DNA from: Rhizobium sp. SG_E_25_P2
GTDB taxonomy: Bacteria; Pseudomonadota; Alphaproteobacteria; Rhizobiales; Rhizobiaceae
NCBI RefSeq assembly: GCF_029892285.1
Contig: NZ_JARXVM010000002.1
Coordinates: forward strand, 186,001 to 250,000
Length of the DNA stretch: 64,000 nucleotides
Reading direction: 5' to 3'
Below the pieces are notes generated by a model. That model was not told where the DNA came from, did not search any database, and was given only the letters and a program-made list of their open reading frames with translations. This document shows, piece by piece, positions 1 to 64,000 of this stretch (position 1 is its first letter; each line of letters starts with the position of its first letter). A program made the position numbers and the translations under genes.

Positions 1-671
1 CCCTTCTTGAAGTAGGATTGCGGAATGCCGTGATAGGAGGTCACCACCAGTTCCGGCTCCCAGTCGAGGCTGGCCAGATGCTTCTCGATCGATTTCGCCA
101 GCGCGTCGATATAGGCGGGATGATCGTGATAGGGCGGAACGGTGCGGAGCGCCGGCTGCCAGCGCATCGCCTTCAGCGCGTCGAAGGCCTTGTCGTTGAC
201 GGTCGCGGTCGTCGCCGCCGCATATTGCGGATAGAGCGGGAACAGCACAATCCGGTCGCAGCCTTGATCCTTCAGCGCGGTGATGCGATCCTTGATCGAG
301 GGCTGGCCGTAGCGCATGCCCCAGTCGACCACCACATTGGGGAGGTCGGCGAGGCGGGTCTGCATCTTCTCAGCTTGCGACCGCGTATAGGTGCGCAGAT
401 AGCTCTCATCGAGATCCTTGTTCCAAATCGCTTCATAGGCCTTGCCGACTTTTTGCGGACGCTTGTTGAGCACGATGCCGAACAGGATCGGATACCAGAA
501 CCAGGGCGACCATTCGATCACCCGACGATCCATCAGGAATTCCTTGAGATAACGCCGCATCGACGTGTAATCGGTGCCATCGGGCGTGCCGAGATTGACG
601 AGGAGAACCCCGACTTTTCCGATCTTGACCTGCGGATGGTTCGGCGGGAAGTGCTCTGGCGCGGCGCTCAT
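1..671 (-). CDS. hemH: Ferrochelatase, 3' end cut by window edge
   Basis: HemH inserts ferrous iron into protoporphyrin IX, the last step of protoheme synthesis, at the cytoplasmic membrane. About 223 N-terminal residues of a protein usually near 340-350 are visible. The N-terminal part reads KVGVLLVNLGTPDGT, a family hallmark. The conserved SYHGIP motif, whose histidine is a catalytic/metal-contacting residue, lies at about residues 210-216 near position 25-41. The ATG at 671 is preceded by GAAGGA. The gene is transcribed leftwards and leaves the window. It lies downstream of the 5'-nucleotidase gene on the same strand, but a terminator separates them, so it probably has its own promoter in 672-750. 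Confidence 0.95.
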   Translation of the reverse strand, partial: MSAAPEHFPPNHPQVKIGKVGVLLVNLGTPDGTDYTSMRRYLKEFLMDRRVIEWSPWFWYPILFGIVLNKRPQKVGKAYEAIWNKDLDESYLRTYTRSQAEKMQTRLADLPNVVVDWGMRYGQPSIKDRITALKDQGCDRIVLFPLYPQYAAATTATVNDKAFDALKAMRWQPALRTVPPYHDHPAYIDALAKSIEKHLASLDWEPELVVTSYHGIPQSYFKK

Positions 672-749
672 ATCCTGTCCTTCACATTATTGTTGTTTTA
701 CGCGGGGCGTCGCCCCTCGGATGAACCCGCATCGGATATAGAAAATAAA

Positions 750-775
750 GGCGGCCCGGAGAAGTCCGGACCGCC
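750..775 (-). terminator. Intrinsic terminator of the 5'-nucleotidase gene
   Basis: An 11-bp stem (one G-U pair in RNA) closes a CUUC tetraloop. On the minus strand it is followed by a T-rich tract (TTTATTTTC). It lies 25 bp past the nucleotidase stop codon and ahead of hemH. Confidence 0.85.
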
Positions 776-799
776 TCGAATGCGCGCCGATGTCGCGGC

Positions 800-2698
800 T
801 TACTTGGCCGGGACGGTCAACTCTCCACCGACGGGCAGGGCCCGCGGCTTGAGCGATTTGTTGGCCTCGGCGATCTTCTTCCAGTCGAAGCCGGTGCCAT
901 AGAACTTCTCGGCCAGATCCCAGAACGTGTCGCCCTTGGCGATCACATGCTTGGTCTCGGTCGGTTTGGCGGCCTCAGTCGCAGCAGGGGCCGCAGCCGG
1001 TGCGGTCTCTGCGGCGGGCTTGGCTTCAGTTGCGGGCTTGGCTTCGGCAGCCGGCTTCACCTCTGCGGCCGGTTGGGCGACAGGCTTGGCGAGTTCGGTG
1101 ATGCGGCCGTCGAGATAGGGCTTGTAGGGCGAGTTCTTGCCGATGTAATCCGCGACCGTGTCTTCAAGGCTCGGACCGAAGTCATAGGCCTTGATTGCCT
1201 TTTCGGCGAAGACCTTGTAGCCGTCGCCGCCCTGGCGGGTGTAGTTGTTGGCCACAACGCCATAGGTCTTGGCAGGATCGATCGGCTTGAAGGCGTCGCC
1301 ATCCTTCACCTGCACGTCCGACACGCGCGAACCGGCGGGCTTTGAGGCGTCAAAGGCGAATTTCAGGCCTGCCACTTGCGGGAAACGGCCCTTGCCTTCT
1401 TCAACCTGGCTGACGCCGCTTTCAAGCGCCGCGACCACGTCCTCACCCTTGAGCTGGAAGGTGGCGATGGTGTTCTGGAAAGGCAGCACCGTCAGAACCT
1501 CGCCCATCGACACGTCTCCACCGTCGATCGAGGCGCGCAGGCCGCCGCCATTGGCGAAGGCGATCTCGATGCCCTGATCCTTGACGCGGTCAAGCATGGC
1601 GTCGGCGACGAGATTGCCCATCTCGCATTCGCGGGCGCGGCAATTGTCGCGGGATCCGTCGATCGCCGCTGTGCTCGCGCCGATCACCTTGGCTTTCAGC
1701 GCTTCGATCGGCGCGCCGAGTTCCTTGACCTTGGCCACATAGGCTTCGTCGGGCTTGACCGAGGCGTCGAGCAGCTTCGGCGCGCCCGTTGCCGATTTCA
1801 CCTTGCCGGCGTCGTCGAACACCAGCTTCAGTTCGCCGAGATATTTGGAATAGGCATAGGCCGTGACAACAGGCACTTCGATGCCAGCCGGATCCTTCAC
1901 CATGGTCGGGTAGGGGCCGGCGGCCTTCTCGTCGGTGTTGGACAGCAGCGTGTGGCTATGGGCTCCGACGATCACGTCGATGCCATCAACCGCTGCGGCA
2001 ATCTGCTTGTCGCGGGGATAGCCGACATGCGACAGCAGCACGATCTTGTTGACGCCCTGGGCTTCGACATCCTTCACCGCCGCCTTGAGATAGGTGATCT
2101 CGTCCTCGAACAGGATCGAGGGGCCGGGAGAAGACGTCTCGGGCGTATCGGTGGCGAGCACGGAGAGGATCGCGACCTTCTGGCCGCCGACATCGGCGAT
2201 CACATACGGCTTCAACTTGCCGCCAACAGGCGAGCTCGCGGGCGCCATCACATTGCCGGAGATGATCGGGAACTTGGCCGCGTCGATGAACTTGGCGAGT
2301 TCTTCGGGACCGTCGTCGAATTCATGATTTCCGACCGCCATGGCGTCAAAGCCGATGCCGTTCATGAAGTCGGCGATCGCCTTGGTCTTGTAGGTCGAGT
2401 AGAACAGCGAGCCCTGCGCCTGGTCGCCGGCGTCGAGCACCAGCACATTGCCGTTGGCCGCCTTGATCGCCGAGCGAGCCTGATCGATGGCTGTCTTCAT
2501 GCGGGCGATGCCGCCGAAGCATTCGCTTTTGCCTTCCTCTTCCGCCGAGCATGTCGAATCGTATTTGTTGATCGCCTCGATGCGGGAGTGGAAATCGTTG
2601 ATGTGAAGGATGTTCAATTCATAATCGGCAAGCGCCGCGCCAGCGGAAAGCGCGAGCGCCGATGCCCCCAAAAGTGCAAGACGAAGCAATTTCTTCAT
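800..2698 (-). CDS. Secreted 5'-nucleotidase/2',3'-cyclic phosphodiesterase family protein with C-terminal LysM domain
   Basis: A periplasmic or surface nucleotide-scavenging metallophosphoesterase of about 632 residues. A signal peptide covers residues 1-24 (MKKLLRLALLGASALALSAG). The metallophosphatase domain follows, with the metal-ligand motifs HINDFHS, DAGDQAQGS, GNHEFD and GAHSHT. The C-terminal substrate domain includes ANGGGLR and the NNYTRQGGDGY segment. After about residue 545 comes an Ala/Pro/Glu/Lys-rich linker of short imperfect repeats (KPAAEA type), then a LysM domain starting at HVIAKGDTFWDLA. The ATG at 2698 is chosen over the upstream one at 2725 because GGGAG precedes it and the signal peptide starts there. 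A LysM tail is not standard for UshA-like enzymes and suggests peptidoglycan anchoring. Confidence 0.93.
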   Translation of the reverse strand: MKKLLRLALLGASALALSAGAALADYELNILHINDFHSRIEAINKYDSTCSAEEEGKSECFGGIARMKTAIDQARSAIKAANGNVLVLDAGDQAQGSLFYSTYKTKAIADFMNGIGFDAMAVGNHEFDDGPEELAKFIDAAKFPIISGNVMAPASSPVGGKLKPYVIADVGGQKVAILSVLATDTPETSSPGPSILFEDEITYLKAAVKDVEAQGVNKIVLLSHVGYPRDKQIAAAVDGIDVIVGAHSHTLLSNTDEKAAGPYPTMVKDPAGIEVPVVTAYAYSKYLGELKLVFDDAGKVKSATGAPKLLDASVKPDEAYVAKVKELGAPIEALKAKVIGASTAAIDGSRDNCRARECEMGNLVADAMLDRVKDQGIEIAFANGGGLRASIDGGDVSMGEVLTVLPFQNTIATFQLKGEDVVAALESGVSQVEEGKGRFPQVAGLKFAFDASKPAGSRVSDVQVKDGDAFKPIDPAKTYGVVANNYTRQGGDGYKVFAEKAIKAYDFGPSLEDTVADYIGKNSPYKPYLDGRITELAKPVAQPAAEVKPAAEAKPATEAKPAAETAPAAAPAATEAAKPTETKHVIAKGDTFWDLAEKFYGTGFDWKKIAEANKSLKPRALPVGGELTVPAK

Positions 2699-2785
2699 GT
2701 CGTTCTCCCTGTTGCCGGATGTCATGCCGAAAGCATTATCCGGATCATATGACAGTCATTCATTGAAGGATCGCCTTGGTCGACG

Positions 2786-3157
2786 TTACATCACGCCCGG
2801 TTTACGGGTGAGCGTGAACTGAGCGCCGGAATCTGCTGTGCAGTTGAGTTGCTGGGGCGAAATCAGCGCGCAATTGACGCGCGACTGCTTGTTCTGCACA
2901 TGCGATGTCAGGCTGATTTCATAAAGGTTCGGGCCCTGGCCCTTCACATAGGTGCCGGACGCCAGCAACTGGTTGGTATCGGTCGTCCGCGTGTTGAAGT
3001 TTCCGGCCTGGAAGGTCGACAGCAGGCCGTTGGGGTCACTCCAGGCGCCCTCGATCGTGACAGGTTGCGGCGCGGTCGGCAGGGGTCTTGCCTGTTCCGT
3101 GGCGCAGGAGGAAAGCGTGGCTGCGGCTGCGAGGGCCGCGAGGGCGAAAAACTTCAT
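2786..3157 (-). CDS. omp10: Omp10-type outer membrane lipoprotein
   Basis: A 123-residue lipoprotein. The N-terminal signal ends in a lipobox (LSSC, lipidated Cys18), and a short mature domain follows. From memory the mature part matches Brucella Omp10 closely: GAWSDPNGL, the TRTTDTNQ block, SRVNCALISPQQLNCT and the FTLTRK end. The family is restricted to Hyphomicrobiales and sits in the outer membrane; its molecular function is unknown. The ATG is preceded by GGGAG. The gene stands alone between the nucleotidase and homospermidine synthase genes, all on the minus strand. Confidence 0.88.
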   Translation of the reverse strand: MKFFALAALAAAATLSSCATEQARPLPTAPQPVTIEGAWSDPNGLLSTFQAGNFNTRTTDTNQLLASGTYVKGQGPNLYEISLTSHVQNKQSRVNCALISPQQLNCTADSGAQFTLTRKPGVM

Positions 3158-3326
3158 TGACGTCTCCCGAAGGCTGCGGCTGTCCTTCGGCGGGACAGTC
3201 GCCTCTGCTTTGTTTGCGCCATACTGGCGCTATTGCGCTGCGAAAGCAAGGCTTTGCGGGCAAGGGAGAGGCAGAAGGGCGCTCAGTCGGGATCGGGACG
3301 TCCCAAAACGCGTCGACCAAAAGAAA

Positions 3327-3347
3327 CGCCCCGTGACACACGGGGCG
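3327..3347 (-). terminator. Intrinsic terminator of homospermidine synthase gene
   Basis: A perfect 9-bp stem (CGCCCCGTG with its complement) has a 3-nt loop. On the minus strand it is followed by TTTCTTTT. It lies 28 bp past the hss stop codon. Confidence 0.88.
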
Positions 3348-3374
3348 CTTGCAAGTCGTTGTTGGCGCGATCTT

Positions 3375-4820
3375 TCAGCGAACGAGAATGTTGCGGAACT
3401 GCCAAGGGTCTGATGTGTCGAGGTCTTCGGCGAACAGGCCCGGACGGCCATCGAGCGGCGTCCAGTCGGTGTAATGGCCTTCGACCGGGCCGAGATAGGG
3501 CGACTGCACTTCCAGGCAGCGTTTGTAGTCCATCTCGTCGGCCTCGACGATGCCGGCTTCCGGGTTCTCGAGCGCCCAGACCATGCCGGCGAGGACTGCG
3601 GAGGTCACCTGCAGGCCGGTCGCGTTCTGGTAGGGAGCCAGCGAACGGGCCTCATCGAGCGACAGCCGCGAGCCGAACCAATAGGCGTTCTTCTCATGGC
3701 CATAAAGCAGCACGCCGAGTTCATCGACGCCATCCACCAATTCGTTCTCGTCGAGAACATGCAGGACAGGCTGGGCGTTGCCGCCATTGCCGAACATTTC
3801 ATGCAGCGACAGCACGGCGTCATTGGACGGATGATAGGCGTAGTGGCAGGTCGGCCGGTAGGTTACGTCGCCATCCTTGTCGCGCACCGTGAAATAGTCG
3901 GCGATCGAAATCGACTCGTTGTGGGTGACGAGGAAGCCATATTGGGGGCCAGGCGTCGGGCACCAGCTGCGCACGCGGGTATTGGCGCCGGGCTGCTCGA
4001 GGAAAATGGCGGCCTTGCTGCCCTTCTTCTGCTTGCGGGCGTTCTTGGGCATCCAGTTTTCATGCGTGCCCCAGCCGAGTTCGGCGGGCTGCAGGCCTTC
4101 CGAAATGAAGCCTTCCACCGACCAGGTGTTCCAGAAGGTGTTGAACGGCTTCGGATTCTTGGTGCGCTGGGTGTCGCGCTCGGCGATGTGGACGCCCTTG
4201 ACGCCGAGCTTCTTCATCAACTTGGCCCAGCCTTCGCGATCATCGGCTGCGGGTTCATCGAATTTCAGGCCGATCTCATGGGCGAGATTGACCAGCGCCT
4301 GCTTGACGAACCAAGACACCATGCCGGGATTTGCGCCGCAGCAAGACACGGCGGTGGCGCCGCCGGGGTTCTTGGCCTTTTCGGCCCGCGCAGTCTCGCG
4401 CAGCGCATAATTGGTGCGCGAAGCGTTGTCCTTGTCCTTGTCGAAATAGAAACCAAGCCATGGTTCGACGACAGTATCGATATAGAGCGCATTAACCTTG
4501 CGGCACAGCTTCATCAGATCGACGGAAGAGGTGTCGACCGAGAGATTGACGCAGAAGCCCTGGCCTTCGCCCTCGGTCAGGAGCGGCTTGAGCAGGGTCT
4601 TGTAGTTTTCCTTGGTGACATGCGCCTGGATATGCCTGACGCCATGCTTGGCCAGGATGCCGCTCTCGTCGGCGTTGGGATCGATCACCACCATGCGGTT
4701 CTTGTCGAATTTAAAGTGACGCTCAATAAGGGGCAGCGTGCCGCGGCCAATCGAGCCGAAACCGATCATCACGATCGGACCCGTGATTTCGCCATAAACC
4801 GGATGGGTGGATTCTGTCAT
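3375..4820 (-). CDS. hss: Homospermidine synthase
   Basis: Converts putrescine (and spermidine) to sym-homospermidine, NAD-dependent and cytoplasmic; this is a typical polyamine route in rhizobia and relatives. The 481-residue length is normal for bacterial Hss. The N-terminus has a Rossmann nucleotide-binding motif (MIGFGSIGRGTLP). The saccharopine-dehydrogenase-like fold continues through CGANPGMVSW and the C-terminal YWFGSRLS block. A longer reading frame starts at 5030, but the ATG at 4820 is chosen because AGGAGA precedes it and the family N-terminus begins here. A terminator follows the stop codon. Confidence 0.95.
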   Translation of the reverse strand: MTESTHPVYGEITGPIVMIGFGSIGRGTLPLIERHFKFDKNRMVVIDPNADESGILAKHGVRHIQAHVTKENYKTLLKPLLTEGEGQGFCVNLSVDTSSVDLMKLCRKVNALYIDTVVEPWLGFYFDKDKDNASRTNYALRETARAEKAKNPGGATAVSCCGANPGMVSWFVKQALVNLAHEIGLKFDEPAADDREGWAKLMKKLGVKGVHIAERDTQRTKNPKPFNTFWNTWSVEGFISEGLQPAELGWGTHENWMPKNARKQKKGSKAAIFLEQPGANTRVRSWCPTPGPQYGFLVTHNESISIADYFTVRDKDGDVTYRPTCHYAYHPSNDAVLSLHEMFGNGGNAQPVLHVLDENELVDGVDELGVLLYGHEKNAYWFGSRLSLDEARSLAPYQNATGLQVTSAVLAGMVWALENPEAGIVEADEMDYKRCLEVQSPYLGPVEGHYTDWTPLDGRPGLFAEDLDTSDPWQFRNILVR

Positions 4821-5080
4821 TTTGGGCTGGTTCTCCTGTGGTCCATGATGGACACCACCACTAATCACATTTTCATGACACAAAAAAGAGCCCGATTCAT
4901 TGCTGTCGCGGCGCTGCGGCTTCCCGGGACGTCGGATCCGGCCGAGATGAGAATTTAATAAGTTCTTGTCGAAAGCATCGCGCAATATAAAAATAGCATT
5001 GAAGTGTCTGCCTGATTCGTCTGATGACAACAGGAATGTATTGCGTTTCCCTTATATTTAAATTCGATAGGGAGTCGAGC

Positions 5081-5725
5081 ATGCTTATAGCCAGACTATT
5101 TCCACCGAAGATCCTCGCAGCCTGTTCACTCCTGTTTGTTTTAGTGATTTCTGATGTTTCGGGCGTCTCCGAGCGCAAGGCCGTTCCCGTCACGCCGCGC
5201 TCGAAGGTCGCTGAACTCGACGCAACCGTTTTCGGCGCGAGCTTTCGCGCCGGTCTGCCCGATGTCGCGTGGGAGGCGTTGCGGGGAGCCGCCGAAGCCC
5301 CGAGCGCTGCGTCTGTGATCTCGGGCGCACTTCACGGTCTTCTGAGGCCGGCGACGTCGGCGCCGAAGATACGGCTGCAAAGCGCCGTGCTCGCCGAACT
5401 CTGTGACGCCGATCTCCGCGCTGCGGCTTGTCGCGGTCCGGAGCATGGCCAGCCCCGCTTCCAGCTCCGGCTGCGCGCCATGTTGACGCGCGATCAGGCG
5501 CTCGCCGCCGCAACGATGACGTTGGAGGATGGCGGCGAGCCCGCACGCACAAGCCGCGCTGGCGACTGCGCCGAGGGCAAGCCATGCCCGGTTGCCGTCG
5601 TTGAAAAGGGTGCGATGGTGGTGAGCGTCGGCTACCGTCCCGAAGAGACCGTGCCGGAGGATCTCACCGCATCGCTCGCGCCGGCCCGGATGGTCGGCGG
5701 CGTCATGATCAAAACCTATCGCTGA
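5081..5725 (+). CDS. Hypothetical exported protein
   Basis: A 214-residue protein I do not recognise. The N-terminus has a hydrophobic segment (LAACSLLFVLVISDVSG) typical of a signal peptide. The rest is alanine-rich, with four cysteines in the middle and late part (residue spacing suggests possible disulphides), which fits export. AGGGAG precedes the ATG at 5081; an in-frame ATG at 5024 lacks this. The stop codon overlaps the end of the convergent DUF3445 gene by 10 bases. A long open frame on the opposite strand covers the same DNA, but the ribosome site and signal peptide favour this reading. Confidence 0.6.
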   Translation: MLIARLFPPKILAACSLLFVLVISDVSGVSERKAVPVTPRSKVAELDATVFGASFRAGLPDVAWEALRGAAEAPSAASVISGALHGLLRPATSAPKIRLQSAVLAELCDADLRAAACRGPEHGQPRFQLRLRAMLTRDQALAAATMTLEDGGEPARTSRAGDCAEGKPCPVAVVEKGAMVVSVGYRPEETVPEDLTASLAPARMVGGVMIKTYR

Positions 5726-6609
5726 AGCTGATCGTCGCGCAGAAAGCGGATGATCGCGTCCCGACGTGCGACCATGCCTTTGTAGGCAAGTTGTTCTGGG
5801 GTGAACTCGCCGAGCTTGTCGGCCAGCGCCGAAGCGAGCGCGGCCAGCGCCGGATCCGTCTTCAGCCTTGCGATCGGATCGTTGTAGATCCTTATCGTGA
5901 AAACGATCGCGCCCGTCTTTGGCAGGCGACGCAACGTCTGGCGCTCGACCCGGATGAAATTGATCGCCGGCGTGAAGGTGTTGCGCTCGGCGCGCGCGCC
6001 TTTCTCTGGCGGCCAGAACAGGTCGCCCGACGGATAGATCGACCAGTTCAGCCGCATGGCGGGCAGGTCGGGCTGCAGATTGTCGAAAATGCGGTTGAGC
6101 ATCATGGCGTTGCGGGTGCCGCCGGCGTAATCCGGCACATGCGCATGCACGCCCTCCATCGGCAGGCCCGCCTTTTCCTTGAGGGACCAGGCGGAGGGAA
6201 AGGCGACGAAGCCTGCCGTCAGGGTCCAGGCGCCGTTGCGCTTTTCGAGAATGGCGAGATCGTCCTGCACCAGTCGACCTGCGGTCACCAGGGGCGCATC
6301 GGCGGAACAGAGAGGGATGTCGCGTCCGGCCACGCTCACGCCATCCACTGTCTTCCGCCAGCGGTCGCCATGGCGGACCAGGAGATGGTCGGCCAAGAGC
6401 GCTAGACATTCCGCCTGCGCATCGCGCGAGGCTGGGTCGTCCTGAAACACCTCGTCGCGCCGCTCGGCGAGAAGCCGGTCCTTCTCATCGAGATAGACGG
6501 GGAGATCGTCATCCGGCTCGATCCAGTCGGCGGGGTCAATCGCCGAGAGACCGATGGCGAATGGTTTCAGCGCGCTGGCATAGGGCGTGTATCGGAGCGC
6601 CTCCGTCAT
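5716..6609 (-). CDS. Heme-dependent oxidative N-demethylase family protein (DUF3445)
   Basis: A 297-residue member of the DUF3445 family, whose characterised member is a heme-binding oxidative N-demethylase acting on dimethylamine. Recognised from the overall pattern: the YTPYASALKPFAIGL start, a central PSAWSLKEKAG motif followed by HAHVPDY, the LNRIFDNLQP and RLNWSIYP blocks, and a C-terminal RVERQTLRRLP segment found in most members. The substrate in this organism is unknown. Two bases separate it from the end of the upstream YciI-like gene on the same strand, so the two are probably co-transcribed. Confidence 0.85.
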   Translation of the reverse strand: MTEALRYTPYASALKPFAIGLSAIDPADWIEPDDDLPVYLDEKDRLLAERRDEVFQDDPASRDAQAECLALLADHLLVRHGDRWRKTVDGVSVAGRDIPLCSADAPLVTAGRLVQDDLAILEKRNGAWTLTAGFVAFPSAWSLKEKAGLPMEGVHAHVPDYAGGTRNAMMLNRIFDNLQPDLPAMRLNWSIYPSGDLFWPPEKGARAERNTFTPAINFIRVERQTLRRLPKTGAIVFTIRIYNDPIARLKTDPALAALASALADKLGEFTPEQLAYKGMVARRDAIIRFLRDDQLQR

Positions 6610-6611
6610 GA

Positions 6612-6899
6612 TCAGGTGTCCTTGAGCGCGTCAAAACCGGCGGCGACCGTGGTCACGGTGACGTCTGTGATGGCGTAATCGGCGATCCCGTGAATGACGA
6701 AAGGGTCTGTCGCGCAATAGGCCTCGATCGCGGCGCGGTCGCCGCGGGCAAAAATCACCCCGCCAGTGCGCGGCGTCTTGCGGCCGGAGCCTAAAAACCA
6801 GCCTTGTTCATAGCCTTGCTTCACCCAGGCCAGATGCGGCGTCATCTGCGCATCCGCCTGTTCGAGGGCAACTTTATAGGTGAGGTCGAGGATCAGCAT
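6612..6899 (-). CDS. YciI-like protein
   Basis: A 95-residue small protein of the YciI/dimeric alpha-beta barrel superfamily, with the sequence LILDLTYKVALEQADA at the start, a central HLAWVKQGYEQG helix, and GRKTPRTGGVIFARG followed by DPFVIHGIADY. These correspond to the two half-barrel strands and the conserved Asp-Pro-Phe of the family. Some family members bind small molecules or act as dehydrochlorinases; the role here is unknown. The ATG at 6899 is used rather than an upstream in-frame start at 7040 because it matches the family N-terminus and has CCGGAG upstream. It is divergent from trhO and precedes the DUF3445 gene. Confidence 0.82.
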   Translation of the reverse strand: MLILDLTYKVALEQADAQMTPHLAWVKQGYEQGWFLGSGRKTPRTGGVIFARGDRAAIEAYCATDPFVIHGIADYAITDVTVTTVAAGFDALKDT

Positions 6900-7021
6900 G
6901 AACGGCTCCGGATTTTTCCGGCGCCGACTGTGGTCGAGACCCGCGCTGAAAGCAAGATCCGAGGGCCTTTCGAGCCGCCTGCGCCGTTGCGCTTTTTCGC
7001 CAAAAGGATTATGCCGCCGCC

Positions 7022-7966
7022 ATGATCGAAAACGCCGCAAATCCCAGCTCTTCCCCTGCGCAGCCCTATCTCGTGGCGGCGCTGTACCACTTTGTCGCCT
7101 TCCCCCGTTTTCGCGACATACGCGAGCCGCTTCAGGCGCTGTGCGAGGCGGGCGGGGTCAAGGGCACGCTGCTTCTCGCCCATGAAGGCATCAACGGCAC
7201 CATTGCCGGACCTGATGAAGGCGTGCGCGCCGTGCTGGCTTATCTCAGGGCGCAGCCGGAATTTGCCGGTCTCGAACACAAGGAAAGTCGCGCCTCCAAG
7301 GAGCCTTTCCTGCGCATGAAGGTGCGGCTTAAGAAAGAGATCGTCACCATGGGCGTCGAGGATATCGATCCGATGCGCGTGGTGGGGACCTATGTCGCCC
7401 CAAAGGACTGGAATGCGCTGATCTCTGATCCCGACACGATCGTGATCGACACCCGCAACGACTACGAGACCGATATCGGCCTGTTCAAGGGCGCGGTCGA
7501 TCCGCGCATCAAGACCTTCCGCGAATTTCCGGACTGGGTCCGCGAGCATGAAGGCCTGCACAACAAGCCGAAGATCGCCATGTATTGCACCGGCGGCATT
7601 CGTTGCGAAAAGGCGACCGCCTTCATGAAGGAGCAGGGCTTCGACGAGGTCTATCACCTCAAGGGCGGCATCCTGAAATATCTCGAAGAGGTGGCGCCGG
7701 AGGAAAGCCTCTGGGAAGGCGCCTGCTTCGTCTTCGACGAACGCGTCTCCGTCGAACATGGGCTGAAGGAGGGCGGCCATCGCCTGTGCCGCGCCTGCCG
7801 CCATCCGCTGACCGCCGAAGACATGACCGCCAAGACCTTTGAAGCCGGCGTCAGCTGTCCGCATTGCCATGACAGCCGCACGGATGAGGATCGCGCCCGC
7901 TTCCGCTCTCGCGAAAAGCAGATGCAGCTCGCCCGCGCCCGCGGTTCACGGCATCTCGGCTCCTGA
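7022..7966 (+). CDS. trhO: tRNA uridine(34) hydroxylase (rhodanese-like, YceA type)
   Basis: Oxygen-dependent hydroxylation of U34 in the anticodon of certain tRNAs, giving 5-hydroxyuridine. The 314-residue protein has the YceA layout. An N-terminal acylphosphatase-like half contains [17 protein letters not shown] rhodanese domain follows, with the IDTRNDYE motif and an active-site loop [11 protein letters not shown] carrying the catalytic cysteine. A C-terminal cysteine-rich tail ([13 protein letters not shown]) looks metal-binding. The start at 7022 is the first good ATG. The gene is divergent from the YciI-like gene and 24 bp upstream of the aminotransferase. Confidence 0.93.
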
Positions 7967-7990
7967 ATTTCAACACGCTAGGAAAACCCC

Positions 7991-9172
7991 ATGTTCGAAA
8001 CGCTTACGCTCGCCCCGCCCGACAAGATCCTCAGCCTCTCGGTGCTTTACCGCAACGATCCGCGCGCGGAGAAAATGGACCTCGGCGTCGGCGTCTACAA
8101 GGACTCCGAAGGCCGCACGCTGATCATGAATGCGGTGCGCGAGGCGGAAAAGCGTCTCTATGACAGTCAGACCACCAAGACCTATGTCGGCATGGGCGGC
8201 GATGACGGTTTCAACAAGGGCATGCTCAAGCTGGTGTTCGGCGAAGACGCCGACGTCTCGCGCATGTTCGCCTGCCAGACGGCCGGCGGTTCGGGCGCGC
8301 TGCGCACCATCGCCGACCTGCTCAAAAAAGCCAAGCCTGACGCGACCGTCTGGCTGTCGGACCCGACCTGGGCCAACCATGCGCCGATCCTGACGGCGGG
8401 CGGTCTGAAAACCGCCACCTATCCCTATTTCGACGCGGCGACCGGCGGCGTGAAGTTCGACGCCATGGTCGAGGCGCTCAAGAAGATCCCGGCCGGCGAC
8501 GTCGTGCTTCTGCATGGCTGCTGCCACAATCCGACCGGCGCCAACCTGACGCTCGACCAGTGGGCTGTGGTGGCTGACATCCTGGTTGAGAAGGGCCTGT
8601 TCCCCTTCGTCGATCTCGCCTATCAGGGTTTCGGCGACGGGCTTGAGGAAGACGCGGCCTCCGTGCGCCTTCTTGCCGCCAAGGTTCCGGAAATGGCGAT
8701 CGCCACCTCCTGCTCCAAGAATTTCTCTGTTTATCGCGATCGCGTCGGCGCCGTCATCCTCATGGCCCCGGACGCCGAGCGCGCCAAGATCGCCGGCAGC
8801 CAGGCGCTGATCGTCACTCGCGTGCTCTATTCCATGCCGCCGGATCATGCCGCCGCCGCCGTCCGCATCATCCTCGAAGACGATGCGCTGCGGGCCAACT
8901 GGAAGACCGAGCTTGAAGAGATGCGCCTGCGCATGCTCAATCTCCGCACCGGTTTCGCCGAGGCGCTGCGCCGCCAGTCCAACTCGTCGCGTTTCGATTT
9001 CATCGCCGAACATCGCGGCATGTTCTCGCGTCTCGGCATCACCGAGGATCAGGTCAATCGTCTGCGCGAGGAATACGGGATCTATATGGTCGGCGACAGC
9101 CGCTTCAATGTGGCGGGTCTGAAGGAAGACCGGCTCGAAGACCTCGCCAAGGCGGTCGTCTCCGTACTCTGA
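7991..9172 (+). CDS. tyrB: Aromatic amino acid / aspartate aminotransferase (class I)
   Basis: PLP-dependent transamination of aromatic amino acids and aspartate with 2-oxoglutarate. The 393-residue length matches the TyrB/AspC family. Family marks are LGVGVYKDSEG near the N-terminus, HGCCHNPTG (the Asn and Pro near the cofactor), DLAYQGFG, and the PLP-lysine site SCSKNFSVYRDRVG. The C-terminal GMFSRLGIT and the substrate-binding arginine in GDSRFNVAGL are also present. The ribosome site is AGGAAAA. TyrB versus AspC specificity cannot be fixed from sequence alone, so the gene symbol is tentative. Confidence 0.9.
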   Translation: MFETLTLAPPDKILSLSVLYRNDPRAEKMDLGVGVYKDSEGRTLIMNAVREAEKRLYDSQTTKTYVGMGGDDGFNKGMLKLVFGEDADVSRMFACQTAGGSGALRTIADLLKKAKPDATVWLSDPTWANHAPILTAGGLKTATYPYFDAATGGVKFDAMVEALKKIPAGDVVLLHGCCHNPTGANLTLDQWAVVADILVEKGLFPFVDLAYQGFGDGLEEDAASVRLLAAKVPEMAIATSCSKNFSVYRDRVGAVILMAPDAERAKIAGSQALIVTRVLYSMPPDHAAAAVRIILEDDALRANWKTELEEMRLRMLNLRTGFAEALRRQSNSSRFDFIAEHRGMFSRLGITEDQVNRLREEYGIYMVGDSRFNVAGLKEDRLEDLAKAVVSVL

Positions 9173-9180
9173 AAAGCAAC

Positions 9181-9205
9181 AAGGGCGGCTCTCAACGCCG
9201 CCCTT
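9181..9205. terminator. Hairpin between convergent aminotransferase and FbpB-type permease genes
   Basis: A 9-bp perfect stem (AAGGGCGGC with its complement) has a 7-nt loop. It overlaps the permease stop codon. A TTTT run follows only on the minus strand, so it mainly serves the permease gene and may act in both directions. Confidence 0.65.
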
Positions 9206-10868
9206 CCAGCGACCGGGACACCAGGATCACCGGCGCAAGCCCCGCGAGAATGATGATCAGCGCGGGAATGGCGGCATCCTCCACGCGGGCGCGCGAGGCG
9301 TCTTCATAGACCAGCGTCGCCAGCGTGTTGAAGTTGAAGGGCCGGAGCAGAATCGTCGCCGGCAGCTCCTTGATCGCGTCGATGAACACCAAAAGCCCCG
9401 CCGTCAGCACAGCCGGCCGCATGGCCGGGATAAGAATACGCGTCAGCGTCTGCATGGATGTCCTGCCCAGTGTCCGCGAGGCGTGATCGAGATTGACCGG
9501 CAGCTTCTGGAAGCCGGCGTCGACGGCGCCTTCGGCCATGGTCAGGAAGCGGCAGGTCAGCGCAAAGACGATAGCCGCCATGGTGCCGGTGATCAGCAGT
9601 CCGGTGCGGATGCCGAACTGCTCGCGGAAAAATCCGGCCACGACATTGTCCAGGCTCGCCAGGGGTATGAGCACGCCGAGCGCCATCACCGTGCCCGGCA
9701 CGCCGTAACCGAACGTCGCCGCCCGGCCGGCAAGCGCCGTGATCCGGCCGCGACCGACGCGGGCCGAGTAAGCAAGCGTGAAACCTATGACCACGGTGAT
9801 CAGCGCGGTCGCCCCGCCGACCATCATCGTATGACCGAGCGCCTTGTAAAGCGTCGGGTCCGCGAGCGTGTCGATCCGGCGCAGCGCATAGGTCATGAGC
9901 ACCCCGCCCGGGATCACGAAGCCGCCGATGACGGGCGCCGCACAGACGAAGGTTGCCGCCCATCCTTTCGCACCCCTCAGGCGGGGCCGCGCAACGGCTG
10001 CTGCCGCCGCCGCCTTGCCCGAGACATAGCGCTGCAGCCGCCGCGCATGGCGTTCGACGAGGATGAGGCCGATCACGAAGACCAGCATCACGGCGGCGAT
10101 CTGCGCCGCGCCGCCCAAGCTGCCGCGATTGAGCCATGTGTCGTAGATGGCGAAAGTCAGCGTGTTGACGCCGAGATATTCCACCGCGCCGATATCGTTC
10201 ATCGTCTCCATCATCACCAGCGTCAGGCCGGCGGCGATCGCGGGCCGGGCCATCGGCAATTGCACGGTGAAGAACACTTTCAGCGGCGAGGCGCCCAGCG
10301 TGCGCGCCACATCCGCCGCCGATCGTCCCTGCAGCAGAAAGGCCGAACGTGTCGAGAGATAGACATATGGATAGAGCACCGCGCCCATCACCAACACCGC
10401 TCCGCCCAGCGTGCGGATGTCGACAAACCAGTATTGCGACGCCGAGGTAAATCCGCCCAGCGCTCTGACTGCGGCTTGCAATGGGCCGGCGTAATCGAAG
10501 AATTCGCCGGCGGCATAGGCGGCGAGATAGGTCGGCATCGCCAGCGGCAGCACCAGAGCCACCGTCAGCAAGCGGCGAAACGGAAAATCGAAGGTGGCGG
10601 TCAGCCAGGCGGTCAACAGGCCGGTGACGCCTGTGGCGATGGAGATCAGCGCAAGAAGCCAGAGCGTGCGCGAGAGCGCGCGCGGCAATATGGTGCCGGC
10701 GACATGGGCGAGATCGTCGGAACCGGATGACAGGGCGATCCAGACGATGGCGGCGAGCGGTGTCAGCACAAGCATCGACAAGACAATCGTGCCGATCTCA
10801 AGGCCTGGATGGCCGCCTCTGGCCCGCGGCCTGAAAAGACCGGCTGCGATGAGACGAGAAGCGCTCAC
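9192..10868 (-). CDS. Two-domain iron(III)/thiamine-type ABC transporter permease (FbpB-like)
   Basis: A cytoplasmic-membrane permease of 558 residues made of two fused transmembrane domains, each of about six helices, as in FbpB/SfuB and ThiP. Each half has an EAA loop for the ATPase: near residues 185-212 (ARTLGASPLKVFF, then LPMARPAI) and near 465-494 (SRTLGRTSMQTLTR, then IPAMRPAV). An unconserved linker of about 40 residues with an Ala-rich stretch joins the halves. Ferric iron is the likeliest substrate given the similarity to FbpB. No substrate-binding protein or ATPase gene adjoins it in this window, so its partners must be elsewhere. Confidence 0.88.
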   Translation of the reverse strand: MSASRLIAAGLFRPRARGGHPGLEIGTIVLSMLVLTPLAAIVWIALSSGSDDLAHVAGTILPRALSRTLWLLALISIATGVTGLLTAWLTATFDFPFRRLLTVALVLPLAMPTYLAAYAAGEFFDYAGPLQAAVRALGGFTSASQYWFVDIRTLGGAVLVMGAVLYPYVYLSTRSAFLLQGRSAADVARTLGASPLKVFFTVQLPMARPAIAAGLTLVMMETMNDIGAVEYLGVNTLTFAIYDTWLNRGSLGGAAQIAAVMLVFVIGLILVERHARRLQRYVSGKAAAAAAVARPRLRGAKGWAATFVCAAPVIGGFVIPGGVLMTYALRRIDTLADPTLYKALGHTMMVGGATALITVVIGFTLAYSARVGRGRITALAGRAATFGYGVPGTVMALGVLIPLASLDNVVAGFFREQFGIRTGLLITGTMAAIVFALTCRFLTMAEGAVDAGFQKLPVNLDHASRTLGRTSMQTLTRILIPAMRPAVLTAGLLVFIDAIKELPATILLRPFNFNTLATLVYEDASRARVEDAAIPALIIILAGLAPVILVSRSLEGRR

Positions 10869-10931
10869 TCTGTTCCTTTTCCGCCTGTCTGGCCCGATCC
10901 CGCGTCAGCGGGAGCCATATCGCCGCGCCGC

Positions 10932-14459
<3,528 letters not shown>

Positions 14460-14592
14460 GGCGAACCTTGGATACGCAATAAAAGGCGGCTGCTACTCTT
14501 AACGCTTTATTAATAGCTTGCCGGCCCCGAGGCGTCCACCGTGACTGCGACGAAATGCGCGGAAGGGTTAATCTTGTGCGGTGCAATATATG

Positions 14593-14621
14593 TTGCAATG
14601 CACAATAGGCGGTGCTATATA
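14593..14621 (+). promoter_or_regulatory. Phasin gene promoter with PhaR-like site
   Basis: TTGCAA and TATATA are separated by 17 bp, a good sigma-70-type spacing, about 55 bp ahead of the phasin ATG. The -35 box is embedded in TGCAATGCA (14594-14602), which has the TGC-N3-GCA form described for the polyhydroxyalkanoate regulator PhaR. Binding is inferred. Confidence 0.55.
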
Positions 14622-14677
14622 GAGATCACAGTGAAACAGCGGCGATCCCTAGGTCGCCCCAGATCAGGATGAAGATC

Positions 14678-15130
14678 ATGCCCGCCAAGAAGACCGACGA
14701 CGTGTTTGCCATGAATGCTTTCGACCCCTCGAAGTTCACCGACAACTTCCGCGACTTCGCAGAGAAGAGCTCGGTCAAGACCAAGGAAGCGCTCGCCAAG
14801 ATGAAGGAAGCCACCGAGGAAGCCGGCAAGACCGTCGAAGCCACGATGCACAGCGCTCAGTCGGGCGCCGTCGAGTTCGGCATGAAGGCGATCGAGATCC
14901 TGCGCGCCAACACCGAAAGCTCCTATGCCCATATGGAATCGCTGCTCGGCGTGAAGTCCGTCGCCGAACTGTTCGAACTGCAGTCCGCCTTCGTGCGCAA
15001 GCAGGCCGAAACCGCCGTCGAGCAGGCAAAGTCGCTGCAGGAAACCTCCAAGAAGGTTGCCGAACAGGTGACCATGCCTGGCAAGGCCGCCGCCGAAAAG
15101 GCGATGTCCGGCTTCAAGCTCTCTGCTTGA
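14678..15130 (+). CDS. Phasin family protein
   Basis: A 150-residue, highly helical protein with many Lys, Glu and Ala residues and few aromatics. It is a phasin of the type that coats polyhydroxyalkanoate granules. The phasin domain covers about residues 20-130 (KTKEALAKMKEATEEAG, MKAIEILRANTESS, then the EQAKSLQETSKKVAEQV helix). ATGs at 14612 and 14669 are in frame, but the one at 14678 has AGGA at suitable spacing. A promoter with a PhaR-like motif lies upstream and an intrinsic terminator follows, so it is a single-gene unit. Confidence 0.88.
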   Translation: MPAKKTDDVFAMNAFDPSKFTDNFRDFAEKSSVKTKEALAKMKEATEEAGKTVEATMHSAQSGAVEFGMKAIEILRANTESSYAHMESLLGVKSVAELFELQSAFVRKQAETAVEQAKSLQETSKKVAEQVTMPGKAAAEKAMSGFKLSA

Positions 15131-15146
15131 TCTTTTATCCATCGTG

Positions 15147-15190
15147 AAAGGCGTGGGCCCCTTGCCAGGCGCCCGCGCCTTTTACTTTTT
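15147..15190 (+). terminator. Intrinsic terminator of phasin gene
   Basis: A 12-bp stem (AAAGGCGTGGGC pairing with GCCCGCGCCTTT, one G-U/mismatch) is followed by TTTTACTTTTT. It starts 17 bp past the phasin stop codon. Confidence 0.88.
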
Positions 15191-15223
15191 CGGGCGCGAA
15201 ATGAAAATTCTTGAAAAAAGTGC

Positions 15224-15252
15224 TTGAAATAAATCGGCAGGCCCTTTATGTC
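15224..15252 (+). promoter_or_regulatory. Possible promoter of tRNA-His
   Basis: TTGAAA is followed after 17 bp by TATGTC, about 30 bp ahead of the tRNA 5' end. The -10 match is weak, so this is tentative. Confidence 0.4.
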
Positions 15253-15282
15253 GCCCCTCACGAATGCAAGACATTCGGCAAT

Positions 15283-15359
15283 GCGGTTGTAGCTCAGTTG
15301 GTTAGAGCGCAGGATTGTGGCTCCTGAGGTCGGAGGTTCGAGACCCCCCAACCGTACCA
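15283..15359 (+). tRNA. tRNA-His (GTG)
   Basis: A 77-nt cloverleaf with CCA encoded. The anticodon GTG is at 15317-15319, with a 5-bp anticodon stem (CAGGA/TCCTG). The D-arm reads AGCTCAGTTGGTTAGAGC and the T-loop TTCGAGA. The base before position 1 is T rather than G, and the discriminator base is A73. This is the form known for tRNA-His in many alphaproteobacteria, where G-1 is missing and HisRS has adapted. Confidence 0.97.
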
Positions 15360-15496
15360 TTCCTTCTCCATCTATAAGTCTTTGTCCACACATTGGCGCA
15401 GCGCTGCTGCGCGCGTCGCTTGAAATCGCCTGCGCCTTTGCGCAAGTGTCAGCGTAAGATGATGTGTCAGGGTGATTTGGACGACCGGAGAGCAGC

Positions 15497-16528
15497 ATGA
15501 AGGCTTCAAAGGATGCTCCGGGCAAGGACCGGCTGAAGATCGGCTTCATCTTGTCGCGGTCCTTTACGCTGTCTGCTTTCGCGCTGTTTGTCGATACGCT
15601 CAGGCTCGCCAGCGACGAGGCTGACAGGTCTGGCCGCAAGCTCGCGGATTGGCAGGTGCTTGGCAATACAAGGCATCTGATCGCTTCAAGTTGCGGCGTG
15701 CAGGTGGCTCCCACGTCCGATCTCGTCGATCCCCGCGCTTTCGACTATATCGTCATGGTTGGCGGCCTGTTGAACAATTCGGCGCCGGTGGATGACGCGG
15801 CCATTGCCTATCTCAAGCGTGCGGCGAGCCTGAAGATCCCGCTCATCGGCGTCTGCACCGGCACTTTCATCCTCGCCGAAGCGGGATTGATGAATGGTCA
15901 TCAGACCTGCGTCAGCTGGCTGCATTACGACGCTTTTCGCGAGCGTTTTCCAGATCTCTCGGTGCGCGCCGATCGTCTCTTCAATCTCGATCGCATGCGC
16001 GGCTCCTGCGCAGGCGGCAGCAGCGCCGCCGATATGGCCGCAGCGATCGTGCGTCGCCATATCAGTTCGGACGCCGAGCGCAACGCGCTGGAAGTGCTGC
16101 AGATCGAAAAGGCGCGCTCGGCGCTCGACATCCAGCCGCGCCGTCCCCTGTCGATCGACAGCGACGATCCCCGCCTCAAGGCGGCGCTGATCATCATGGA
16201 GCGCAATATGGAAAACGCGCTGTCGATTCCCAAGCTCGCCGCCGCAGTGGGTGTCTCCCGGCGTCAGCTTGAACGGCTGTTTCAGGAAAAGGCCCAGAGC
16301 TCCCCCGCTCTCGTCTACAAGCGCATGCGGCTTGAAAAGGCCAAGCAACTGCTGCTGCAGACAAAAGCGCCCTTGATCGATATCGCCACGCAAGTGGGTT
16401 ACGACAACGCCTCGCATTTCGCGCGGCTGTTCCGTGAGGCTTTCGGGGAGCGCCCGACGCGCTTTCGCCTGGCGGCGAAAAAGAAATCCCAGGCGCCCGC
16501 CTCGGAGTCCGTCGCAAGCCTCAGTTGA
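15497..16528 (+). CDS. GlxA-type AraC family transcriptional regulator (DJ-1/PfpI + HTH)
   Basis: A 343-residue two-domain regulator. An N-terminal DJ-1/PfpI-like (class I glutamine amidotransferase fold) domain covers about residues 12-190, with a nucleophile-elbow-like GVCTGTF (Cys120). A C-terminal AraC double helix-turn-helix covers about 225-325 (LAAAVGVSRRQLERLFQ, then IATQVGYDNASHFARLFREAFG). Relatives control choline, carnitine, glycine-betaine or arginine catabolism, but no such catabolic gene adjoins it, so its targets are unknown. It stands alone after tRNA-His. The ribosome site GGAG lies 8 bp before the ATG. Confidence 0.9.
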   Translation: MKASKDAPGKDRLKIGFILSRSFTLSAFALFVDTLRLASDEADRSGRKLADWQVLGNTRHLIASSCGVQVAPTSDLVDPRAFDYIVMVGGLLNNSAPVDDAAIAYLKRAASLKIPLIGVCTGTFILAEAGLMNGHQTCVSWLHYDAFRERFPDLSVRADRLFNLDRMRGSCAGGSSAADMAAAIVRRHISSDAERNALEVLQIEKARSALDIQPRRPLSIDSDDPRLKAALIIMERNMENALSIPKLAAAVGVSRRQLERLFQEKAQSSPALVYKRMRLEKAKQLLLQTKAPLIDIATQVGYDNASHFARLFREAFGERPTRFRLAAKKKSQAPASESVASLS

Positions 16529-16775
16529 TTTTTGACAAAGCCGGCGAATATGCCGCAAGTCAGAGCCCGCGCGCGGGCCAATGCCCGCCATGGGTGTGTG
16601 TCCGATCGTCGTTTCCCTGCGGCCTGGGCTCGAAAACTTACACGCGGTTAATGCCCAAGCTTTGATTGTAGTCAGTCCCGCACCCCGTAACCTATTGTTA
16701 TCACTATGTTCAGGCGATCGTGGCAGGGAATGTCGCGATCCGCTAAGGCCTGCGTGACACTTAAGGGAATGAAGA

Positions 16776-17141
16776 ATGTCCAAGAAAATACTGACGGTCG
16801 ATGATTCTATAACCATCCTCAAAATGCTTTCCCTGACCCTCACCCAGGCAGGCTTTCAGGTGACCCAGGCCGAGGACGGCGTGGCCGCGCTCGAAACGCT
16901 TCGCTCCGATGTCCCGGATCTGGTGGTCACCGACATCAACATGCCCCGGCTCGACGGCTTCGGCCTGATCGAGCGTATCCGGCGCGACCCGCGCTATCGC
17001 GCCATGCCCATTCTGGTGCTGACCACGGAAAGCGATGCGCAGAAGAAGGAGCGGGCGCGCAAGGCCGGCGCGACCGGATGGATCGTCAAGCCGTTCGACC
17101 CCGGTAAACTCGTCGACGCCATCGGGCGAGTCACGGCGTGA
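16776..17141 (+). CDS. Single-domain CheY-like response regulator
   Basis: A 121-residue stand-alone receiver domain. It keeps all the phosphorylation residues: Asp9 and Asp10 for Mg, phospho-acceptor Asp53 (VTDINMPRLDG), Thr83 and Lys105 (VKPF). It resembles CheY1-type receivers of chemotaxis systems (KKILTVDDSITI). No kinase or chemotaxis gene adjoins it. AGGGAATG lies just before the ATG. The 247 bp upstream of it (16529-16775) shows no gene. Confidence 0.92.
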   Translation: MSKKILTVDDSITILKMLSLTLTQAGFQVTQAEDGVAALETLRSDVPDLVVTDINMPRLDGFGLIERIRRDPRYRAMPILVLTTESDAQKKERARKAGATGWIVKPFDPGKLVDAIGRVTA

Positions 17142-17223
17142 CGCGTTTCGATATCTGGCCAGGGCGCGGATGCTTCCGTTCGCGCCCTGGCCATATTGTC
17201 TGGCAGAGTCTTGAACGCATGGC

Positions 17224-17253
17224 TTGACAAGCGACAACTGATTGTCATTTAAT
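17224..17253 (+). promoter_or_regulatory. Promoter of the amide-utilisation operon
   Basis: A consensus -35 (TTGACA) is separated by 18 bp from TTTAAT. It predicts transcription from about 17260, leaving a leader of roughly 120 nt ahead of the AmiC-like gene. Confidence 0.65.
17233..17246. promoter_or_regulatory. Inverted repeat inside the promoter spacer
   Basis: A perfect GACAA-N4-TTGTC repeat lies between the -35 and -10 boxes of the amide operon promoter. It is placed as a repressor operator would be. The binding protein is unknown. Confidence 0.4.
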
Positions 17254-17306
17254 CATGACGTTCGTTTAGGCAGTGTCCAGACGAAGACATGACTTTCAAA
17301 GTCGCC

Positions 17307-17320
17307 GGGCAATATCGCCC
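17307..17320 (+). promoter_or_regulatory. Hexaloop hairpin in the amide operon leader (candidate ANTAR P2 element)
   Basis: A 4-bp GGGC/GCCC stem closes a six-base loop AATATC that starts with A, as ANTAR-target hexaloops do; the usual G at loop position 4 is A here. Its 3' arm shares two bases (17319-17320) with the 5' arm of the following terminator, so the two cannot form together. A second, weaker hairpin (17273-17290) lies upstream with an 8-base loop. Confidence 0.5.
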
Positions 17321-17364
17321 CCATAACGCCCCTCGGTCGAGGGACCCGCGTTATGGGGTTTTTT
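17319..17364 (+). terminator. Leader terminator ahead of the amide-utilisation operon
   Basis: A 10-bp perfect outer stem (CCCCATAACG with its complement, 17319-17328 and 17349-17358) encloses a 5-bp inner hairpin and is followed by six T residues. It lies between the promoter and the first gene, only 17 bp before the ATG, so it acts as an attenuator rather than the end of a gene. Confidence 0.9.
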
Positions 17365-17380
17365 CGTTTTTGGGGTTCTG

Positions 17381-18517
17381 ATGCGCGAGCCGTTCAAGAT
17401 TGGCGTTCTCTATTCGACCACTGGTCCCTACGGGGCGATGGGACGGGATGCGCGCGACGGCGCGGAATTCGCCTTCGACGATTATCGCAAGCGCGGCGGC
17501 GAGGGCGTTGACCTGGCCTTTTTTGATCCGCATGCCGATCTCGCCGCCTATCTCGACGGCGCGCGCAGCCTGATCCGCGATCACGGTTGCCGGCATATCG
17601 TCGGAACCATCACCTCGGCGGCGCGCAAAGAAGTCATTCCGCTGGCCGAAAAACATGACGGCCTGCTCTGGTATATGTGCCCCTACGAAGGATTCGAGGC
17701 CAATGAGAATGTCATCTATATCGGCGGCTGCCCGAACCAGCATCTGATCCCGCTGTTCGAACATCTCGTGCCGCGTCACGGCGCAAATCCCTATCTGGTC
17801 GGCGCCAATTATGTCTGGGGCTGGGAGATGAACCGGCTGGCGCGCGAACTCGTGACCAATGCCGGCGGCCGGGTGCTCGGCGAGCGCTATCTGCCGCTCG
17901 AGGAGACGGCGGTGGAGCGCATCATCGCCGACATCGCCGAGAAACGTCCGAGCTTCATTCTCAACAATCTCATTGGTCCGTCGAGCTACGCCTTTCTCGC
18001 CGCCATGCGCGAACTGGGCGAAAGAGATCCGGCCTTTCTGCCCGAAAACTGCCCGGTGGCGAGTTGCGACCTGCAGGAATGCGAACTCGAAGACATCGCC
18101 GCAGGCGCGGCTGTCGGCCAACTTTGCGCCGCCTCCTATTTCGACAGTCTCGACACCTCCGAAAACAAGGCGTTCAAGGCGCGCATGCACCGCTGGAGAC
18201 CGCAAGAGCGGGTGGCGTCCAGCGTCTTCGCCAGCGCCTACACCGCCACCAGCCTCTGTATTGCCGCCATCGATGCGGCCGGCGCCGACGAGCCCGCCCG
18301 CGTCAGGGCCGAGCTGATGGCGAAAAGCTGGAAGACGCCGTTTGGCGACATGGCGTTCGATCCCGACACCAATCACGCTGCGCTGCCCTTCCATCTCGGC
18401 CGTATCAATGATCACAACGGATTCGACGTGATCGCCTCGCGCCCGGCGCTGGCGGCCGATCCCTATCTCACCGGCGCGAGCCGGAAGCCGGCTCCCAAAT
18501 TGAGGGTTGTGTCATGA
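17381..18517 (+). CDS. AmiC-like amide-sensing substrate-binding-fold protein
   Basis: A 378-residue protein of the periplasmic-binding-protein type I fold (Peripla_BP_5/6), close to AmiC and the UrtA/FmdD group. It starts directly with FKIGVLYSTTGPYG and has no signal peptide, so it stays in the cytoplasm, as AmiC does. In Pseudomonas AmiC binds amides and releases AmiR. Residues typical of amide or urea binders are visible (YMCPYEGFE, GANYVWGWEMNR). The gene is first in the operon, just behind a leader terminator. Its stop overlaps the next start codon (ATGATGA), which couples it to the AmiR-like gene. A short-chain amide ligand is inferred. Confidence 0.85.
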   Translation: MREPFKIGVLYSTTGPYGAMGRDARDGAEFAFDDYRKRGGEGVDLAFFDPHADLAAYLDGARSLIRDHGCRHIVGTITSAARKEVIPLAEKHDGLLWYMCPYEGFEANENVIYIGGCPNQHLIPLFEHLVPRHGANPYLVGANYVWGWEMNRLARELVTNAGGRVLGERYLPLEETAVERIIADIAEKRPSFILNNLIGPSSYAFLAAMRELGERDPAFLPENCPVASCDLQECELEDIAAGAAVGQLCAASYFDSLDTSENKAFKARMHRWRPQERVASSVFASAYTATSLCIAAIDAAGADEPARVRAELMAKSWKTPFGDMAFDPDTNHAALPFHLGRINDHNGFDVIASRPALAADPYLTGASRKPAPKLRVVS

Positions 18518-19098
18518 TGACCAAGACGCCCAATTTCGCCGGCTGGCGCGCCGTGATCCTGTCGCAGGAAGACGGCAATACCGACAAGCTCACCCGGCAG
18601 CTCAAGCTTCTCGGCCTTGATGTTTCGCGCCAATGGCAGCCGCTCGACGCCGCCGCCCTGCCGGAGTTGGTGCTCGTCGACGCCGACCAGGGCTGGGACG
18701 AGCTCCTGCCGTGGCAAAGTGGCCGCCCGGCGCGTCCGGTCATCGCCCTTCTGGGGTCGGAAGCGCCCGGGCGCATCGCCTGGGCCATCAGTCAGGGGGC
18801 GGGCGCGATCATCGCCAAGCCGGTCTCGGCCGCCGCCGTCTATCCGGCCATGGTTCTGTCCGTGTCGATCCATGAGGAACGACTGGAGGCCGTGCGCCGG
18901 ATAGCGCATCTCGAAGAACGCCTGAAGCTCAGGCCCGTGGTCTTCGCCGCGCTCACGCGCCTCAAGGAAGAGCGGGGGCTTGATGATGACCGCGCTTACG
19001 CCGCATTGCGTGATTGCGCCATGCGCCGGCGTATGCCCATCGAACAGATCGCCGCCTTCTTCCTCGGCGGCTCCGAACTCCTGCGCGAGGTGGGCTGA
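18514..19098 (+). CDS. AmiR-like ANTAR-domain antitermination regulator
   Basis: A 194-residue protein. The N-terminus is a degenerate receiver-like domain (about 10-110) without the acidic phosphorylation pocket. A coiled-coil (about 118-140) and a C-terminal ANTAR RNA-binding domain (about 135-192) follow; the pattern LKEERGLDDDRAYAALRDCA with a closing IAAFFLGG is typical. In AmiR this layout is controlled by AmiC binding rather than phosphorylation. ANTAR proteins bind paired hairpins in leader RNA and stop terminator formation; the operon leader contains such a terminator. The start overlaps the AmiC-like gene, and the stop overlaps the next ATG. Confidence 0.9.
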   Translation: MMTKTPNFAGWRAVILSQEDGNTDKLTRQLKLLGLDVSRQWQPLDAAALPELVLVDADQGWDELLPWQSGRPARPVIALLGSEAPGRIAWAISQGAGAIIAKPVSAAAVYPAMVLSVSIHEERLEAVRRIAHLEERLKLRPVVFAALTRLKEERGLDDDRAYAALRDCAMRRRMPIEQIAAFFLGGSELLREVG

Positions 19099-19946
19099 TG
19101 CGTGTCTTGAAAGAAATCTGCCGCCAGCCTGCGGCGCTGTTCGGCCTGTTTGTGGTCGTCGCCGTTGTGGTTCTCGCGCTCGCCGCGCCGCTGATCGCGC
19201 CCTATGATCCCGACAACCAGATGTTCGACGGCCTGACGCTGGAAGGGGCGCCGATGCCGCCGGGCAGCCAGTTCCTGCTTGGCACCGACACGCTCGGCCG
19301 CGACCTGTTCTCCCGGCTGCTGTATGGCGCACGCACCTCGCTGGTCATCGGCCTTGTGGCCAATGGCGTCGCCGTCTGCATCGGGCTTCTGGTCGGGGTC
19401 ATCGCAGGCTATCTGCGTGGGCTCGCCGGCAATCTCCTGATGCGCTTCACCGATTTGATGATGGCCTTTCCGGCGCTGTTGCTCGCCATCGTTCTCGCTG
19501 CGCTTCTGAAGCCCAGCCTGTGGATCGTCGCTATGGTGATTGCGCTGGTCAACTGGGTGCAGGTGGCGCGCATCGTCTATACCGAGACGCGGGGACTGGT
19601 GGAGCGCGACTTCATCATGGCCGAGCGTGCGCTCGGCGCCGGCCATGGCCGCATTCTCTTCCTGCATATTCTGCCGCATCTCGCGCCGACGGCCATCGTC
19701 TGGGGCACGCTCGGCATTGCCACCACCGTGCTGCTCGAAGCGACGCTCTCCTTCCTCGGCATCGGCGTGCAGCCGCCGCAACCCTCCTGGGGCAATATCA
19801 TCTTCGAAAGTCAGAGCTATTTCCAGGCCGCGCCCTGGCTGGTCTTCTTCCCGGGCGCGGTGATCCTGCTGACGGCGCTCGCTTTCAATCTGGTCGGGGA
19901 CGCGCTGCGCGATATTCTCGATCCGACCCAGCGGGGGAGGGGCTGA
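19098..19946 (+). CDS. ABC transporter permease, DppC/OppC type
   Basis: A 282-residue inner-membrane permease of the dipeptide/oligopeptide/nickel family. The N-terminal helix is followed by the DppC-type FLLGTDTLGRDLFSRLLYGAR block, five more helices, and an EAA loop near residue 180 (ERALGAGHGRILFLHILPH). The C-terminus carries LLEATLSFLGIGVQPP and DALRDILDP, both family marks. The ATG at 19098 overlaps the stop of the ANTAR gene; an upstream in-frame start at 19014 would lie inside that gene and is rejected. It pairs with the DppB-like gene that overlaps its stop. Confidence 0.93.
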   Translation: MRVLKEICRQPAALFGLFVVVAVVVLALAAPLIAPYDPDNQMFDGLTLEGAPMPPGSQFLLGTDTLGRDLFSRLLYGARTSLVIGLVANGVAVCIGLLVGVIAGYLRGLAGNLLMRFTDLMMAFPALLLAIVLAALLKPSLWIVAMVIALVNWVQVARIVYTETRGLVERDFIMAERALGAGHGRILFLHILPHLAPTAIVWGTLGIATTVLLEATLSFLGIGVQPPQPSWGNIIFESQSYFQAAPWLVFFPGAVILLTALAFNLVGDALRDILDPTQRGRG

Positions 19947-20866
19947 TGCTGAGCGTCTTTGCGAAAAGGCTGATCCAGTCCGCCGCCATCCTGTTCGGCG
20001 TCGCCGCCATCACCTTCGTGCTGCTCTATGCGCTGCCGGCCGATCCCGCCCGCATGCTGGCCGGCCGCAGCGCTACGGCCCAGACGGTCGCCAATATCCG
20101 CCATGAGCTTGGCCTCGACCAGCCGCTGCTGTGGCAGTTCGTCCACTATGTCACGGGTATCCTGCAGGGTGATCTCGGCCGCTCCTATGCGCAGAAGACC
20201 GAGGTGATCACGCTGATCGCGGCGCGCCTGCCCGCAACGCTCACACTGATGGCCGCCGGCATCTTCGTCGAAGTCCTGCTCGGCACGGCGCTCGGCGCGC
20301 TCGCGGCGCTCAATCGCGGCGGCTTTGTTGATCGTCTTGTGATGATGTCGGCTTTCGTCGGCGTGTCCGCGCCCCAGTTCGTCGTGGCGCTGTTGTTGCT
20401 CTACGTCTTCGCCGCCACGCTCGGCTGGTTCCCGATGAGCGGCTACGGCACGTTTTCGCATGTCGTGCTGCCGGCCATGACGCTCGGCCTGCTGGGCGCC
20501 GGCTGGTATGCACGCATGGTGCGTTCGGCGATGATCGACGTGCTCAATCAGGATTACATCCGCACCGCCCGCGCCAAGGGCCTGTCGGGTCGGCGCGTCA
20601 TTCTCCGCCATGCGCTGCCCAACGCCGTGCTGCCGATCATCGCCATGATCGGCATCGATATCGGCCAGTTCATGGGCGGCGTGGTGGTGGTGGAAGCCGT
20701 CTATGGCTGGCCGGGCATCGGCCAGCTTGCCTGGCAGGCGATCCAGCAGGTCGACATTCCCATCATCATGGGCGTCACGCTGACCTCGGCGCTCGCCATC
20801 ATCATCGGCAATCTCATCGCCGATCTCATCGCGCCGGTCATCGATCCGCGCATCCGTTCACACTGA
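19946..20866 (+). CDS. ABC transporter permease, DppB/OppB type
   Basis: A 306-residue inner-membrane permease. Family marks are the N-terminal ATFVLLYALPADPAR-like helix end, LGLDQPLLWQF, GDLGRSYAQ, the periplasmic loop LGWFPMSGYG, an EAA loop (ARAKGLSGRRVILRHALPNA) and VVVVEAVYGWPGIGQLAW. The ATG at 19946 overlaps the preceding TGA. Together with the DppC-like, DppA-like and fused ATPase genes it forms a complete importer, probably for short-chain amides or related compounds, given the neighbouring amidase and amide sensor. Confidence 0.93.
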   Translation: MLSVFAKRLIQSAAILFGVAAITFVLLYALPADPARMLAGRSATAQTVANIRHELGLDQPLLWQFVHYVTGILQGDLGRSYAQKTEVITLIAARLPATLTLMAAGIFVEVLLGTALGALAALNRGGFVDRLVMMSAFVGVSAPQFVVALLLLYVFAATLGWFPMSGYGTFSHVVLPAMTLGLLGAGWYARMVRSAMIDVLNQDYIRTARAKGLSGRRVILRHALPNAVLPIIAMIGIDIGQFMGGVVVVEAVYGWPGIGQLAWQAIQQVDIPIIMGVTLTSALAIIIGNLIADLIAPVIDPRIRSH

Positions 20867-20893
20867 AGCTCAGGAAAAAGGGGAACACCAGAC

Positions 20894-22516
20894 ATGTTCA
20901 GACACTGGCTGCTCGGAACGACAACCGCCGCCGTGATGGCGCTTTCGCCCTTCGTGGCGCAGGCTCAGGACACGCCCGCCCAGGGTGGTGACATCGTCGT
21001 CACTTACAAGGACGACATCACCACGCTCGACCCGGCCATCGGCTATGACTGGGTCAACTGGTCGCTGATCAAGAGCCTCTATTCGCGGCTGATGGATTAT
21101 GAGCCCGGCACGGCCAATCTCAAGCCGTCGCTGGCCGAAAGCTTCACCGTCGCGCCCGATGGCCTGACCTATACTTTCAAGCTCCGCAAGGGCGTGAAAT
21201 TCTCCAATGGCCGCGAAGTTGTGGCTTCGGACGTGAAATATTCCATCGAACGCGCCGTCAATCCCAAGACGCAAGGCCCCGGCGCCGGCTTCTTCGGCGC
21301 GATCAAGGGTTTTGAGGACGTCACCGGCGGCAAGAGCGAGGCGCTTTCGGGCATCGAGACGCCCGACGCCTCCACTGTCGTCTTCCATCTGTCGCGCCCC
21401 GACGCCACCTTCCTGCATGTTCTGGCGATCAACTTCGCCTCGATCGTGCCGAAGGAAGCCGTCGAGGCCGCCGCCGGCGATTTCGGCAAGAAGCCTGTTG
21501 GCTCAGGCCCGTTCGTCCTCAAGGACTGGACGATCGGCCAGAAGCTCGAATTCGACCGTAACCCTGACTATTTCGTCAAGGACATTCCGCATGTCGACAA
21601 GGTGACCATCGAAGTCGGCCAGGAGCCGCTGGTCGCGCTTCTGCGCCTGCAGAAGGGCGAAGTGGATATTGCCGGCGACGGCATCCCGCCGGCGAAATTC
21701 CTGGAGATCAAGAATTCGCCCGAAGGCAAGCAGATGATCGTCGATGGCGAGCAGCTGCATACCGGCTACATCACCTTGAACACCAAGGTGAAGCCGTTCG
21801 ACAACGTCAAGGTGCGCCAGGCCGTCAACATGGCCGTCAACAAGGAGCGCATTACCCGCATCCTCAACGGCCGCGCCACGCCCGCCAACCAGCCGCTGCC
21901 GCCCTTGATGCCGGGTTACGACAAGAGCTTCACCGGCTATGCCTATGACGTGGAAAAGGCCGAGGCGCTGCTCGCCGAAGCCGGCTATGCCGACGGTTTC
22001 GAGACGGTGCTCTTCTCCACCAACACCGATCCGCAGCCGCGCATCGCCCAGGCGATCCAGCAGGATCTCGCGGCCATCGGCGTCAAGGCGGAAGTCCGCG
22101 CGCTCGCCCAGGGCAATGTCATCGCCGCGGGCGGCACGGAAGGCGAAGCGCCGATGATCTGGTCGGGCGGCATGGCCTGGATCGCCGACTTCCCGGATCC
22201 GTCCAACTTCTACGGCCCGATCCTCGGCTGCGCCGGCGCGGTGCAGGGCGGCTGGAACTGGTCGTGGTACTGCAACGCGGATCTCGACAAGCGTGCGGTG
22301 GAAGCTGATTCCATGTCGGATCCCGCCAAGGCCGCCGAGCGCCAGAAAGTGTGGGGCAAGATCTTCACCGACATCATGGCCGACGCCCCCTGGGTGCCGG
22401 TCATCAACGAACGCCGCGTCGTCGCCAAGTCGCTCCGCATGGGCGGCGCCGACAATATCTACATCGACCCCACCCGCGTCATCAATTACGACGCGATCTA
22501 TGTGAAGCAGCAATAA
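20894..22516 (+). CDS. ABC transporter substrate-binding protein, family 5 (DppA-like)
   Basis: A 540-residue periplasmic solute-binding protein of the SBP_bac_5 family. A Sec signal peptide is cut after about residue 24 (MALSPFVAQA). Family marks include DITTLDPAIGYDWVNWSLI, LAESFTVAPDGLTYTF with KLRKGVKFSNG, VGSGPFVLKDW and YNRNPDYF-like FDRNPDYFVKD. It delivers the substrate to the DppBC-like pair. The gene lies 27 bp after the permease, with a weak GGGGAA ribosome site. The family usually binds peptides, but amide or polyamide ligands fit this operon better; that is inference. Confidence 0.92.
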   Translation: MFRHWLLGTTTAAVMALSPFVAQAQDTPAQGGDIVVTYKDDITTLDPAIGYDWVNWSLIKSLYSRLMDYEPGTANLKPSLAESFTVAPDGLTYTFKLRKGVKFSNGREVVASDVKYSIERAVNPKTQGPGAGFFGAIKGFEDVTGGKSEALSGIETPDASTVVFHLSRPDATFLHVLAINFASIVPKEAVEAAAGDFGKKPVGSGPFVLKDWTIGQKLEFDRNPDYFVKDIPHVDKVTIEVGQEPLVALLRLQKGEVDIAGDGIPPAKFLEIKNSPEGKQMIVDGEQLHTGYITLNTKVKPFDNVKVRQAVNMAVNKERITRILNGRATPANQPLPPLMPGYDKSFTGYAYDVEKAEALLAEAGYADGFETVLFSTNTDPQPRIAQAIQQDLAAIGVKAEVRALAQGNVIAAGGTEGEAPMIWSGGMAWIADFPDPSNFYGPILGCAGAVQGGWNWSWYCNADLDKRAVEADSMSDPAKAAERQKVWGKIFTDIMADAPWVPVINERRVVAKSLRMGGADNIYIDPTRVINYDAIYVKQQ

Positions 22517-22532
22517 GTCTGACGCAGCGCGC

Positions 22533-22660
22533 GCCCCTCATCCGCCCTTCGGGCACCTTCTCCCCGTAAAACGGGGAGAAGGGACGTCTGGGCGAGGTTA
22601 GTGCCACATCCTCCTTCTCCCCGCCTGCGGGGAGAAGGTCCCGGCAGGGGGATGAGGGGC
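22533..22660. repeat. Paired RIME-like palindromic intergenic repeat
   Basis: Two copies of the same element lie in inverted orientation. Each has CCCCTCATCC at the outer end and an inner palindrome (CCTTCTCCCCG with its complement, at about 22555-22582 and 22613-22638). The form matches the RIME/REP-like palindromes common in Rhizobiales genomes. It lies in the 183 bp between the binding protein and the amidase gene and would fold into two strong hairpins in the operon mRNA. Confidence 0.85.
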
Positions 22661-22699
22661 CGTCACCGACATAAATATCACTTTCCGGAGGACATCCCC

Positions 22700-23644
22700 A
22701 TGTGCGTCGCCTGCACCCACACCATCCACCGCGCCCAGCACAATTTCGGCTGGAACAAGGACTTTGCGCCGGCGCTGACCGCCAGGCCCGGCGAAACTAT
22801 CCTGTTTGAATGCATGGATTCGTCCGGCGGCCAGATCGGCCGCGACGCTGATCTCGACACGCTTGCGACGCTCGATTTCGGCAAGATCAATCCGGTGTCC
22901 GGCCCTGTTTATGTCGAGGGCGCTCAGCCCGGCGACGCGCTGAAAGTCACCATCCGCAAATTCCACCCCTGCGGTTATGGCTGGACCGCCAATATTCCCG
23001 GCTTCGGCCTGCTCGCTGACCAGTTCAAGGATCCGGCGCTGCATGTCTGGTCCTATGACACCGCAACCATGGCGCCCTCCGCCTTCGGTCCCGGCGGCCG
23101 CGTGCCGCTGAAGCCGTTCACCGGCACGATCGGCGTGGCGCCGGCGGAGCCTGGCCTGCATTCGGTGGTGCCGCCCCGCCGCGTCGGCGGCAATATGGAC
23201 ATCCGCGATCTCACCGCCGGCGTGACGCTCTATTTGCCCGTCGAGGTCGAGGGCGCACTGTTCTCGGTCGGCGACACCCATGCCGCCCAGGGCGACGGCG
23301 AAGTCTGCGGCACGGCGATCGAAAGCCAGATGAATGTCGAATTGACGCTCGATCTGGTCAAGGGCGCCAATCTCAAGACGCCGCGCTTCACCACCACCGA
23401 ACCTGTGACCCGCCATCTCGACGGCGCCGGCTATGAGGTGACGACTGGCATCGGCCCCGATCTAATGACCGGCGCGCGTGAAGCTGTCATGCGCATGATC
23501 GATCTGCTGACGGCCGAACACGGCTACAGCGCCGTCGACGCCTATATGCTCTGCTCCGTCTGCGGCGATCTGCGCATCAGCGAAATCGTCGACATGCCCA
23601 ACTGGGTCGTGTCCTTCTACTTCCCGAGGATCGTGCTCGCGTGA
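22700..23644 (+). CDS. Acetamidase/formamidase family protein
   Basis: A 314-residue hydrolase of the FmdA_AmdA family, which cleaves formamide or acetamide to ammonia and the acid. Family marks are HNFGWNKDFAPAL near the N-terminus, NPVSGPVYVEGAQPGD, the metal-site region GDTHAAQGDGEVCGTAIES and the C-terminal SVCGDLRISEIVDMPNW. No signal peptide is present, so it acts in the cytoplasm. The ATG at 22700 follows a good ribosome site (CCGGAGGA). It lies in the AmiC/AmiR/Dpp-type operon, which fits release of ammonia from imported amides. The stop codon overlaps the start of the ATPase gene. Confidence 0.93.
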   Translation: MCVACTHTIHRAQHNFGWNKDFAPALTARPGETILFECMDSSGGQIGRDADLDTLATLDFGKINPVSGPVYVEGAQPGDALKVTIRKFHPCGYGWTANIPGFGLLADQFKDPALHVWSYDTATMAPSAFGPGGRVPLKPFTGTIGVAPAEPGLHSVVPPRRVGGNMDIRDLTAGVTLYLPVEVEGALFSVGDTHAAQGDGEVCGTAIESQMNVELTLDLVKGANLKTPRFTTTEPVTRHLDGAGYEVTTGIGPDLMTGAREAVMRMIDLLTAEHGYSAVDAYMLCSVCGDLRISEIVDMPNWVVSFYFPRIVLA

Positions 23645-25332
23645 TGCCAGTGACTTCGCCCGCCCCCGTTCTTTCCGTCCGCAATCTCACGGTCGACGCC
23701 CGCACGCCCGAAGGCCTGAAGCGCATTCTCGACGATGTCAGCTTCGACCTCAAGCCGGGGGAAACGCTGTGTCTGGCGGGCGAATCCGGATCGGGCAAGT
23801 CGGTCACCTCGCTCGCCATCATGGGGCTCCTGCCCAAGACGTCGCTCAAAGTCGCCTCGGGCCAGATCCTGCTGTCTGGGCGAGATCTTCTCGGCCTCTC
23901 CCACCGGGCGCTCCGGCAAGTGCGCGGCGGAGAAGCGGCGATGATCTTTCAGGAGCCGATGACGTCTCTCAATCCTGTCATGACCATCGGCGCGCAGCTT
24001 GAGGAAGCGATCCGCGAACACCAGAAGGATGCGAGTGAAAGCGCATCCTCGATCGCCCGCTCCATGCTGGAAGCGGTGCATATGACCAAGCCTGCCGAGC
24101 GACTCACGCAATATCCGCATGAACTCTCGGGCGGCATGCGTCAGCGCGTGATGATCGCCATGGCGCTGTCCTGCCGGCCCAAACTGCTGATCGCCGACGA
24201 GCCGACCACCGCGCTTGATGTGACGGTGCAGGCGCAGATCCTGACGCTGATGCGCGAGCTTCGCCGCGAATTCAACACCTCGATCCTGATGATCACCCAT
24301 GACATGGGCGTGGTGGCCGAAATGGCCGATCGCGTCGCCATCATGCAGCGTGGCCGGATCGTGGAGCAGGGCGACGCGCTCGACATCTTCGACCGTCCGC
24401 AGCAAGCCTATACCCGCGAATTGCTCGCCGCCGTGCCCCGGCTCGGAGCCCATGCCGGCACGGATGCGCCGCCGCGCGTCACCGGCGCCGCCCTGCCGCC
24501 CAAGGCCGCTGCGCCCGTACTGGAAGTCCGCGATCTCTCGATCACCTATGGCGTCAAGGCCGGTTGGTTCGGCAAGGGTAAGGCCAATGCGCCGACGGTG
24601 GACAAGATCAGCTTCTCGATCGAGCCGGGCCAGACGCTCGGCCTGGTCGGCGAAAGCGGTTCGGGCAAATCCACCACCGGCAAGGCGGTGCTCAGCCTCA
24701 TCCCCTTCACCGGCAGCGTCAAGCTCGCCGGACAGGAGATCTCCGGCCTGTCGCAGACAGCGCTCCGGCCGCTGCGCCGCGCCGCCCAGATGATCTTTCA
24801 GGATCCCTATGCCTCGCTCGATCCGCGTATGAGCGTCGGCGCGGCGATTGCCGAGCCGCTGGTTATCCATGGCATCGGCGACGCCAGCGAACGTCGCGAT
24901 CGGGTTGCGGCGCTTTTGAAGCGCGTCGGCCTGACGCCGGACGCCGCCAGCCGCTATCCGCATGAATTCTCCGGCGGCCAGCGCCAGCGCATCTGCATCG
25001 CCCGGGCGCTCGCGCTCGAGCCCCAGCTCATCGTCGCCGACGAAAGCGTCGCCGCCCTCGACGTCTCGGTCCGCGCCCGCGTGCTCGATCTCATGCTGGA
25101 GCTCCAGGAGCAGATGGGTCTGGCCTATCTGTTCATCTCCCACGACATGGCGGTTATCGAGAAGATGTCCCACCAAGTCGCGGTGATGCGGGGCGGCAAG
25201 ATCGTGGAGATGGGAACCCGCCGCGCCGTGTTCGAAAACCCTGGGGATGACTACACCCGCAGCCTGATGGCGGCGGTGCCTGTTCCGGATCCGAAACTCT
25301 ATCGCGGCGTAAACAAAAGCAGGCAACGATAA
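23644..25332 (+). CDS. Fused ABC transporter ATPase, DppD-DppF type
   Basis: A 562-residue protein with two ATPase domains in one chain. Domain one: Walker [10 protein letters not shown] at about residue 45, signature LSGGMRQRV, Walker [10 protein letters not shown]. Domain two starts near 290: Walker [10 protein letters not shown], signature FSGGQRQRI, Walker [13 protein letters not shown]. Each ends with the oligopeptide-type C-terminal extension ([13 protein letters not shown], and [12 protein letters not shown]). It energises the DppBC-like permeases. The ATG at 23644 overlaps the amidase stop; an in-frame GTG at 23641 is an equally possible start. The last gene of the operon. Confidence 0.93.
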
Positions 25333-25518
25333 CGATTCATGGATGGCCTGGAACGCGCATCCGGTCAAAAAGCCGCGCGAGGCCTATGGCGGCGTCAAGG
25401 CGGCTGGCGCAGACGTTGAAGCGCGTCGCGATCTATCGGGTTCGCTTCTTGCGATTTGTCTGTTTGTTTTGTCGCATGTCGTCGTCCCGACACCCGCGTC
25501 ACTTTCGGGCGGCATGCT

Positions 25519-26445
25519 TCAATGCTTGTCCTGGCGGAGATACACCGCGCCCAGCGCCGCCGGCTCGCCCGACCCTCTTCCCATTAGCGCGGCGAGCAGC
25601 AACATCGACAAGGTCAGGGCATAGGGCAACATCATCATCAGATAGACGGGCACATCCGCGCCCACCGCTTGAAGCCTGGGGATCAGCGCGTCGGCGCTGC
25701 CGAACAGCAAGGCTCCGAATATGGCGCGCGCCGGGCTCCAGTTTGCAAGAATGACCAGGCCGATGGCGATCCAACCGCGTGCGGCGATCATGTTCTCCAC
25801 CCAGACATGGCTGGTGGCGATGGTCAGATAGGCGCCAGATAGACCGCAGAGAAGGCCGCAAGCGAGAACAGCCGCCAGGCGGGTCCACTGAATGTCGACG
25901 CCGGCCACATCGGCTGAGGCGGGATTTTCACCGGCAGCCCGAAGCCGCAGACCTGATCGCGTGGATGACAGCCACCACCAGATCCCGACGGCAATCAGCG
26001 GCGCGAGCAGTGAAACGACGTCCTGCGCCGCAATGAAGCGACCCAGGCTCGTATGCTGGTCGAAGGAAAACTTGTCCCCGAATTTGGGCAGTCCAGGGAA
26101 GGTCTTCTGGGTGAACGGTCGTCCGACGACCCCGGTGACGCCAAGCCCTATCGCGACGACCGCAAGCCCGGCCAGGGTTTGGTCGGCACGGAAAACCACC
26201 ACCGCCAACCCGAACAGCAGCGAGAGCGCTATCGCCGCCGCAGCCCCGGCGGCAAATCCGATCAGTGGGCCATGGCCCGACAAGACCGCAATGGCCGCCG
26301 CCATGGCGCCCAGCGCCATCAGGCCTTCGGCGCCGAGATTGAGCACGCCCGCTCGCTCGCTGATGATCAGTCCTAGACAGGCCAGCAGCAAGGGAGTCAT
26401 GTAGCTGGGGACGATGGCGGCCCAGCCGACCAGGAAGTCCATCAT
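25519..26445 (-). CDS. ABC transporter permease, nucleoside (BMP) type, second subunit
   Basis: A 308-residue inner-membrane permease of the branched-chain/BMP group (YufQ/NupQ type). It begins with PLLLACLGLIISERAGVLNLGAEGLMA, of which SERAGVLNLGAEG is the family mark, and the coupling region near residue 190 reads RAAGENPASADVAGVD. About eight to nine helices are predicted. It overlaps the end of the other permease gene by 4 bases and is the last gene of the four-gene importer operon. Nucleosides or purine-type bases are the usual substrates of this family. Confidence 0.9.
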   Translation of the reverse strand: MMDFLVGWAAIVPSYMTPLLLACLGLIISERAGVLNLGAEGLMALGAMAAAIAVLSGHGPLIGFAAGAAAAIALSLLFGLAVVVFRADQTLAGLAVVAIGLGVTGVVGRPFTQKTFPGLPKFGDKFSFDQHTSLGRFIAAQDVVSLLAPLIAVGIWWWLSSTRSGLRLRAAGENPASADVAGVDIQWTRLAAVLACGLLCGLSGAYLTIATSHVWVENMIAARGWIAIGLVILANWSPARAIFGALLFGSADALIPRLQAVGADVPVYLMMMLPYALTLSMLLLAALMGRGSGEPAALGAVYLRQDKH

Positions 26446-27524
26446 GGCGTTTCCCCCCGGCGTCGGGCCTTGTCCGGAAAATGGATCACATAGGCGCTGA
26501 AGAAATTCGCGGTCAGAACCGACATCAGCACCGTGCCCTGCGCAAGCACGATCACCGCTTCGGAAACGCCGTAAAACACCTTCAGGACATTGCCGGCGGT
26601 GTAGACAGCTGCGAGCGCCACGGCGACGAAGACCACCCAGAGCGGCCGCGACCGGGCGAGATAGGCGATGACGATGGCGCTGAACAGATAACCGGAACTC
26701 AGGGCCTGGCTGAGCCGATGTTCGGTTCCAGACAGGATGACCGCGCCTGCCAAACCCGCAAGCCCGCCCGAAGACAGGGTGACAATGACGGAAACGGCGG
26801 TGACCGGAAGTCCGGTCTGGATCGCGGTGCGTCTGTTGAAGCCGATCGCATTGGCGATATAGCCGAGCGGAGACCGTTCGAGCAGGCCATAGACGATCGC
26901 GGCGATGATCAGGGCGAGCACGAGACCGGAATGGATTTGTCCCCAGCCCAGCATCGAGAACTGGCTTTCGGCCGGGAACTCCACGGTGATCGGAAAACCG
27001 TTGGCGGGATCGCGCCAGACGCCGAACAGCAGGTGCTGCACGAGCAGGAAGGCGATATTGGCTGACAGCAATGTGGTGATCACCTCATTGACGCCGTAGC
27101 GCGTTTTCATCCACAGCCATGGCAAAATAAACAGGGCCCCGGCGCAGAACGCCGCGATCAGCCCGAGCGGCAGGCGCAGGGATGCGGGGCCGATCTGGTG
27201 GAGGGCCACCCAACTTGCGGCAATCGCGCCCATCCACATCTGCCCCTCGACGCCGATGTTCCAGAAACGGATGCGCATGGCGACCGCCGAGGCGAGACCG
27301 ACAAGGATCAGGGGCGCCGACGCCGTCAGGGTTTGCGCCAGTCCCTCGCTGGTCAGGAATGTCTGAACGATGAATTCCTGAAGCAGATCGGCGGCTGGAA
27401 CGCCGACGCCCATCAGGATGCCGGCCGAGAGGCCGAGCCCGACCAGCAGGCCGAGGCCATAGCCGAGCGCGGTGCGCAAGGCGCCGGGATCCTGTCGGCG
27501 AACGAGAAATGCGGTGTTAAGCAT
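26442..27524 (-). CDS. ABC transporter permease, nucleoside (BMP) type, first subunit
   Basis: A 360-residue inner-membrane permease (YufP/NupP type). Marks are APLILVGLASAVAMRIRFWNIGVEGQ-type sequence, here with RFWNIGVEGQMWMGA, then NEVITTLLSANIAFLL, and a coupling segment AIGFNRRTAIQTGLP. The ATG at 27524 overlaps the 3' end of the ATPase gene by 8 bases; an in-frame start at 27563 is further inside that gene and has no better ribosome site. It forms the membrane channel with the downstream permease. Confidence 0.9.
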   Translation of the reverse strand: MLNTAFLVRRQDPGALRTALGYGLGLLVGLGLSAGILMGVGVPAADLLQEFIVQTFLTSEGLAQTLTASAPLILVGLASAVAMRIRFWNIGVEGQMWMGAIAASWVALHQIGPASLRLPLGLIAAFCAGALFILPWLWMKTRYGVNEVITTLLSANIAFLLVQHLLFGVWRDPANGFPITVEFPAESQFSMLGWGQIHSGLVLALIIAAIVYGLLERSPLGYIANAIGFNRRTAIQTGLPVTAVSVIVTLSSGGLAGLAGAVILSGTEHRLSQALSSGYLFSAIVIAYLARSRPLWVVFVAVALAAVYTAGNVLKVFYGVSEAVIVLAQGTVLMSVLTANFFSAYVIHFPDKARRRGETP

Positions 27525-29040
27525 GGCCGGCCAGCAGGCCTCCGATCCAGTCTGGGGTGACATCGGCGATCACTCTCTCGCCGGCGATCGCGCCGCCGTT
27601 GATCACCGCGACCCGATGCGACAAAGCGAGAATTTCCTGTAGATCTTCGCTGATCAGCAGGCAGGCGGCGCCTTGTTCCACCGCTTTTGCTATTGCGCCG
27701 CGCACGAAAGCGCTTGCCTTGACGTCCAGTCCGCGCGCCGGCGAATGGGCGATGAGAATTTTCATGCCGGAATCGAGTTCGCGCGCGAGCAAAACTTTCT
27801 GGGCGTTGCCGCCGGACAGGAGTTCGGTTCGGCGCCCCGGCGCGGCTCCACGGATATCGAAACGAGCGATCGCCTGTTTGGCGTTCTCATCCAGGCGCTT
27901 GCGATTGAGCAGGAAACGGCGACCTGGCGCGCTTTGGGCAATGTCGGTCATGGCCAGATTTTCCGCCACCGTCATTTCCCGGATCAGGCCGCCGGCAAAA
28001 CGGTCGGCGGGGATAAGTCGCAGGCCCATCGCCCGCCGCGCCTTTGGCGGCAGGTCGTTGACGATTTCGCCGGCGATGGCGATGGTTCCGGAAAGCGGCT
28101 TTTGCCCGCCGGAAAGACAGGCCGCCAGTTCTTCCTGTCCGTTGCCGCCCACGCCCGCCAGGCCGAGCACTTCTCCAGCCCGCAAGTGGAGATCAAGACC
28201 ATGAGCCGATTTCTGTCCGGAAAAGCGGAGCCCACGCACCGAAAGACAGGTGTCGCCGACGCGGCTTGCCGGCCGCGTGTTCGCAGCGATCGCTTCCCCG
28301 ACGATCAGTGCTCCAATCTCGGCTTCGCGAACATCCGCCATGGGCGCGGACGCCAGCACGGTTCGACCATGCCGCATGACAGTGAGCCGGTCTGAATAAT
28401 CGGCGACTTCATTGAGTTTGTGCGTGATCAGCACCACCGCAAGCCCCTGATCGGCAAGTCGCCGCGTGAATTCCAGCAGCGAACGGGATTCGTCTTCGGT
28501 CAACACCGCGGTGGGTTCGTCGAGAATGAGGATCCGCGCGCCGAGGAGCAGGACTTTCAGAATTTCGGCGCGCTGGCGCTCGGCGATCGACAAAGTCGAC
28601 ACTTTGCGAGACGGATCGATTGTCAGTCCGACGTCCTTCGCCTTCTGCAGAAGCAGCATCGCCGCCTGTCGGGTAGACCGGGCTTGTGCGCCGAGTATGA
28701 GCAAAGCGTTCTCGGCGACCGTGAAGCTTTCAACCAGGCGAAAGTGTTGATGGACCATTCCGATCCCCGCCCGCGCGGCCTCGGCGGGTGAGGTCGGCGC
28801 AAAGCCCAGGCCATCAAGACGCTGCTCTCCCGCATCCGGCGCATAGATGCCGGCGGCGATGTTCATCAAAGTCGACTTGCCGGCGCCATTTTCGCCGACA
28901 AGCGCGTGCACTTCGCCCCAGGATAGGGTGAAACCGGCGTCGTCCAACGCCGGCTTGCCGTCGAACGCCTTGGAAACGCCGAGCATCTCCAAGGCGTTCG
29001 GCGTTCCCGGAGGCAATTTGCGCGCAAGACCTGGCGTCAT
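27517..29040 (-). CDS. ABC transporter ATPase, nucleoside (BMP) type, two-domain
   Basis: A 507-residue ATPase of the sugar/nucleoside class with two ABC domains in tandem. Domain one has Walker A GENGAGKST (about residue 50), signature LSIAERQRAEIL and Walker B ILILDEPTA. Domain two has a degenerate Walker A (GVGGNGQEE, as usual in this class) and a signature LLSGGNAQKV. The start overlaps the stop of the binding-protein gene (ATGA), and the end overlaps the first permease gene. All four genes form one minus-strand operon. Confidence 0.92.
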   Translation of the reverse strand: MTPGLARKLPPGTPNALEMLGVSKAFDGKPALDDAGFTLSWGEVHALVGENGAGKSTLMNIAAGIYAPDAGEQRLDGLGFAPTSPAEAARAGIGMVHQHFRLVESFTVAENALLILGAQARSTRQAAMLLLQKAKDVGLTIDPSRKVSTLSIAERQRAEILKVLLLGARILILDEPTAVLTEDESRSLLEFTRRLADQGLAVVLITHKLNEVADYSDRLTVMRHGRTVLASAPMADVREAEIGALIVGEAIAANTRPASRVGDTCLSVRGLRFSGQKSAHGLDLHLRAGEVLGLAGVGGNGQEELAACLSGGQKPLSGTIAIAGEIVNDLPPKARRAMGLRLIPADRFAGGLIREMTVAENLAMTDIAQSAPGRRFLLNRKRLDENAKQAIARFDIRGAAPGRRTELLSGGNAQKVLLARELDSGMKILIAHSPARGLDVKASAFVRGAIAKAVEQGAACLLISEDLQEILALSHRVAVINGGAIAGERVIADVTPDWIGGLLAGHA

Positions 29041-30158
29041 TGGGCGGCGGCGGGCATGGTGCCGGTGACGCCTTCGACGAAATAGTCCATATTCCAGAGC
29101 GCGCCGTCATCCACTTTTTCGCCGGCCTTGGCCGCGAGCGAGCCATCCTGTTTTTTCAGCGGGCCCTGGAAAGGATCGAGCGATCCCGCGATCATCGCCT
29201 TGCGGGCGGCGTCGATTTTGGCCTTCGTCGCCTCGGAAACGCCCGGTCCAAACGGGGCAAGATCGACGACACCGCTCTCCAGCCCTTCGAAAGCTCCATA
29301 TTCCTCGGGCGTCCATTTGCCTTCGGTGATCTCCTTGATGGTCGGAACAAGATAACGGTCCCACTGGAAGATCACCGATGTCTGGATGCCCTTGGGCGCT
29401 GCGGCGCTCATGTCGATCTGATAGCCGAACGACTTGGCGCCCCGCTTCTCGGCGGCGTCGAGCGCAGACGCCGCGCTCAGGTCTGTTGCGACCACGTCGG
29501 CCTTCTGGTCGAGAATGGCTTCGGACACCTGACCCTCCTTGACCGGGTCCCACCAGGAATTGGTGAAGACCGCGATCGTCTCGATCGTCGGATCCACGGA
29601 TCGGGCGCCTTGCGCAAAGGCGTTGATGTCCCAGTTCACCACCCCGACCGGAAAGCCCGCCAGCATGCCGATCTTCTTGCTCTTGGTTGCGTCCGCCGCG
29701 GCGATGCCAGCCAGATACCAGCCTTGATAGGTGCGGGCGTAGAAGCTTTCCAGATTGGGGCCGTTGGTCGTGCCGGAGGCGTTGAGGAAGGCGACGTCGG
29801 GATAGGCTTTGGCGGCGTCGGCGATCGGTGCGGAGTAACCATAGGTTGTTCCGACGATAATGTTGAAGCCACGCTTGACGTAGAGATCGATCGCAGCCCG
29901 AAGTTTGGTCGCGTCTTCCGGAATGTTCTCCGTCACCGCCACCGGCAGGCCCAACTGTTCCTCGACCGCCTTGCGGCCCTTGTCGATCGCTTCGTTCCAG
30001 CCGCCGTCATTGACAGACGCGGCATAGATGAAGGCGACTTTCGGCTCGCTCTTCAAGGTGAAGGCCCACGCGCCTTCAGCGCTGAACGCCAGACCGGCAG
30101 TCAAGATTGCGACGGCGAGACAGCCGGCGCGCCCTTGGGAGGTGGATGTCTTTGTCAT
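29037..30158 (-). CDS. BMP-family ABC transporter substrate-binding protein
   Basis: A 373-residue periplasmic binding protein of the Bmp/Med family (PnrA-like), which usually binds purine nucleosides or related bases. A signal peptide covers about residues 1-32 (ending FSAEGAWA). Marks are KVAFIYAASVNDGGWNEA near the N-terminus, NIIVGTTYGYSAPI, FLNASGTTNGPNLESFYAR and NSWWDPVKEGQVSEA. The ATG at 30158 has AAGGGAA upstream and starts the signal peptide; the longer frame from 30218 is not used. It is the first gene of the importer operon, divergent from a LysR regulator. Confidence 0.92.
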   Translation of the reverse strand: MTKTSTSQGRAGCLAVAILTAGLAFSAEGAWAFTLKSEPKVAFIYAASVNDGGWNEAIDKGRKAVEEQLGLPVAVTENIPEDATKLRAAIDLYVKRGFNIIVGTTYGYSAPIADAAKAYPDVAFLNASGTTNGPNLESFYARTYQGWYLAGIAAADATKSKKIGMLAGFPVGVVNWDINAFAQGARSVDPTIETIAVFTNSWWDPVKEGQVSEAILDQKADVVATDLSAASALDAAEKRGAKSFGYQIDMSAAAPKGIQTSVIFQWDRYLVPTIKEITEGKWTPEEYGAFEGLESGVVDLAPFGPGVSEATKAKIDAARKAMIAGSLDPFQGPLKKQDGSLAAKAGEKVDDGALWNMDYFVEGVTGTMPAAAQ

Positions 30159-30354
30159 GTCTGTTCCCTTGTTTTTATTGGGTATTCTCAGAAGTCGCGG
30201 CATGCTTGGGCACTCCAAGCGTGCGCGCCGCCCACTCTGGCGAAATTGGCGTCCATCGCGCGGAAATTTCGTTCCTCGCTCTTGTGCGCTGCATTAAAGC
30301 CGATTACCGTCGTTCATGCAACATATTTAGTCATGGTCAATTTCTGGGCATATT

Positions 30355-30370
30355 GTCCATAATCATGGAC
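30355..30370. promoter_or_regulatory. Palindrome overlapping the LysR regulator start region
   Basis: A perfect GTCCAT-N4-ATGGAC repeat in the divergent region between the binding-protein and LysR genes. It covers the upstream of two candidate LysR start codons. It is a candidate autoregulatory or operator site; binding is not shown. Confidence 0.4.
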
Positions 30371-30376
30371 GAAACA

Positions 30377-31348
30377 ATGGACGTCGATGCACTGGACGCT
30401 TTTCTTAAAATCGCCGAACTTCGGTCGCTGTCGGCCGTCGCCAAGCTCTATGGGCAGCCGAAGTCGACGTTGAGCCTGCGCCTGAAGCAACTTGAAGGCG
30501 AGTTGGGGACGGAGCTGTTCTTGCGTGAAGGACGAGCGCTTGTCTTGACCGAAGCCGGCCAGACCCTGCGCGCCCATGCGGCGGATATCCTCGGCCGCTG
30601 CGAGGCGGCGCGCATGGCGGTCGCCGAAACGCTCGATGACGCCTCTGGCATGTTGCGGATTGGCGCGACCGGCGAGTTCGGCACCGCTTTCTATTCGCAG
30701 ATGCTGTTCGCCTTTCGCCGCCGCTATCCGAAAGTTCAGCTCGATCTCAGTTTCTTCTCGCCCCACACGCTTTATCTGCCGGAGCGGCAGGAAATGATGG
30801 ACGCGATCATTTCCTGGGATGACGGCAATACGGCTCGGGGCGGCGCCGAACAGCTCTGGGCTGACCGTTTCTGCCTTTACGCCAGCCGTGACTATCTCGC
30901 CAGGATGGGGGAACCGACAACGCCGGCAGATCTCGGCAACCACCAGGCGGTGATGTTTCGCCAGCCTTCCGGACCGCAGCCATGGCTTTTGCAGAAAGAC
31001 ACTGAAGTCGCGTCGGTTCTACCGCGTTGCGACCTCTTCGCCAATGAATATTGGACCGTGAAGTATTTCGCGGTCGCCGGCGAGGGCATCGCCTATCTTC
31101 CTTCCTTTTTCACCCAGATCGAATGCGAACGAGGCGATCTCATGCGCGTGTTGCCGGGATGGGAATCGGCGGCCCAACGCGTGACGCTTCGCGTCATGCG
31201 GCCGAGCGCACTGTCGCGGCGCATGGGCGCTTTCATCGATTTCTGCCGGGACTATTTTTCGCCGGGCTATGTGTTCAACGGCCCGCGCTACTACGTCGAG
31301 ACCATCGTCAATCCCCCCGAAGACACCCCTAGAGGAGACCTGCCATGA
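30377..31348 (+). CDS. LysR family transcriptional regulator
   Basis: A 323-residue LysR-type regulator. The N-terminal winged helix-turn-helix covers about residues 1-60 (DALDAFLKIAELRSLSAVA, then KSTLSLRLKQLEGELGTELF). The effector-binding domain follows (about 88-290). ATGs at 30365 and 30377 are both possible; the second matches the usual LysR N-terminus (MDVDALDAF) and leaves the palindrome at 30355-30370 in the leader. The stop codon overlaps the start of the oxygenase gene (ATGA), and it diverges from the BMP-type importer, so it probably controls both. Confidence 0.9.
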   Translation: MDVDALDAFLKIAELRSLSAVAKLYGQPKSTLSLRLKQLEGELGTELFLREGRALVLTEAGQTLRAHAADILGRCEAARMAVAETLDDASGMLRIGATGEFGTAFYSQMLFAFRRRYPKVQLDLSFFSPHTLYLPERQEMMDAIISWDDGNTARGGAEQLWADRFCLYASRDYLARMGEPTTPADLGNHQAVMFRQPSGPQPWLLQKDTEVASVLPRCDLFANEYWTVKYFAVAGEGIAYLPSFFTQIECERGDLMRVLPGWESAAQRVTLRVMRPSALSRRMGAFIDFCRDYFSPGYVFNGPRYYVETIVNPPEDTPRGDLP

Positions 31349-32397
31349 AAGAACTGCCAACAGGGAACGGCGCGCGCCTGATCAAGGCCGGACTGGACCC
31401 GGTCCGCGTGCCATTCGACCAGATCCCCGTGATCGATCTCGAGGCCATGTTCAGCGGCGACGCAGAGGCCAAGGCGGCCCTTGCCGAAAGCCTGCGCAAG
31501 GCCTGCACCGAAGTGGGCTTTCTCTACATCAAGAACCACCACTTCCCGAAACACGTGCTGGAGGCGGCGTTTGCCGAAGCCGAGCGCTATTTCGCCCAGT
31601 CTGACGAAGACAAGATGCAGGCGCATGTGTCCAAATCCACCAATCTGCGCGGCTATGCCGCCATGCTGGAGGAAAACACCGATCCCACCGCGCGCGGCGA
31701 TCTGCATGAATCCTTCGATATCGCGCTCGAAGTGCCGGCCGACGATCCCGACGTCCTGGCCGGCAAGGTGCTTTATGGCCCCAATCAGTGGCCGGAAAAT
31801 CGGCCCGCCTTCCGCCATGCGCTGGAAACCTATCATGCCGAAATGATCAAGCTCAGCCATCATCTCCTGCATGCCTTCGCGCTGGCGCTCGGGCTTGAGG
31901 AAACCTATTTCGACGCCATGGTGACCAAGCCGCTCGCGACATTGCGGGTTCTGCATTATCCGCCGCAATTCGGCGAGATCGACGAACGCCAGATCGGCAT
32001 CGGCGCGCATTCCGACTATGAATGCTTCACTATCCTCGCCCAGCAGGTGGGTATTCCCGCGCTTCAGGTGCTGAACGCCGCCGGCGAATGGATCGCAGCC
32101 GACCCGATGGAGGATTGCTTCGTGGTCAATGTCGGCGATCAGATGGCGCGCTGGACCAACGACCTGTTCGCCTCCACCGTCCACCGGGCCATCAATCGCT
32201 CGGGCAAGGAGCGCTATTCGATCCCGTTCTTCTTCGGGCCGAATTACGACACGATCGTCGAGGTCCTGCCGAGCTGTGTCGACGAGGCGCATCCCGCCAA
32301 ATATCCGCCGATCAGTTCTGGCGATTATGTCAACGGTCGCTTCACCGCGACGTTTGCGAGCTATGCCAGCCAGCAGCAGGATGCGCCTGCCGTTTAA
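31345..32397 (+). CDS. 2-oxoglutarate/Fe(II) oxygenase, isopenicillin N synthase family
   Basis: A 350-residue non-heme iron oxygenase. The N-terminal DIOX_N part (about 25-140, with VPFDQIPVIDL and CTEVGFLYIKNH) precedes the jelly-roll core. The iron ligands are His222, Asp224 (GAHSDYE) and His280 (STVHRAIN); Arg290 and Ser292 (RYS) are where 2-oxoglutarate would bind. Bacterial relatives oxidise small heterocycles or remain uncharacterised. The gene is translationally coupled to the LysR regulator and adjoins a nucleoside-type importer, so an imported purine-, pyrimidine- or similar compound is a plausible substrate. The exact reaction is unknown. Confidence 0.88.
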   Translation: MKELPTGNGARLIKAGLDPVRVPFDQIPVIDLEAMFSGDAEAKAALAESLRKACTEVGFLYIKNHHFPKHVLEAAFAEAERYFAQSDEDKMQAHVSKSTNLRGYAAMLEENTDPTARGDLHESFDIALEVPADDPDVLAGKVLYGPNQWPENRPAFRHALETYHAEMIKLSHHLLHAFALALGLEETYFDAMVTKPLATLRVLHYPPQFGEIDERQIGIGAHSDYECFTILAQQVGIPALQVLNAAGEWIAADPMEDCFVVNVGDQMARWTNDLFASTVHRAINRSGKERYSIPFFFGPNYDTIVEVLPSCVDEAHPAKYPPISSGDYVNGRFTATFASYASQQQDAPAV

Positions 32398-32569
32398 CGA
32401 TCCGAGAGCCCATCCCGCGTGTTCTCACAAGGGGTCGCAGCAATGCGGCCCCGATTTGCATCAATCATCGCGATCCCAATCGACCTCATCGTCATCTTTC
32501 ATTGTCCGATGGGTCGATATTTATGTGGCCAGTTCACCGGGGAGACAAAAATAACCTCGCATCACGCTG

Positions 32570-33412
32570 TCAGCGCGACAGCCAGTCAGATGCCCCTTGG
32601 CGATAAAGGCGGGGTGAGACTGCGGTATGATTGCGGAAAAAGCGGCTGAAGTGTGCGGGGTCGGAAAAGCCGAGGCTGCTCGCGGCGACGCTGAGCGAGT
32701 CCTGTGACACCACCGTCAGGCGAATGGCTTGCTCAAGCCGGACGACATTCTGGAACAGGCCTGGCGACATTCCCGTGCAGGCCTTGAATTGTCGGAAAAA
32801 ATTGGCGCGGCTCATGCCGATTTCGGCGACGATCGCGTCGATTTTGTCAAAATCGCCATGGTTCTGTTGAAAGAGCCTGACCGCCTTGCGGATCCGCCAG
32901 TCAAACAGCTGAGGTCGTCCAAACCTGCTCGCGGCATTGTTCACGGGATGAGTCTTATGGATGGTCGAGAGAACGAGTTGGGCCAGCAGGACCTCCATCT
33001 CATTGCGAGAAGGAGCGCCGCCGTTCAGGCAATCGACTGCAGCCATCAGAATATGGTAAGTCTCGCGCGACACATGGCCCGAACTCGATTTGAAGAAATC
33101 GAGCGGATTTAAATCCGCGCCGTCGGAATTCAGCGCCGCCAGCCAGTCGGATTCGATATAGAGCGCGAGGATCTGCGTTGGCGGCTGACCGGGCCGGAAA
33201 ACAAATTCATGCGGCCGCCAGGCGTCCACCAGAACCACTGAATCGTCGGTAAGCGGGGCGGGCGCGTCGTCGACGATGAAATGCGAATTTGCCCCGCCGA
33301 CCTTGAACAGCATATGGCAATGGGGATGTGCATGACGCACGAGGCAATGTCCGAGTTCGACAAGCGCAACTCGACCAAAACTTCCCAACATGACACGTAC
33401 AGCCGAGGTCAT
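32570..33412 (-). CDS. AraC family transcriptional regulator
   Basis: A 280-residue regulator. A cupin-like N-terminal sensing domain (HAHPHCHMLFKVGG, about residues 25-140) is followed by an AraC double helix-turn-helix (about 180-275: IVAEIGMSRANFFRQFKACTG, then AASSLGFSDPAHFSRFFRNH). Starts at 33517 and 33412 are in frame; the second is chosen because it gives a normal cupin N-terminus. It is divergent from an IclR regulator. The 172 bp downstream (32398-32569) separate it from the convergent oxygenase gene and hold no gene. The target is unknown. Confidence 0.87.
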   Translation of the reverse strand: MTSAVRVMLGSFGRVALVELGHCLVRHAHPHCHMLFKVGGANSHFIVDDAPAPLTDDSVVLVDAWRPHEFVFRPGQPPTQILALYIESDWLAALNSDGADLNPLDFFKSSSGHVSRETYHILMAAVDCLNGGAPSRNEMEVLLAQLVLSTIHKTHPVNNAASRFGRPQLFDWRIRKAVRLFQQNHGDFDKIDAIVAEIGMSRANFFRQFKACTGMSPGLFQNVVRLEQAIRLTVVSQDSLSVAASSLGFSDPAHFSRFFRNHTAVSPRLYRQGASDWLSR

Positions 33413-33543
33413 GATCGCACTATACAGAAGTCCGCAGTTTGAAAAAGGGCAGAACCCCCACGAGCGATGAAGTCGTGAATTGACTTGCCGTGGGTGTGAA
33501 GCGATACGATAGCGCACGGCGCAAGATATGTGGGAGAAGCCAG

Positions 33544-34326
33544 TTGGAGGAAGACGAGTCCGCGCGACTGAGGCTGGTTCCCGCCGTGGAGCGCGCCTCC
33601 ATCATTCTTGATATCGTGGCGGCCTCCAAGCGTTATCCCACCATTTCCGATCTCGCGCGAGAAACATCGCTGCCCAAAAGCACGGTGCATGGGCTGTGCA
33701 CCACGCTTGCGCATCTCGGCCTGCTGATCCGTCGGCCGGACCAGACATTCGTTCTCGGTCCGCATCTGCTCAAATGGTCGAACGCCTTTGAACGGCAGAC
33801 CGATGTCGCTGCGGAGTTTGCCGCGCTTTGGGATCAGTCGGACAGTTTTCAGGATGCGGTGGTGTCGCTGTGCATTCTCGACGAGATGGATGTGGTGTTC
33901 ATCGCCGCGCGACAAAGAAGCGCCCTTGAGCGCTTCGTGGTTCGCCCGGGCATGCGGCTGCCGGCCGCTTTTTGCGCCGCTGGTAAGGCGATGATCGCGC
34001 GTTGGAGCGATCACGACATCGCCAGGGCCTTCATATCGTTTCCTCCGCCCTTGACCGAACGCTCGGTGGCTGATGTCGGCGGCTTGCTGAATGAAGTGAA
34101 GTCTATTCGCGCCGATGGCGTGGCCATCGAGATCGGCCAGTGCCAGCGAGGCGTGACCAATTTCGGCGCCGCGGTGCTCAACTCGCTCAATCGCACGGTC
34201 GCCGCAGTGCTCGTCAGCATCGATTCGGAAGACCTCGGACCCGCCGCCATCGAGAGCGGCTGCGCCAATGCCCGCGATTTGGCCACGCGGCTTTCGCTGC
34301 GGCTTGGCGCTGAAGTTTCCGGCTGA
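33544..34326 (+). CDS. IclR family transcriptional regulator (first)
   Basis: A 260-residue IclR regulator: winged helix-turn-helix at about 10-70 (VPAVERASIILDIVAAS, then KSTVHGLCTTLAHLGLL) and a GAF-like effector domain (about 85-255, with VRPGMRLPAAFCAAGKAM). A TTG at 33544 preceded by GGGAG at proper spacing is preferred; a GTG at 33490 is also in frame and would add 18 residues. It is closely similar over its length to the second IclR regulator (35366-36241). It stands divergent from the AraC gene and convergent with an alpha/beta-hydrolase gene. Confidence 0.85.
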   Translation: MEEDESARLRLVPAVERASIILDIVAASKRYPTISDLARETSLPKSTVHGLCTTLAHLGLLIRRPDQTFVLGPHLLKWSNAFERQTDVAAEFAALWDQSDSFQDAVVSLCILDEMDVVFIAARQRSALERFVVRPGMRLPAAFCAAGKAMIARWSDHDIARAFISFPPPLTERSVADVGGLLNEVKSIRADGVAIEIGQCQRGVTNFGAAVLNSLNRTVAAVLVSIDSEDLGPAAIESGCANARDLATRLSLRLGAEVSG

Positions 34327-34370
34327 AACATACGCTTTTTCACTTTGAATTTTCAGCACGCGGTTTCGCA

Positions 34371-35237
34371 TCAACTTGCCGCGCGGGTTTGAAGCCGCCC
34401 GCTCCCGCGCTTGCAGTCGGCATCCTGCAAATGGCCGCAAATCAGGTCGAGCACCATGTCGGTGCTGTCATGCTGGGGAAAGTGACCGTCCTTGCGCAAG
34501 ATCACCCATTTCATCGGACCCCGCACACGCGTCGACAGCGCGGACATCTGGTGCTGTGCGCCATCGTCTTTCAGACCCTGCACCATCAGCAGCGGCGCGT
34601 CCAGCCCGGCGAGTCCGCCGAGAACATGGTCCGGATTGGCCGCGAGCGTTTCCTGCGCGGCGATCCAGCAGCGCAGGGCAAGGTCTGTGTCGCGATGTTC
34701 GGCTCCGAGTCGATGGACCTCGTCGATGTGATTGTGATCCGCGAAATGGGCGCCGGTCTGCTCGACCGGCCGATGATCGGCGTGGACCTGCGGCGAGATC
34801 GCAACGATGCTCTCCACCTTCAGTGGATTGGCGCAGGCAAACAACATCGCTACGGCGGCGCCGTCGCTATGCGCCACCAGGTCCGCCGTGACGATGTCGA
34901 GGGCGCGCATGATGGCGGGCAGAACCCGCAGGGCCTCGTGAGCAAGGAGCGCGGACGGCTCCACGCCCTGGCTGATCGGACTCCTGCCGCGACCGGGCCG
35001 TGAATAGGCGACGATGCGGCGTCCGGGATAGCGTGCTTCCAGCCCTTCGGCGATTTCCTCGAAAGACTCCAGGCTGCCGAGGCCATGCGTGATCAGGATG
35101 ACCGCACGGCCGGCGGTCTTGCCGATATCCAGCAGGTCGATATTGCCCATATCGGTCGTCACGATCCGTCGCCGCAATTCGCGCGGTCTCGCCACGCGCG
35201 CAGCCGTCGTGCTCAGGTCTTGTCTGAAACAAAGCAT
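34371..35237 (-). CDS. Alpha/beta-hydrolase
   Basis: A 288-residue hydrolase. The strand-turn-helix ILITHGLGSLESF carries the oxyanion-loop HG, the nucleophile elbow is AHSDG (Ser in an A-x-S-x-G variant of the usual G-x-S-x-G), the acid is probably in QGLKDD and the catalytic His in DGHFPQHD. The substrate is unknown; esters, lactones and C-C bonds are all possible in this family. The ATG at 35237 has a strong GGGAGGGG site. It follows the second IclR gene on the same strand at 128 bp, so the two may be co-transcribed. No signal peptide is seen. Confidence 0.85.
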   Translation of the reverse strand: MLCFRQDLSTTAARVARPRELRRRIVTTDMGNIDLLDIGKTAGRAVILITHGLGSLESFEEIAEGLEARYPGRRIVAYSRPGRGRSPISQGVEPSALLAHEALRVLPAIMRALDIVTADLVAHSDGAAVAMLFACANPLKVESIVAISPQVHADHRPVEQTGAHFADHNHIDEVHRLGAEHRDTDLALRCWIAAQETLAANPDHVLGGLAGLDAPLLMVQGLKDDGAQHQMSALSTRVRGPMKWVILRKDGHFPQHDSTDMVLDLICGHLQDADCKRGSGRLQTRAAS

Positions 35238-35365
35238 TGATCCCCTCCCAAGGCCAAGGCCTGCGTTGTCCTTCCTCATGTGGACTTACCCAAACCCTTG
35301 GCGATGATGGCATTATCAGCGGGGCGTGATAAGCCCTCTGGCCCGCCTCAACTTGCCCCAGAATC

Positions 35366-36241
35366 TCATTTTTGTAGGGGGAGGGCGGGGCCGGCGCGTC
35401 CCGTGTTGCCGGTGGCTGACAGATCCGCCCCCATGCGATGGGAAAGCCGGGCCGCCATGCGCGTCACATTGTCGATGATCGCGGTGCGATCGGTCATCGC
35501 GTTCGCATCCAAAGAGAGGCTGACGGCCACGCCCGCAATCGGCCGGTTGCTTCCATCCAGCACGGCTGCGCCATAGCAGACCATGCCTTCGGCGACCTGC
35601 TCCTCATCGCAACTATAGCCGTCCCGCCTGATGTCGCGCAGTTCTCCGAGCAGTTCGTCGATGCTGCGGATGCTGCGAGCCGTTCGCGGTTCTGGCAGGC
35701 CAGGGGCATAAAGCCGACGGATTTCATAGTCGCTCATATGGCTTAGAAACGCCTTGCCCGTGGCGGTGAAAGCGGCGGGCAGGCGCATACCCACCCTGAA
35801 TTCAAGGGAGGAGCGGGCGCGCTCGTTGTTGCGCGCGGCGATATAGACCACCTCCGCCCCGTCCTGCACGGTGAGGGTTATGGTGGCGCCCGGCAAACCG
35901 GTTTCGTGATCCCATATGGCCGCGAATTCGGTCGCGACATCCGATTGCAGCGCAAAGGCGTTCGACCAGCGTATGACATGGGGGCCGAGCTGGAAGGTTT
36001 GGTCGCTGCGCCGGATCAGAAGCTCCAGATTGACCAGTGTTTGGCACAATGAATGCACGCTGGAGCGGGCGATCTTCAATTCCCGAGACAGATCGGACAG
36101 GCTGAGAAAGCTCTTGGAGCGCGCCACCATGTCCAGGATGCGTGCGCCTCGTTCCAGCGCCGGCGATTGCTGAGTCTTGGTTTCCCTTGAAGCCATGAAG
36201 CGATCCGCAAATTCGATGAGCATCATTTTTCTTCTTGACAT
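35366..36241 (-). CDS. IclR family transcriptional regulator (second)
   Basis: A 291-residue IclR regulator: helix-turn-helix (SPALERGARILDMVARS, then RSSVHSLCQTLVNLELL) and effector domain with FRVGMRLPAAFTATGKAF. The start could be 36241, 36226 (ATGATG behind AAGAAG) or 36196; the longest is given. It diverges from the long catabolic/transport operon at 36365-50509. The intergenic region has a perfect inverted repeat (36282-36297), so this regulator is the best candidate to control that operon. Confidence 0.87.
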   Translation of the reverse strand: MSRRKMMLIEFADRFMASRETKTQQSPALERGARILDMVARSKSFLSLSDLSRELKIARSSVHSLCQTLVNLELLIRRSDQTFQLGPHVIRWSNAFALQSDVATEFAAIWDHETGLPGATITLTVQDGAEVVYIAARNNERARSSLEFRVGMRLPAAFTATGKAFLSHMSDYEIRRLYAPGLPEPRTARSIRSIDELLGELRDIRRDGYSCDEEQVAEGMVCYGAAVLDGSNRPIAGVAVSLSLDANAMTDRTAIIDNVTRMAARLSHRMGADLSATGNTGRAGPALPLQK

Positions 36242-36281
36242 TCATATAGCTCGCCGACTAGCGTCCAGTCCAGTGAAAACT

Positions 36282-36297
36282 GTTCAGCTAATTGAAC
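36282..36297. promoter_or_regulatory. Candidate IclR operator before the 36-50 kb operon
   Basis: A perfect GTTCA-N6-TGAAC inverted repeat lies in the 123 bp between the divergent IclR gene and the first gene of the long operon. Its place and form suit an IclR-dimer site. It is inferred from position only. Confidence 0.45.
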
Positions 36298-36364
36298 GTG
36301 TATCGGGATATTGGATGTGTGGCGGCTTTCAAGCCCGCATGCGGTGAAAGTGGAGGTTTCAGGC

Positions 36365-36754
36365 ATGGTCATGAGCGTGCGAGACTGGGCTATCCGATTT
36401 GGAGACGCCTCGGATCGAGACCCGACGATCGGCGCCATGGCGCGCTATTTCACCTGCCGATATCTGTGGGACATGGGCGCGGCCAAGGTCATCGTGGATG
36501 TCCGCGACGGCAAGGTGCACAGCATCAACACCGATCCGCAACCGCTCGACGCCTATGATTTCGCTCTCCGGGCCAGCGCCGCCACCTGGCGCGAATTCGC
36601 CAAGGCCGTGCCTGAACCGATGTATCACGGCATCTGGTCGGCCAGCTTTCGCCGCGATCTGAAGATCGAAGGCAACATTCTCGTCATGATGCAGAACCTG
36701 CGCAATTTCACGGTTCAGTTCGAGCTGCTTCGCAAGGTCGGCGTGCCGGTCTGA
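36365..36754 (+). CDS. Small SCP2-like protein
   Basis: A 129-residue protein. After an N-terminal helical part (AMARYFTCRYLWDMGAAK), the segment GKVHSINTDPQPLDAYDFALRAS-type pattern, ATWREFAKAVPEPM, and DLKIEGNILVMMQNLRNF resemble the sterol-carrier-protein-2 fold, where a conserved hydrophobic cavity binds lipids. I infer a lipid- or hydrophobic-ligand carrier; the resemblance is by pattern only. The ATG at 36365 follows GGAGG; frames from 36311 lack that. It begins the long operon and ends 31 bp before the hydrolase gene. Confidence 0.7.
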   Translation: MVMSVRDWAIRFGDASDRDPTIGAMARYFTCRYLWDMGAAKVIVDVRDGKVHSINTDPQPLDAYDFALRASAATWREFAKAVPEPMYHGIWSASFRRDLKIEGNILVMMQNLRNFTVQFELLRKVGVPV

Positions 36755-36785
36755 AGACGTTCCCACACCTACAGGAATCACCGGA

Positions 36786-37634
36786 ATGGCCAAGCACTCT
36801 CCCGTTATCGGTCGTTACGTCACCATCGAGGTGGACGGTTACGAATACAAGGTTTTCTATCTGAGAAACGGCAGCGGCGTACCACTGGTCTGCCAGCACA
36901 CGGCGGGTTGCCACAATCATCAGTGGCGTGGACTTCTCGAGGATGAAGCGATCACCTCCAACTATGACGTAATCGCCTACGACCTCGCCCGGCATGGCAA
37001 ATCCGATCCGCCGCTCAACAAGGAGTGGTGGAAGGAGGAGTATGTGCTGACCGCGCGGCACTATATGAATTTCATCATCACGCTCTGCGATGCGCTGGAG
37101 CTTGATCGTCCGATCTTCATGGGATCCAGCTTCGGCGGTAATGTGGCCCTGCAGCTTGCCCTTCATCACCCAGACAAGTTTCGCGCTGTGATTCCTGTCG
37201 AGGCGGCCGAACATGCGCCCGGATTCTATCTCGATTGGTGGCGCCATCCGCACGCCAATGCGGCCCAGGTCTGCGCGAGCGGCGTCTGGGATCTCATGGC
37301 GCCGCAAAGCCCGGACATGGATCGCTGGCTGACCTGGCATTATTACACACAGGGTTCGGAAGCCTTCAAAGGCGACCTGTTTTTCTATTCCGTCGACCAT
37401 GATCTCAGGGGCAAACTCGGCAATATCGACACCCGCCGCTGCCCGGTGATCATGATGACCGGCGCCTATGACTATCTCACGCCGCCCGAAGCCACCGAAA
37501 ACACCGCCCGTCAAATCCCGGGCGGCATCTACATCGAAATGGAGGATATCGGCCACTTCCCGATGTCAGAAAACTATCCGCTGTTCGCAGTCTATTTGAA
37601 AGAAGCGCTTCGTCTTATTGAAGCCCGCACCTGA
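36786..37634 (+). CDS. Alpha/beta-hydrolase
   Basis: A 282-residue alpha/beta-fold hydrolase. The nucleophile is Ser115 in the elbow GSSFGG; the catalytic acid is in TGAYDYLTPPEA and His in DIGHFPMSENY, both at usual positions. The oxyanion region reads VCQHTAGCHNHQW. No signal peptide is seen. It is related in role, but not closely in sequence, to the hydrolase at 34371. It is the second gene of the operon, followed 28 bp later by the lactonase-like gene. It probably acts on an ester or lactone handled by the same pathway. Confidence 0.87.
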   Translation: MAKHSPVIGRYVTIEVDGYEYKVFYLRNGSGVPLVCQHTAGCHNHQWRGLLEDEAITSNYDVIAYDLARHGKSDPPLNKEWWKEEYVLTARHYMNFIITLCDALELDRPIFMGSSFGGNVALQLALHHPDKFRAVIPVEAAEHAPGFYLDWWRHPHANAAQVCASGVWDLMAPQSPDMDRWLTWHYYTQGSEAFKGDLFFYSVDHDLRGKLGNIDTRRCPVIMMTGAYDYLTPPEATENTARQIPGGIYIEMEDIGHFPMSENYPLFAVYLKEALRLIEART

Positions 37635-37662
37635 AACCGATTCCGAAAGCGGGAACTGAACC

Positions 37663-38598
37663 ATGAAGATCATTGAATTCGACGACAAGGGCCAGCGCAT
37701 CGAAACCGAGGCTTCTGCGTCTTCGCGCTCCGGGGCCGGTTCCTCGCTGGCGCCGCGCCCGAATTTCTCCCCGGCCCCGAAGGAAGCGTCGCGCTCGCGG
37801 CGCAAGTCTTCGGGGATTGAATTGCATATGTTTCAGACCGGAACGCTGAAAACAAAGACCAAATACATCAAGATGAATCAGGGCGAGGATGCGTTCGAAA
37901 TCCCTGTACCCTGGTTTCTGATCAAGCATCCCCAAGGTAATGTGGTGATCGACGGCGGCAATGCCGTGGAGACGGCGATCGACAAGCGCGGCCATTGGGG
38001 CGCGGTGGTCGACGCTTATGATCCGGTCATGTCCGTCGCCGACAACTGCGTCGACCAGCTGAAGATGGTGGATGTGAGCCCGCAGGACGTGCGCTACGTC
38101 GTGCAGTCGCATCTGCATCTCGATCACACCGGCGCGATCGGACGTTTTCCGAAGGCCCAGCATATCGTCCAGCGCAGCGAATATGAATACGCCTTCAAGC
38201 CGCACTGGTTTTCCGCCGGCGCCTATATCCGCGCCGATTTTGATCGTCCTGGTCTCAATTGGAAATTCCTCGGCGGAGAATACACCGACAATTTCGACCT
38301 GTTTGGCGATGGCGTCGTGCGGATGATCTTTACGCCCGGTCATTCGCCCGGTCACCAGTCCTTCCTGATCACGCTGCCGGAAAGCGGACCGATCCTGCTC
38401 ACGATCGACGCCGCCTATACTGTGGATCATTGGGAAAACCGGGCGCTGCCGGGACTGGTCACCTCATCGACGCAGGCCGTGGACTCGGTCGCCAAACTGC
38501 GCCGCATCGCCCATGACGCCAACGCCATGGTCGTGACGGGCCATGATCCGGTGACCTGGCCTGGTTTCCGAAAGTCCCCCCAGGATTTTTATGACTGA
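37663..38598 (+). CDS. Metallo-beta-lactamase-fold hydrolase, N-acyl-homoserine-lactonase-like
   Basis: A 311-residue metallohydrolase. The two-metal site is complete: SHLHLDH (HxHxDH), then GHSPGH, the bridging Asp in TIDAAY and a late His in TGHDP. This is the AttM/AiiA lactonase pattern. The first 13 residues (KIIEFDDKGQRIE) form a tag followed by a 35-residue Ser/Ala/Pro-rich linker before the catalytic domain starts at about residue 52. The same tag occurs at the C-terminus of the ABC ATPase (41672-41728). Lactone ring opening is likely; a signalling role in quorum quenching is possible but the operon suggests catabolism. Confidence 0.87.
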   Translation: MKIIEFDDKGQRIETEASASSRSGAGSSLAPRPNFSPAPKEASRSRRKSSGIELHMFQTGTLKTKTKYIKMNQGEDAFEIPVPWFLIKHPQGNVVIDGGNAVETAIDKRGHWGAVVDAYDPVMSVADNCVDQLKMVDVSPQDVRYVVQSHLHLDHTGAIGRFPKAQHIVQRSEYEYAFKPHWFSAGAYIRADFDRPGLNWKFLGGEYTDNFDLFGDGVVRMIFTPGHSPGHQSFLITLPESGPILLTIDAAYTVDHWENRALPGLVTSSTQAVDSVAKLRRIAHDANAMVVTGHDPVTWPGFRKSPQDFYD

Positions 38599-38642
38599 TC
38601 GCAGGACGGGATCGTCCGTCTTCAACTAGGAGGAGAGTTGGA

Positions 38643-39809
38643 ATGCTACGAAAATTGATATGCGCGGCGGCGTTGATCGCCACGTCGACGACCATGGCGC
38701 TCGCCGAAGGCGTCGACGAGCTCAACGCCGATGTCGCCAAGCGCCTATACAACAAGGAAATGCTCGATCCCATGCAGCCGATCGGGCCCAGCAAGTGGCG
38801 CGATTTCAAGCCGAAGAAAGGTCCGCCGTGGAAAATCGGCTATGCCTCCTCCTATGCCGGCAACACATGGCGCGCCGCAGCCATGGATGAACTGCAGAAG
38901 GTCATCGTTCCCGAATGGCAGAAGCTCGGTTTGCTTTCGGAAGTGGTGATCACCCAGTCCAATCTCAACGACTCCACCCAGATCCAGCAGATCCGCCAGT
39001 TGGTCGATCAGGGCGCTGACGCCATCATTCTGTGCTGCTCGAACCCGACCGCGCTCAATGCATCGGTGAAATATGCGGCGGACAAGGGCGTTCCGGTCTT
39101 TTCGATGACCGGCTACCTGACCTCCGAATACGCCATCAACTCGTCGGTCAACTATCAGGTCGGCGGCTTTGAGATCGGCAAAGCCATGGCCGATCAGCTC
39201 GGCGGCAAAGGCAATGTCCTCGTCGTCGAAGGCATTCCCGGAACCTCCGGCTCCGACAGTCAGAATCGCGGCGTGCTCGCCGGCCTTGCTTCGGCGCCCG
39301 ACATCAAAGTGGTCGGCTCTGTGGCCGGCATGTGGACCGATCAGGTCGCCCAGGGAGAAGTGCAGAAGTGGCTCGCCACCAATCCCGGCAAGCTCGACGG
39401 CATCGTCGTTCAGTCGGCGGCTGAAATGGGCGTGTTGCGCGCGGTGCAGCAGGCCGGTCGCGGCGAGATCCCGGTCGCCATCGGCGGCGAACTCGGCGCA
39501 CTCTGCTACTGGCGCAAGAACCCCAACTATATCAACGCGTCCTATCAGCTCTGGCCGCCGGCCGACGATATCGAGCTGATGTGGCATATCATGATGCGCA
39601 CATTGCAGGGCCAGGGCCCCAAGGTTCAGTCGATCCTCGTCGATCCGGTGAAGCTGACCCATGAAGACCTGACCAAGGTGATGGACGAGGACTGCAATCT
39701 CGACAGCGCTGAATGGGTGAAGGTCGGCGCCAAGCGTTGGGGTTACGATCCCTCCTATCTGGACGATTTCTTCCTCCGCCCAGCCGATCCCCGCTCCTTC
39801 AAGCCCTGA
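38643..39809 (+). CDS. Sugar-type ABC transporter substrate-binding protein (RbsB-like)
   Basis: A 388-residue periplasmic binding protein of the Peripla_BP_4 group. A Sec signal covers about residues 1-21. The mature domain opens late: about 40 residues (GVDELNADVAKRLY on) precede the usual first strand WKIGYASSYAGNTWRAA. The fold pattern continues with QIRQLVDQGADAIILCCSNP and ALNASVKYAADKGVPVFS. A very good ribosome site (AGGAGGAG) precedes the ATG. It feeds the ATPase and two permeases that follow; the substrate is unknown. Confidence 0.92.
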   Translation: MLRKLICAAALIATSTTMALAEGVDELNADVAKRLYNKEMLDPMQPIGPSKWRDFKPKKGPPWKIGYASSYAGNTWRAAAMDELQKVIVPEWQKLGLLSEVVITQSNLNDSTQIQQIRQLVDQGADAIILCCSNPTALNASVKYAADKGVPVFSMTGYLTSEYAINSSVNYQVGGFEIGKAMADQLGGKGNVLVVEGIPGTSGSDSQNRGVLAGLASAPDIKVVGSVAGMWTDQVAQGEVQKWLATNPGKLDGIVVQSAAEMGVLRAVQQAGRGEIPVAIGGELGALCYWRKNPNYINASYQLWPPADDIELMWHIMMRTLQGQGPKVQSILVDPVKLTHEDLTKVMDEDCNLDSAEWVKVGAKRWGYDPSYLDDFFLRPADPRSFKP

Positions 39810-39919
39810 CCGGCTGAAGGACTGGCCGCGCCTTGATCGGCGCGGCCACATTCAACGTCTCGCCCCTCAGAACCGTCTCCTTGTTTCATCGGCCGCGACC
39901 CGGCCAGATGGGAAGATCC

Positions 39920-41731
39920 ATGACGTCCACTGTTCCAGAAATTGCACAGCCTTCCGGTCGCGAAACCATCCTGGTGCGTGGTGTGAAGAAGTATTTCGGG
40001 CCTACGCGGGCGCTCGATGGCGCTTCCTTTTCCGCCCGCGCCGGTGAGATCCATGCGATCGTCGGCGGCAATGGATGCGGCAAAAGCACCATGGCCAAGG
40101 TCGTATCGGGCATTCTGCCGGTCGACAGCGGCACGGTTTCCATCCTTGGGGAAACGCCGTCCACTCCGGCGGAAAGCCGGGCCCTCGGTATTTCGACCGT
40201 GTATCAGGAAGTGCTGGTCGCGGACGAAAGCTCGGTGGTCGACAATATCTTCATGGGGTCGGACCGGCTTTTCACCAAAACGCTCTCCCAGGAGAGCAAA
40301 GTGGCGCGCGCCGCCGAATTGATGCGGGAACTGTCCGGCGAGCCGGTGGATCCGCATGCTCTCGTGGGAACATTGCCGCTTGGGCTCAAGCAGTGGATCA
40401 CCATTGCCCGGGCGCTGCTGTCCGAACCCAAGATCCTTATTCTGGACGAAAGCTCCGCCGCTCTCGACTTTGACTCCACCGAACGCCTGTTCGCCCGGAT
40501 GCGCGCGCTCAGGGACCGGGGCGCCACCATTCTGATCGTGACCCATCGGATTGCCGAATTGGTGCGCATTTCCGATCGCGCCACCGTATTTCGCGACGGT
40601 CGCGATGTCGGCGTTTTGGACAAGGCCGACATCACCGAAAAGAACTTGCTTCGGCTGATGACGGGAGAAGACCGCTTCGGCAACAGCGCACAGGCCGAAG
40701 CGCCGATGCCCAAGACGACGGAGCGGGCCATGAAAGCGCGCCGGATTGCGTTGTGGCCGGAAGCCCATACATTCGATTTCGATCTTCGTCGCGGCGAAGT
40801 CGTCGGCATCGCCGGTCTGGATGGCCAGGGCCAGGACGCGTTTGTCCGTGTTCTCGCTGGCGTCATGGCCGCTCATCAGGGGCTGGTGCAGGTGGCCGGG
40901 CGCGACGGCGGCTGGGCGCCCGTGCGCGACCTCGCCGAGGCCGTGGCCGGCAAAGTCGCCTATGTCTCGGGCGACCGCAAGCGCGAGGGCATCTTCGCGT
41001 CGCTCTCCATTTTTGAAAACATGGTCATGCCGCTCTATCGCGAGAAGAAACGCGGCGGCGTTCTCGGCTTCATCGATCGCGGCACGCTGACCACGATCTT
41101 CAAGCGGGAGGCGGAAAACCTGCTGATCAAATTCGGCGTGAAAGAGGACCGCATCACCTCGCTGTCGGGCGGAAACCAGCAGAAAGTGCTGATTGGCCGC
41201 GGTTTCGCTATGCGGCCGGATGTGATCATCCTCAACGATCCGGCCCGGGGCATTGATGTCGGTGCGAAGTCCGAACTCTACCGGCATCTGCGCAACTATG
41301 CGGAAGAGGGCAGGGCAGTCGTCTACCTGTCCTCGGAAATCGAAGAATTCCTGGGATTTGCCACACGCGTGATCGTCTTCCGCGATGGAGCGCCGTTCGA
41401 CGCGTTTGACGGCCGGGGTCTCGAGCCGAAAAAGGTGCTGGAGGCCATGTTCGGCCACACAGACGGCCAAGGCCTGGCATCGCCCGGCCACGGGCTGCGT
41501 CCCGGTCTTGCACACGCGGCCGGCGCGTCCGGTCCAGCAACTGAAAAGGTCCCGGCCGATGGGCTGCGCATCCGCGTCGATGTGCCTGCGCATCTGAAGC
41601 CGCTTGCGACGGCAGCGCCGTCCGCGACGGCAATCGACGCGTCGCCCCTATCGCCGAGCCCGGCCAGGAAACGAATTCGCATCGTTGAATTTGATGAAAA
41701 CGGCGCGCGTATCGAAAGGGGGCGGCCATGA
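39920..41731 (+). CDS. Sugar-type ABC transporter ATPase (RbsA/MglA-like) with C-terminal tag
   Basis: A 603-residue two-domain ATPase; relatives have about 500. Domain one: Walker A GGNGCGKST, a divergent signature LPLGLKQWITIARAL and Walker B ILILDESSAALD. Domain two: signature LSGGNQQKVLIGRG and Walker B VIILNDPARGID. After domain two (about residue 515) about 90 extra residues follow: an Ala/Pro/Gly-rich linker and a terminal KRIRIVEFDENGARIE tag (from 41672), nearly the same as the lactonase N-terminus. Start chosen at 39920; in-frame starts at 39908 and 39833 exist. Its TGA overlaps the first permease ATG. Confidence 0.9.
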   Translation: MTSTVPEIAQPSGRETILVRGVKKYFGPTRALDGASFSARAGEIHAIVGGNGCGKSTMAKVVSGILPVDSGTVSILGETPSTPAESRALGISTVYQEVLVADESSVVDNIFMGSDRLFTKTLSQESKVARAAELMRELSGEPVDPHALVGTLPLGLKQWITIARALLSEPKILILDESSAALDFDSTERLFARMRALRDRGATILIVTHRIAELVRISDRATVFRDGRDVGVLDKADITEKNLLRLMTGEDRFGNSAQAEAPMPKTTERAMKARRIALWPEAHTFDFDLRRGEVVGIAGLDGQGQDAFVRVLAGVMAAHQGLVQVAGRDGGWAPVRDLAEAVAGKVAYVSGDRKREGIFASLSIFENMVMPLYREKKRGGVLGFIDRGTLTTIFKREAENLLIKFGVKEDRITSLSGGNQQKVLIGRGFAMRPDVIILNDPARGIDVGAKSELYRHLRNYAEEGRAVVYLSSEIEEFLGFATRVIVFRDGAPFDAFDGRGLEPKKVLEAMFGHTDGQGLASPGHGLRPGLAHAAGASGPATEKVPADGLRIRVDVPAHLKPLATAAPSATAIDASPLSPSPARKRIRIVEFDENGARIERGRP

Positions 41732-43122
41732 CGCTTGCTGTCAGTCAATCTTCCGGCAAAGCGGGCGCTCCGGCGGATCTCCAGGGCGGGCGCTCCAATC
41801 CCTTCCTCCTGATGCCGATCACGCTGTTTTTTGCGCTGCTGTCGATTGCGGTGTTGAGGACGCCCAGTCTGATGACCGCTTCGGGCATCGGGGCCGCCGT
41901 CATCGTCGTGACGCCGTTGATTCTGGCCACCTATACGCTGATGGCCTCCACCATTTCGGGTCGCGGCACGGTCGACCTGTCCGTCGGGCCGCTGATCGGC
42001 TTCATCAACGTCACGATGATCCAGCTGCATGGCGCGGGCTTGTTGGAAAATCCCATCGCCGTGTTTCTGTATTGCATGGCTGTCGGCGCCGTTTATCAGT
42101 TCCTCTTCGCGCTGATCGTCATCTATGTCCGCGTCCAGCCGATCATCGTGTCGCTGTCCGGATATCTGGCGCTTTCGGGCATCAACCTCGTCATCCTGCC
42201 GCGGCCTGGCGGCATGGCGCCCCCCTTCATGGCGGAATGGGGTTATGGAACCACGATCTTTTCGCCCGTGCTGATCATTCTCATCGTCGCAACGGTTGCC
42301 TGGCTGCTGTTCACCGTGACCGCCTTTTACACGCATTTGCGTCTGATGGGCTCGGACGAGCGCGCAGCCTATACGTCCGGCGTGCCGATCACCGTGGTCC
42401 GCATCGGCGCGCATCTGATTTCCGGTTGCTTTGCGGGGCTTGCCGCCATCTGTTTCACGGCGCTGATTTCATCGGGCGACCCTTCGCAGGGCGCCACCTA
42501 TACGCTGATCGCCGTCACCGCGCTGGTGCTCGGCGGCGCTTCCCTCGGCGGCGGGCGCGGCGGCGTGTTCGGTTCTGCGCTCGGCGCGCTCAACCTCTAC
42601 ATGATCACCTATGTCCTCTCGACCTTCAATTTCGGCGCGGTGCAGAGCTTCGTCACCAATTTGGCCTATGGCGCGATCCTGGTGATTTCGCTGCTCCTGA
42701 CATTGCTGATCCCGGTCATCCAGCGACATTTCCGTAATTTTTCGCCGCTGCTTTATTTCGTGGCGCTGTCCGTGGTGGTGCTGGGCGTCATTCTACATGC
42801 GACCTTCGACTATGCGAGCCTGGGTGCGGCCCCCGCCTATATGCCGGGTCCGATGGACATCAAGGCGGCGATGACCGGCGCGCTCGAGGTCGCATCGCTC
42901 TCGCCTGAAACGGTCGCGCTGCGCCTGGGCGCGGCGCAGTCCGTCTTCTTCGTCATTGTGCTTGTGTTCATCGCCGTCTTCTTGCGGCTGGCCGTCAACC
43001 AGTCCTCCCGCAACAGTCTCGGACCGGCGGTCGCCGTCATCGTTGCGGCGCTTGTCCTCGGCGGCGCCTGGATTGTCCACGAGACCGCCCTTTCCAGCAA
43101 TATGACGGAGGCCGTCAACTGA
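41728..43122 (+). CDS. RbsC-like ABC permease with C-terminal membrane extension
   Basis: A 464-residue permease; single-domain relatives have about 320-340. The BPD_transp_2 core spans about residues 25-330 (LATYTLMASTISGRGTVDLSVG, of which STISGRGTVDLSVG is the family mark, and VTALVLGGASLGGGRGGVFG). A further 110-130 residues carry about two or three extra helices (LLYFVALSVVVLGVIL, SVFFVIVLVFIAVFL and AVIVAALVLGGAW). Start and stop overlap the neighbouring genes. It forms the channel with the next permease, which carries an extension at the opposite end. Confidence 0.9.
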   Translation: MTLAVSQSSGKAGAPADLQGGRSNPFLLMPITLFFALLSIAVLRTPSLMTASGIGAAVIVVTPLILATYTLMASTISGRGTVDLSVGPLIGFINVTMIQLHGAGLLENPIAVFLYCMAVGAVYQFLFALIVIYVRVQPIIVSLSGYLALSGINLVILPRPGGMAPPFMAEWGYGTTIFSPVLIILIVATVAWLLFTVTAFYTHLRLMGSDERAAYTSGVPITVVRIGAHLISGCFAGLAAICFTALISSGDPSQGATYTLIAVTALVLGGASLGGGRGGVFGSALGALNLYMITYVLSTFNFGAVQSFVTNLAYGAILVISLLLTLLIPVIQRHFRNFSPLLYFVALSVVVLGVILHATFDYASLGAAPAYMPGPMDIKAAMTGALEVASLSPETVALRLGAAQSVFFVIVLVFIAVFLRLAVNQSSRNSLGPAVAVIVAALVLGGAWIVHETALSSNMTEAVN

Positions 43123-44483
43123 TGGAGAAGCTGCCGCAAATCAGCCTTCCGGCTCAAATTCTCGGCCTGGCGATCGCCCTGCTGCTGGCCGGCTTGGGCG
43201 CCGGCTTCGGCTTTGCCCAGGGTATGGCGGTGCAGGTCGTCATCCTCTCGGCAATCGCCACGCTCGCGCTGTTTGTCTGGGCCTGGCGCTATATCATTGG
43301 CCAATTCGCGAGCGGCGAGACTGCTTCGGCCGAAGGGCCAGGTCAGCTCCAGCTCGCCTGGATGCAGTATCGCTGGCCGCTGATCGGCCTGGTCCTGGTT
43401 CTCGCCGCCTTCCTTCTGTTGTCGGTCGCCATCGAGGGTTTCTTCAATATCTGGAACGTCATTTCGCTGGTGATCCTTCTGGCGATTCTGGTGCTGACGC
43501 GCACGCTCGGCCGGCAGTTCCAGCAAAACCGGTCGGCCTTCATCGGCATCATGGTGCTGGCGGGACTGTTTTCCGTGGGCTCGATGAACATCGAGGGCTT
43601 TTCTTCCGGCAACAACATCAAGTCGATGCTGCTGTTCGCTTCCTTTCTTGGCATAGCCTCGATCGGTCAGACGCTGGTGGCGCTGCTCGGCGGACTGGAT
43701 CTGTCGATCCCGTTTATTATCGGCGGGGCCAATGTGGGACTTCTCTATCTGATCGGACTCGGCGTGCCGCCATGGCTAGCGACACTGATCGTGCTGGCGA
43801 TCGGAGCGGGTCTGGGCGTGATCAATGGACTGTTGAGCTATCGCCTGCAGGGCCAGGCGCTGATCGTCACGCTGGGCATGGGCTTCGCCATTTCAGGCGG
43901 CGTCCAGATCGTCACCTCTATCGGCTCGGCCTATTCCGGCAATGTCTTCGGCACGGTTCCGGCCTGGCTGTCGAATATCTCGGCCATGAACGGCTCCACT
44001 TTCGGGTTGCCGTTCCCGCCGGTCATCCTGATCTGGGCGGTCGTCACGCTCGTGTTGATCATCGGCCTGCGAACGACGGTCTATGGCCGCTATCTCTACG
44101 CGCTCGGCGTCAACAGGACATCGGCCAGCCGGGTGATGATCTCGGAGATGCGCTACTGGGTGATCACATACGCGCTGTCCGGCTTCTTCGCCGCGCTGAC
44201 CGGCGGGTTGCTGCTTGGCTGGTCCGGCGGCGGGTTCATCGGGGTGGGAGACCAGTATCTATTTCTCACGCTCGCAGCCGTGGTGGTCGGCGGAACGTCG
44301 CTGCTCGGCGGAGCGGGCGGCTATGGTTTCACGGTCATCGGCGTGCTGGTTTTGCAAGTGCTGTCGAGCTTCCTGGTCGGCATAGGCCTCGATTTCAAAT
44401 GGCAGCAGTTCATTTTCGGCCTGCTCATCCTGCCCATGGTGGCCCTCTATGCCCGGTCGCCGCACATCCGGACGCAGATCTAG
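43122..44483 (+). CDS. RbsC-like ABC permease with N-terminal membrane extension
   Basis: A 453-residue permease. The first about 130 residues hold extra helices (ILGLAIALLLAGLGAGFGFA, VVILSAIATLALFVWAW, LIGLVLVLAAFLLLSVAI). The BPD_transp_2 core follows, with SIGQTLVALLGGLDLSIPFIIG-type sequence (LLGGLDLSIPF is the family mark), RTTVYGRYLYALGVNRTSA and VVVGGTSLLGGAG. It starts at the stop of the previous permease gene. AGGGAG and AAGGAG sites follow its stop, leading into the rhodopsin-like gene 49 bp later. Confidence 0.9.
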   Translation: MEKLPQISLPAQILGLAIALLLAGLGAGFGFAQGMAVQVVILSAIATLALFVWAWRYIIGQFASGETASAEGPGQLQLAWMQYRWPLIGLVLVLAAFLLLSVAIEGFFNIWNVISLVILLAILVLTRTLGRQFQQNRSAFIGIMVLAGLFSVGSMNIEGFSSGNNIKSMLLFASFLGIASIGQTLVALLGGLDLSIPFIIGGANVGLLYLIGLGVPPWLATLIVLAIGAGLGVINGLLSYRLQGQALIVTLGMGFAISGGVQIVTSIGSAYSGNVFGTVPAWLSNISAMNGSTFGLPFPPVILIWAVVTLVLIIGLRTTVYGRYLYALGVNRTSASRVMISEMRYWVITYALSGFFAALTGGLLLGWSGGGFIGVGDQYLFLTLAAVVVGGTSLLGGAGGYGFTVIGVLVLQVLSSFLVGIGLDFKWQQFIFGLLILPMVALYARSPHIRTQI

Positions 44484-44531
44484 GGAGAACCCAATGCGAC
44501 ATGACTTTGTCCTTCAAAGGAGACGATAAAC

Positions 44532-45233
44532 ATGGTGGTCTATCAGACAACCGATCTGACTGCGGCAAGCTTCTCCGTCGCCTTGTTCGGCCTGGCCGCG
44601 ACCACGGCGCTTCTGCTCATGGGCACGGCATGGGTCGGTCAGAAATGGCGTTTGCCGGTGGCGCTCTGCGCGATTGCGGCGTTGATCGGCGTTGGTTCGA
44701 TCTATGAGGCGCGGGCGGCCTGGCTAGCCGGTCACGGCGTGCCGGTGGTCTATCACTATGTCGGCTGGGCGGTGTCCATGCCGTTGCAGGTGATCGCGCT
44801 GTTCTTTGTCGTGGGCGCCGCCGGCGCGCTTTCCGTCGGACTGTTCTGGCGGATGGCGATCGTTTCGGCTCTCATGGTGTTCGTCCGCTATTTGGGCGAG
44901 GCGCAGTTCATGCATCCGACGCTCGCCTTCCTGATCGGGTTGGTGTTCTGGCTTTACCTGCTCGGCGAATTCTATTTCGGCCGAATGGACGACGTGGTCC
45001 GCGCCTCGACGGGCGACGAGCTGCGCCGCGGATATTTCTGGCTGAGGCTGATCGTGACGATCGGCTGGGCCATCTATCCGCTCGGAAATTTCCTTACCGC
45101 CTTTGCTGGCGTTGCCGACGACGGCAGCCTGTCGGTTGCCTACAACGTCGCCGACATCCTCAACCGCATGGCGTTTGGCGTTGCAGTCCTTGCGACGGCA
45201 ATCCTCGCGACCGGGAGAAGCACCCATGCCTGA
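44532..45233 (+). CDS. Microbial-rhodopsin-like seven-helix protein lacking the retinal lysine
   Basis: A 233-residue seven-helix membrane protein. By alignment from memory it follows proteorhodopsin throughout: KW in the A-B loop region, PVVYHYVGWAVSMPLQ (helix C, FRYIDWLLTVPL in proteorhodopsin), RYLGEAQFMHPTLAFLIG, GWAIYPLGNF (helix F) and YNVADILNRMAFG (helix G, YNLADFVNKILFG). The Schiff-base lysine (K231) is Arg212 (codon CGC at 45165-45167). Also changed: R94 to His75, counter-ion D97 to Gly78, T101 to Ser82, donor E108 to Ala89; D227 is kept as Asp208. It cannot bind retinal covalently in the usual way. AAGGAGA precedes the ATG. The function is unknown. Confidence 0.82.
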   Translation: MVVYQTTDLTAASFSVALFGLAATTALLLMGTAWVGQKWRLPVALCAIAALIGVGSIYEARAAWLAGHGVPVVYHYVGWAVSMPLQVIALFFVVGAAGALSVGLFWRMAIVSALMVFVRYLGEAQFMHPTLAFLIGLVFWLYLLGEFYFGRMDDVVRASTGDELRRGYFWLRLIVTIGWAIYPLGNFLTAFAGVADDGSLSVAYNVADILNRMAFGVAVLATAILATGRSTHA

Positions 45234-45281
45234 ATTCCGCCCCTTGCCTGAAACCCCTGCTCATTCAAAAGGAATACGTCC

Positions 45282-46946
45282 ATGAAGGGTGCAGACGTTA
45301 TCGCCATCATCATTCTGGCGGCCATTGTCATCGCGGTCGCCGCCTATCTTCTGCACTGGCTCTATCGCCGTTCCACCAAGGATGTGAGCTTCGTTCGCAC
45401 AGGTTTCGGCGGCGAAAAAGTCGTCATGGGCGGCGGCGCGCTGGTGTTGCCCATCCTGCATGATCTCACCGAAGTGAATATGAACACGCTGCGCCTGGAA
45501 GTCACCCGAGCGCGGGAGAAGTCGTTGATCACCAAAGACCGCATGCGGGTCGAGTTGACCGTGGAATTCTATGTCCGCGTTGCGCCGCACACCGAAGCTG
45601 TCGCCACGGCCGCCCGCAGCCTGGGCAACCGGACGATGAACGCCGAACAGTTGAAGGACCTGATCCAGGGACGTTTTGTCGACGCCATGGGCGGCGCGGC
45701 CGCCAAGATGACGCTGGAGCATATCCACGAAAATCGCCAGGCCTTCGTGAAGGAAGTGAAGCAGGAAGTCGCCGAGAGCTTGGCGCTTGATGGTCTCGAA
45801 CTCGAATCCGTTTCGCTGACCTCGCTCGACCAGACCGACATCAAGCTTTTCGATCCGTCCAACACCTTCGACGCGGAGGGTCTGACGCATCTGACCGAGC
45901 AAATCGAAAGCCGCAAGAAGAAGCGCAATGACATCGAGAAGGATACCGCCGTCGCTATTCGCGCCAAGAATCTGGAAGCCGAAAAGCGCAGTCTCGAAAT
46001 CGAGCGCGACAGCGAATACGCCCGCCTCTCGCACGAGGCCCAGGTGGCCATCGAGCGCGCCGCGAAGAAGTCGGAGATCGCGGCCGAGAATGCGCTGCGG
46101 GAACGCGAGATTGAAGCCGTCAAGCTCAAGGAGCGGGAATCCGTCGAGCGCAGCCGTATCGATATGGAACGCGAAGTCGAGATGCTGGAAATCCGTCGTC
46201 GCGAGACCATTGAACTTGGGGAGCAGGGTCGCGAAATCGCTTTGTCGCTAAAATCCAAGGAGCGCTCCGAAGCGCAGGCGCAAGCCGAGCAGGCGCGCGC
46301 AACCATGGTTGAGGCCCAGGAGCGCGTCCAGACGATCCGCGACACCGAGATCGCCAATCGCCAGAAGGCCATCGAGCTCATCGAGGCCGAACGGACAGCG
46401 GAAGCGGAGGCCGCGCGCATCCGCATTCTCGCGGAAGCCGAGAAGGACGCGGCGCAGGATCGAGCCGACGCCGATCGCATATCGCTCGCTGCGCTCGAGC
46501 AACGCATGACGGTGGAGGCCGAGGGCAAGGAAAAGCTCAACGCCGCCGAAAACATGCGCTCGGACGCCAGCCGCCGCTCGGCGTTGCACAAGGTCCTTGT
46601 CGAAAACCTGCCCGCCATCATCCGCGAAAGCGTCAAGCCGATGGAGAAGATCGAGGGCATCAAGATCATGCATGTCGAGGGTCTTCCGGGACTCTCCCAG
46701 ACCGGTCCCGGCGCTTTATCGGCGGGCGTCGATGGCGGGGCTCCGCGCGACGGCAATCTTGCGGAACAGGTGGTCAGCTCCGCTCTGCGCTATCGCACGC
46801 AGGCGCCCTTCGTCGACACGCTGCTCGGCGAGATCGGTCTGACCACCGAAACCATTCACCGTCCGCATACGCTGAGCGACCTTTCCAAGGTTGTCTACAC
46901 CGAACCCTCGGCGGCTGCGGCAACGGACAAAAGCCGTCCGAACTGA
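45282..46946 (+). CDS. SPFH/Band-7 (flotillin-like) membrane protein
   Basis: A 554-residue scaffold-type protein of the flotillin/YqiK group. One N-terminal membrane helix covers about residues 6-28 (VIAIIILAAIVIAVAAYLL). The SPFH domain follows (about 35-200: VLPILHDLTEVNMNTLRLEV, LTVEFYVRV). A long charged coiled coil (about 205-430) is rich in Glu, Ala, Arg and ends in a C-terminal domain of about 120 residues. Flotillins organise membrane microdomains and often gather transport and signalling proteins. Here the gene lies 48 bp after the rhodopsin-like gene in a transporter operon. No NfeD-type partner, common beside flotillin genes, is seen. Confidence 0.88.
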   Translation: MKGADVIAIIILAAIVIAVAAYLLHWLYRRSTKDVSFVRTGFGGEKVVMGGGALVLPILHDLTEVNMNTLRLEVTRAREKSLITKDRMRVELTVEFYVRVAPHTEAVATAARSLGNRTMNAEQLKDLIQGRFVDAMGGAAAKMTLEHIHENRQAFVKEVKQEVAESLALDGLELESVSLTSLDQTDIKLFDPSNTFDAEGLTHLTEQIESRKKKRNDIEKDTAVAIRAKNLEAEKRSLEIERDSEYARLSHEAQVAIERAAKKSEIAAENALREREIEAVKLKERESVERSRIDMEREVEMLEIRRRETIELGEQGREIALSLKSKERSEAQAQAEQARATMVEAQERVQTIRDTEIANRQKAIELIEAERTAEAEAARIRILAEAEKDAAQDRADADRISLAALEQRMTVEAEGKEKLNAAENMRSDASRRSALHKVLVENLPAIIRESVKPMEKIEGIKIMHVEGLPGLSQTGPGALSAGVDGGAPRDGNLAEQVVSSALRYRTQAPFVDTLLGEIGLTTETIHRPHTLSDLSKVVYTEPSAAAATDKSRPN

Positions 46947-46955
46947 CACGACAAT

Positions 46956-46979
46956 GCCTGCCGGGCGCGCCCGGCAGGC
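46956..46979 (+). other. GC-rich palindrome between the SPFH gene and the small membrane protein gene
   Basis: A perfect 24-base palindrome that folds into a 10-bp stem with a CGCG loop, 10 bp past the SPFH stop. No T-run follows, so it is more likely an mRNA-processing or partial attenuation hairpin than a full terminator. Confidence 0.55.
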
Positions 46980-47012
46980 CACCTTCGCCCTTAGGATTGG
47001 CTAGGAAGACGC

Positions 47013-47444
47013 ATGATGATCGCAAACAGGCCCCACATCGAGCGCACGATCCTGATCTTCGCGATCTGGGGCGTACTCGGCTTTCTCGGACTCGGCGTGT
47101 TTCTCGAGGGCATGAAGAGCGACCTCTGGCCGCTGTCGTCGGCGGGCGTGCTGCTGATCGTTTTCGCTTTCGTCGCCCATATCATCGTCAACGGGATCTT
47201 CAAGGCGGAGTTCAGCCCCGGCGAAGCCGCGCTCGGCATTGGCGTCTATGGAATCCTGGGCCTTGTTTTCATCGTTTCCGCCGCCACCGGCGGCTTGACG
47301 ATGGCGGATTACTATTCGGGCCTTACGCTGTTCGGCGTGCTCGCGGTCGGTTTCCTGGCCTATCTGTTCACGCGGCATGGCCTGCGCGGCGCCTTTTCTC
47401 GCTTTCACATCAAGTCAATTGGCGCGCAGGAGGAGAGCCTGTGA
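47013..47444 (+). CDS. Small four-helix membrane protein, function unknown
   Basis: A 143-residue protein with four predicted membrane helices (ILIFAIWGVLGFLGLGVFL, LSSAGVLLIVFAFVAHIIV, EAALGIGVYGILGLVFIVS, YYSGLTLFGVLAVGFLAYLF). I do not recognise a family. Its stop codon overlaps the GTG start of the symporter gene, so translation is coupled. Some sodium:solute symporters are paired with a small membrane subunit encoded just upstream (DUF4212-type), but this protein is longer and not obviously of that family. A matching role as symporter partner is inferred from position. Confidence 0.75.
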   Translation: MMIANRPHIERTILIFAIWGVLGFLGLGVFLEGMKSDLWPLSSAGVLLIVFAFVAHIIVNGIFKAEFSPGEAALGIGVYGILGLVFIVSAATGGLTMADYYSGLTLFGVLAVGFLAYLFTRHGLRGAFSRFHIKSIGAQEESL

Positions 47445-49357
47445 TCTGGCTGCCGCTGTTTGGACTTTGCTACGCCGCCGCGACGCTCTACTGGGCCCGG
47501 CTCGGCGCGCGCGTCAATGCCGGCGACAGGGCATTCTTCACCGCCGGGGAGGGTTTTTCGCCCTGGATATCGGCGTTGATGATCGCGGGCGCCAGCCTAT
47601 CCGGTTGGGTTGCGCTTGCGGGGACGGAAGAAATCGGCCGCCACGGTTTCGGGCTCGCCGCCATGCTGCAGGCGGGGATTGCGCTTGCGCTTCCCGGCGT
47701 CGTCTTCTTCAAGCGCGTCTGGCTGCTCGGGCGGCGCTTGCGCGTCTCGTCGCTGGCGGAATTGATCCGCGTCTATTGGCAGTCGGAGTTCCTGACCGCG
47801 TTTGCGGCCATCGTCGCTGTTCTGTTCGCGGTCGCATTCGCCGGCCTGCAGATGCACGCCCTGTCGCGCCTTATGGTGCTGCTCGGCGGCGGCGTCGTTT
47901 CGCAGGAGATTGCTTCGGTCCTGCTCGGTCTGTTGTTGATGGGCAGCGTCGTGATCGGCGGCCTGCGCGCCACAGGCTATCTGGGGGCCATTCAGGCCGT
48001 GCTGGCGGCCGCGGCCCTCGTGGTTCTTGCGGTTTTTTCACTGATCGACGCAGGCGGATTCGGCGCCCTCAACGCCGGCCTTGCCAAAATGGCGGCTGAT
48101 CCGGCGACGGCGAACCGATTTATCGTCGCAGGCGTCGTTCAGTTCATCGCGGGCGTCGGCAAGCAAGCGGCGGCGGGACATGGGGCCACGGCGCTCGCAA
48201 ACCTATCCTTCGCCATGGCGCTGATGGGTCTGCAAGCGAGCCCGATGATCATCAAGGCGGTGTTGTCCACATCCAGCGCTCGCGGGTTCGCCGCCGGGCA
48301 GACATGGCTGATGGCCGGAGCCTTCGGCGCGCTCGCGGCGTTTTGCATGGCCGTCATCGGCGCTCACGCGCTCGTTGACCCTGCGCTTGACCTCACAGGA
48401 CTGATGTCGGCGCTGTCACCGTGGTTTTCGGCCTGGCTGTTCATCAGCCTTCTCGCTGGCGTGCAGCTGATGTCCGGACTGGCGCTTCTGGCGGCTGGAG
48501 AGACGTTGGTGCGCAATATCTACAAGCCGGTTTTCCATGCAAGCCTGTCGCAACGCGACACCGTGACCCTGACACGGGTGGTCATTGGCCTGTTGTTGCT
48601 CGCCAGCGTGCTGATGCAGGCGTTGACGCCTGTCGCTCTTTCGCTTTTGGCTTCCCTGGCGTTGCCGCTGTCATTCCAGCTCTGGACCCCGCTGCTCGGC
48701 ATGACCTGGTTGCGCTGGATGACCCGGGCCGGCGCCGCTACCGGCGTGGGTTTCGGCATGGCGGGCGTGCTCCTGACGGAACCTGCGGGCAATATCGTCC
48801 TGTCCTTTTTTGGACTTGATCTGCCATGGGGCCGCAATCCATGGACCATTCATTCGGCAGTCTGGGGCATGGTCGCCAATATCATTGTCGCCATGCTGGT
48901 CTCCGCGTTCACGCAGCGTCGGGGCTTGGGGGAGGCGGGCGAGGAGGCGCGGCGGTTTCTTCTCTTGCAATTCGGCGGCAATCCGCGTGTGCGGGCGCTG
49001 CGCTCCACAGCCTGGTCGGTCACACTCGCCTGGTTGTTCCTGGCCCTCGGTCCCGGCTTGATCTTCGGCAACCACGCCTTCACCGACATCAATGGTCAAT
49101 GGACGCTCGGCATGCCGTCGCTCTGGGCCTGGTCCGTGATGCTCTGGGTGGCCGGCGTCGGTGTCGTGTGGTTCCTGTCCTACAAGATGGAAATGGCGAG
49201 CCCTCCGACGATCGAGGCGCAAGCTTATACGCCGCGCCCTCAACTGATTCAGCCTCGCGTCGAGGCCGAGCTTGCTCGCCGCCGCGCGGTCATCATCGCC
49301 ATCGCCATCGGTTGCAGCCTTGCGGTCATCGCGGCGCTGTCCTTCGGCGATGTCTGA
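47441..49357 (+). CDS. Sodium:solute symporter family protein (SSS), GTG start
   Basis: A 638-residue secondary transporter with about 13 membrane helices. Family features are FTAGEGFSPWISALMIAGASLSGW near the N-terminus (FTAGEGF and the SLSGW turn), RLRVSSLAELIRVYW, LMGLQASPMIIKAVLSTSSA-type helix 8-9 sequence (LQASPMIIKAVLS) and WTPLLGMTWLRWMTRAGA. The GTG at 47441 lies behind GGAGGAG and overlaps the stop of the small membrane gene. An open frame extends upstream to 46997 but covers that gene and is rejected. The substrate is unknown. It is a second transporter in the same operon as the ABC importer. Confidence 0.87.
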   Translation: MIWLPLFGLCYAAATLYWARLGARVNAGDRAFFTAGEGFSPWISALMIAGASLSGWVALAGTEEIGRHGFGLAAMLQAGIALALPGVVFFKRVWLLGRRLRVSSLAELIRVYWQSEFLTAFAAIVAVLFAVAFAGLQMHALSRLMVLLGGGVVSQEIASVLLGLLLMGSVVIGGLRATGYLGAIQAVLAAAALVVLAVFSLIDAGGFGALNAGLAKMAADPATANRFIVAGVVQFIAGVGKQAAAGHGATALANLSFAMALMGLQASPMIIKAVLSTSSARGFAAGQTWLMAGAFGALAAFCMAVIGAHALVDPALDLTGLMSALSPWFSAWLFISLLAGVQLMSGLALLAAGETLVRNIYKPVFHASLSQRDTVTLTRVVIGLLLLASVLMQALTPVALSLLASLALPLSFQLWTPLLGMTWLRWMTRAGAATGVGFGMAGVLLTEPAGNIVLSFFGLDLPWGRNPWTIHSAVWGMVANIIVAMLVSAFTQRRGLGEAGEEARRFLLLQFGGNPRVRALRSTAWSVTLAWLFLALGPGLIFGNHAFTDINGQWTLGMPSLWAWSVMLWVAGVGVVWFLSYKMEMASPPTIEAQAYTPRPQLIQPRVEAELARRRAVIIAIAIGCSLAVIAALSFGDV

Positions 49358-49384
49358 CATTGTGTTGACAAAAGGAAATTCGAG

Positions 49385-50509
49385 ATGAAAGCCAGGATTG
49401 CTCTGCTGAGGTCCATGGGCGCCGCGCGTCCTTATCAGGACTCAAAACCGCTCGAAATCGTCGAGGTGGATCTGGACGAACCGGGCGCGGGAGAAGTCAG
49501 GGTGAAAATGGCTGCGGCCGGTCTCTGCCATTCCGATCTTTCGGTGATCAATGGCGATAGACCGAGAGACATGCCGGTGGCGCTCGGCCACGAAGCCTCC
49601 GGCGTCATCGAAGCCATCGGCCCGGGCGTCTCGCGTTTTGCCCCTGGCGATCACGTGGTTCTGGTATTCGTGCCGTCCTGCGGCCACTGCGTGCCCTGCG
49701 CGTCAGGCCGGCCGGCGCTTTGCGAGCCGGGAGCCGCGGCTGCGGCCAGGGGAACTCTGATCGGCGGCGCCCGGCGCCTGCGCTACAAGGGAGAACTGGT
49801 CAACCACCATATCGGTGTTTCCGCCTTTTCGACCCATGCGGTGGTGTCTGAAAATTCCTGCGTGAAGATTGATAAATCCATCCCGTTGGATCGTGCGGCG
49901 CTGCTGGGATGCGCGGTGCTGACCGGCGTCGGCGCGGTGCTGAATTCCGGGGAACTGAGGATGGGGCAAAGCTGCGCGGTGATCGGGCTTGGCGGCGTCG
50001 GGCTCGCAGGCCTGCTCGGCGCGATCGCGGCGGGCGCCGAAACCGTGATCGCTGTCGATACCGCTGAAAACAAACGCGCTTTTGCGCTCGAGCTTGGCGC
50101 GACGCATGCGATTGATCCGATGTCGGAAAACGCGGTGGCGGAGGTCAAGAACTTGACCGGCGGCGGCGTCGATCTGGCGGTGGAATTGGCCGGCGCCGCG
50201 CCGGCGCTGAAATTCGCCTATGACATCACCCGTCGTGGCGGAACCACGGTAACCGGCGGACTTCCCAATCCCAAGGCCGAGTTCAACATCCCGGCCGTGT
50301 CGCTGACTGTCGGCGAGCAAACGCTGAAGGGATCCTATGTCGGCTCGTGCGTGCCAGTGCGCGATATTCCGCGCTTCGCCGCCATGATGCAGTCAGGTCG
50401 CCTGCCGATCGAGAAATTGATGACGCACACGATCTCGTTGGAAGACATCAACGAGGGATTCGAGCGTCTCGCTTCGGGCGAGGCCATCCGCCAGGTCGTT
50501 CTGTTTTGA
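49385..50509 (+). CDS. Zinc-dependent alcohol dehydrogenase, MDR family
   Basis: A 374-residue NAD(P)-dependent alcohol dehydrogenase. Catalytic zinc ligands are in GLCHSD and GHEASG. The structural-zinc lobe is complete (CGHCVPCASGRPALC). The coenzyme fold has IGLGGVGLAG and IAVDTAENKRAFA, where the Asp after the second strand suggests NAD preference. The pattern matches class III-like or benzyl-alcohol-type dehydrogenases. It is the last gene of the operon, 27 bp behind the symporter. It could oxidise an alcohol released by the hydrolases. GAAATTCGAG before the ATG is a weak ribosome site. Confidence 0.9.
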   Translation: MKARIALLRSMGAARPYQDSKPLEIVEVDLDEPGAGEVRVKMAAAGLCHSDLSVINGDRPRDMPVALGHEASGVIEAIGPGVSRFAPGDHVVLVFVPSCGHCVPCASGRPALCEPGAAAAARGTLIGGARRLRYKGELVNHHIGVSAFSTHAVVSENSCVKIDKSIPLDRAALLGCAVLTGVGAVLNSGELRMGQSCAVIGLGGVGLAGLLGAIAAGAETVIAVDTAENKRAFALELGATHAIDPMSENAVAEVKNLTGGGVDLAVELAGAAPALKFAYDITRRGGTTVTGGLPNPKAEFNIPAVSLTVGEQTLKGSYVGSCVPVRDIPRFAAMMQSGRLPIEKLMTHTISLEDINEGFERLASGEAIRQVVLF

Positions 50510-50519
50510 GTGTATTTGC

Positions 50520-50551
50520 CCTATCCGTCTGGCCGGAGCCGGGCGGATAGG
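50520..50551 (+). terminator. Hairpin after the alcohol dehydrogenase gene
   Basis: An 8-bp outer stem (CCTATCCG with its complement) and an inner 5-bp stem form a stable hairpin 10 bp past the stop codon. No T-run follows, so termination is plausible but not proven. Confidence 0.5.
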
Positions 50552-50673
50552 CTTGGCGGATCTGACAAAACGACGTGTCCCGGCCACAGTCCGCGACACG
50601 TTTGCCCGATCTTCGGCGTCGTCAGGCGGGCTCACGCGGAGGCTGTTGGTGCTTCCGCGCGGCTTTGCCGAGC

Positions 50674-51762
50674 CTATGCCCCCAGGTGCTGTTCGAAGAA
50701 TGCCTGGAACTTGTCGAACGGGATGATTTCCACCTTGTCGTAGAGGTCGACGTGGTTGGCGCCCGGAATGATCACCAGTTCCTTGGGTTCAGCCGCCGCT
50801 GCAAACGCTGTTTCGCTGAAGTAGCGCGAATGCGCGTTTTCGCCATGAACGAGCAGTAGCGGTCGCGGTGATATTTCCGCGATGTAGGACAGAATCGGCA
50901 TGTTCATGAAGGACAGGGGCGTGGTGAGCGACCAGCCATTGCCCGAATTCACGGCGCGTTTGTGGTAGCCGCGCGGCGTCATGTAATAGTCGTGGTAATC
51001 GACCAGGAACTGCGGTTCGCCGCCTTTGAGGACATTATAGTCCTTCATATATTCCGGACTGCCCGCCTTTGCGTCCGTCCAGCGCTGACGACTCATTTGC
51101 TTGAGGCTCTGGCTGCGCTGTTCCAGCGTGACCACGTCGTTGTAGCCTTTCGACATAACGCGGGTCATGTCATACATGGTGCTGGCCGCCACCGCTTTTA
51201 CGCGCTTGTCGGCGGCCGCGGCGTTGAGAGCCATGCCGCCCCAGCCGCATATGCCGATCATGCCGATGCGTTCCTGATCGACGTCAGGCAGATTGCCGAT
51301 GAAGTCGACGGCGGCGCTGAAGTCTTCGGTGTTGATGTCAGGCGATGCGATGTTGCGCGGCTGGCCCCCGCTTTCGCCGGTGAAGGATCCGTCGAAGGCG
51401 ACCGTTGCGAAGCCGCGCTCCGCCATCATCTGCGCGTAGAGACCCGAGGACTGTTCCTTGACAGCGCCGAATGGTCCGCCGACGACGATTGCGGGCAAGC
51501 GGGTTCCACCGCTCTTCGGCGTATAGAGATCGCCCGCCAGTTCAATGCCGTAGCGGTTGGTGAAGCGCACCTTCCGGTGGTCAACCTTGTCGCTCTTCGC
51601 AAAAACCTTGTCCCAGGCCTCTTCCGTCTGAGCCGATGCGGTTGCGGCGTAGGGGATGAGGGCGGAGGCAATCGCTCCGGCTGAGGCAACCTTCAACAGG
51701 TCGCGGCGGCCAAGGTCCATTGGATCATTGCCGTTCTGGGTGGTTGATGGGGTGCTGTCCAT
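50674..51762 (-). CDS. Tat-exported alpha/beta-hydrolase, dienelactone-hydrolase-like
   Basis: A 362-residue hydrolase with an N-terminal twin-arginine signal (GRRDLLKVASAGAIASA), so it is folded in the cytoplasm and exported. The nucleophile elbow reads GICGWGG, with a cysteine in the place of serine, as in dienelactone hydrolases. An acidic residue is in VHGENAHSRYF and the His in IPGANHVDLYD. The ATG at 51762 follows CCGGAG; an in-frame start at 51792 lies upstream. The substrate is unknown. Convergent with the operon ending at 50509, so not part of it. Confidence 0.87.
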   Translation of the reverse strand: MDSTPSTTQNGNDPMDLGRRDLLKVASAGAIASALIPYAATASAQTEEAWDKVFAKSDKVDHRKVRFTNRYGIELAGDLYTPKSGGTRLPAIVVGGPFGAVKEQSSGLYAQMMAERGFATVAFDGSFTGESGGQPRNIASPDINTEDFSAAVDFIGNLPDVDQERIGMIGICGWGGMALNAAAADKRVKAVAASTMYDMTRVMSKGYNDVVTLEQRSQSLKQMSRQRWTDAKAGSPEYMKDYNVLKGGEPQFLVDYHDYYMTPRGYHKRAVNSGNGWSLTTPLSFMNMPILSYIAEISPRPLLLVHGENAHSRYFSETAFAAAAEPKELVIIPGANHVDLYDKVEIIPFDKFQAFFEQHLGA

Positions 51763-52073
51763 GTCGGGTCTCCGGTTTGAGCTTGATGTCACACCCCTTC
51801 ACATGAGCGGTTCCCGTATCGAGAATAAGTCCCCGCATCTCGCTTGAAGTTATTTACGCGGTCGATCAATTATGTGGCGGACAATGGTCCCTGTCGATCA
51901 AACGTCTTGCCGACGCCGGCTGAGAAAACATCGCAGCTGTCGCAGACAGGCTCGACCTGCCACTCATGTCCTGCATCGATAGGGGTTTGTCTGCCGGAGA
52001 CCTCATTTTCTGCGCGTTCATGTGGCATTCTGTGTCGATCGCACGACGCACTGAATGCAAAAGGGAGACGCAG
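51763..52073. other. Divergent intergenic region
   Basis: 311 bp separate the start of the Tat-exported hydrolase (minus) from the start of the cupin gene (plus). It should hold both promoters and any shared operator. I see no convincing reading frame, RNA or clear palindrome in it. Confidence 0.6.
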
Positions 52074-52472
52074 ATGGAAATTCGAAGAGCTGGTAGCCAG
52101 GCATCCGTCAAAGGGCCCTCTGACTGGTTCACCGGCACAGTCAGGATCGATCCCCTTTTCCCAGTCCGGGAACCGGCTGCTGCAGCAGGCAACGCCGTCA
52201 CCTTCGAGCCGGGTGCGCGGACAGCATGGCACACGCATCCTTTGGGGCAGATCATCATTGTCATCTCGGGCGTTGGACGCGCGCAGCGGCAGGGCGGGCC
52301 GGTTGAAGAGATCCGCCCCGGCGATGTCGTGTGGTTTGAACCGGGAGAAAAACACTGGCACGGCGCGTCCCCCGCGACCGCGATGGCGCATATCGCCATT
52401 CAGGAGAGTCTGGACGGAAAGGCGGTCGACTGGCTGGAGCAGGTCAGCGACGCCGACTATTCCGCGTCATGA
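52074..52472 (+). CDS. Cupin domain protein
   Basis: A 132-residue single-domain cupin. The first metal-binding motif is HTHPLGQ with the following IIIVISGVG, and the second motif is [16 protein letters not shown]. The pattern resembles the (R)-mandelonitrile-lyase-like and carboxymuconolactone-associated cupins. The ATG at 52074 follows AAGGGAG; an in-frame ATG at 51966 lacks a site. No cofactor or substrate can be assigned. Divergent from the Tat-exported hydrolase gene. Confidence 0.85.
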
Positions 52473-52566
52473 ACTCCGTCTTTTGTCCGTGTTGCGGATC
52501 CAGAATGTGAGCAAACCTCGCCGCCTGCCTGAGGTTCGCGATATCAGTCTTGCAGCTTGCGATTTG

Positions 52567-52602
52567 ACCTCGGCGGCGGCTCTCATGAACCGCCGCCGAG
52601 GT
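52567..52602. repeat. Long GC-rich inverted repeat
   Basis: A perfect 13-bp stem (ACCTCGGCGGCGG with its complement) has a 10-base loop. It lies between the convergent cupin and cyclophilin-like genes. No T-run follows on either strand, but it could limit read-through in both directions. Confidence 0.6.
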
Positions 52603-52711
52603 CTGTCGAGACTTCCTGCAAGAACACGTCCCGCAAAGATATAACCCGGTTTTGGGTCAGGACGTCCGCAAGAGCGGCTCGAAGGCGTCGGTCGCCTGTC
52701 GGTTTTCCCGG

Positions 52712-53164
52712 CTATGCGGAAAGAGCCGAAATGCGCATCGGATAGGCGCCGCGCGTGAGAATGGGGTCCACACCGCCATCAATTCGCCCAAGGCGAACGA
52801 GATCGCGGGTCGAGGAATAGTCCCCGTGAAAAAGCGCAAGGTTTCCCCACGGTATATAGTAGCAGATGTCGCCAATCGCCGCGTCGGGGAAGGGACCACG
52901 TGATTGAGGATCGAGCTTGCGCGGCAGGTAGGCAATCTTCTCGTTCGTCGAGTAGTCCGACACCTCGACCTCGAGCGGCAGCATCGATGCGAAGTCGCGA
53001 GCCGACGCGTTGTCATATAATGTGGCGGTAAAAACCTGGTTGCTGACGCTGAAGCGAATTTTCATGAGGCTGCGTTCCCCGGCATTTGTAAGTGGCGTCC
53101 ACAAGGGGCACAGCGCCCCAGAAACCAGCAGCGTCCTGCGGGTCAACCGATTGCTGTGATTCAT
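52712..53164 (-). CDS. Exported cyclophilin-like fold protein
   Basis: A 150-residue protein. The N-terminus has a Tat-like signal (RLTRRTLLVSGALCPLW). The rest fits the Cyclophil_like family: MKIRFSVSNQVFTATLYDN, ASARDFASMLPLEVEVSDY, and the ending DICYYIPWGNLALFHGDY, of which GDICYYIPWGNLALF is the family mark. Function of the family is unknown, and it lacks the prolyl-isomerase active-site residues I would look for. The ATG at 53164 follows GGGAGA. It overlaps the stop of the MFS gene on the same strand by 4 bases, so the two are coupled. Confidence 0.83.
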   Translation of the reverse strand: MNHSNRLTRRTLLVSGALCPLWTPLTNAGERSLMKIRFSVSNQVFTATLYDNASARDFASMLPLEVEVSDYSTNEKIAYLPRKLDPQSRGPFPDAAIGDICYYIPWGNLALFHGDYSSTRDLVRLGRIDGGVDPILTRGAYPMRISALSA

Positions 53165-54399
53165 TTTGCTTTCTCCCAGTTGGAGCGCGCCGCCCCGGCT
53201 GCAAGTGAAGAGCCGCAGAGCAGGATCGCTGCGAAGAGGAATGAACTCCACCAGCCAATGTGATCGAACAGCAGGCCGCCGAGTGCAGCGCCGAGCGTGA
53301 TTGCGAATTGTATGACGGCAACCTGCAGGCCGCCACCGGCTTCGGCGTGATCACTCATGACCTGGGAAAGCCAGGTGCCCCAGGCCACTGGCGCGGCCGT
53401 GCCTATGAGGCCCCACGCGCACAAAAGAAGCGTGACGGCGAGCGGCGATGCCGAGGCCGCCACCAGCCCCAGGGCAAGCAGCGCCATGGTCAGGGGCATG
53501 CCGATCGCCAGCGCATAGAGCCATTGCGGCAGCAGCCGGCTGATGGCCCATGTGCCTGCGACGCCACACAATCCCATCAGCAGCATCACAAGAGAGAGCA
53601 AGGTCACGTCAAACCCCGCGACGCTCTCCAGGTAGGGTCTGAGATAAGTGAAGAGTGCGAATTGGCCCATGAACAGTAACAGGATTGCCGTCATGCCGAG
53701 CGCGACCTGGCGGCGAACCAGCAGACGGAACACGTTGGCGGTGGGCTTTTCGTCCTTCGCTGGCAGATCGGGCATGGTCATCCATTGCCAGGTCAGCGCC
53801 ACAAGAGCCAGCGGCGCGACGAGGAAGAAAGCGCCTCGCCAGCCGATCAACTCGCCGAGAAAGCTGCCAAGCGGCGCGGAAACTGTGGCGGCAATGGCGT
53901 TGCCTGCGTTTAGCGCCGCCAATCCTTTGGGCACCTGATCAGGCGGCAAAAGCCGCATGACAATGGCCGTCGACATCGACCAGAAACCGCCGATGGCAAT
54001 GCCGAGCAGCGCCCGCCCCGCCATGAGGACCCAGTAAGTCGGGGCGAAGGTCACCACCAGGGCCGAGAAAACCAGCAGCGCGGAAAACCAGGTGAGCACC
54101 GTCTTGCGATCGATGCCAGCCGTCAGCCGGGCGATGAACAGGCTGGTGACGACGGCGAAGAATCCGGAAATGGAAATGGCCTGCCCCGCCTGTCCTTCGA
54201 GCATGCTCAGATCATGTGCGATCGGGGTCAGCAGGCTGACTGGCATGAATTCCGAGGCGATGAGCACGGAAACAGTCAGCGCCATGGAGCCGACGGCGCC
54301 CCAGGCTGCAATGGGCGCAGGCGAGGTCTGGGTCGCCGCATCGAAAGATTCGATGTCGTTGCTGATCTGGTCGGACCGTATGAGAGTGTGTTGTGTCAT
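53161..54399 (-). CDS. Major facilitator superfamily transporter, DHA1 drug/nucleoside exporter type
   Basis: A 412-residue transporter with 12 predicted helices. The layout resembles NepI/YdhP-type exporters: SEFMPVSLLTPIAHDLSMLEGQ-like start (EFMPVSLLTPIA is the mark), a motif A-like loop with ARLTAGIDRKTVL, and GRALLGIAIGGFWSMS in helix 4-5. Export of nucleosides, sugars or drugs is possible; the substrate cannot be assigned. The ATG at 54399 follows AGGG; the frame also opens at 54444. The stop codon overlaps the cyclophilin-like gene downstream. Confidence 0.88.
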   Translation of the reverse strand: MTQHTLIRSDQISNDIESFDAATQTSPAPIAAWGAVGSMALTVSVLIASEFMPVSLLTPIAHDLSMLEGQAGQAISISGFFAVVTSLFIARLTAGIDRKTVLTWFSALLVFSALVVTFAPTYWVLMAGRALLGIAIGGFWSMSTAIVMRLLPPDQVPKGLAALNAGNAIAATVSAPLGSFLGELIGWRGAFFLVAPLALVALTWQWMTMPDLPAKDEKPTANVFRLLVRRQVALGMTAILLLFMGQFALFTYLRPYLESVAGFDVTLLSLVMLLMGLCGVAGTWAISRLLPQWLYALAIGMPLTMALLALGLVAASASPLAVTLLLCAWGLIGTAAPVAWGTWLSQVMSDHAEAGGGLQVAVIQFAITLGAALGGLLFDHIGWWSSFLFAAILLCGSSLAAGAARSNWEKAK

Positions 54400-54471
54400 G
54401 ACAGCCCTATACGCCAGGGGAACTTTGATGATTAGCTGATGCAATCCGCTTGGACTTATCGACAGATGACA

Positions 54472-55833
54472 TCAATCGCTTGTGCTTGTTTGGCCCGGGC
54501 AGAAGACGTCTACTGGCGTATTCAGGTTGCGGATTTTGAAAATGCCCATATGGGTCAGGGGGAGGGCGCGGCTGATCTGATTTGCCGTCGCTCCGCTAAT
54601 CAGACACGATGTGCCGGTTTCCTTGTTCAGTTCCTGTAATCTCTGGGCAAGATTGACCGCTTCGCCATAGAGCGTATAGGTCTGGCGTGCGCCGGCGCCG
54701 ACTGTACCGGCTGCGATCAGTCCCGTTGCAATGCCAATACGCAGACGGATCTGTTTCCCATCGAATTGTCGTTGCTCGACCAATGCCAGAATGTCCTGCG
54801 CTGCCAGTATCGCTGAATCAGCATGATTTTCCTTCGACAAAGGCGCATTGAACGAAATCAGCAACGCATCCCCAAGGTAGTTGATGACCACGCCGCCGTG
54901 CTGGTCGATGATCTCTGTGACCGCACTGAAAAACGCGTTCAGCAAATGGACGAGCGTGCTCGGGTGCAGGCCTTCGGAGAGCTGGGTGAAACCGGCGATA
55001 TCCGCAAACATGAGGGTAGCGTCACGGGCCTGGGGGGCCAAATGGCCATCATCGAGCAGTTCGCGCAGGATCGGCGCTGGCACATATCGGCCGAAAAGGC
55101 TCTGCACGCGGTGTCGTCCGGCTTCTGCCTTTGCATGGTCACTGACCACCCGCCGGGCGCGATGAACGGCCAATGCCGCGATCGCCGTCACAAGCGCTAG
55201 GATCAGCGCCTCCTGCAGACGCGATGCGATGCCTATAAAGTTGGGGTCAAGGACTGTCTGAATGTAGATTTCCGGGGATGGGGAAATCGGCAGATTGCTG
55301 TAGCTGACCACCCTGTCCATGCCCGACAGGATCCACCCGGTGGCAAACAGCAATCCACTGGCCGCCCAAGCCCCCGTCCACAGCACCAGTGGCGGCGAGA
55401 GCGTCAAAACCGCTGCAGCGATGACGATATAGTAGTGTTGGACGGAACTGGTGAGAAAAACCATGTTTTGTGGCACGTCACCGCCGCTGCTGAGCGGGAC
55501 GAAGGCCAGAAGGACGGTGACCGCTGTCGCATCGAAGGCAAAGACGGCATAGCGAGCATGGCGCTCATAGCGAGTGCCGACAGCAGCCAGCGATGTGAGC
55601 CCGCCCAAAGCAATTAAGGATGTGATCGCGGCAATGCCAACATTGATGGGGAAATAGTAACTGAGCAGATAGGCGACAGCGATCAGCGTCACGGCGAGCG
55701 TTCGGCCTATCATTGCAATCCTAAAACCCTTTCGTTCCGCGTTGGACAACGCAGTCGCGATCGTATCGGATGGTGGCGTAAACCTGCTATCAATCGCCAA
55801 ATTCGCTCCTCTCGCGATCGTCGCTGGCAACAT
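54472..55833 (-). CDS. Membrane adenylate/guanylate cyclase (class III)
   Basis: A 453-residue protein. The N-terminal part (about 35-230) has six membrane helices, for instance TLAVTLIAVAYLLSYYF and YIVIAAAVLTLSPPLVLW. The class III cyclase domain follows at about 275-450. Metal-binding aspartates are in LMFADIAGF and NYLGDALLISF; TYTLYGEAVNLAQRL is also a family mark. Substrate choice (ATP or GTP) is set by a few residues I cannot assign safely. The start could be 55833 or 55863; no strong ribosome site precedes either. It stands alone, convergent with no gene and 72 bp from the MFS gene. Confidence 0.88.
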   Translation of the reverse strand: MLPATIARGANLAIDSRFTPPSDTIATALSNAERKGFRIAMIGRTLAVTLIAVAYLLSYYFPINVGIAAITSLIALGGLTSLAAVGTRYERHARYAVFAFDATAVTVLLAFVPLSSGGDVPQNMVFLTSSVQHYYIVIAAAVLTLSPPLVLWTGAWAASGLLFATGWILSGMDRVVSYSNLPISPSPEIYIQTVLDPNFIGIASRLQEALILALVTAIAALAVHRARRVVSDHAKAEAGRHRVQSLFGRYVPAPILRELLDDGHLAPQARDATLMFADIAGFTQLSEGLHPSTLVHLLNAFFSAVTEIIDQHGGVVINYLGDALLISFNAPLSKENHADSAILAAQDILALVEQRQFDGKQIRLRIGIATGLIAAGTVGAGARQTYTLYGEAVNLAQRLQELNKETGTSCLISGATANQISRALPLTHMGIFKIRNLNTPVDVFCPGQTSTSD

Positions 55834-56021
55834 CGTCGGGCATGACCAATGTTGTGGTCCCATAGAATTCCGGGCGCGATCTCTGTCTGCCGCTCAGAGC
55901 ACAGGTTGATAGAGAGCCTTTCTCATGTCTCCACGTTGGCGAAGCAGATATGCAGCCCGGCAGATATGTTGCGATGTCATCGGTTTGACCGCTGCAACCT
56001 GTGTCTGCCGGGCCGGTGCGC

Positions 56022-56393
56022 TCAGCGCGTTGCGAGGAAGTCGATGATGGCCTTGCGCTCGTCGGGCTTGGCGAAGCGCTGGGTCATCCGCGTTCCCTTC
56101 ACCAATCCGCCCGGATTGGTGAGGAACGTGTCGAGTTTGGCGGCATCCCAGGTGATGCCCGAGCCCTGCATGGCGGTGGAGTAGCGGAAGCCTTCCACGC
56201 TGCCTGCGGCTCTGCCGATGACGCCTTGCAGATGCGGTCCGACGCCGTTGCGCGTGCTGGCGATCTGGTGACAGGCGCCGCAGCGCTGCTGGAACAGCTT
56301 CTGCCCGCCGGCCGCGTCCTGCGCATGAGCCTGGAGCGCCGGCAGCACCGTTACGAGCGTCACGAGGGCAAGTTGCTTCATAGCGCGCTTCAT
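56022..56393 (-). CDS. Class I c-type cytochrome
   Basis: A 123-residue periplasmic cytochrome c. The signal peptide ends at about residue 24 (LQAHA). The heme-binding motif is C38-G-A-C41-H42, and Met103 (GTRMTQ) is the likely second axial ligand. Size and pattern fit cytochrome c2/c550. Its start overlaps the stop of the molybdopterin subunit gene (ATGA), so it is probably the electron acceptor for that dehydrogenase. Confidence 0.93.
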   Translation of the reverse strand: MKRAMKQLALVTLVTVLPALQAHAQDAAGGQKLFQQRCGACHQIASTRNGVGPHLQGVIGRAAGSVEGFRYSTAMQGSGITWDAAKLDTFLTNPGGLVKGTRMTQRFAKPDERKAIIDFLATR

Positions 56394-58633
56394 CCTTGTT
56401 TCGCCTCGAAGGCCGTCTTCGACAAAGGCAGGCTGCGCGGTCGCTCGGTTGCCAGGACGGCCACGGCATTGGCGATGGCGGGCGGCACGCCCGGCAGACC
56501 GGGTTCGCCGATGCCGCCGATCGGCGCGCCGCTTTCGATGATGCGGACATGCACCTTCGGCATGCGGTCCGGCGTCAGGATCGGATAACTGTCATAGTTG
56601 CGTGCCTGGGGGAGGCCGTCGACATAGACGACTTCTTCCAGAAGCGCCGAGGAAACGCCGAGCGCCACGGCCGAATTGACCTGATGCTCGATCACCCGCG
56701 GGTTGACCACTGTGCCCGGATCAATGGCGACCCAGACGTCGTGCACCACGACCTGGCCATCCGACAGCGAGACTTCCGCGATTGTCGCGACTTCACTCCC
56801 GAAGGGGGAGGCCATGGCGACGCCGCGGGCGCGGCGCGTGCCGTCTTCCGCCGCGAATGGCCCTCGCTTCCAGCCGCCGGAGAGCTCGGCCACCGCCTGC
56901 AGCAGCGTGTGATGGCGGGGGCTGTTTTTCAGCAGGCCAAGTCGCAATTCATAGGGATCCTTGCCGCCGGCATCCGCCATCTCGTCAAAGAAGGTTTCGG
57001 AGAAGAAGTCGTTCATCGAATGACCGACCGAGCGCCAGAAGCCGATGATCGCGGGATCGTCGACATGGATCTGGGCGATACGCTTGTTGGGGATCGCATA
57101 GACCTTGCCGGCGATGCCCTCGACTGCCGAACTATCGACCTTGTCCGGCTGGCGACCAAACCAGCGACCCGTGGCGCCTTCGCCCACGGCCACCGCCGAG
57201 AACGCCGTCGGGTTGCCGTCCTGGTCGAGCCCCGCGCGGAAGCGAACCGCCGCCATCGGCCTCAGCGTGTCGCGCAGGAACTCTTCCTCACGGCTCCAAA
57301 GAAGCTTGATCGGTCGCCCGACAGCCTTTGAAAGCAGGATGGCTTGCGGATAGGGATTGGCGCTCTGATAGAGAAAGTGCCGGCCAAAGAAGCCACCCAG
57401 CATGGGCGAATGGATGATGACCTTCTCCGGTGCAATACCGGCGACCTTGGCGGCATCGCCCTGGAACATCTCCGGCGCCTGGTTGGGTATCCACAGTTCG
57501 AGCGTGCCGTCCGCGTTCCAGCGCGCGACCGCCGAGGGCGGCTCGAGCTGGCCATGGACGAGATGAGGCGCGTCATAAGTCGCTTCAACAACTTTTGCCG
57601 CCGCCGACAGGGCCGCCGCTGCATCGCCCTCTTCCTCGAAGGTCACGCCGTCGCCGGCCGTTGCTTTCAGCTTGTCCATATGGCCCGCGCTGGAAAAATC
57701 GGCGGGCATCGCATGCGGCGTTCCGGGAGCCGCCTCGTTCCAGGAGACTTGCAAAGCCTCCACGGCCATGCGCGCGCGCCACCAACTGTCAGCGACCACG
57801 GCGACGGCGCCAGGCAGCTTGTGCACCGAGTGCACACCCCTGCGCGACGCCACTTCGGACTCGTTGGCGAGAGCGCCGGGTTCCTGCCCCAGTCTTGGGC
57901 TGTGCTGTACGGCCGCATAGAGCATGCCGTCGACCTTGGTGTCGATCGCATACTGGGCCTTGCCTGTCGACTTCGCCCGGATGTCCAGCCGTTCGACCGG
58001 CTTGCCGATCCAGCGGAAGTTCTTGGGGTCGCGCAGCGTCACCGTTTCAGGAACCGGCAGGCCTGCGGCGGCCTCTGCGATCTCGCCATAGGCGAGGCTG
58101 CGGCCCGACGCGGCATGCAGCACGCGGCCGGGCTCGGTCGAAAGCTCCGCGACCGGCGCGGACAGTTTCTCGGCTGCGGCCTGCAGGAGCATGCCCCGCG
58201 CCGAGGCACCGAGCTTGCGCATGATGTCGTAGCTCGAACGAACCGAAAAACTGCCGCCCGTAAAGCGGAAGCCGCCGATCAGGCCATAGTCCGGGCCGGG
58301 CGGCGCCGCCTCGACGATGAAATTGGCGGGATCGACATCGAGCTCTTCGCCGACAATCTGCGCCATGGCGGTGAATATGCCCTGGCCGCCTTCGATGAAG
58401 GCGCTGCGGAAGAACACCGTGCTGTCGGGCCGAATTTCGATAAAGGCCGGAACGCGCGTTCCAGGGGCTGCGGCGGCGGCCTGGGCCAGCGCCGGGCGGA
58501 CGGCTCCCGGTACGGTGACGCCGAGCACGAGCGCGCCGGCGACCGTGCCGAGAAAGCCGCGTCGCGAGATCTTGAAAGGTTTGTCGTCGCCAGCTGCGTT
58601 GGCGGCCGCATGGATCTGAATCTGGTTCATCAT
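56390..58633 (-). CDS. Molybdopterin-binding subunit of an aldehyde/isoquinoline-type dehydrogenase
   Basis: A 747-residue molybdenum hydroxylase large subunit of the IorB type (xanthine dehydrogenase family). A Tat signal covers about residues 20-50 (SRRGFLGTVAGALVLG), so it is exported folded with its cofactor. Family features include EGGQGIFTAMAQIVGEEL near 85, LEPPSAVARW, GGFFGRHFLYQ and the C-terminal GIGEPGLPGVPPAIANAV with the catalytic Glu region. The ATG at 58633 follows GGGAG. The gene lies between the iron-sulphur subunit and the cytochrome gene; electrons would pass from molybdenum through 2Fe-2S to cytochrome c. The substrate, an aldehyde or N-heterocycle, is unknown. Confidence 0.92.
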   Translation of the reverse strand: MMNQIQIHAAANAAGDDKPFKISRRGFLGTVAGALVLGVTVPGAVRPALAQAAAAAPGTRVPAFIEIRPDSTVFFRSAFIEGGQGIFTAMAQIVGEELDVDPANFIVEAAPPGPDYGLIGGFRFTGGSFSVRSSYDIMRKLGASARGMLLQAAAEKLSAPVAELSTEPGRVLHAASGRSLAYGEIAEAAAGLPVPETVTLRDPKNFRWIGKPVERLDIRAKSTGKAQYAIDTKVDGMLYAAVQHSPRLGQEPGALANESEVASRRGVHSVHKLPGAVAVVADSWWRARMAVEALQVSWNEAAPGTPHAMPADFSSAGHMDKLKATAGDGVTFEEEGDAAAALSAAAKVVEATYDAPHLVHGQLEPPSAVARWNADGTLELWIPNQAPEMFQGDAAKVAGIAPEKVIIHSPMLGGFFGRHFLYQSANPYPQAILLSKAVGRPIKLLWSREEEFLRDTLRPMAAVRFRAGLDQDGNPTAFSAVAVGEGATGRWFGRQPDKVDSSAVEGIAGKVYAIPNKRIAQIHVDDPAIIGFWRSVGHSMNDFFSETFFDEMADAGGKDPYELRLGLLKNSPRHHTLLQAVAELSGGWKRGPFAAEDGTRRARGVAMASPFGSEVATIAEVSLSDGQVVVHDVWVAIDPGTVVNPRVIEHQVNSAVALGVSSALLEEVVYVDGLPQARNYDSYPILTPDRMPKVHVRIIESGAPIGGIGEPGLPGVPPAIANAVAVLATERPRSLPLSKTAFEAKQG

Positions 58634-58644
58634 GATCGCTCCCA

Positions 58645-59091
58645 TCAAGCCTGGGCCGCGTCGCGCACGGCGGCGGCGATGGCGTTATAGGTTCCGCAGC
58701 GACAGAGATTGACCATGGCGGCCGCGATGTCTTCATCGGTCGGCTTAGGGGTCTCTTTCAGCAGCGCAGTTGCGGCCATGATCTGGCCGGACTGACAGTA
58801 GCCGCATTGGGGGACCTGGTGCGCCACCCAGGCCTCGACCACTTTCTGGCCGACGGGATCACTGGTGATGGCCTCGATCGTGGTGATCTGCTGTCCGACC
58901 AAGCTGTCGATCGTCGTGACGCAGGAGCGTGTCGGCTGTCCGTCGACAAGCACCGTGCAGGCGCCGCATTGCGCCAGACCGCAACCATATTTGGAGCCGG
59001 TCATGCCGAGCGTATCGCGCAGCACCCAGAGCAAGGGAGTGTCGGCTTCGACATCCACTTGTTGCGGTGTTCCGTTGATAGTGAGTTCCAT
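58645..59091 (-). CDS. 2Fe-2S subunit of the aldehyde/isoquinoline-type dehydrogenase
   Basis: A 148-residue small subunit of the IorA type. Two iron-sulphur motifs are seen: a plant-ferredoxin-type site YGCGLAQCGACTV with a later Cys in TRSC, and a C-terminal site QCGYCQSGQ with CRCGTY. The ATG at 59091 follows AAGGA; a frame from 59190 lacks a ribosome site. It is the first gene of the operon with the molybdopterin subunit and cytochrome, and it is divergent from a LysR regulator gene that probably controls the operon. Confidence 0.93.
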   Translation of the reverse strand: MELTINGTPQQVDVEADTPLLWVLRDTLGMTGSKYGCGLAQCGACTVLVDGQPTRSCVTTIDSLVGQQITTIEAITSDPVGQKVVEAWVAHQVPQCGYCQSGQIMAATALLKETPKPTDEDIAAAMVNLCRCGTYNAIAAAVRDAAQA

Positions 59092-59244
59092 GGCGGGGTC
59101 CTTCGATCGGTTCGGGATAGGGGCTGGAACAGCGCGGGACCATTCCATGGCATACACTATCAAGCGCTTTTGATATGCATTAGACGGCATGGGTCGCTTA
59201 GATTAATCGACCAAGACCATGAATGGCGAAAAACAGGGGGCGTG

Positions 59245-60135
59245 ATGGCCAGGGAAGACTTCAACGACCTGCTCTGGTTCCTGGCGCTGGCCGAAGATCG
59301 CAGCTTCACGAAGGCGGCGGCCAAGCTCGGCATCACGCAGTCGACTTTAAGCCATACGATCAAGCGTCTTGAAACGCGTATGGGTCTACGCCTTCTCACC
59401 CGGACGACGCGCAGCGTTTCGCTGACCGAGGCCGGAGAGAGGCTTTTCAACGCCTTGCTGCCGCGCATCACCGCCATCCGCGGCGAGCTGGAAGCCCTCT
59501 CTGATCTGCGCGACAAACCGGCCGGGACGGTTCGCATCACCTTGTCCGACCACGCGCTGGAGACGCTGGTCTGGCCGAAGCTGCAGCCGGTTCTCAAGGA
59601 CTACCCGGATATCCGCGTCGAGCTCAGCCGCGACAATGGTCTGCGCAATATCGTCGAAGACGGCTTTGACGCCGGCGTGCGGCTGGGCGAGAGCATTGAA
59701 AAGGACATGATCGCCGTTCGCATCGGCCCCGACTGGCGCATGCTGGCGGTCGCATCGCCAGGCTATCTCGCCGACAAGCCCATGCCGCGACATCCGCAGG
59801 ATCTGGTCGGCCACAACTGCATCAACATGCGCCAGGCGACCGGCGGTGGGCTCTATGCATGGGAGTTTGAGAAGGACGGTCAGGAATTGCGCGTGCGCGT
59901 TTCCGGTCAGCTCACATTCAACACGTCCTATCCCATGGTCGAGGCGGCCGTCAAAGGTCTCGGCGTCGCTTATGTGCCGGAAGATCTGGTCGTCGCAGGG
60001 CTTGCCTCGGGCGAGCTTGTCGTGCTTCTTGAGGATTGGACGCCGCCCTTTCCTGGATACTATCTCTACTATCCGAGCCGTCATCAAAACGCGCCCGCCT
60101 TCCGCGTGATCGTCGACGCCTTGCGGCAGAAATAG
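59245..60135 (+). CDS. LysR family transcriptional regulator
   Basis: A 296-residue LysR-type regulator: helix-turn-helix at about 1-60 (FLALAEDRSFTKAAAKLGI, then QSTLSHTIKRLETRMG) and effector domain at about 90-290 (FDAGVRLGESIEKDMIAVRI). The pattern places it in the CrgA-like group of LysR. It lies divergent from the iron-sulphur subunit gene with 153 bp between the starts. A GGGGGCG stretch precedes the ATG. An in-frame opening from 58807 would cross the divergent gene and is rejected. Confidence 0.9.
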   Translation: MAREDFNDLLWFLALAEDRSFTKAAAKLGITQSTLSHTIKRLETRMGLRLLTRTTRSVSLTEAGERLFNALLPRITAIRGELEALSDLRDKPAGTVRITLSDHALETLVWPKLQPVLKDYPDIRVELSRDNGLRNIVEDGFDAGVRLGESIEKDMIAVRIGPDWRMLAVASPGYLADKPMPRHPQDLVGHNCINMRQATGGGLYAWEFEKDGQELRVRVSGQLTFNTSYPMVEAAVKGLGVAYVPEDLVVAGLASGELVVLLEDWTPPFPGYYLYYPSRHQNAPAFRVIVDALRQK

Positions 60136-60478
60136 CAGTGCGCCGGCCTTACGGACAGGCAACGACCTGAACATGACGAATCGACGCCCCCCGCTTACCA
60201 ATCGACCCGCGCCTGTTAGGCCTGTGTGAAAGCCAGCTGTCTCGCGCCCAGCGAGCAGCGAGAGCCGGGACGCATGATCGCCAATGACGCGAAATGGATT
60301 GCTGCGCGACAGACACGATAAGGGGAAAGGAATTTAGGGAGAATTGGCTGGGGAACCTGGACTATAATCCAAAATATTCTAAGGCGATGAATTCAAATAA
60401 CATATTGCTATTATTGACCTTTCTAGGATATAACTGTTCCGGTTTGGTGTTCCGGAATCGTGTTACGGAAAGGCGAAA
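60136..60478. other. Junction region between chromosome and phage-derived element
   Basis: 343 bp without a convincing gene. From about 60350 the DNA becomes clearly AT-richer than the flanks (for example AAAATATTCTAAGG and AATAACATATTGC), which marks foreign DNA. The left attachment site should lie in here, but only one junction is in the window and I find no repeat that defines it. Confidence 0.55.
60405..60434 (+). promoter_or_regulatory. Likely integrase promoter
   Basis: TTGCTA and TATAAC are separated by 18 bp in AT-rich DNA, 45 bp before the integrase ATG. Confidence 0.45.
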
Positions 60479-62260
60479 ATGGCAAGAATTACCTACCTCG
60501 AAAGACGCGGTGCGGTCTATTATGCGCGCGTTGATATCCCGCTTGAACTTGTCGAGCACTATGGCACCACGACGAAAAAGAAGTCGCTCCGCACCAAAGA
60601 TGAGAACGCCGCCAAGAAAGCCATGTGGCCGGTGGTTGAAGCATGGCGCGCTGAATTCGAGGACGTGCGAGCCCGGCGCCAGATCACCGCCGACGACAAA
60701 GCCGCCGCGACGTGGCAGCACTATGAGGCCGTCCTAGATCGCGACGAAGCTGCGCGCCGGGCGCTGCCCACGGAAGCGCAGATCAACGCCGCCTTGAAGA
60801 CTGCCATTGCCGACGCCGAGAAGGCGGGCCTTGACGCAGCCGACCCGGTCGCCATGCTCGGCGCCAGTCTTGAGGTTCGGGTTCTGAATGCGCAGAAGGA
60901 CTATGAGGCCGAAGCGCGCGCCGTCAAACTCAAGACTTTGCGCCAGCACCTTGCCAGCGGTGAAACCGCGCTGATCGGTGATGAAGTGACCGGCTATGTG
61001 GCAGGTAACAAGCTGCTACCCAACGCCGCCGACACCAAAGACATAGCCCGGCGCATGATTCGGGCCGAAATCGAGGGACTTGAGCGCACCCTTGAACGTG
61101 ATCGCGGCGACTACAGCGGCGCCCCCAAAGACCCCATTGTTAAGCCGATATCGGGCGCCGCTCGCCAAACAGCAGCGCCGGGCGAAAGCATCATGGAAGT
61201 GTTTAAGATCTACGAGCGCGAAAACCCCAACGGAACCAAGCCGGACACGCTGGCACAGGCGCGGCGCGATATCGGAACCTTTGTTGATTATGTCGGTAGC
61301 ACCTGCCCGGTGCATAGGATCGACAAGAAGGCCGTTCGCGAGTGGAAGGCGCTCTTATTGCAATACCCGGTGAAGGCGACCGAAACCAAAGCCTTCGAAG
61401 GCATGAAGATTGCGCAGATCGTCAAGCACAATGAGAAGGTCGGCAAACCGGCCATCGCGAGAAATACGGTCAACCGCTACCTGTCCAGCCTCGGCGCCTT
61501 TTGCGGATGGCTGATGGATCACGGCTATCTTCATGAGAACCCGGTAGCCGACATGTTCATGAAGAAGGACACGGACAAAAAAGTTTACCCGTTCACCGTT
61601 GAACAGATGAACACGTTGTTCAAATCGCCTTTCTTCACTGGCGTCCAAAGTGACGATGCGGTGCGCTTCTGGAACAAGCCAGGTAACGTCAGTATTCGCG
61701 ATCACCGCTATTGGGTGCCGTTGATCATGGCCTTCTCAGGTGCGCGACCGGGAGAAGTTGCGCAGCTTGCCGTTAGCGACGTGCGAGAAGATCGCGGGCA
61801 TTGGATCATGCATATCACCGAAGAAGGTGAAGGTGACAAAAGCACCAAAAACGAAGGTTCAATGCGCGTGGTGCCGCTGCATCCGATGCTGGTGAAACTC
61901 GGCCTGATCGACTACCACGCCAAACAGGTAGAAGCGGGTGAGAAGCGTCTGTTCCCGACAGCAGATCGCAATTCGCGCGGCCAGATGTTTGCCGACTTCA
62001 GCCGTGACTTCGGGCGATACCTGACAAAGCTCGGCTTGAAAGATGGCCGTGGCCTTTCTCTCTATAGCTTCAGGCATAGCGCCACCGACGCCCTACGCCG
62101 CGCCGGATACCTTGATGAACAATTCGGCTTCATCCTTGGGCATACGAAGGCGACCATGACGGGCCGCTACGGCATTCTTCCGCAGGGTATGCTTGAACAG
62201 CGCGTGGAACTGATCAACGCCATCAAATACCCGGACTTGAAAATAGATCACTTATTTTGA
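60479..62260 (+). CDS. Tyrosine recombinase / phage integrase
   Basis: A 593-residue site-specific recombinase. The N-terminal arm-binding region (about 1-60, RGAVYYARVDIPLELVEHYG) is of the DUF6538 type seen in many phage-like integrases. A long middle region (60-240) is followed by a core-binding domain (about 240-360). The catalytic domain has the first Arg in AFSGARPGEVAQL, the HxxR box in SFRHSATDALRRAG, His in LGHTKATM and the Tyr in GRYG. All catalytic residues are in place. It opens a phage-derived element in which the next genes are structural. Confidence 0.92.
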   Translation: MARITYLERRGAVYYARVDIPLELVEHYGTTTKKKSLRTKDENAAKKAMWPVVEAWRAEFEDVRARRQITADDKAAATWQHYEAVLDRDEAARRALPTEAQINAALKTAIADAEKAGLDAADPVAMLGASLEVRVLNAQKDYEAEARAVKLKTLRQHLASGETALIGDEVTGYVAGNKLLPNAADTKDIARRMIRAEIEGLERTLERDRGDYSGAPKDPIVKPISGAARQTAAPGESIMEVFKIYERENPNGTKPDTLAQARRDIGTFVDYVGSTCPVHRIDKKAVREWKALLLQYPVKATETKAFEGMKIAQIVKHNEKVGKPAIARNTVNRYLSSLGAFCGWLMDHGYLHENPVADMFMKKDTDKKVYPFTVEQMNTLFKSPFFTGVQSDDAVRFWNKPGNVSIRDHRYWVPLIMAFSGARPGEVAQLAVSDVREDRGHWIMHITEEGEGDKSTKNEGSMRVVPLHPMLVKLGLIDYHAKQVEAGEKRLFPTADRNSRGQMFADFSRDFGRYLTKLGLKDGRGLSLYSFRHSATDALRRAGYLDEQFGFILGHTKATMTGRYGILPQGMLEQRVELINAIKYPDLKIDHLF

Positions 62261-62327
62261 TGGTTTAAGCTAAAAACATCAATTTCTGTGATTTTTAGGA
62301 TTCACAGACGATTCGACCCGTGTCAGA

Positions 62328-62361
62328 ATATTGCCAAGTCAAAGAAAGGGCTTGGCAATAT
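62328..62361 (+). promoter_or_regulatory. Inverted repeat just before the portal gene
   Basis: A perfect 11-bp repeat (ATATTGCCAAG with its complement) has a 12-base loop and ends 2 bases before the portal ATG. The purine-rich loop (AAAGAAAGGG) would hold the ribosome site. It could be an operator or a translational switch. Confidence 0.5.
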
Positions 62362-62363
62362 CG

Positions 62364-63575
62364 ATGCGAAACGCATTCAAGAACGTGTTGGAAATCTTCA
62401 AAGGTGAACGGTCGATAAAGAAGGCCGTATCTGCCGCCGATCCCGCAGTTCTCAGCTTTTTCGGTCTTTATCCAACCGCCTCGAATATTGAAGTCACGCC
62501 TTCCATTGCTATGCAGGTTCCCGCTGTATTCTGCGCAGTCGGGACTATCTCGGGAAAAGTCGGTGATCTTCCTGCGAAGTTGTTTGATCGCAAGACCCGT
62601 GAAGCCATCAAAGATCATGATGGTTACAAGCTGATCCACGACGAAGCGAACGCCTTCACGTCTGCTTCAGAGCTACGCCAGCAACTGACCCGTGACGCCT
62701 TGCTCACCGGCCATGGCTTTGCTGAAGTGGTCCGCTCTTTCGACGGGCGCCCGTTGGAACTCAACCGGCTGAACCCTCATTCGGTTCAATGTAATGAATA
62801 TGACGACGGCACCCCCTATTACATCGTGTCTTCCAAGAACGGTGGGCAGGTTCGGTTTGACTTCACCGACATCCTGCACATTGCCGCACCGGACGGCTCG
62901 CCCGTCGTCAAAGCGCGCGAAGCCATCGCCCTGACCATCGCCTTCGAACGCCACATTGCCAGCTTGTTCGCCAACGGCGGGCGCCCTTCCGGCGTCATTC
63001 TGTCTCCGAAGGTAATCGATCAGGATGGCAAAAAGAACCTGGCTTCCTCGTGGTTCAGCAGCCACTCGGGAAACCGGGCCGGTGGCACCGCCATTCTTGA
63101 TGAAGGCATGGATTACCGCCCCCTTTCCACCACGCTCGCAGATGCGCAGTTTGCCGAAAACCGCCTTGAGCAGATCCGCGAAATCGCCCGCGCCTTCAAT
63201 ATCCCGCCGACCATGATTTTCGAGCTTTCGCGCGGCACGTGGTCGAACGTCGCGGAACTGAATCAGCAGTTCCTGACCATGACCCTGAAGCCTTGGCTGA
63301 CCCGGTGGGCTTGGGCTTATGCCCGTTGCTTGCTCACCCCTGAAGAGCGCGCCCGGTTCTACGTCGAATTCGTGACCGAAGACATCGTTTCGACCGATGA
63401 AGTCGCCCGGTCAACCGCCTTCAGTAACTACCGCAGCATGGGCGCCATGACCGCGAATGATGTTCGCGCAAAGCTGAATATGCCGCCCATTTCCGGCGGC
63501 GATGACAACGCCAATCCCTACACGACATCAAACAGCGCCGGGCCGGTTACGGCGCCGCAGGAATCCGCACAATGA
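62364..63575 (+). CDS. Phage portal protein, HK97 family
   Basis: A 403-residue portal subunit (usual 380-420), which would form the DNA entry ring of a capsid. Family features are IAMQVPAVFCAVGTISGKVGDLP near residue 40 (PAVFCAVGTIS), the VRSFDGRPLELNRLNP block, FTDILHIAAPD and the clip/wing region QIREIARAFNIPPTMIFELSRGTWSNVAE. The ATG at 62364 is used; a TTG at 62331 is in frame. It lies only 103 bp after the integrase with no terminase between them. Its stop overlaps the next ATG. Confidence 0.9.
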   Translation: MRNAFKNVLEIFKGERSIKKAVSAADPAVLSFFGLYPTASNIEVTPSIAMQVPAVFCAVGTISGKVGDLPAKLFDRKTREAIKDHDGYKLIHDEANAFTSASELRQQLTRDALLTGHGFAEVVRSFDGRPLELNRLNPHSVQCNEYDDGTPYYIVSSKNGGQVRFDFTDILHIAAPDGSPVVKAREAIALTIAFERHIASLFANGGRPSGVILSPKVIDQDGKKNLASSWFSSHSGNRAGGTAILDEGMDYRPLSTTLADAQFAENRLEQIREIARAFNIPPTMIFELSRGTWSNVAELNQQFLTMTLKPWLTRWAWAYARCLLTPEERARFYVEFVTEDIVSTDEVARSTAFSNYRSMGAMTANDVRAKLNMPPISGGDDNANPYTTSNSAGPVTAPQESAQ

Positions 63576-64000
63576 CAGACCCGACCAAACACCGCGCCTA
63601 TTTTGGCGATGGCGAACACGACTTCGCTCTTTCGTTCGAAATTGTGGACGAGCTTCAGCGCAAGACCGGCGTTGGCGTCGGTGAGCTTTACCAGCGGATC
63701 ACCGCCAGACTCTTTTACATCTCCGATATTGTCGAGGTGATCCGATGCGGCCTGATCGGTGGCGGCACCGCCCCTATTCGAGCGCAGCAGCTTGTAGACG
63801 CCTACGCGAAGAACCGCCCGTTCGCTGAAACCCTTCCACTCGCCCTCGATATCCTTGATGCACGGTGGGCAGGCATCCCCGAACACGTCGAACCCGCAAT
63901 CTGGGTGAACGAAGCCGATGCTGGCGTCGTCCATCGCGGCGAATTTGTTGTGTCGAAAGAGGCGAGCAACGCCATCAATGACGCCCTTGAACAGGTGGCA
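63572..64000 (+). CDS. GTA-gp10/TAC-like tail protein with tape-measure-like 3' part, cut by window edge
   Basis: 143 residues are visible and no stop codon is reached. Residues 1-100 (YFGDGEHDFALSFEIVDELQ, GVGELYQRIT, IVEVIRCGLIGGGT) fit the tail-assembly-chaperone-like TAC_11/GTA gp10 family. From about residue 105 the sequence AIWVNEADAGVVHRGEFVVS resembles the near-terminal part of phage tape-measure proteins (VHxGEFVVxKxA). Such a joint is not usual for a TAC gene. The ATG overlaps the portal stop (ATGA). Family calls are from pattern only and the gene continues beyond the window. Confidence 0.65.
   Translation, partial: MTDPTKHRAYFGDGEHDFALSFEIVDELQRKTGVGVGELYQRITARLFYISDIVEVIRCGLIGGGTAPIRAQQLVDAYAKNRPFAETLPLALDILDARWAGIPEHVEPAIWVNEADAGVVHRGEFVVSKEASNAINDALEQVA

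Follow-up and report, generated by a model that had tools for sequence, protein, structure and literature searches.

A seven-helix membrane protein encoded in a transporter operon of Rhizobium sp. SG_E_25_P2 is a flotillin-associated rhodopsin (FArhodopsin; Haro-Moreno et al. 2023, PMC10308929) without the retinal-binding lysine. Its co-occurrence with extended ABC permeases and with enzymes that share a peptide tag leads us to favor, at a probability of roughly 0.55, a role as a membrane subunit, working without light, in an uptake and hydrolysis complex scaffolded by flotillin. The gene lies in a window of 64,000 nt, the whole stretch of DNA analyzed, to which the coordinates in Table 1 refer.

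The opsin frame opens with ATG behind an AAAGGAG stretch and encodes 233 residues with no internal stop. The Pfam Bac_rhodopsin profile matches it at 2e-17 (63.9 bits against a cut-off of 24.6) over positions 3–222 of 224, in agreement with the full-length seven-helix rhodopsin homolog proposed from the sequence-only reading, and both the profile search and the structure prediction which that reading had suggested as checks place the protein in the type-1 rhodopsin family. Its AlphaFold2 model (pLDDT 88.5, pTM 0.86) is matched best in Foldseek by 9r21 (TM 0.95, 1.5 Å), an entry for a flotillin-associated rhodopsin that is also the best PDB sequence match (8.2e-37), followed by 9r23 and proteorhodopsins. 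This protein, PsFAR (9r21, 9r23), is ~32% identical to the opsin but, in the part of its description available, differs in possessing the lysine and in carrying Glu120 where the opsin has Arg119. In helix G of the opsin, the Schiff-base lysine on which retinal binding depends is replaced by Arg212. Alignment with lysine-bearing relatives bore out every other substitution listed beforehand (in the proteorhodopsin numbers of the sequence-only reading, Arg94 to His75, Asp97 to Gly78, Thr101 to Ser82 and Glu108 to Ala89), together with the retention of Asp227 as Asp208; the residues at the proton-pump positions Asp97, Glu108 and Arg94 are accordingly Gly78, Ala89 and His75.

Table 1 Features of the opsin operon and its surroundings (positions in the window)
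Feature	Position	Strand	Remark
IclR-type regulator, divergent from operon, upstream	35366..36241	-	
Alpha/beta hydrolase	36786..37634	+	80–84% identical to marine and Kiloniellaceae-type copies
AttM-family lactonase (metallo-beta-lactamase fold), 52-residue N-terminal extension	37663..38598	+	NF045700
Tag MKIIEFDDKG at lactonase N-terminus	37663..37692	+	
Sugar-type periplasmic binding protein (Peripla_BP_4)	38643..39809	+	
ABC ATPase, two nucleotide-binding domains and long C-terminal tail	39908..41731	+	
Tag IRIVEFDENG near ATPase C-terminus	41675..41704	+	
ABC permease P1, 464 aa	41728..43122	+	
P1 C-terminal hydrophobic extension, ~residues 330–464	42715..43119	+	absent from rhodopsin-less homologs
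ABC permease P2, 453 aa	43122..44483	+	
P2 N-terminal hydrophobic extension, ~residues 1–130	43122..43511	+	absent from rhodopsin-less homologs
Lysine-less FArhodopsin, 233 aa, seven helices, Arg212 at Schiff-base lysine site	44532..45233	+	ORF, Pfam, tree, model
Arg119 codon, helix-D pocket site	44886..44888	+	aligns with Glu120 of PsFAR
Arg212 codon cgc, retinal-lysine site	45165..45167	+	
Flotillin (Flot and Band_7), 554 aa, next gene downstream of opsin	45282..46946	+	PF15975 1.3e-33
Small membrane protein, 143 aa, overlaps SSF gene by 4 bp	47013..47444	+	
Sodium:solute symporter-like protein	47441..49357	+	weak SSF match, 2.9e-06
Zinc alcohol dehydrogenase, last co-directional gene	49385..50509	+	

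Phylogenetic placement was evaluated in a tree of 59 opsin rows with the lysine column masked and 15 proteorhodopsin rows as outgroup. Arg-type opsins, which include the present one, and Leu-type opsins group together (100/100) and join the lysine-type FArhodopsins (marine DNI types and 9r21) against the proteorhodopsins (99/92). The opsin is thus a lysine-less FArhodopsin by its clade, and a flotillin gene adjoins it on the same strand. The DTT, DTL or DNI motif given for FArhodopsins (PMC10308929), of which the DNI form occurs in the FArhodopsins of small marine genomes (family f33, 1.4 Mb), is absent and replaced by Gly78/Ser82/Ala89. In the best tree the Leu types branch from within the Arg types, with two changes; a tree constraining the Arg types as one clade was not rejected (p-AU 0.27), and the Leu branch is so long (2.76) that its placement is unsure. 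Loss of the lysine beside a flotillin, even to arginine, is already known in this family, because FArhodopsins reported from freshwater metagenomes, likewise next to flotillins, have Gln, Thr, Leu or Arg at this position (PMC10308929). As far as the available part of that publication describes them, those proteins share with ours the clade, the neighboring flotillin and the existence of lysine-less members; the present proteins differ in that their hosts are cultured, mostly terrestrial and devoid of a proteorhodopsin, and in that the opsin carries Gly78, Ser82, Ala89 and Arg119 in place of the motif. The Rh-noK proteins of betaproteobacteria, as cited in PMC10308929, are likewise bacterial rhodopsins without lysine, but are xanthorhodopsin-related and encoded in tandem with a working rhodopsin, of which there is none here.

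To assess how general the arginine is, we took the best 80 of 558 confirmed relatives of the opsin from a scan of genome contigs. All 23 relatives at 56–90% identity (L002–L024) carry Arg, and the remaining 57 (at most 38% identical) carry Lys. One of the latter, L030, is the FArhodopsin of a Kiloniellaceae metagenome-assembled genome; among the other 56 loci, eight of them shorter than 9 kb, a flotillin match was found in 0/56, and the 13 that were placed in the tree group with proteorhodopsins. Of 394 Rhizobiaceae genomes, 28 contain a relative, either close (24 genomes, 66–100% identical, all Arg) or distant (four genomes, 41–45%, all Leu). After removal of eight duplicates between collections, and with one further locus (L153) counted in, Arg occupies the site in 40/40 genomes read and in 39/39 distinct clade sequences, from Rhizobiaceae, Devosiaceae, Lichenihabitantaceae, Roseobacteraceae, Paracoccaceae and Stappiaceae. 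It had been anticipated that lysine-bearing orthologs in the same operon would reduce the arginine to a local mutation. Such orthologs do exist in operons of this type (Kiloniellaceae-like and small marine genomes), yet the local-mutant explanation fails since Arg is invariant throughout the clade of the present opsin, in several families.

The gene is under purifying selection, with dN/dS between 0.012 and 0.124 in the 15 pairs that could be measured among 16 tried (the sequences of one pair did not differ, and dS was saturated in one). The opsin frame remains open, with no stop inside, in all 28 Rhizobiaceae matches, and 78 positions are invariant or invariant in all but one of the 39 distinct sequences. 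Loss of every pump residue is what a decaying relic would display, but selection, intact frames and conserved positions together exclude such decay as far as sequence can, and we give it almost no weight.

An assisting role beside a proteorhodopsin, as proposed for FArhodopsins (PMC10308929), cannot hold in these Rhizobiales genomes, because the opsin is their sole rhodopsin. PF01036 returned one rhodopsin over the cut-off in the genome under study (99.5% complete) and one in every genome of a further 28 from Rhizobiales (24 with the Arg type, 4 with the Leu type; five of the 28 less than 90% complete), so that no proteorhodopsin accompanies it in any of them. It also returned one in each of three lysine-type genomes (family f68) and two in 4/5 marine genomes. 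The BCD-type profile PF15461 exceeded its cut-off in those four marine genomes only (0/31 others), and the best match in our genome scored 15.4 bits against a cut-off of 28. The fifth marine genome (G806, 94% complete) has a FArhodopsin with neither a second rhodopsin nor a BCD gene, which may reflect incompleteness. A sole-rhodopsin, lysine-less FArhodopsin without a BCD gene in cultured rhizobia and relatives was not found in the literature searched.

Retinal supply by other routes was considered for the genome under study. It contains two full-length genes of the carotenoid-oxygenase family, which count against a simple claim that no retinal is made; their best solved relatives are lignostilbene-type dioxygenases, and we judge retinal from this source unlikely. 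The lycopene-cyclase profile gave 13 matches, three over the cut-off, but these cover only the first 30–130 of 380 positions and the same search matches in all 14 control genomes, so they were dismissed and are taken as a shared nucleotide-binding motif. These results bear on whether the opsin could still sense light with retinal or another carotenoid derivative bound non-covalently. The aromatic pocket residues are kept, and carotenoids can attach to the surface of such a fold (rhodopsins with bound zeaxanthin are among the Foldseek matches). We nevertheless regard this as very unlikely, given that lysine and counter-ion are each lost in 39/39 sequences and the donor in nearly all rows, that Arg119 occupies the site of PsFAR Glu120, a residue changed in entry 9r23, that the Rhizobiales genomes tested yielded no BCD gene, that the lycopene-cyclase matches are short and N-terminal, and that both oxygenases are of lignostilbene type by their best solved relatives.

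Comparison of pocket positions, which for Arg119, Glu123, Arg212 and Asp208 rests on alignment, suggests that the retinal pocket is rebuilt rather than lost, because Arg119 is invariant and the aromatics are kept. Arg119 is present in 39/39 distinct Arg-type and 4/4 Leu-type rows, at a site that is Gly in 56/56 proteorhodopsin rows and Ala or Gly in 8/8 lysine-type FArhodopsin rows; the aligned PsFAR Glu120 is one of the two residues changed in 9r23 (H84V/E120G). Tyr76, Trp79, Trp179, Tyr182 and Pro183 are kept in 49/49 Arg-type rows, a set that includes duplicates of the 40 genomes and, being defined by Arg212, is informative on other positions only. A pocket of this kind could belong to a ligand-gated receptor, in which a carboxylate (substrate, lipid or fatty acid) would be held by an Arg212 salt bridge in place of the lysine and the opsin would switch the importer or the flotillin on. 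Besides the retained aromatics, two precedents speak for it: retinal-free proteoopsin binds decanoate with the carboxylate salt-bridged to the retinal lysine (PMC11322631), and its structure, 8cnk, ranks third in Foldseek for the opsin model; and haloarchaeal opsin-related proteins, type-1 opsins with the lysine changed to Arg (group A) or to Leu or another hydrophobic residue (group B), reportedly do not bind retinal in the canonical way and have been put forward as sensors (PMC4915679). Group A adjoins chemotaxis transducers according to the available part of that report, whereas the present opsin sits in an importer–flotillin operon and on the proteorhodopsin side of the family. No adjacent chemotaxis transducer was found among the scanned operon genes (34371 to 52472), which match other families, and Arg119 and Arg212 may merely pair with Glu123 and Asp208; a gated receptor therefore appears improbable to us, though it deserves more weight than the other alternatives to the favored role that are weighed in this text.

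The opsin is the seventh of eleven co-directional genes (36786–50509) in the order alpha/beta hydrolase, lactonase, binding protein, ATPase, P1, P2, opsin, flotillin, small membrane protein, sodium:solute symporter (SSF) and alcohol dehydrogenase. Gaps are at most 66 bp, or genes overlap slightly, with the exception of ~98 bp before the ATPase if its start is the ATG at 39908, which we chose (the longest frame begins with TTG at 39833). The opsin gene is separated by 48 bp on each side from its neighbors, the P2 permease gene upstream and the SPFH gene downstream, the position recognized in the sequence-only reading, and the SPFH protein is a flotillin. A scan for promoters and terminators returned nothing beyond what shuffled sequences give. 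The lactonase is a predicted AttM enzyme (NF045700, 434.5 bits, over the equivalog cut-off of 390), and the solved lactonase 9kho matches it from residue 53 onward; Pfam gave no significant match to the small membrane protein. Binding protein, two-domain ATPase and permeases match the families of CUT2/RbsABC-type sugar importers but score far below the NCBIfam equivalog cut-offs, and the permease extensions and tagged ATPase tail set this importer apart. A second ABC importer of another type lies at 25519–30218 on the minus strand (Bmp-family binding protein, ATPase and permease); its permease is related to a putative B6 transporter model, below the cut-off.

These neighbors are constant around Arg-type opsins. 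P2, opsin, flotillin, small membrane protein and SSF occur together in 23/23 of L002–L024, which answers the question of whether orthologs share the ABC and SPFH neighbors; binding protein, ATPase and P1 are present in 21/23 (the other two are contig ends), the lactonase in 19/21 readable loci (L023 and L024 lack it within the locus), the hydrolase in 20/21 (once on the opposite strand) and the zinc alcohol dehydrogenase in only 8/23. Importer, flotillin and alpha/beta hydrolase are common to Arg-type and lysine-type marine clusters, the latter at 53–57% identity for P2, ~50% for P1, 52–55% for the ATPase, 49% for the binding protein, 41–42% for the flotillin and 80–81% for the hydrolase, which shows the highest conservation in the cluster. 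P2 was found in 40/52 genomes of the marine family, and the four Leu-type loci also have the importer, with a less similar hydrolase (41–44%). One marine cluster (L129) additionally contains LamB/YcsF, biotin carboxylase and N,N-dimethylformamidase-like genes (2966–3748, 3748–5247 and 15653–18004), a hint at lactam or amide substrates there. The published FArhodopsin cluster includes an inner membrane translocator and a sodium symporter (PMC10308929); in the available part of that publication the importer is not presented as a partner, and permease extensions and a shared tag go unmentioned.

Both permeases are enlarged, P2 at its N-terminus and P1 at its C-terminus, each by ~130 residues that include hydrophobic segments according to a simple hydropathy count. 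Among rhodopsin-bearing loci with P2, duplicates included, the extension is present in 83/86, the other three (L008, L017 and L099, a duplicate of L017) being cut by contig ends; in L014 it sits in a second piece, with a frameshift. None of ten rhodopsin-less loci (eight genomes) has it, their matches starting at residues 121–152, and P1 measures 314–348 aa in rhodopsin-less loci versus at least 445 aa in each rhodopsin-bearing locus measurable whole. Across the 394 Rhizobiaceae genomes an extended P2 occurs in 27, all among the 28 with an opsin; in the remaining one (G385) P2 runs into a contig end. With at most four candidates per genome, the other P2 matches listed start at residue 121 or later, nine of them at 55–61% identity. 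Rhodopsin-bearing rows form one group in a tree of permease cores (85/94, not starred), so a single event may have united opsin, flotillin and extensions, in which case the correlation would not be repeated evidence. The P2 structure model was too poor for use (pLDDT 50.5). In lysine-type clusters P1 reaches 757–801 aa as a mechanical ORF (L129, 5257–7527; L030, 4064–6466), with ~300 further hydrophobic residues past the permease domain and no Pfam match to them. Close rhodopsin-less relatives of the importer (L152, L134 and a second P2 copy in genome G178, C8:50900-51853; P2 55–61% identical) lack a flotillin; in L152 a hydrolase relative (39%) lies beside the importer, and another P2 relative (G783:C1:237320-238386) is split in two, its second part containing four stop codons.

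The ATPase and the lactonase share a short peptide tag, each linked to its core by a long variable stretch. The pattern [KR][IV][IV]EF lies 16–25 residues from the ATPase C-terminus in 38/38 readable Arg-type operons, and MK[IV][IV]EF opens the lactonase in 36/36 (L008 and L017, at contig ends, are missing from both counts, and L023 and L024, without lactonase, from the second); shuffled ATPase tails and lactonase heads contain the tag at frequencies of 0.0003 and 0.0002, respectively. Of 90 matches in 52 FArhodopsin loci (908,011 residues), 84 fall by the ATPase or lactonase, three in a repeat ORF of L030 and three elsewhere (L024, L103 and L118, by chance), versus 0 in 25 proteorhodopsin loci (146,771 residues). 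Kiloniellaceae-type clusters encode between ATPase and P1 a separate ORF of 115–123 codons with five copies or variants of the tag (4/4: L030, 3602–3973, and L131–L133), and their ATPase tails contain the variants IKIVETD and IKIVDFD. Marine ATPase tails contain VVDF variants (3/3 readable), and the biotin-carboxylase-like neighbor of marine clusters has a C-terminal KIVETD (4/4). Rhodopsin-less ATPases have tails of 3–21 aa and no tag (3/3 read). Not every such operon needs the tag, because Leu-type operons lack it (0/4); in its place, their ATPase is fused at the C-terminus to a phosphatidylethanolamine-binding-type domain (PF01161; 4/4, L117–L120; for example L118, 3286–5541).

These patterns also bear on whether the opsin serves as a flotillin partner in lipid or microdomain organization, the importer being a mere passenger of the operon. 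Flotillin adjoins every FArhodopsin locus examined, the published name rests on it, and the domain on Leu-type ATPases is of lipid-binding type; permease extensions, ATPase tails and hydrolase conservation nevertheless track the opsin as closely as flotillin does, and we consider a passenger importer distinctly unlikely. Of the interpretation given in the sequence-only reading, a lysine-less type-1 rhodopsin in a transporter operon, the description stands, and its suggestion of an accessory transporter subunit gains support from the permease extensions and shared tags.

Given co-occurrence with the importer, we propose that the opsin, no longer photoreceptor or pump, would act as a constitutive seven-helix membrane subunit of an uptake assembly, in which the ABC importer (binding protein, ATPase and two permeases with extra helices) and the opsin would be held in a flotillin-organized patch; flotillin patches are described as organizing transport and secretion in other bacteria. 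The opsin may pack against the flotillin or the additional helices of the permeases, and its old retinal pocket, rebuilt around Arg119 and Arg212, could be a pure structural core or could hold a small acidic ligand. The same tag on the ATPase C-tail and the lactonase N-tail would dock on a common partner and so place a hydrolase next to the channel exit, a recruitment for which the lipid-binding domain would substitute in Leu types. Because the operon contains two hydrolases, the lactonase and the alpha/beta hydrolase, the transported substrate is probably, as a guess, a lactone, ester or similar carboxylate precursor. A bolder and more doubtful version is a peptide-tagged uptake metabolon, with blind opsin and flotillin as hub, permease extensions as docking helices and enzymes recruited by one tag of the form (K/R)(I/V)(I/V)(E/D)(F/T), its cargo comprising the ATPase tail, the lactonase head and the marine biotin carboxylase tail; the five-tag protein of lysine-type clusters would then be a dedicated linker.

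Literature searches returned no report combining rhodopsin, flotillin and rhizobia, none from 2022 onward that joins lysine, rhodopsin, flotillin and ABC transporter, and none of a Rhizobiaceae rhodopsin in the context of lysine, retinal or proteorhodopsin, supplementary tables and subscription papers lying outside the scope of all three. Lysine loss itself was known; the tagged-importer context is unexpected. FArhodopsins are described as widespread in marine and fresh waters, with the proteorhodopsin-helper role as the published proposal (PMC10308929), and the present findings shift attention from light to uptake in explaining their function. Since the opsin is the sole rhodopsin in cultured hosts, which include Rhizobium terricola, Gellertiella hungarica, Ciceribacter selenitireducens and Hoeflea alexandrii, FArhodopsin function becomes testable by ordinary gene deletion. 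If the tag is a docking signal, it would represent a new bacterial way of gathering enzymes at a membrane importer, and the metabolon, if true, would amount to a bacterial tag-and-scaffold system with a former photoreceptor at its base.
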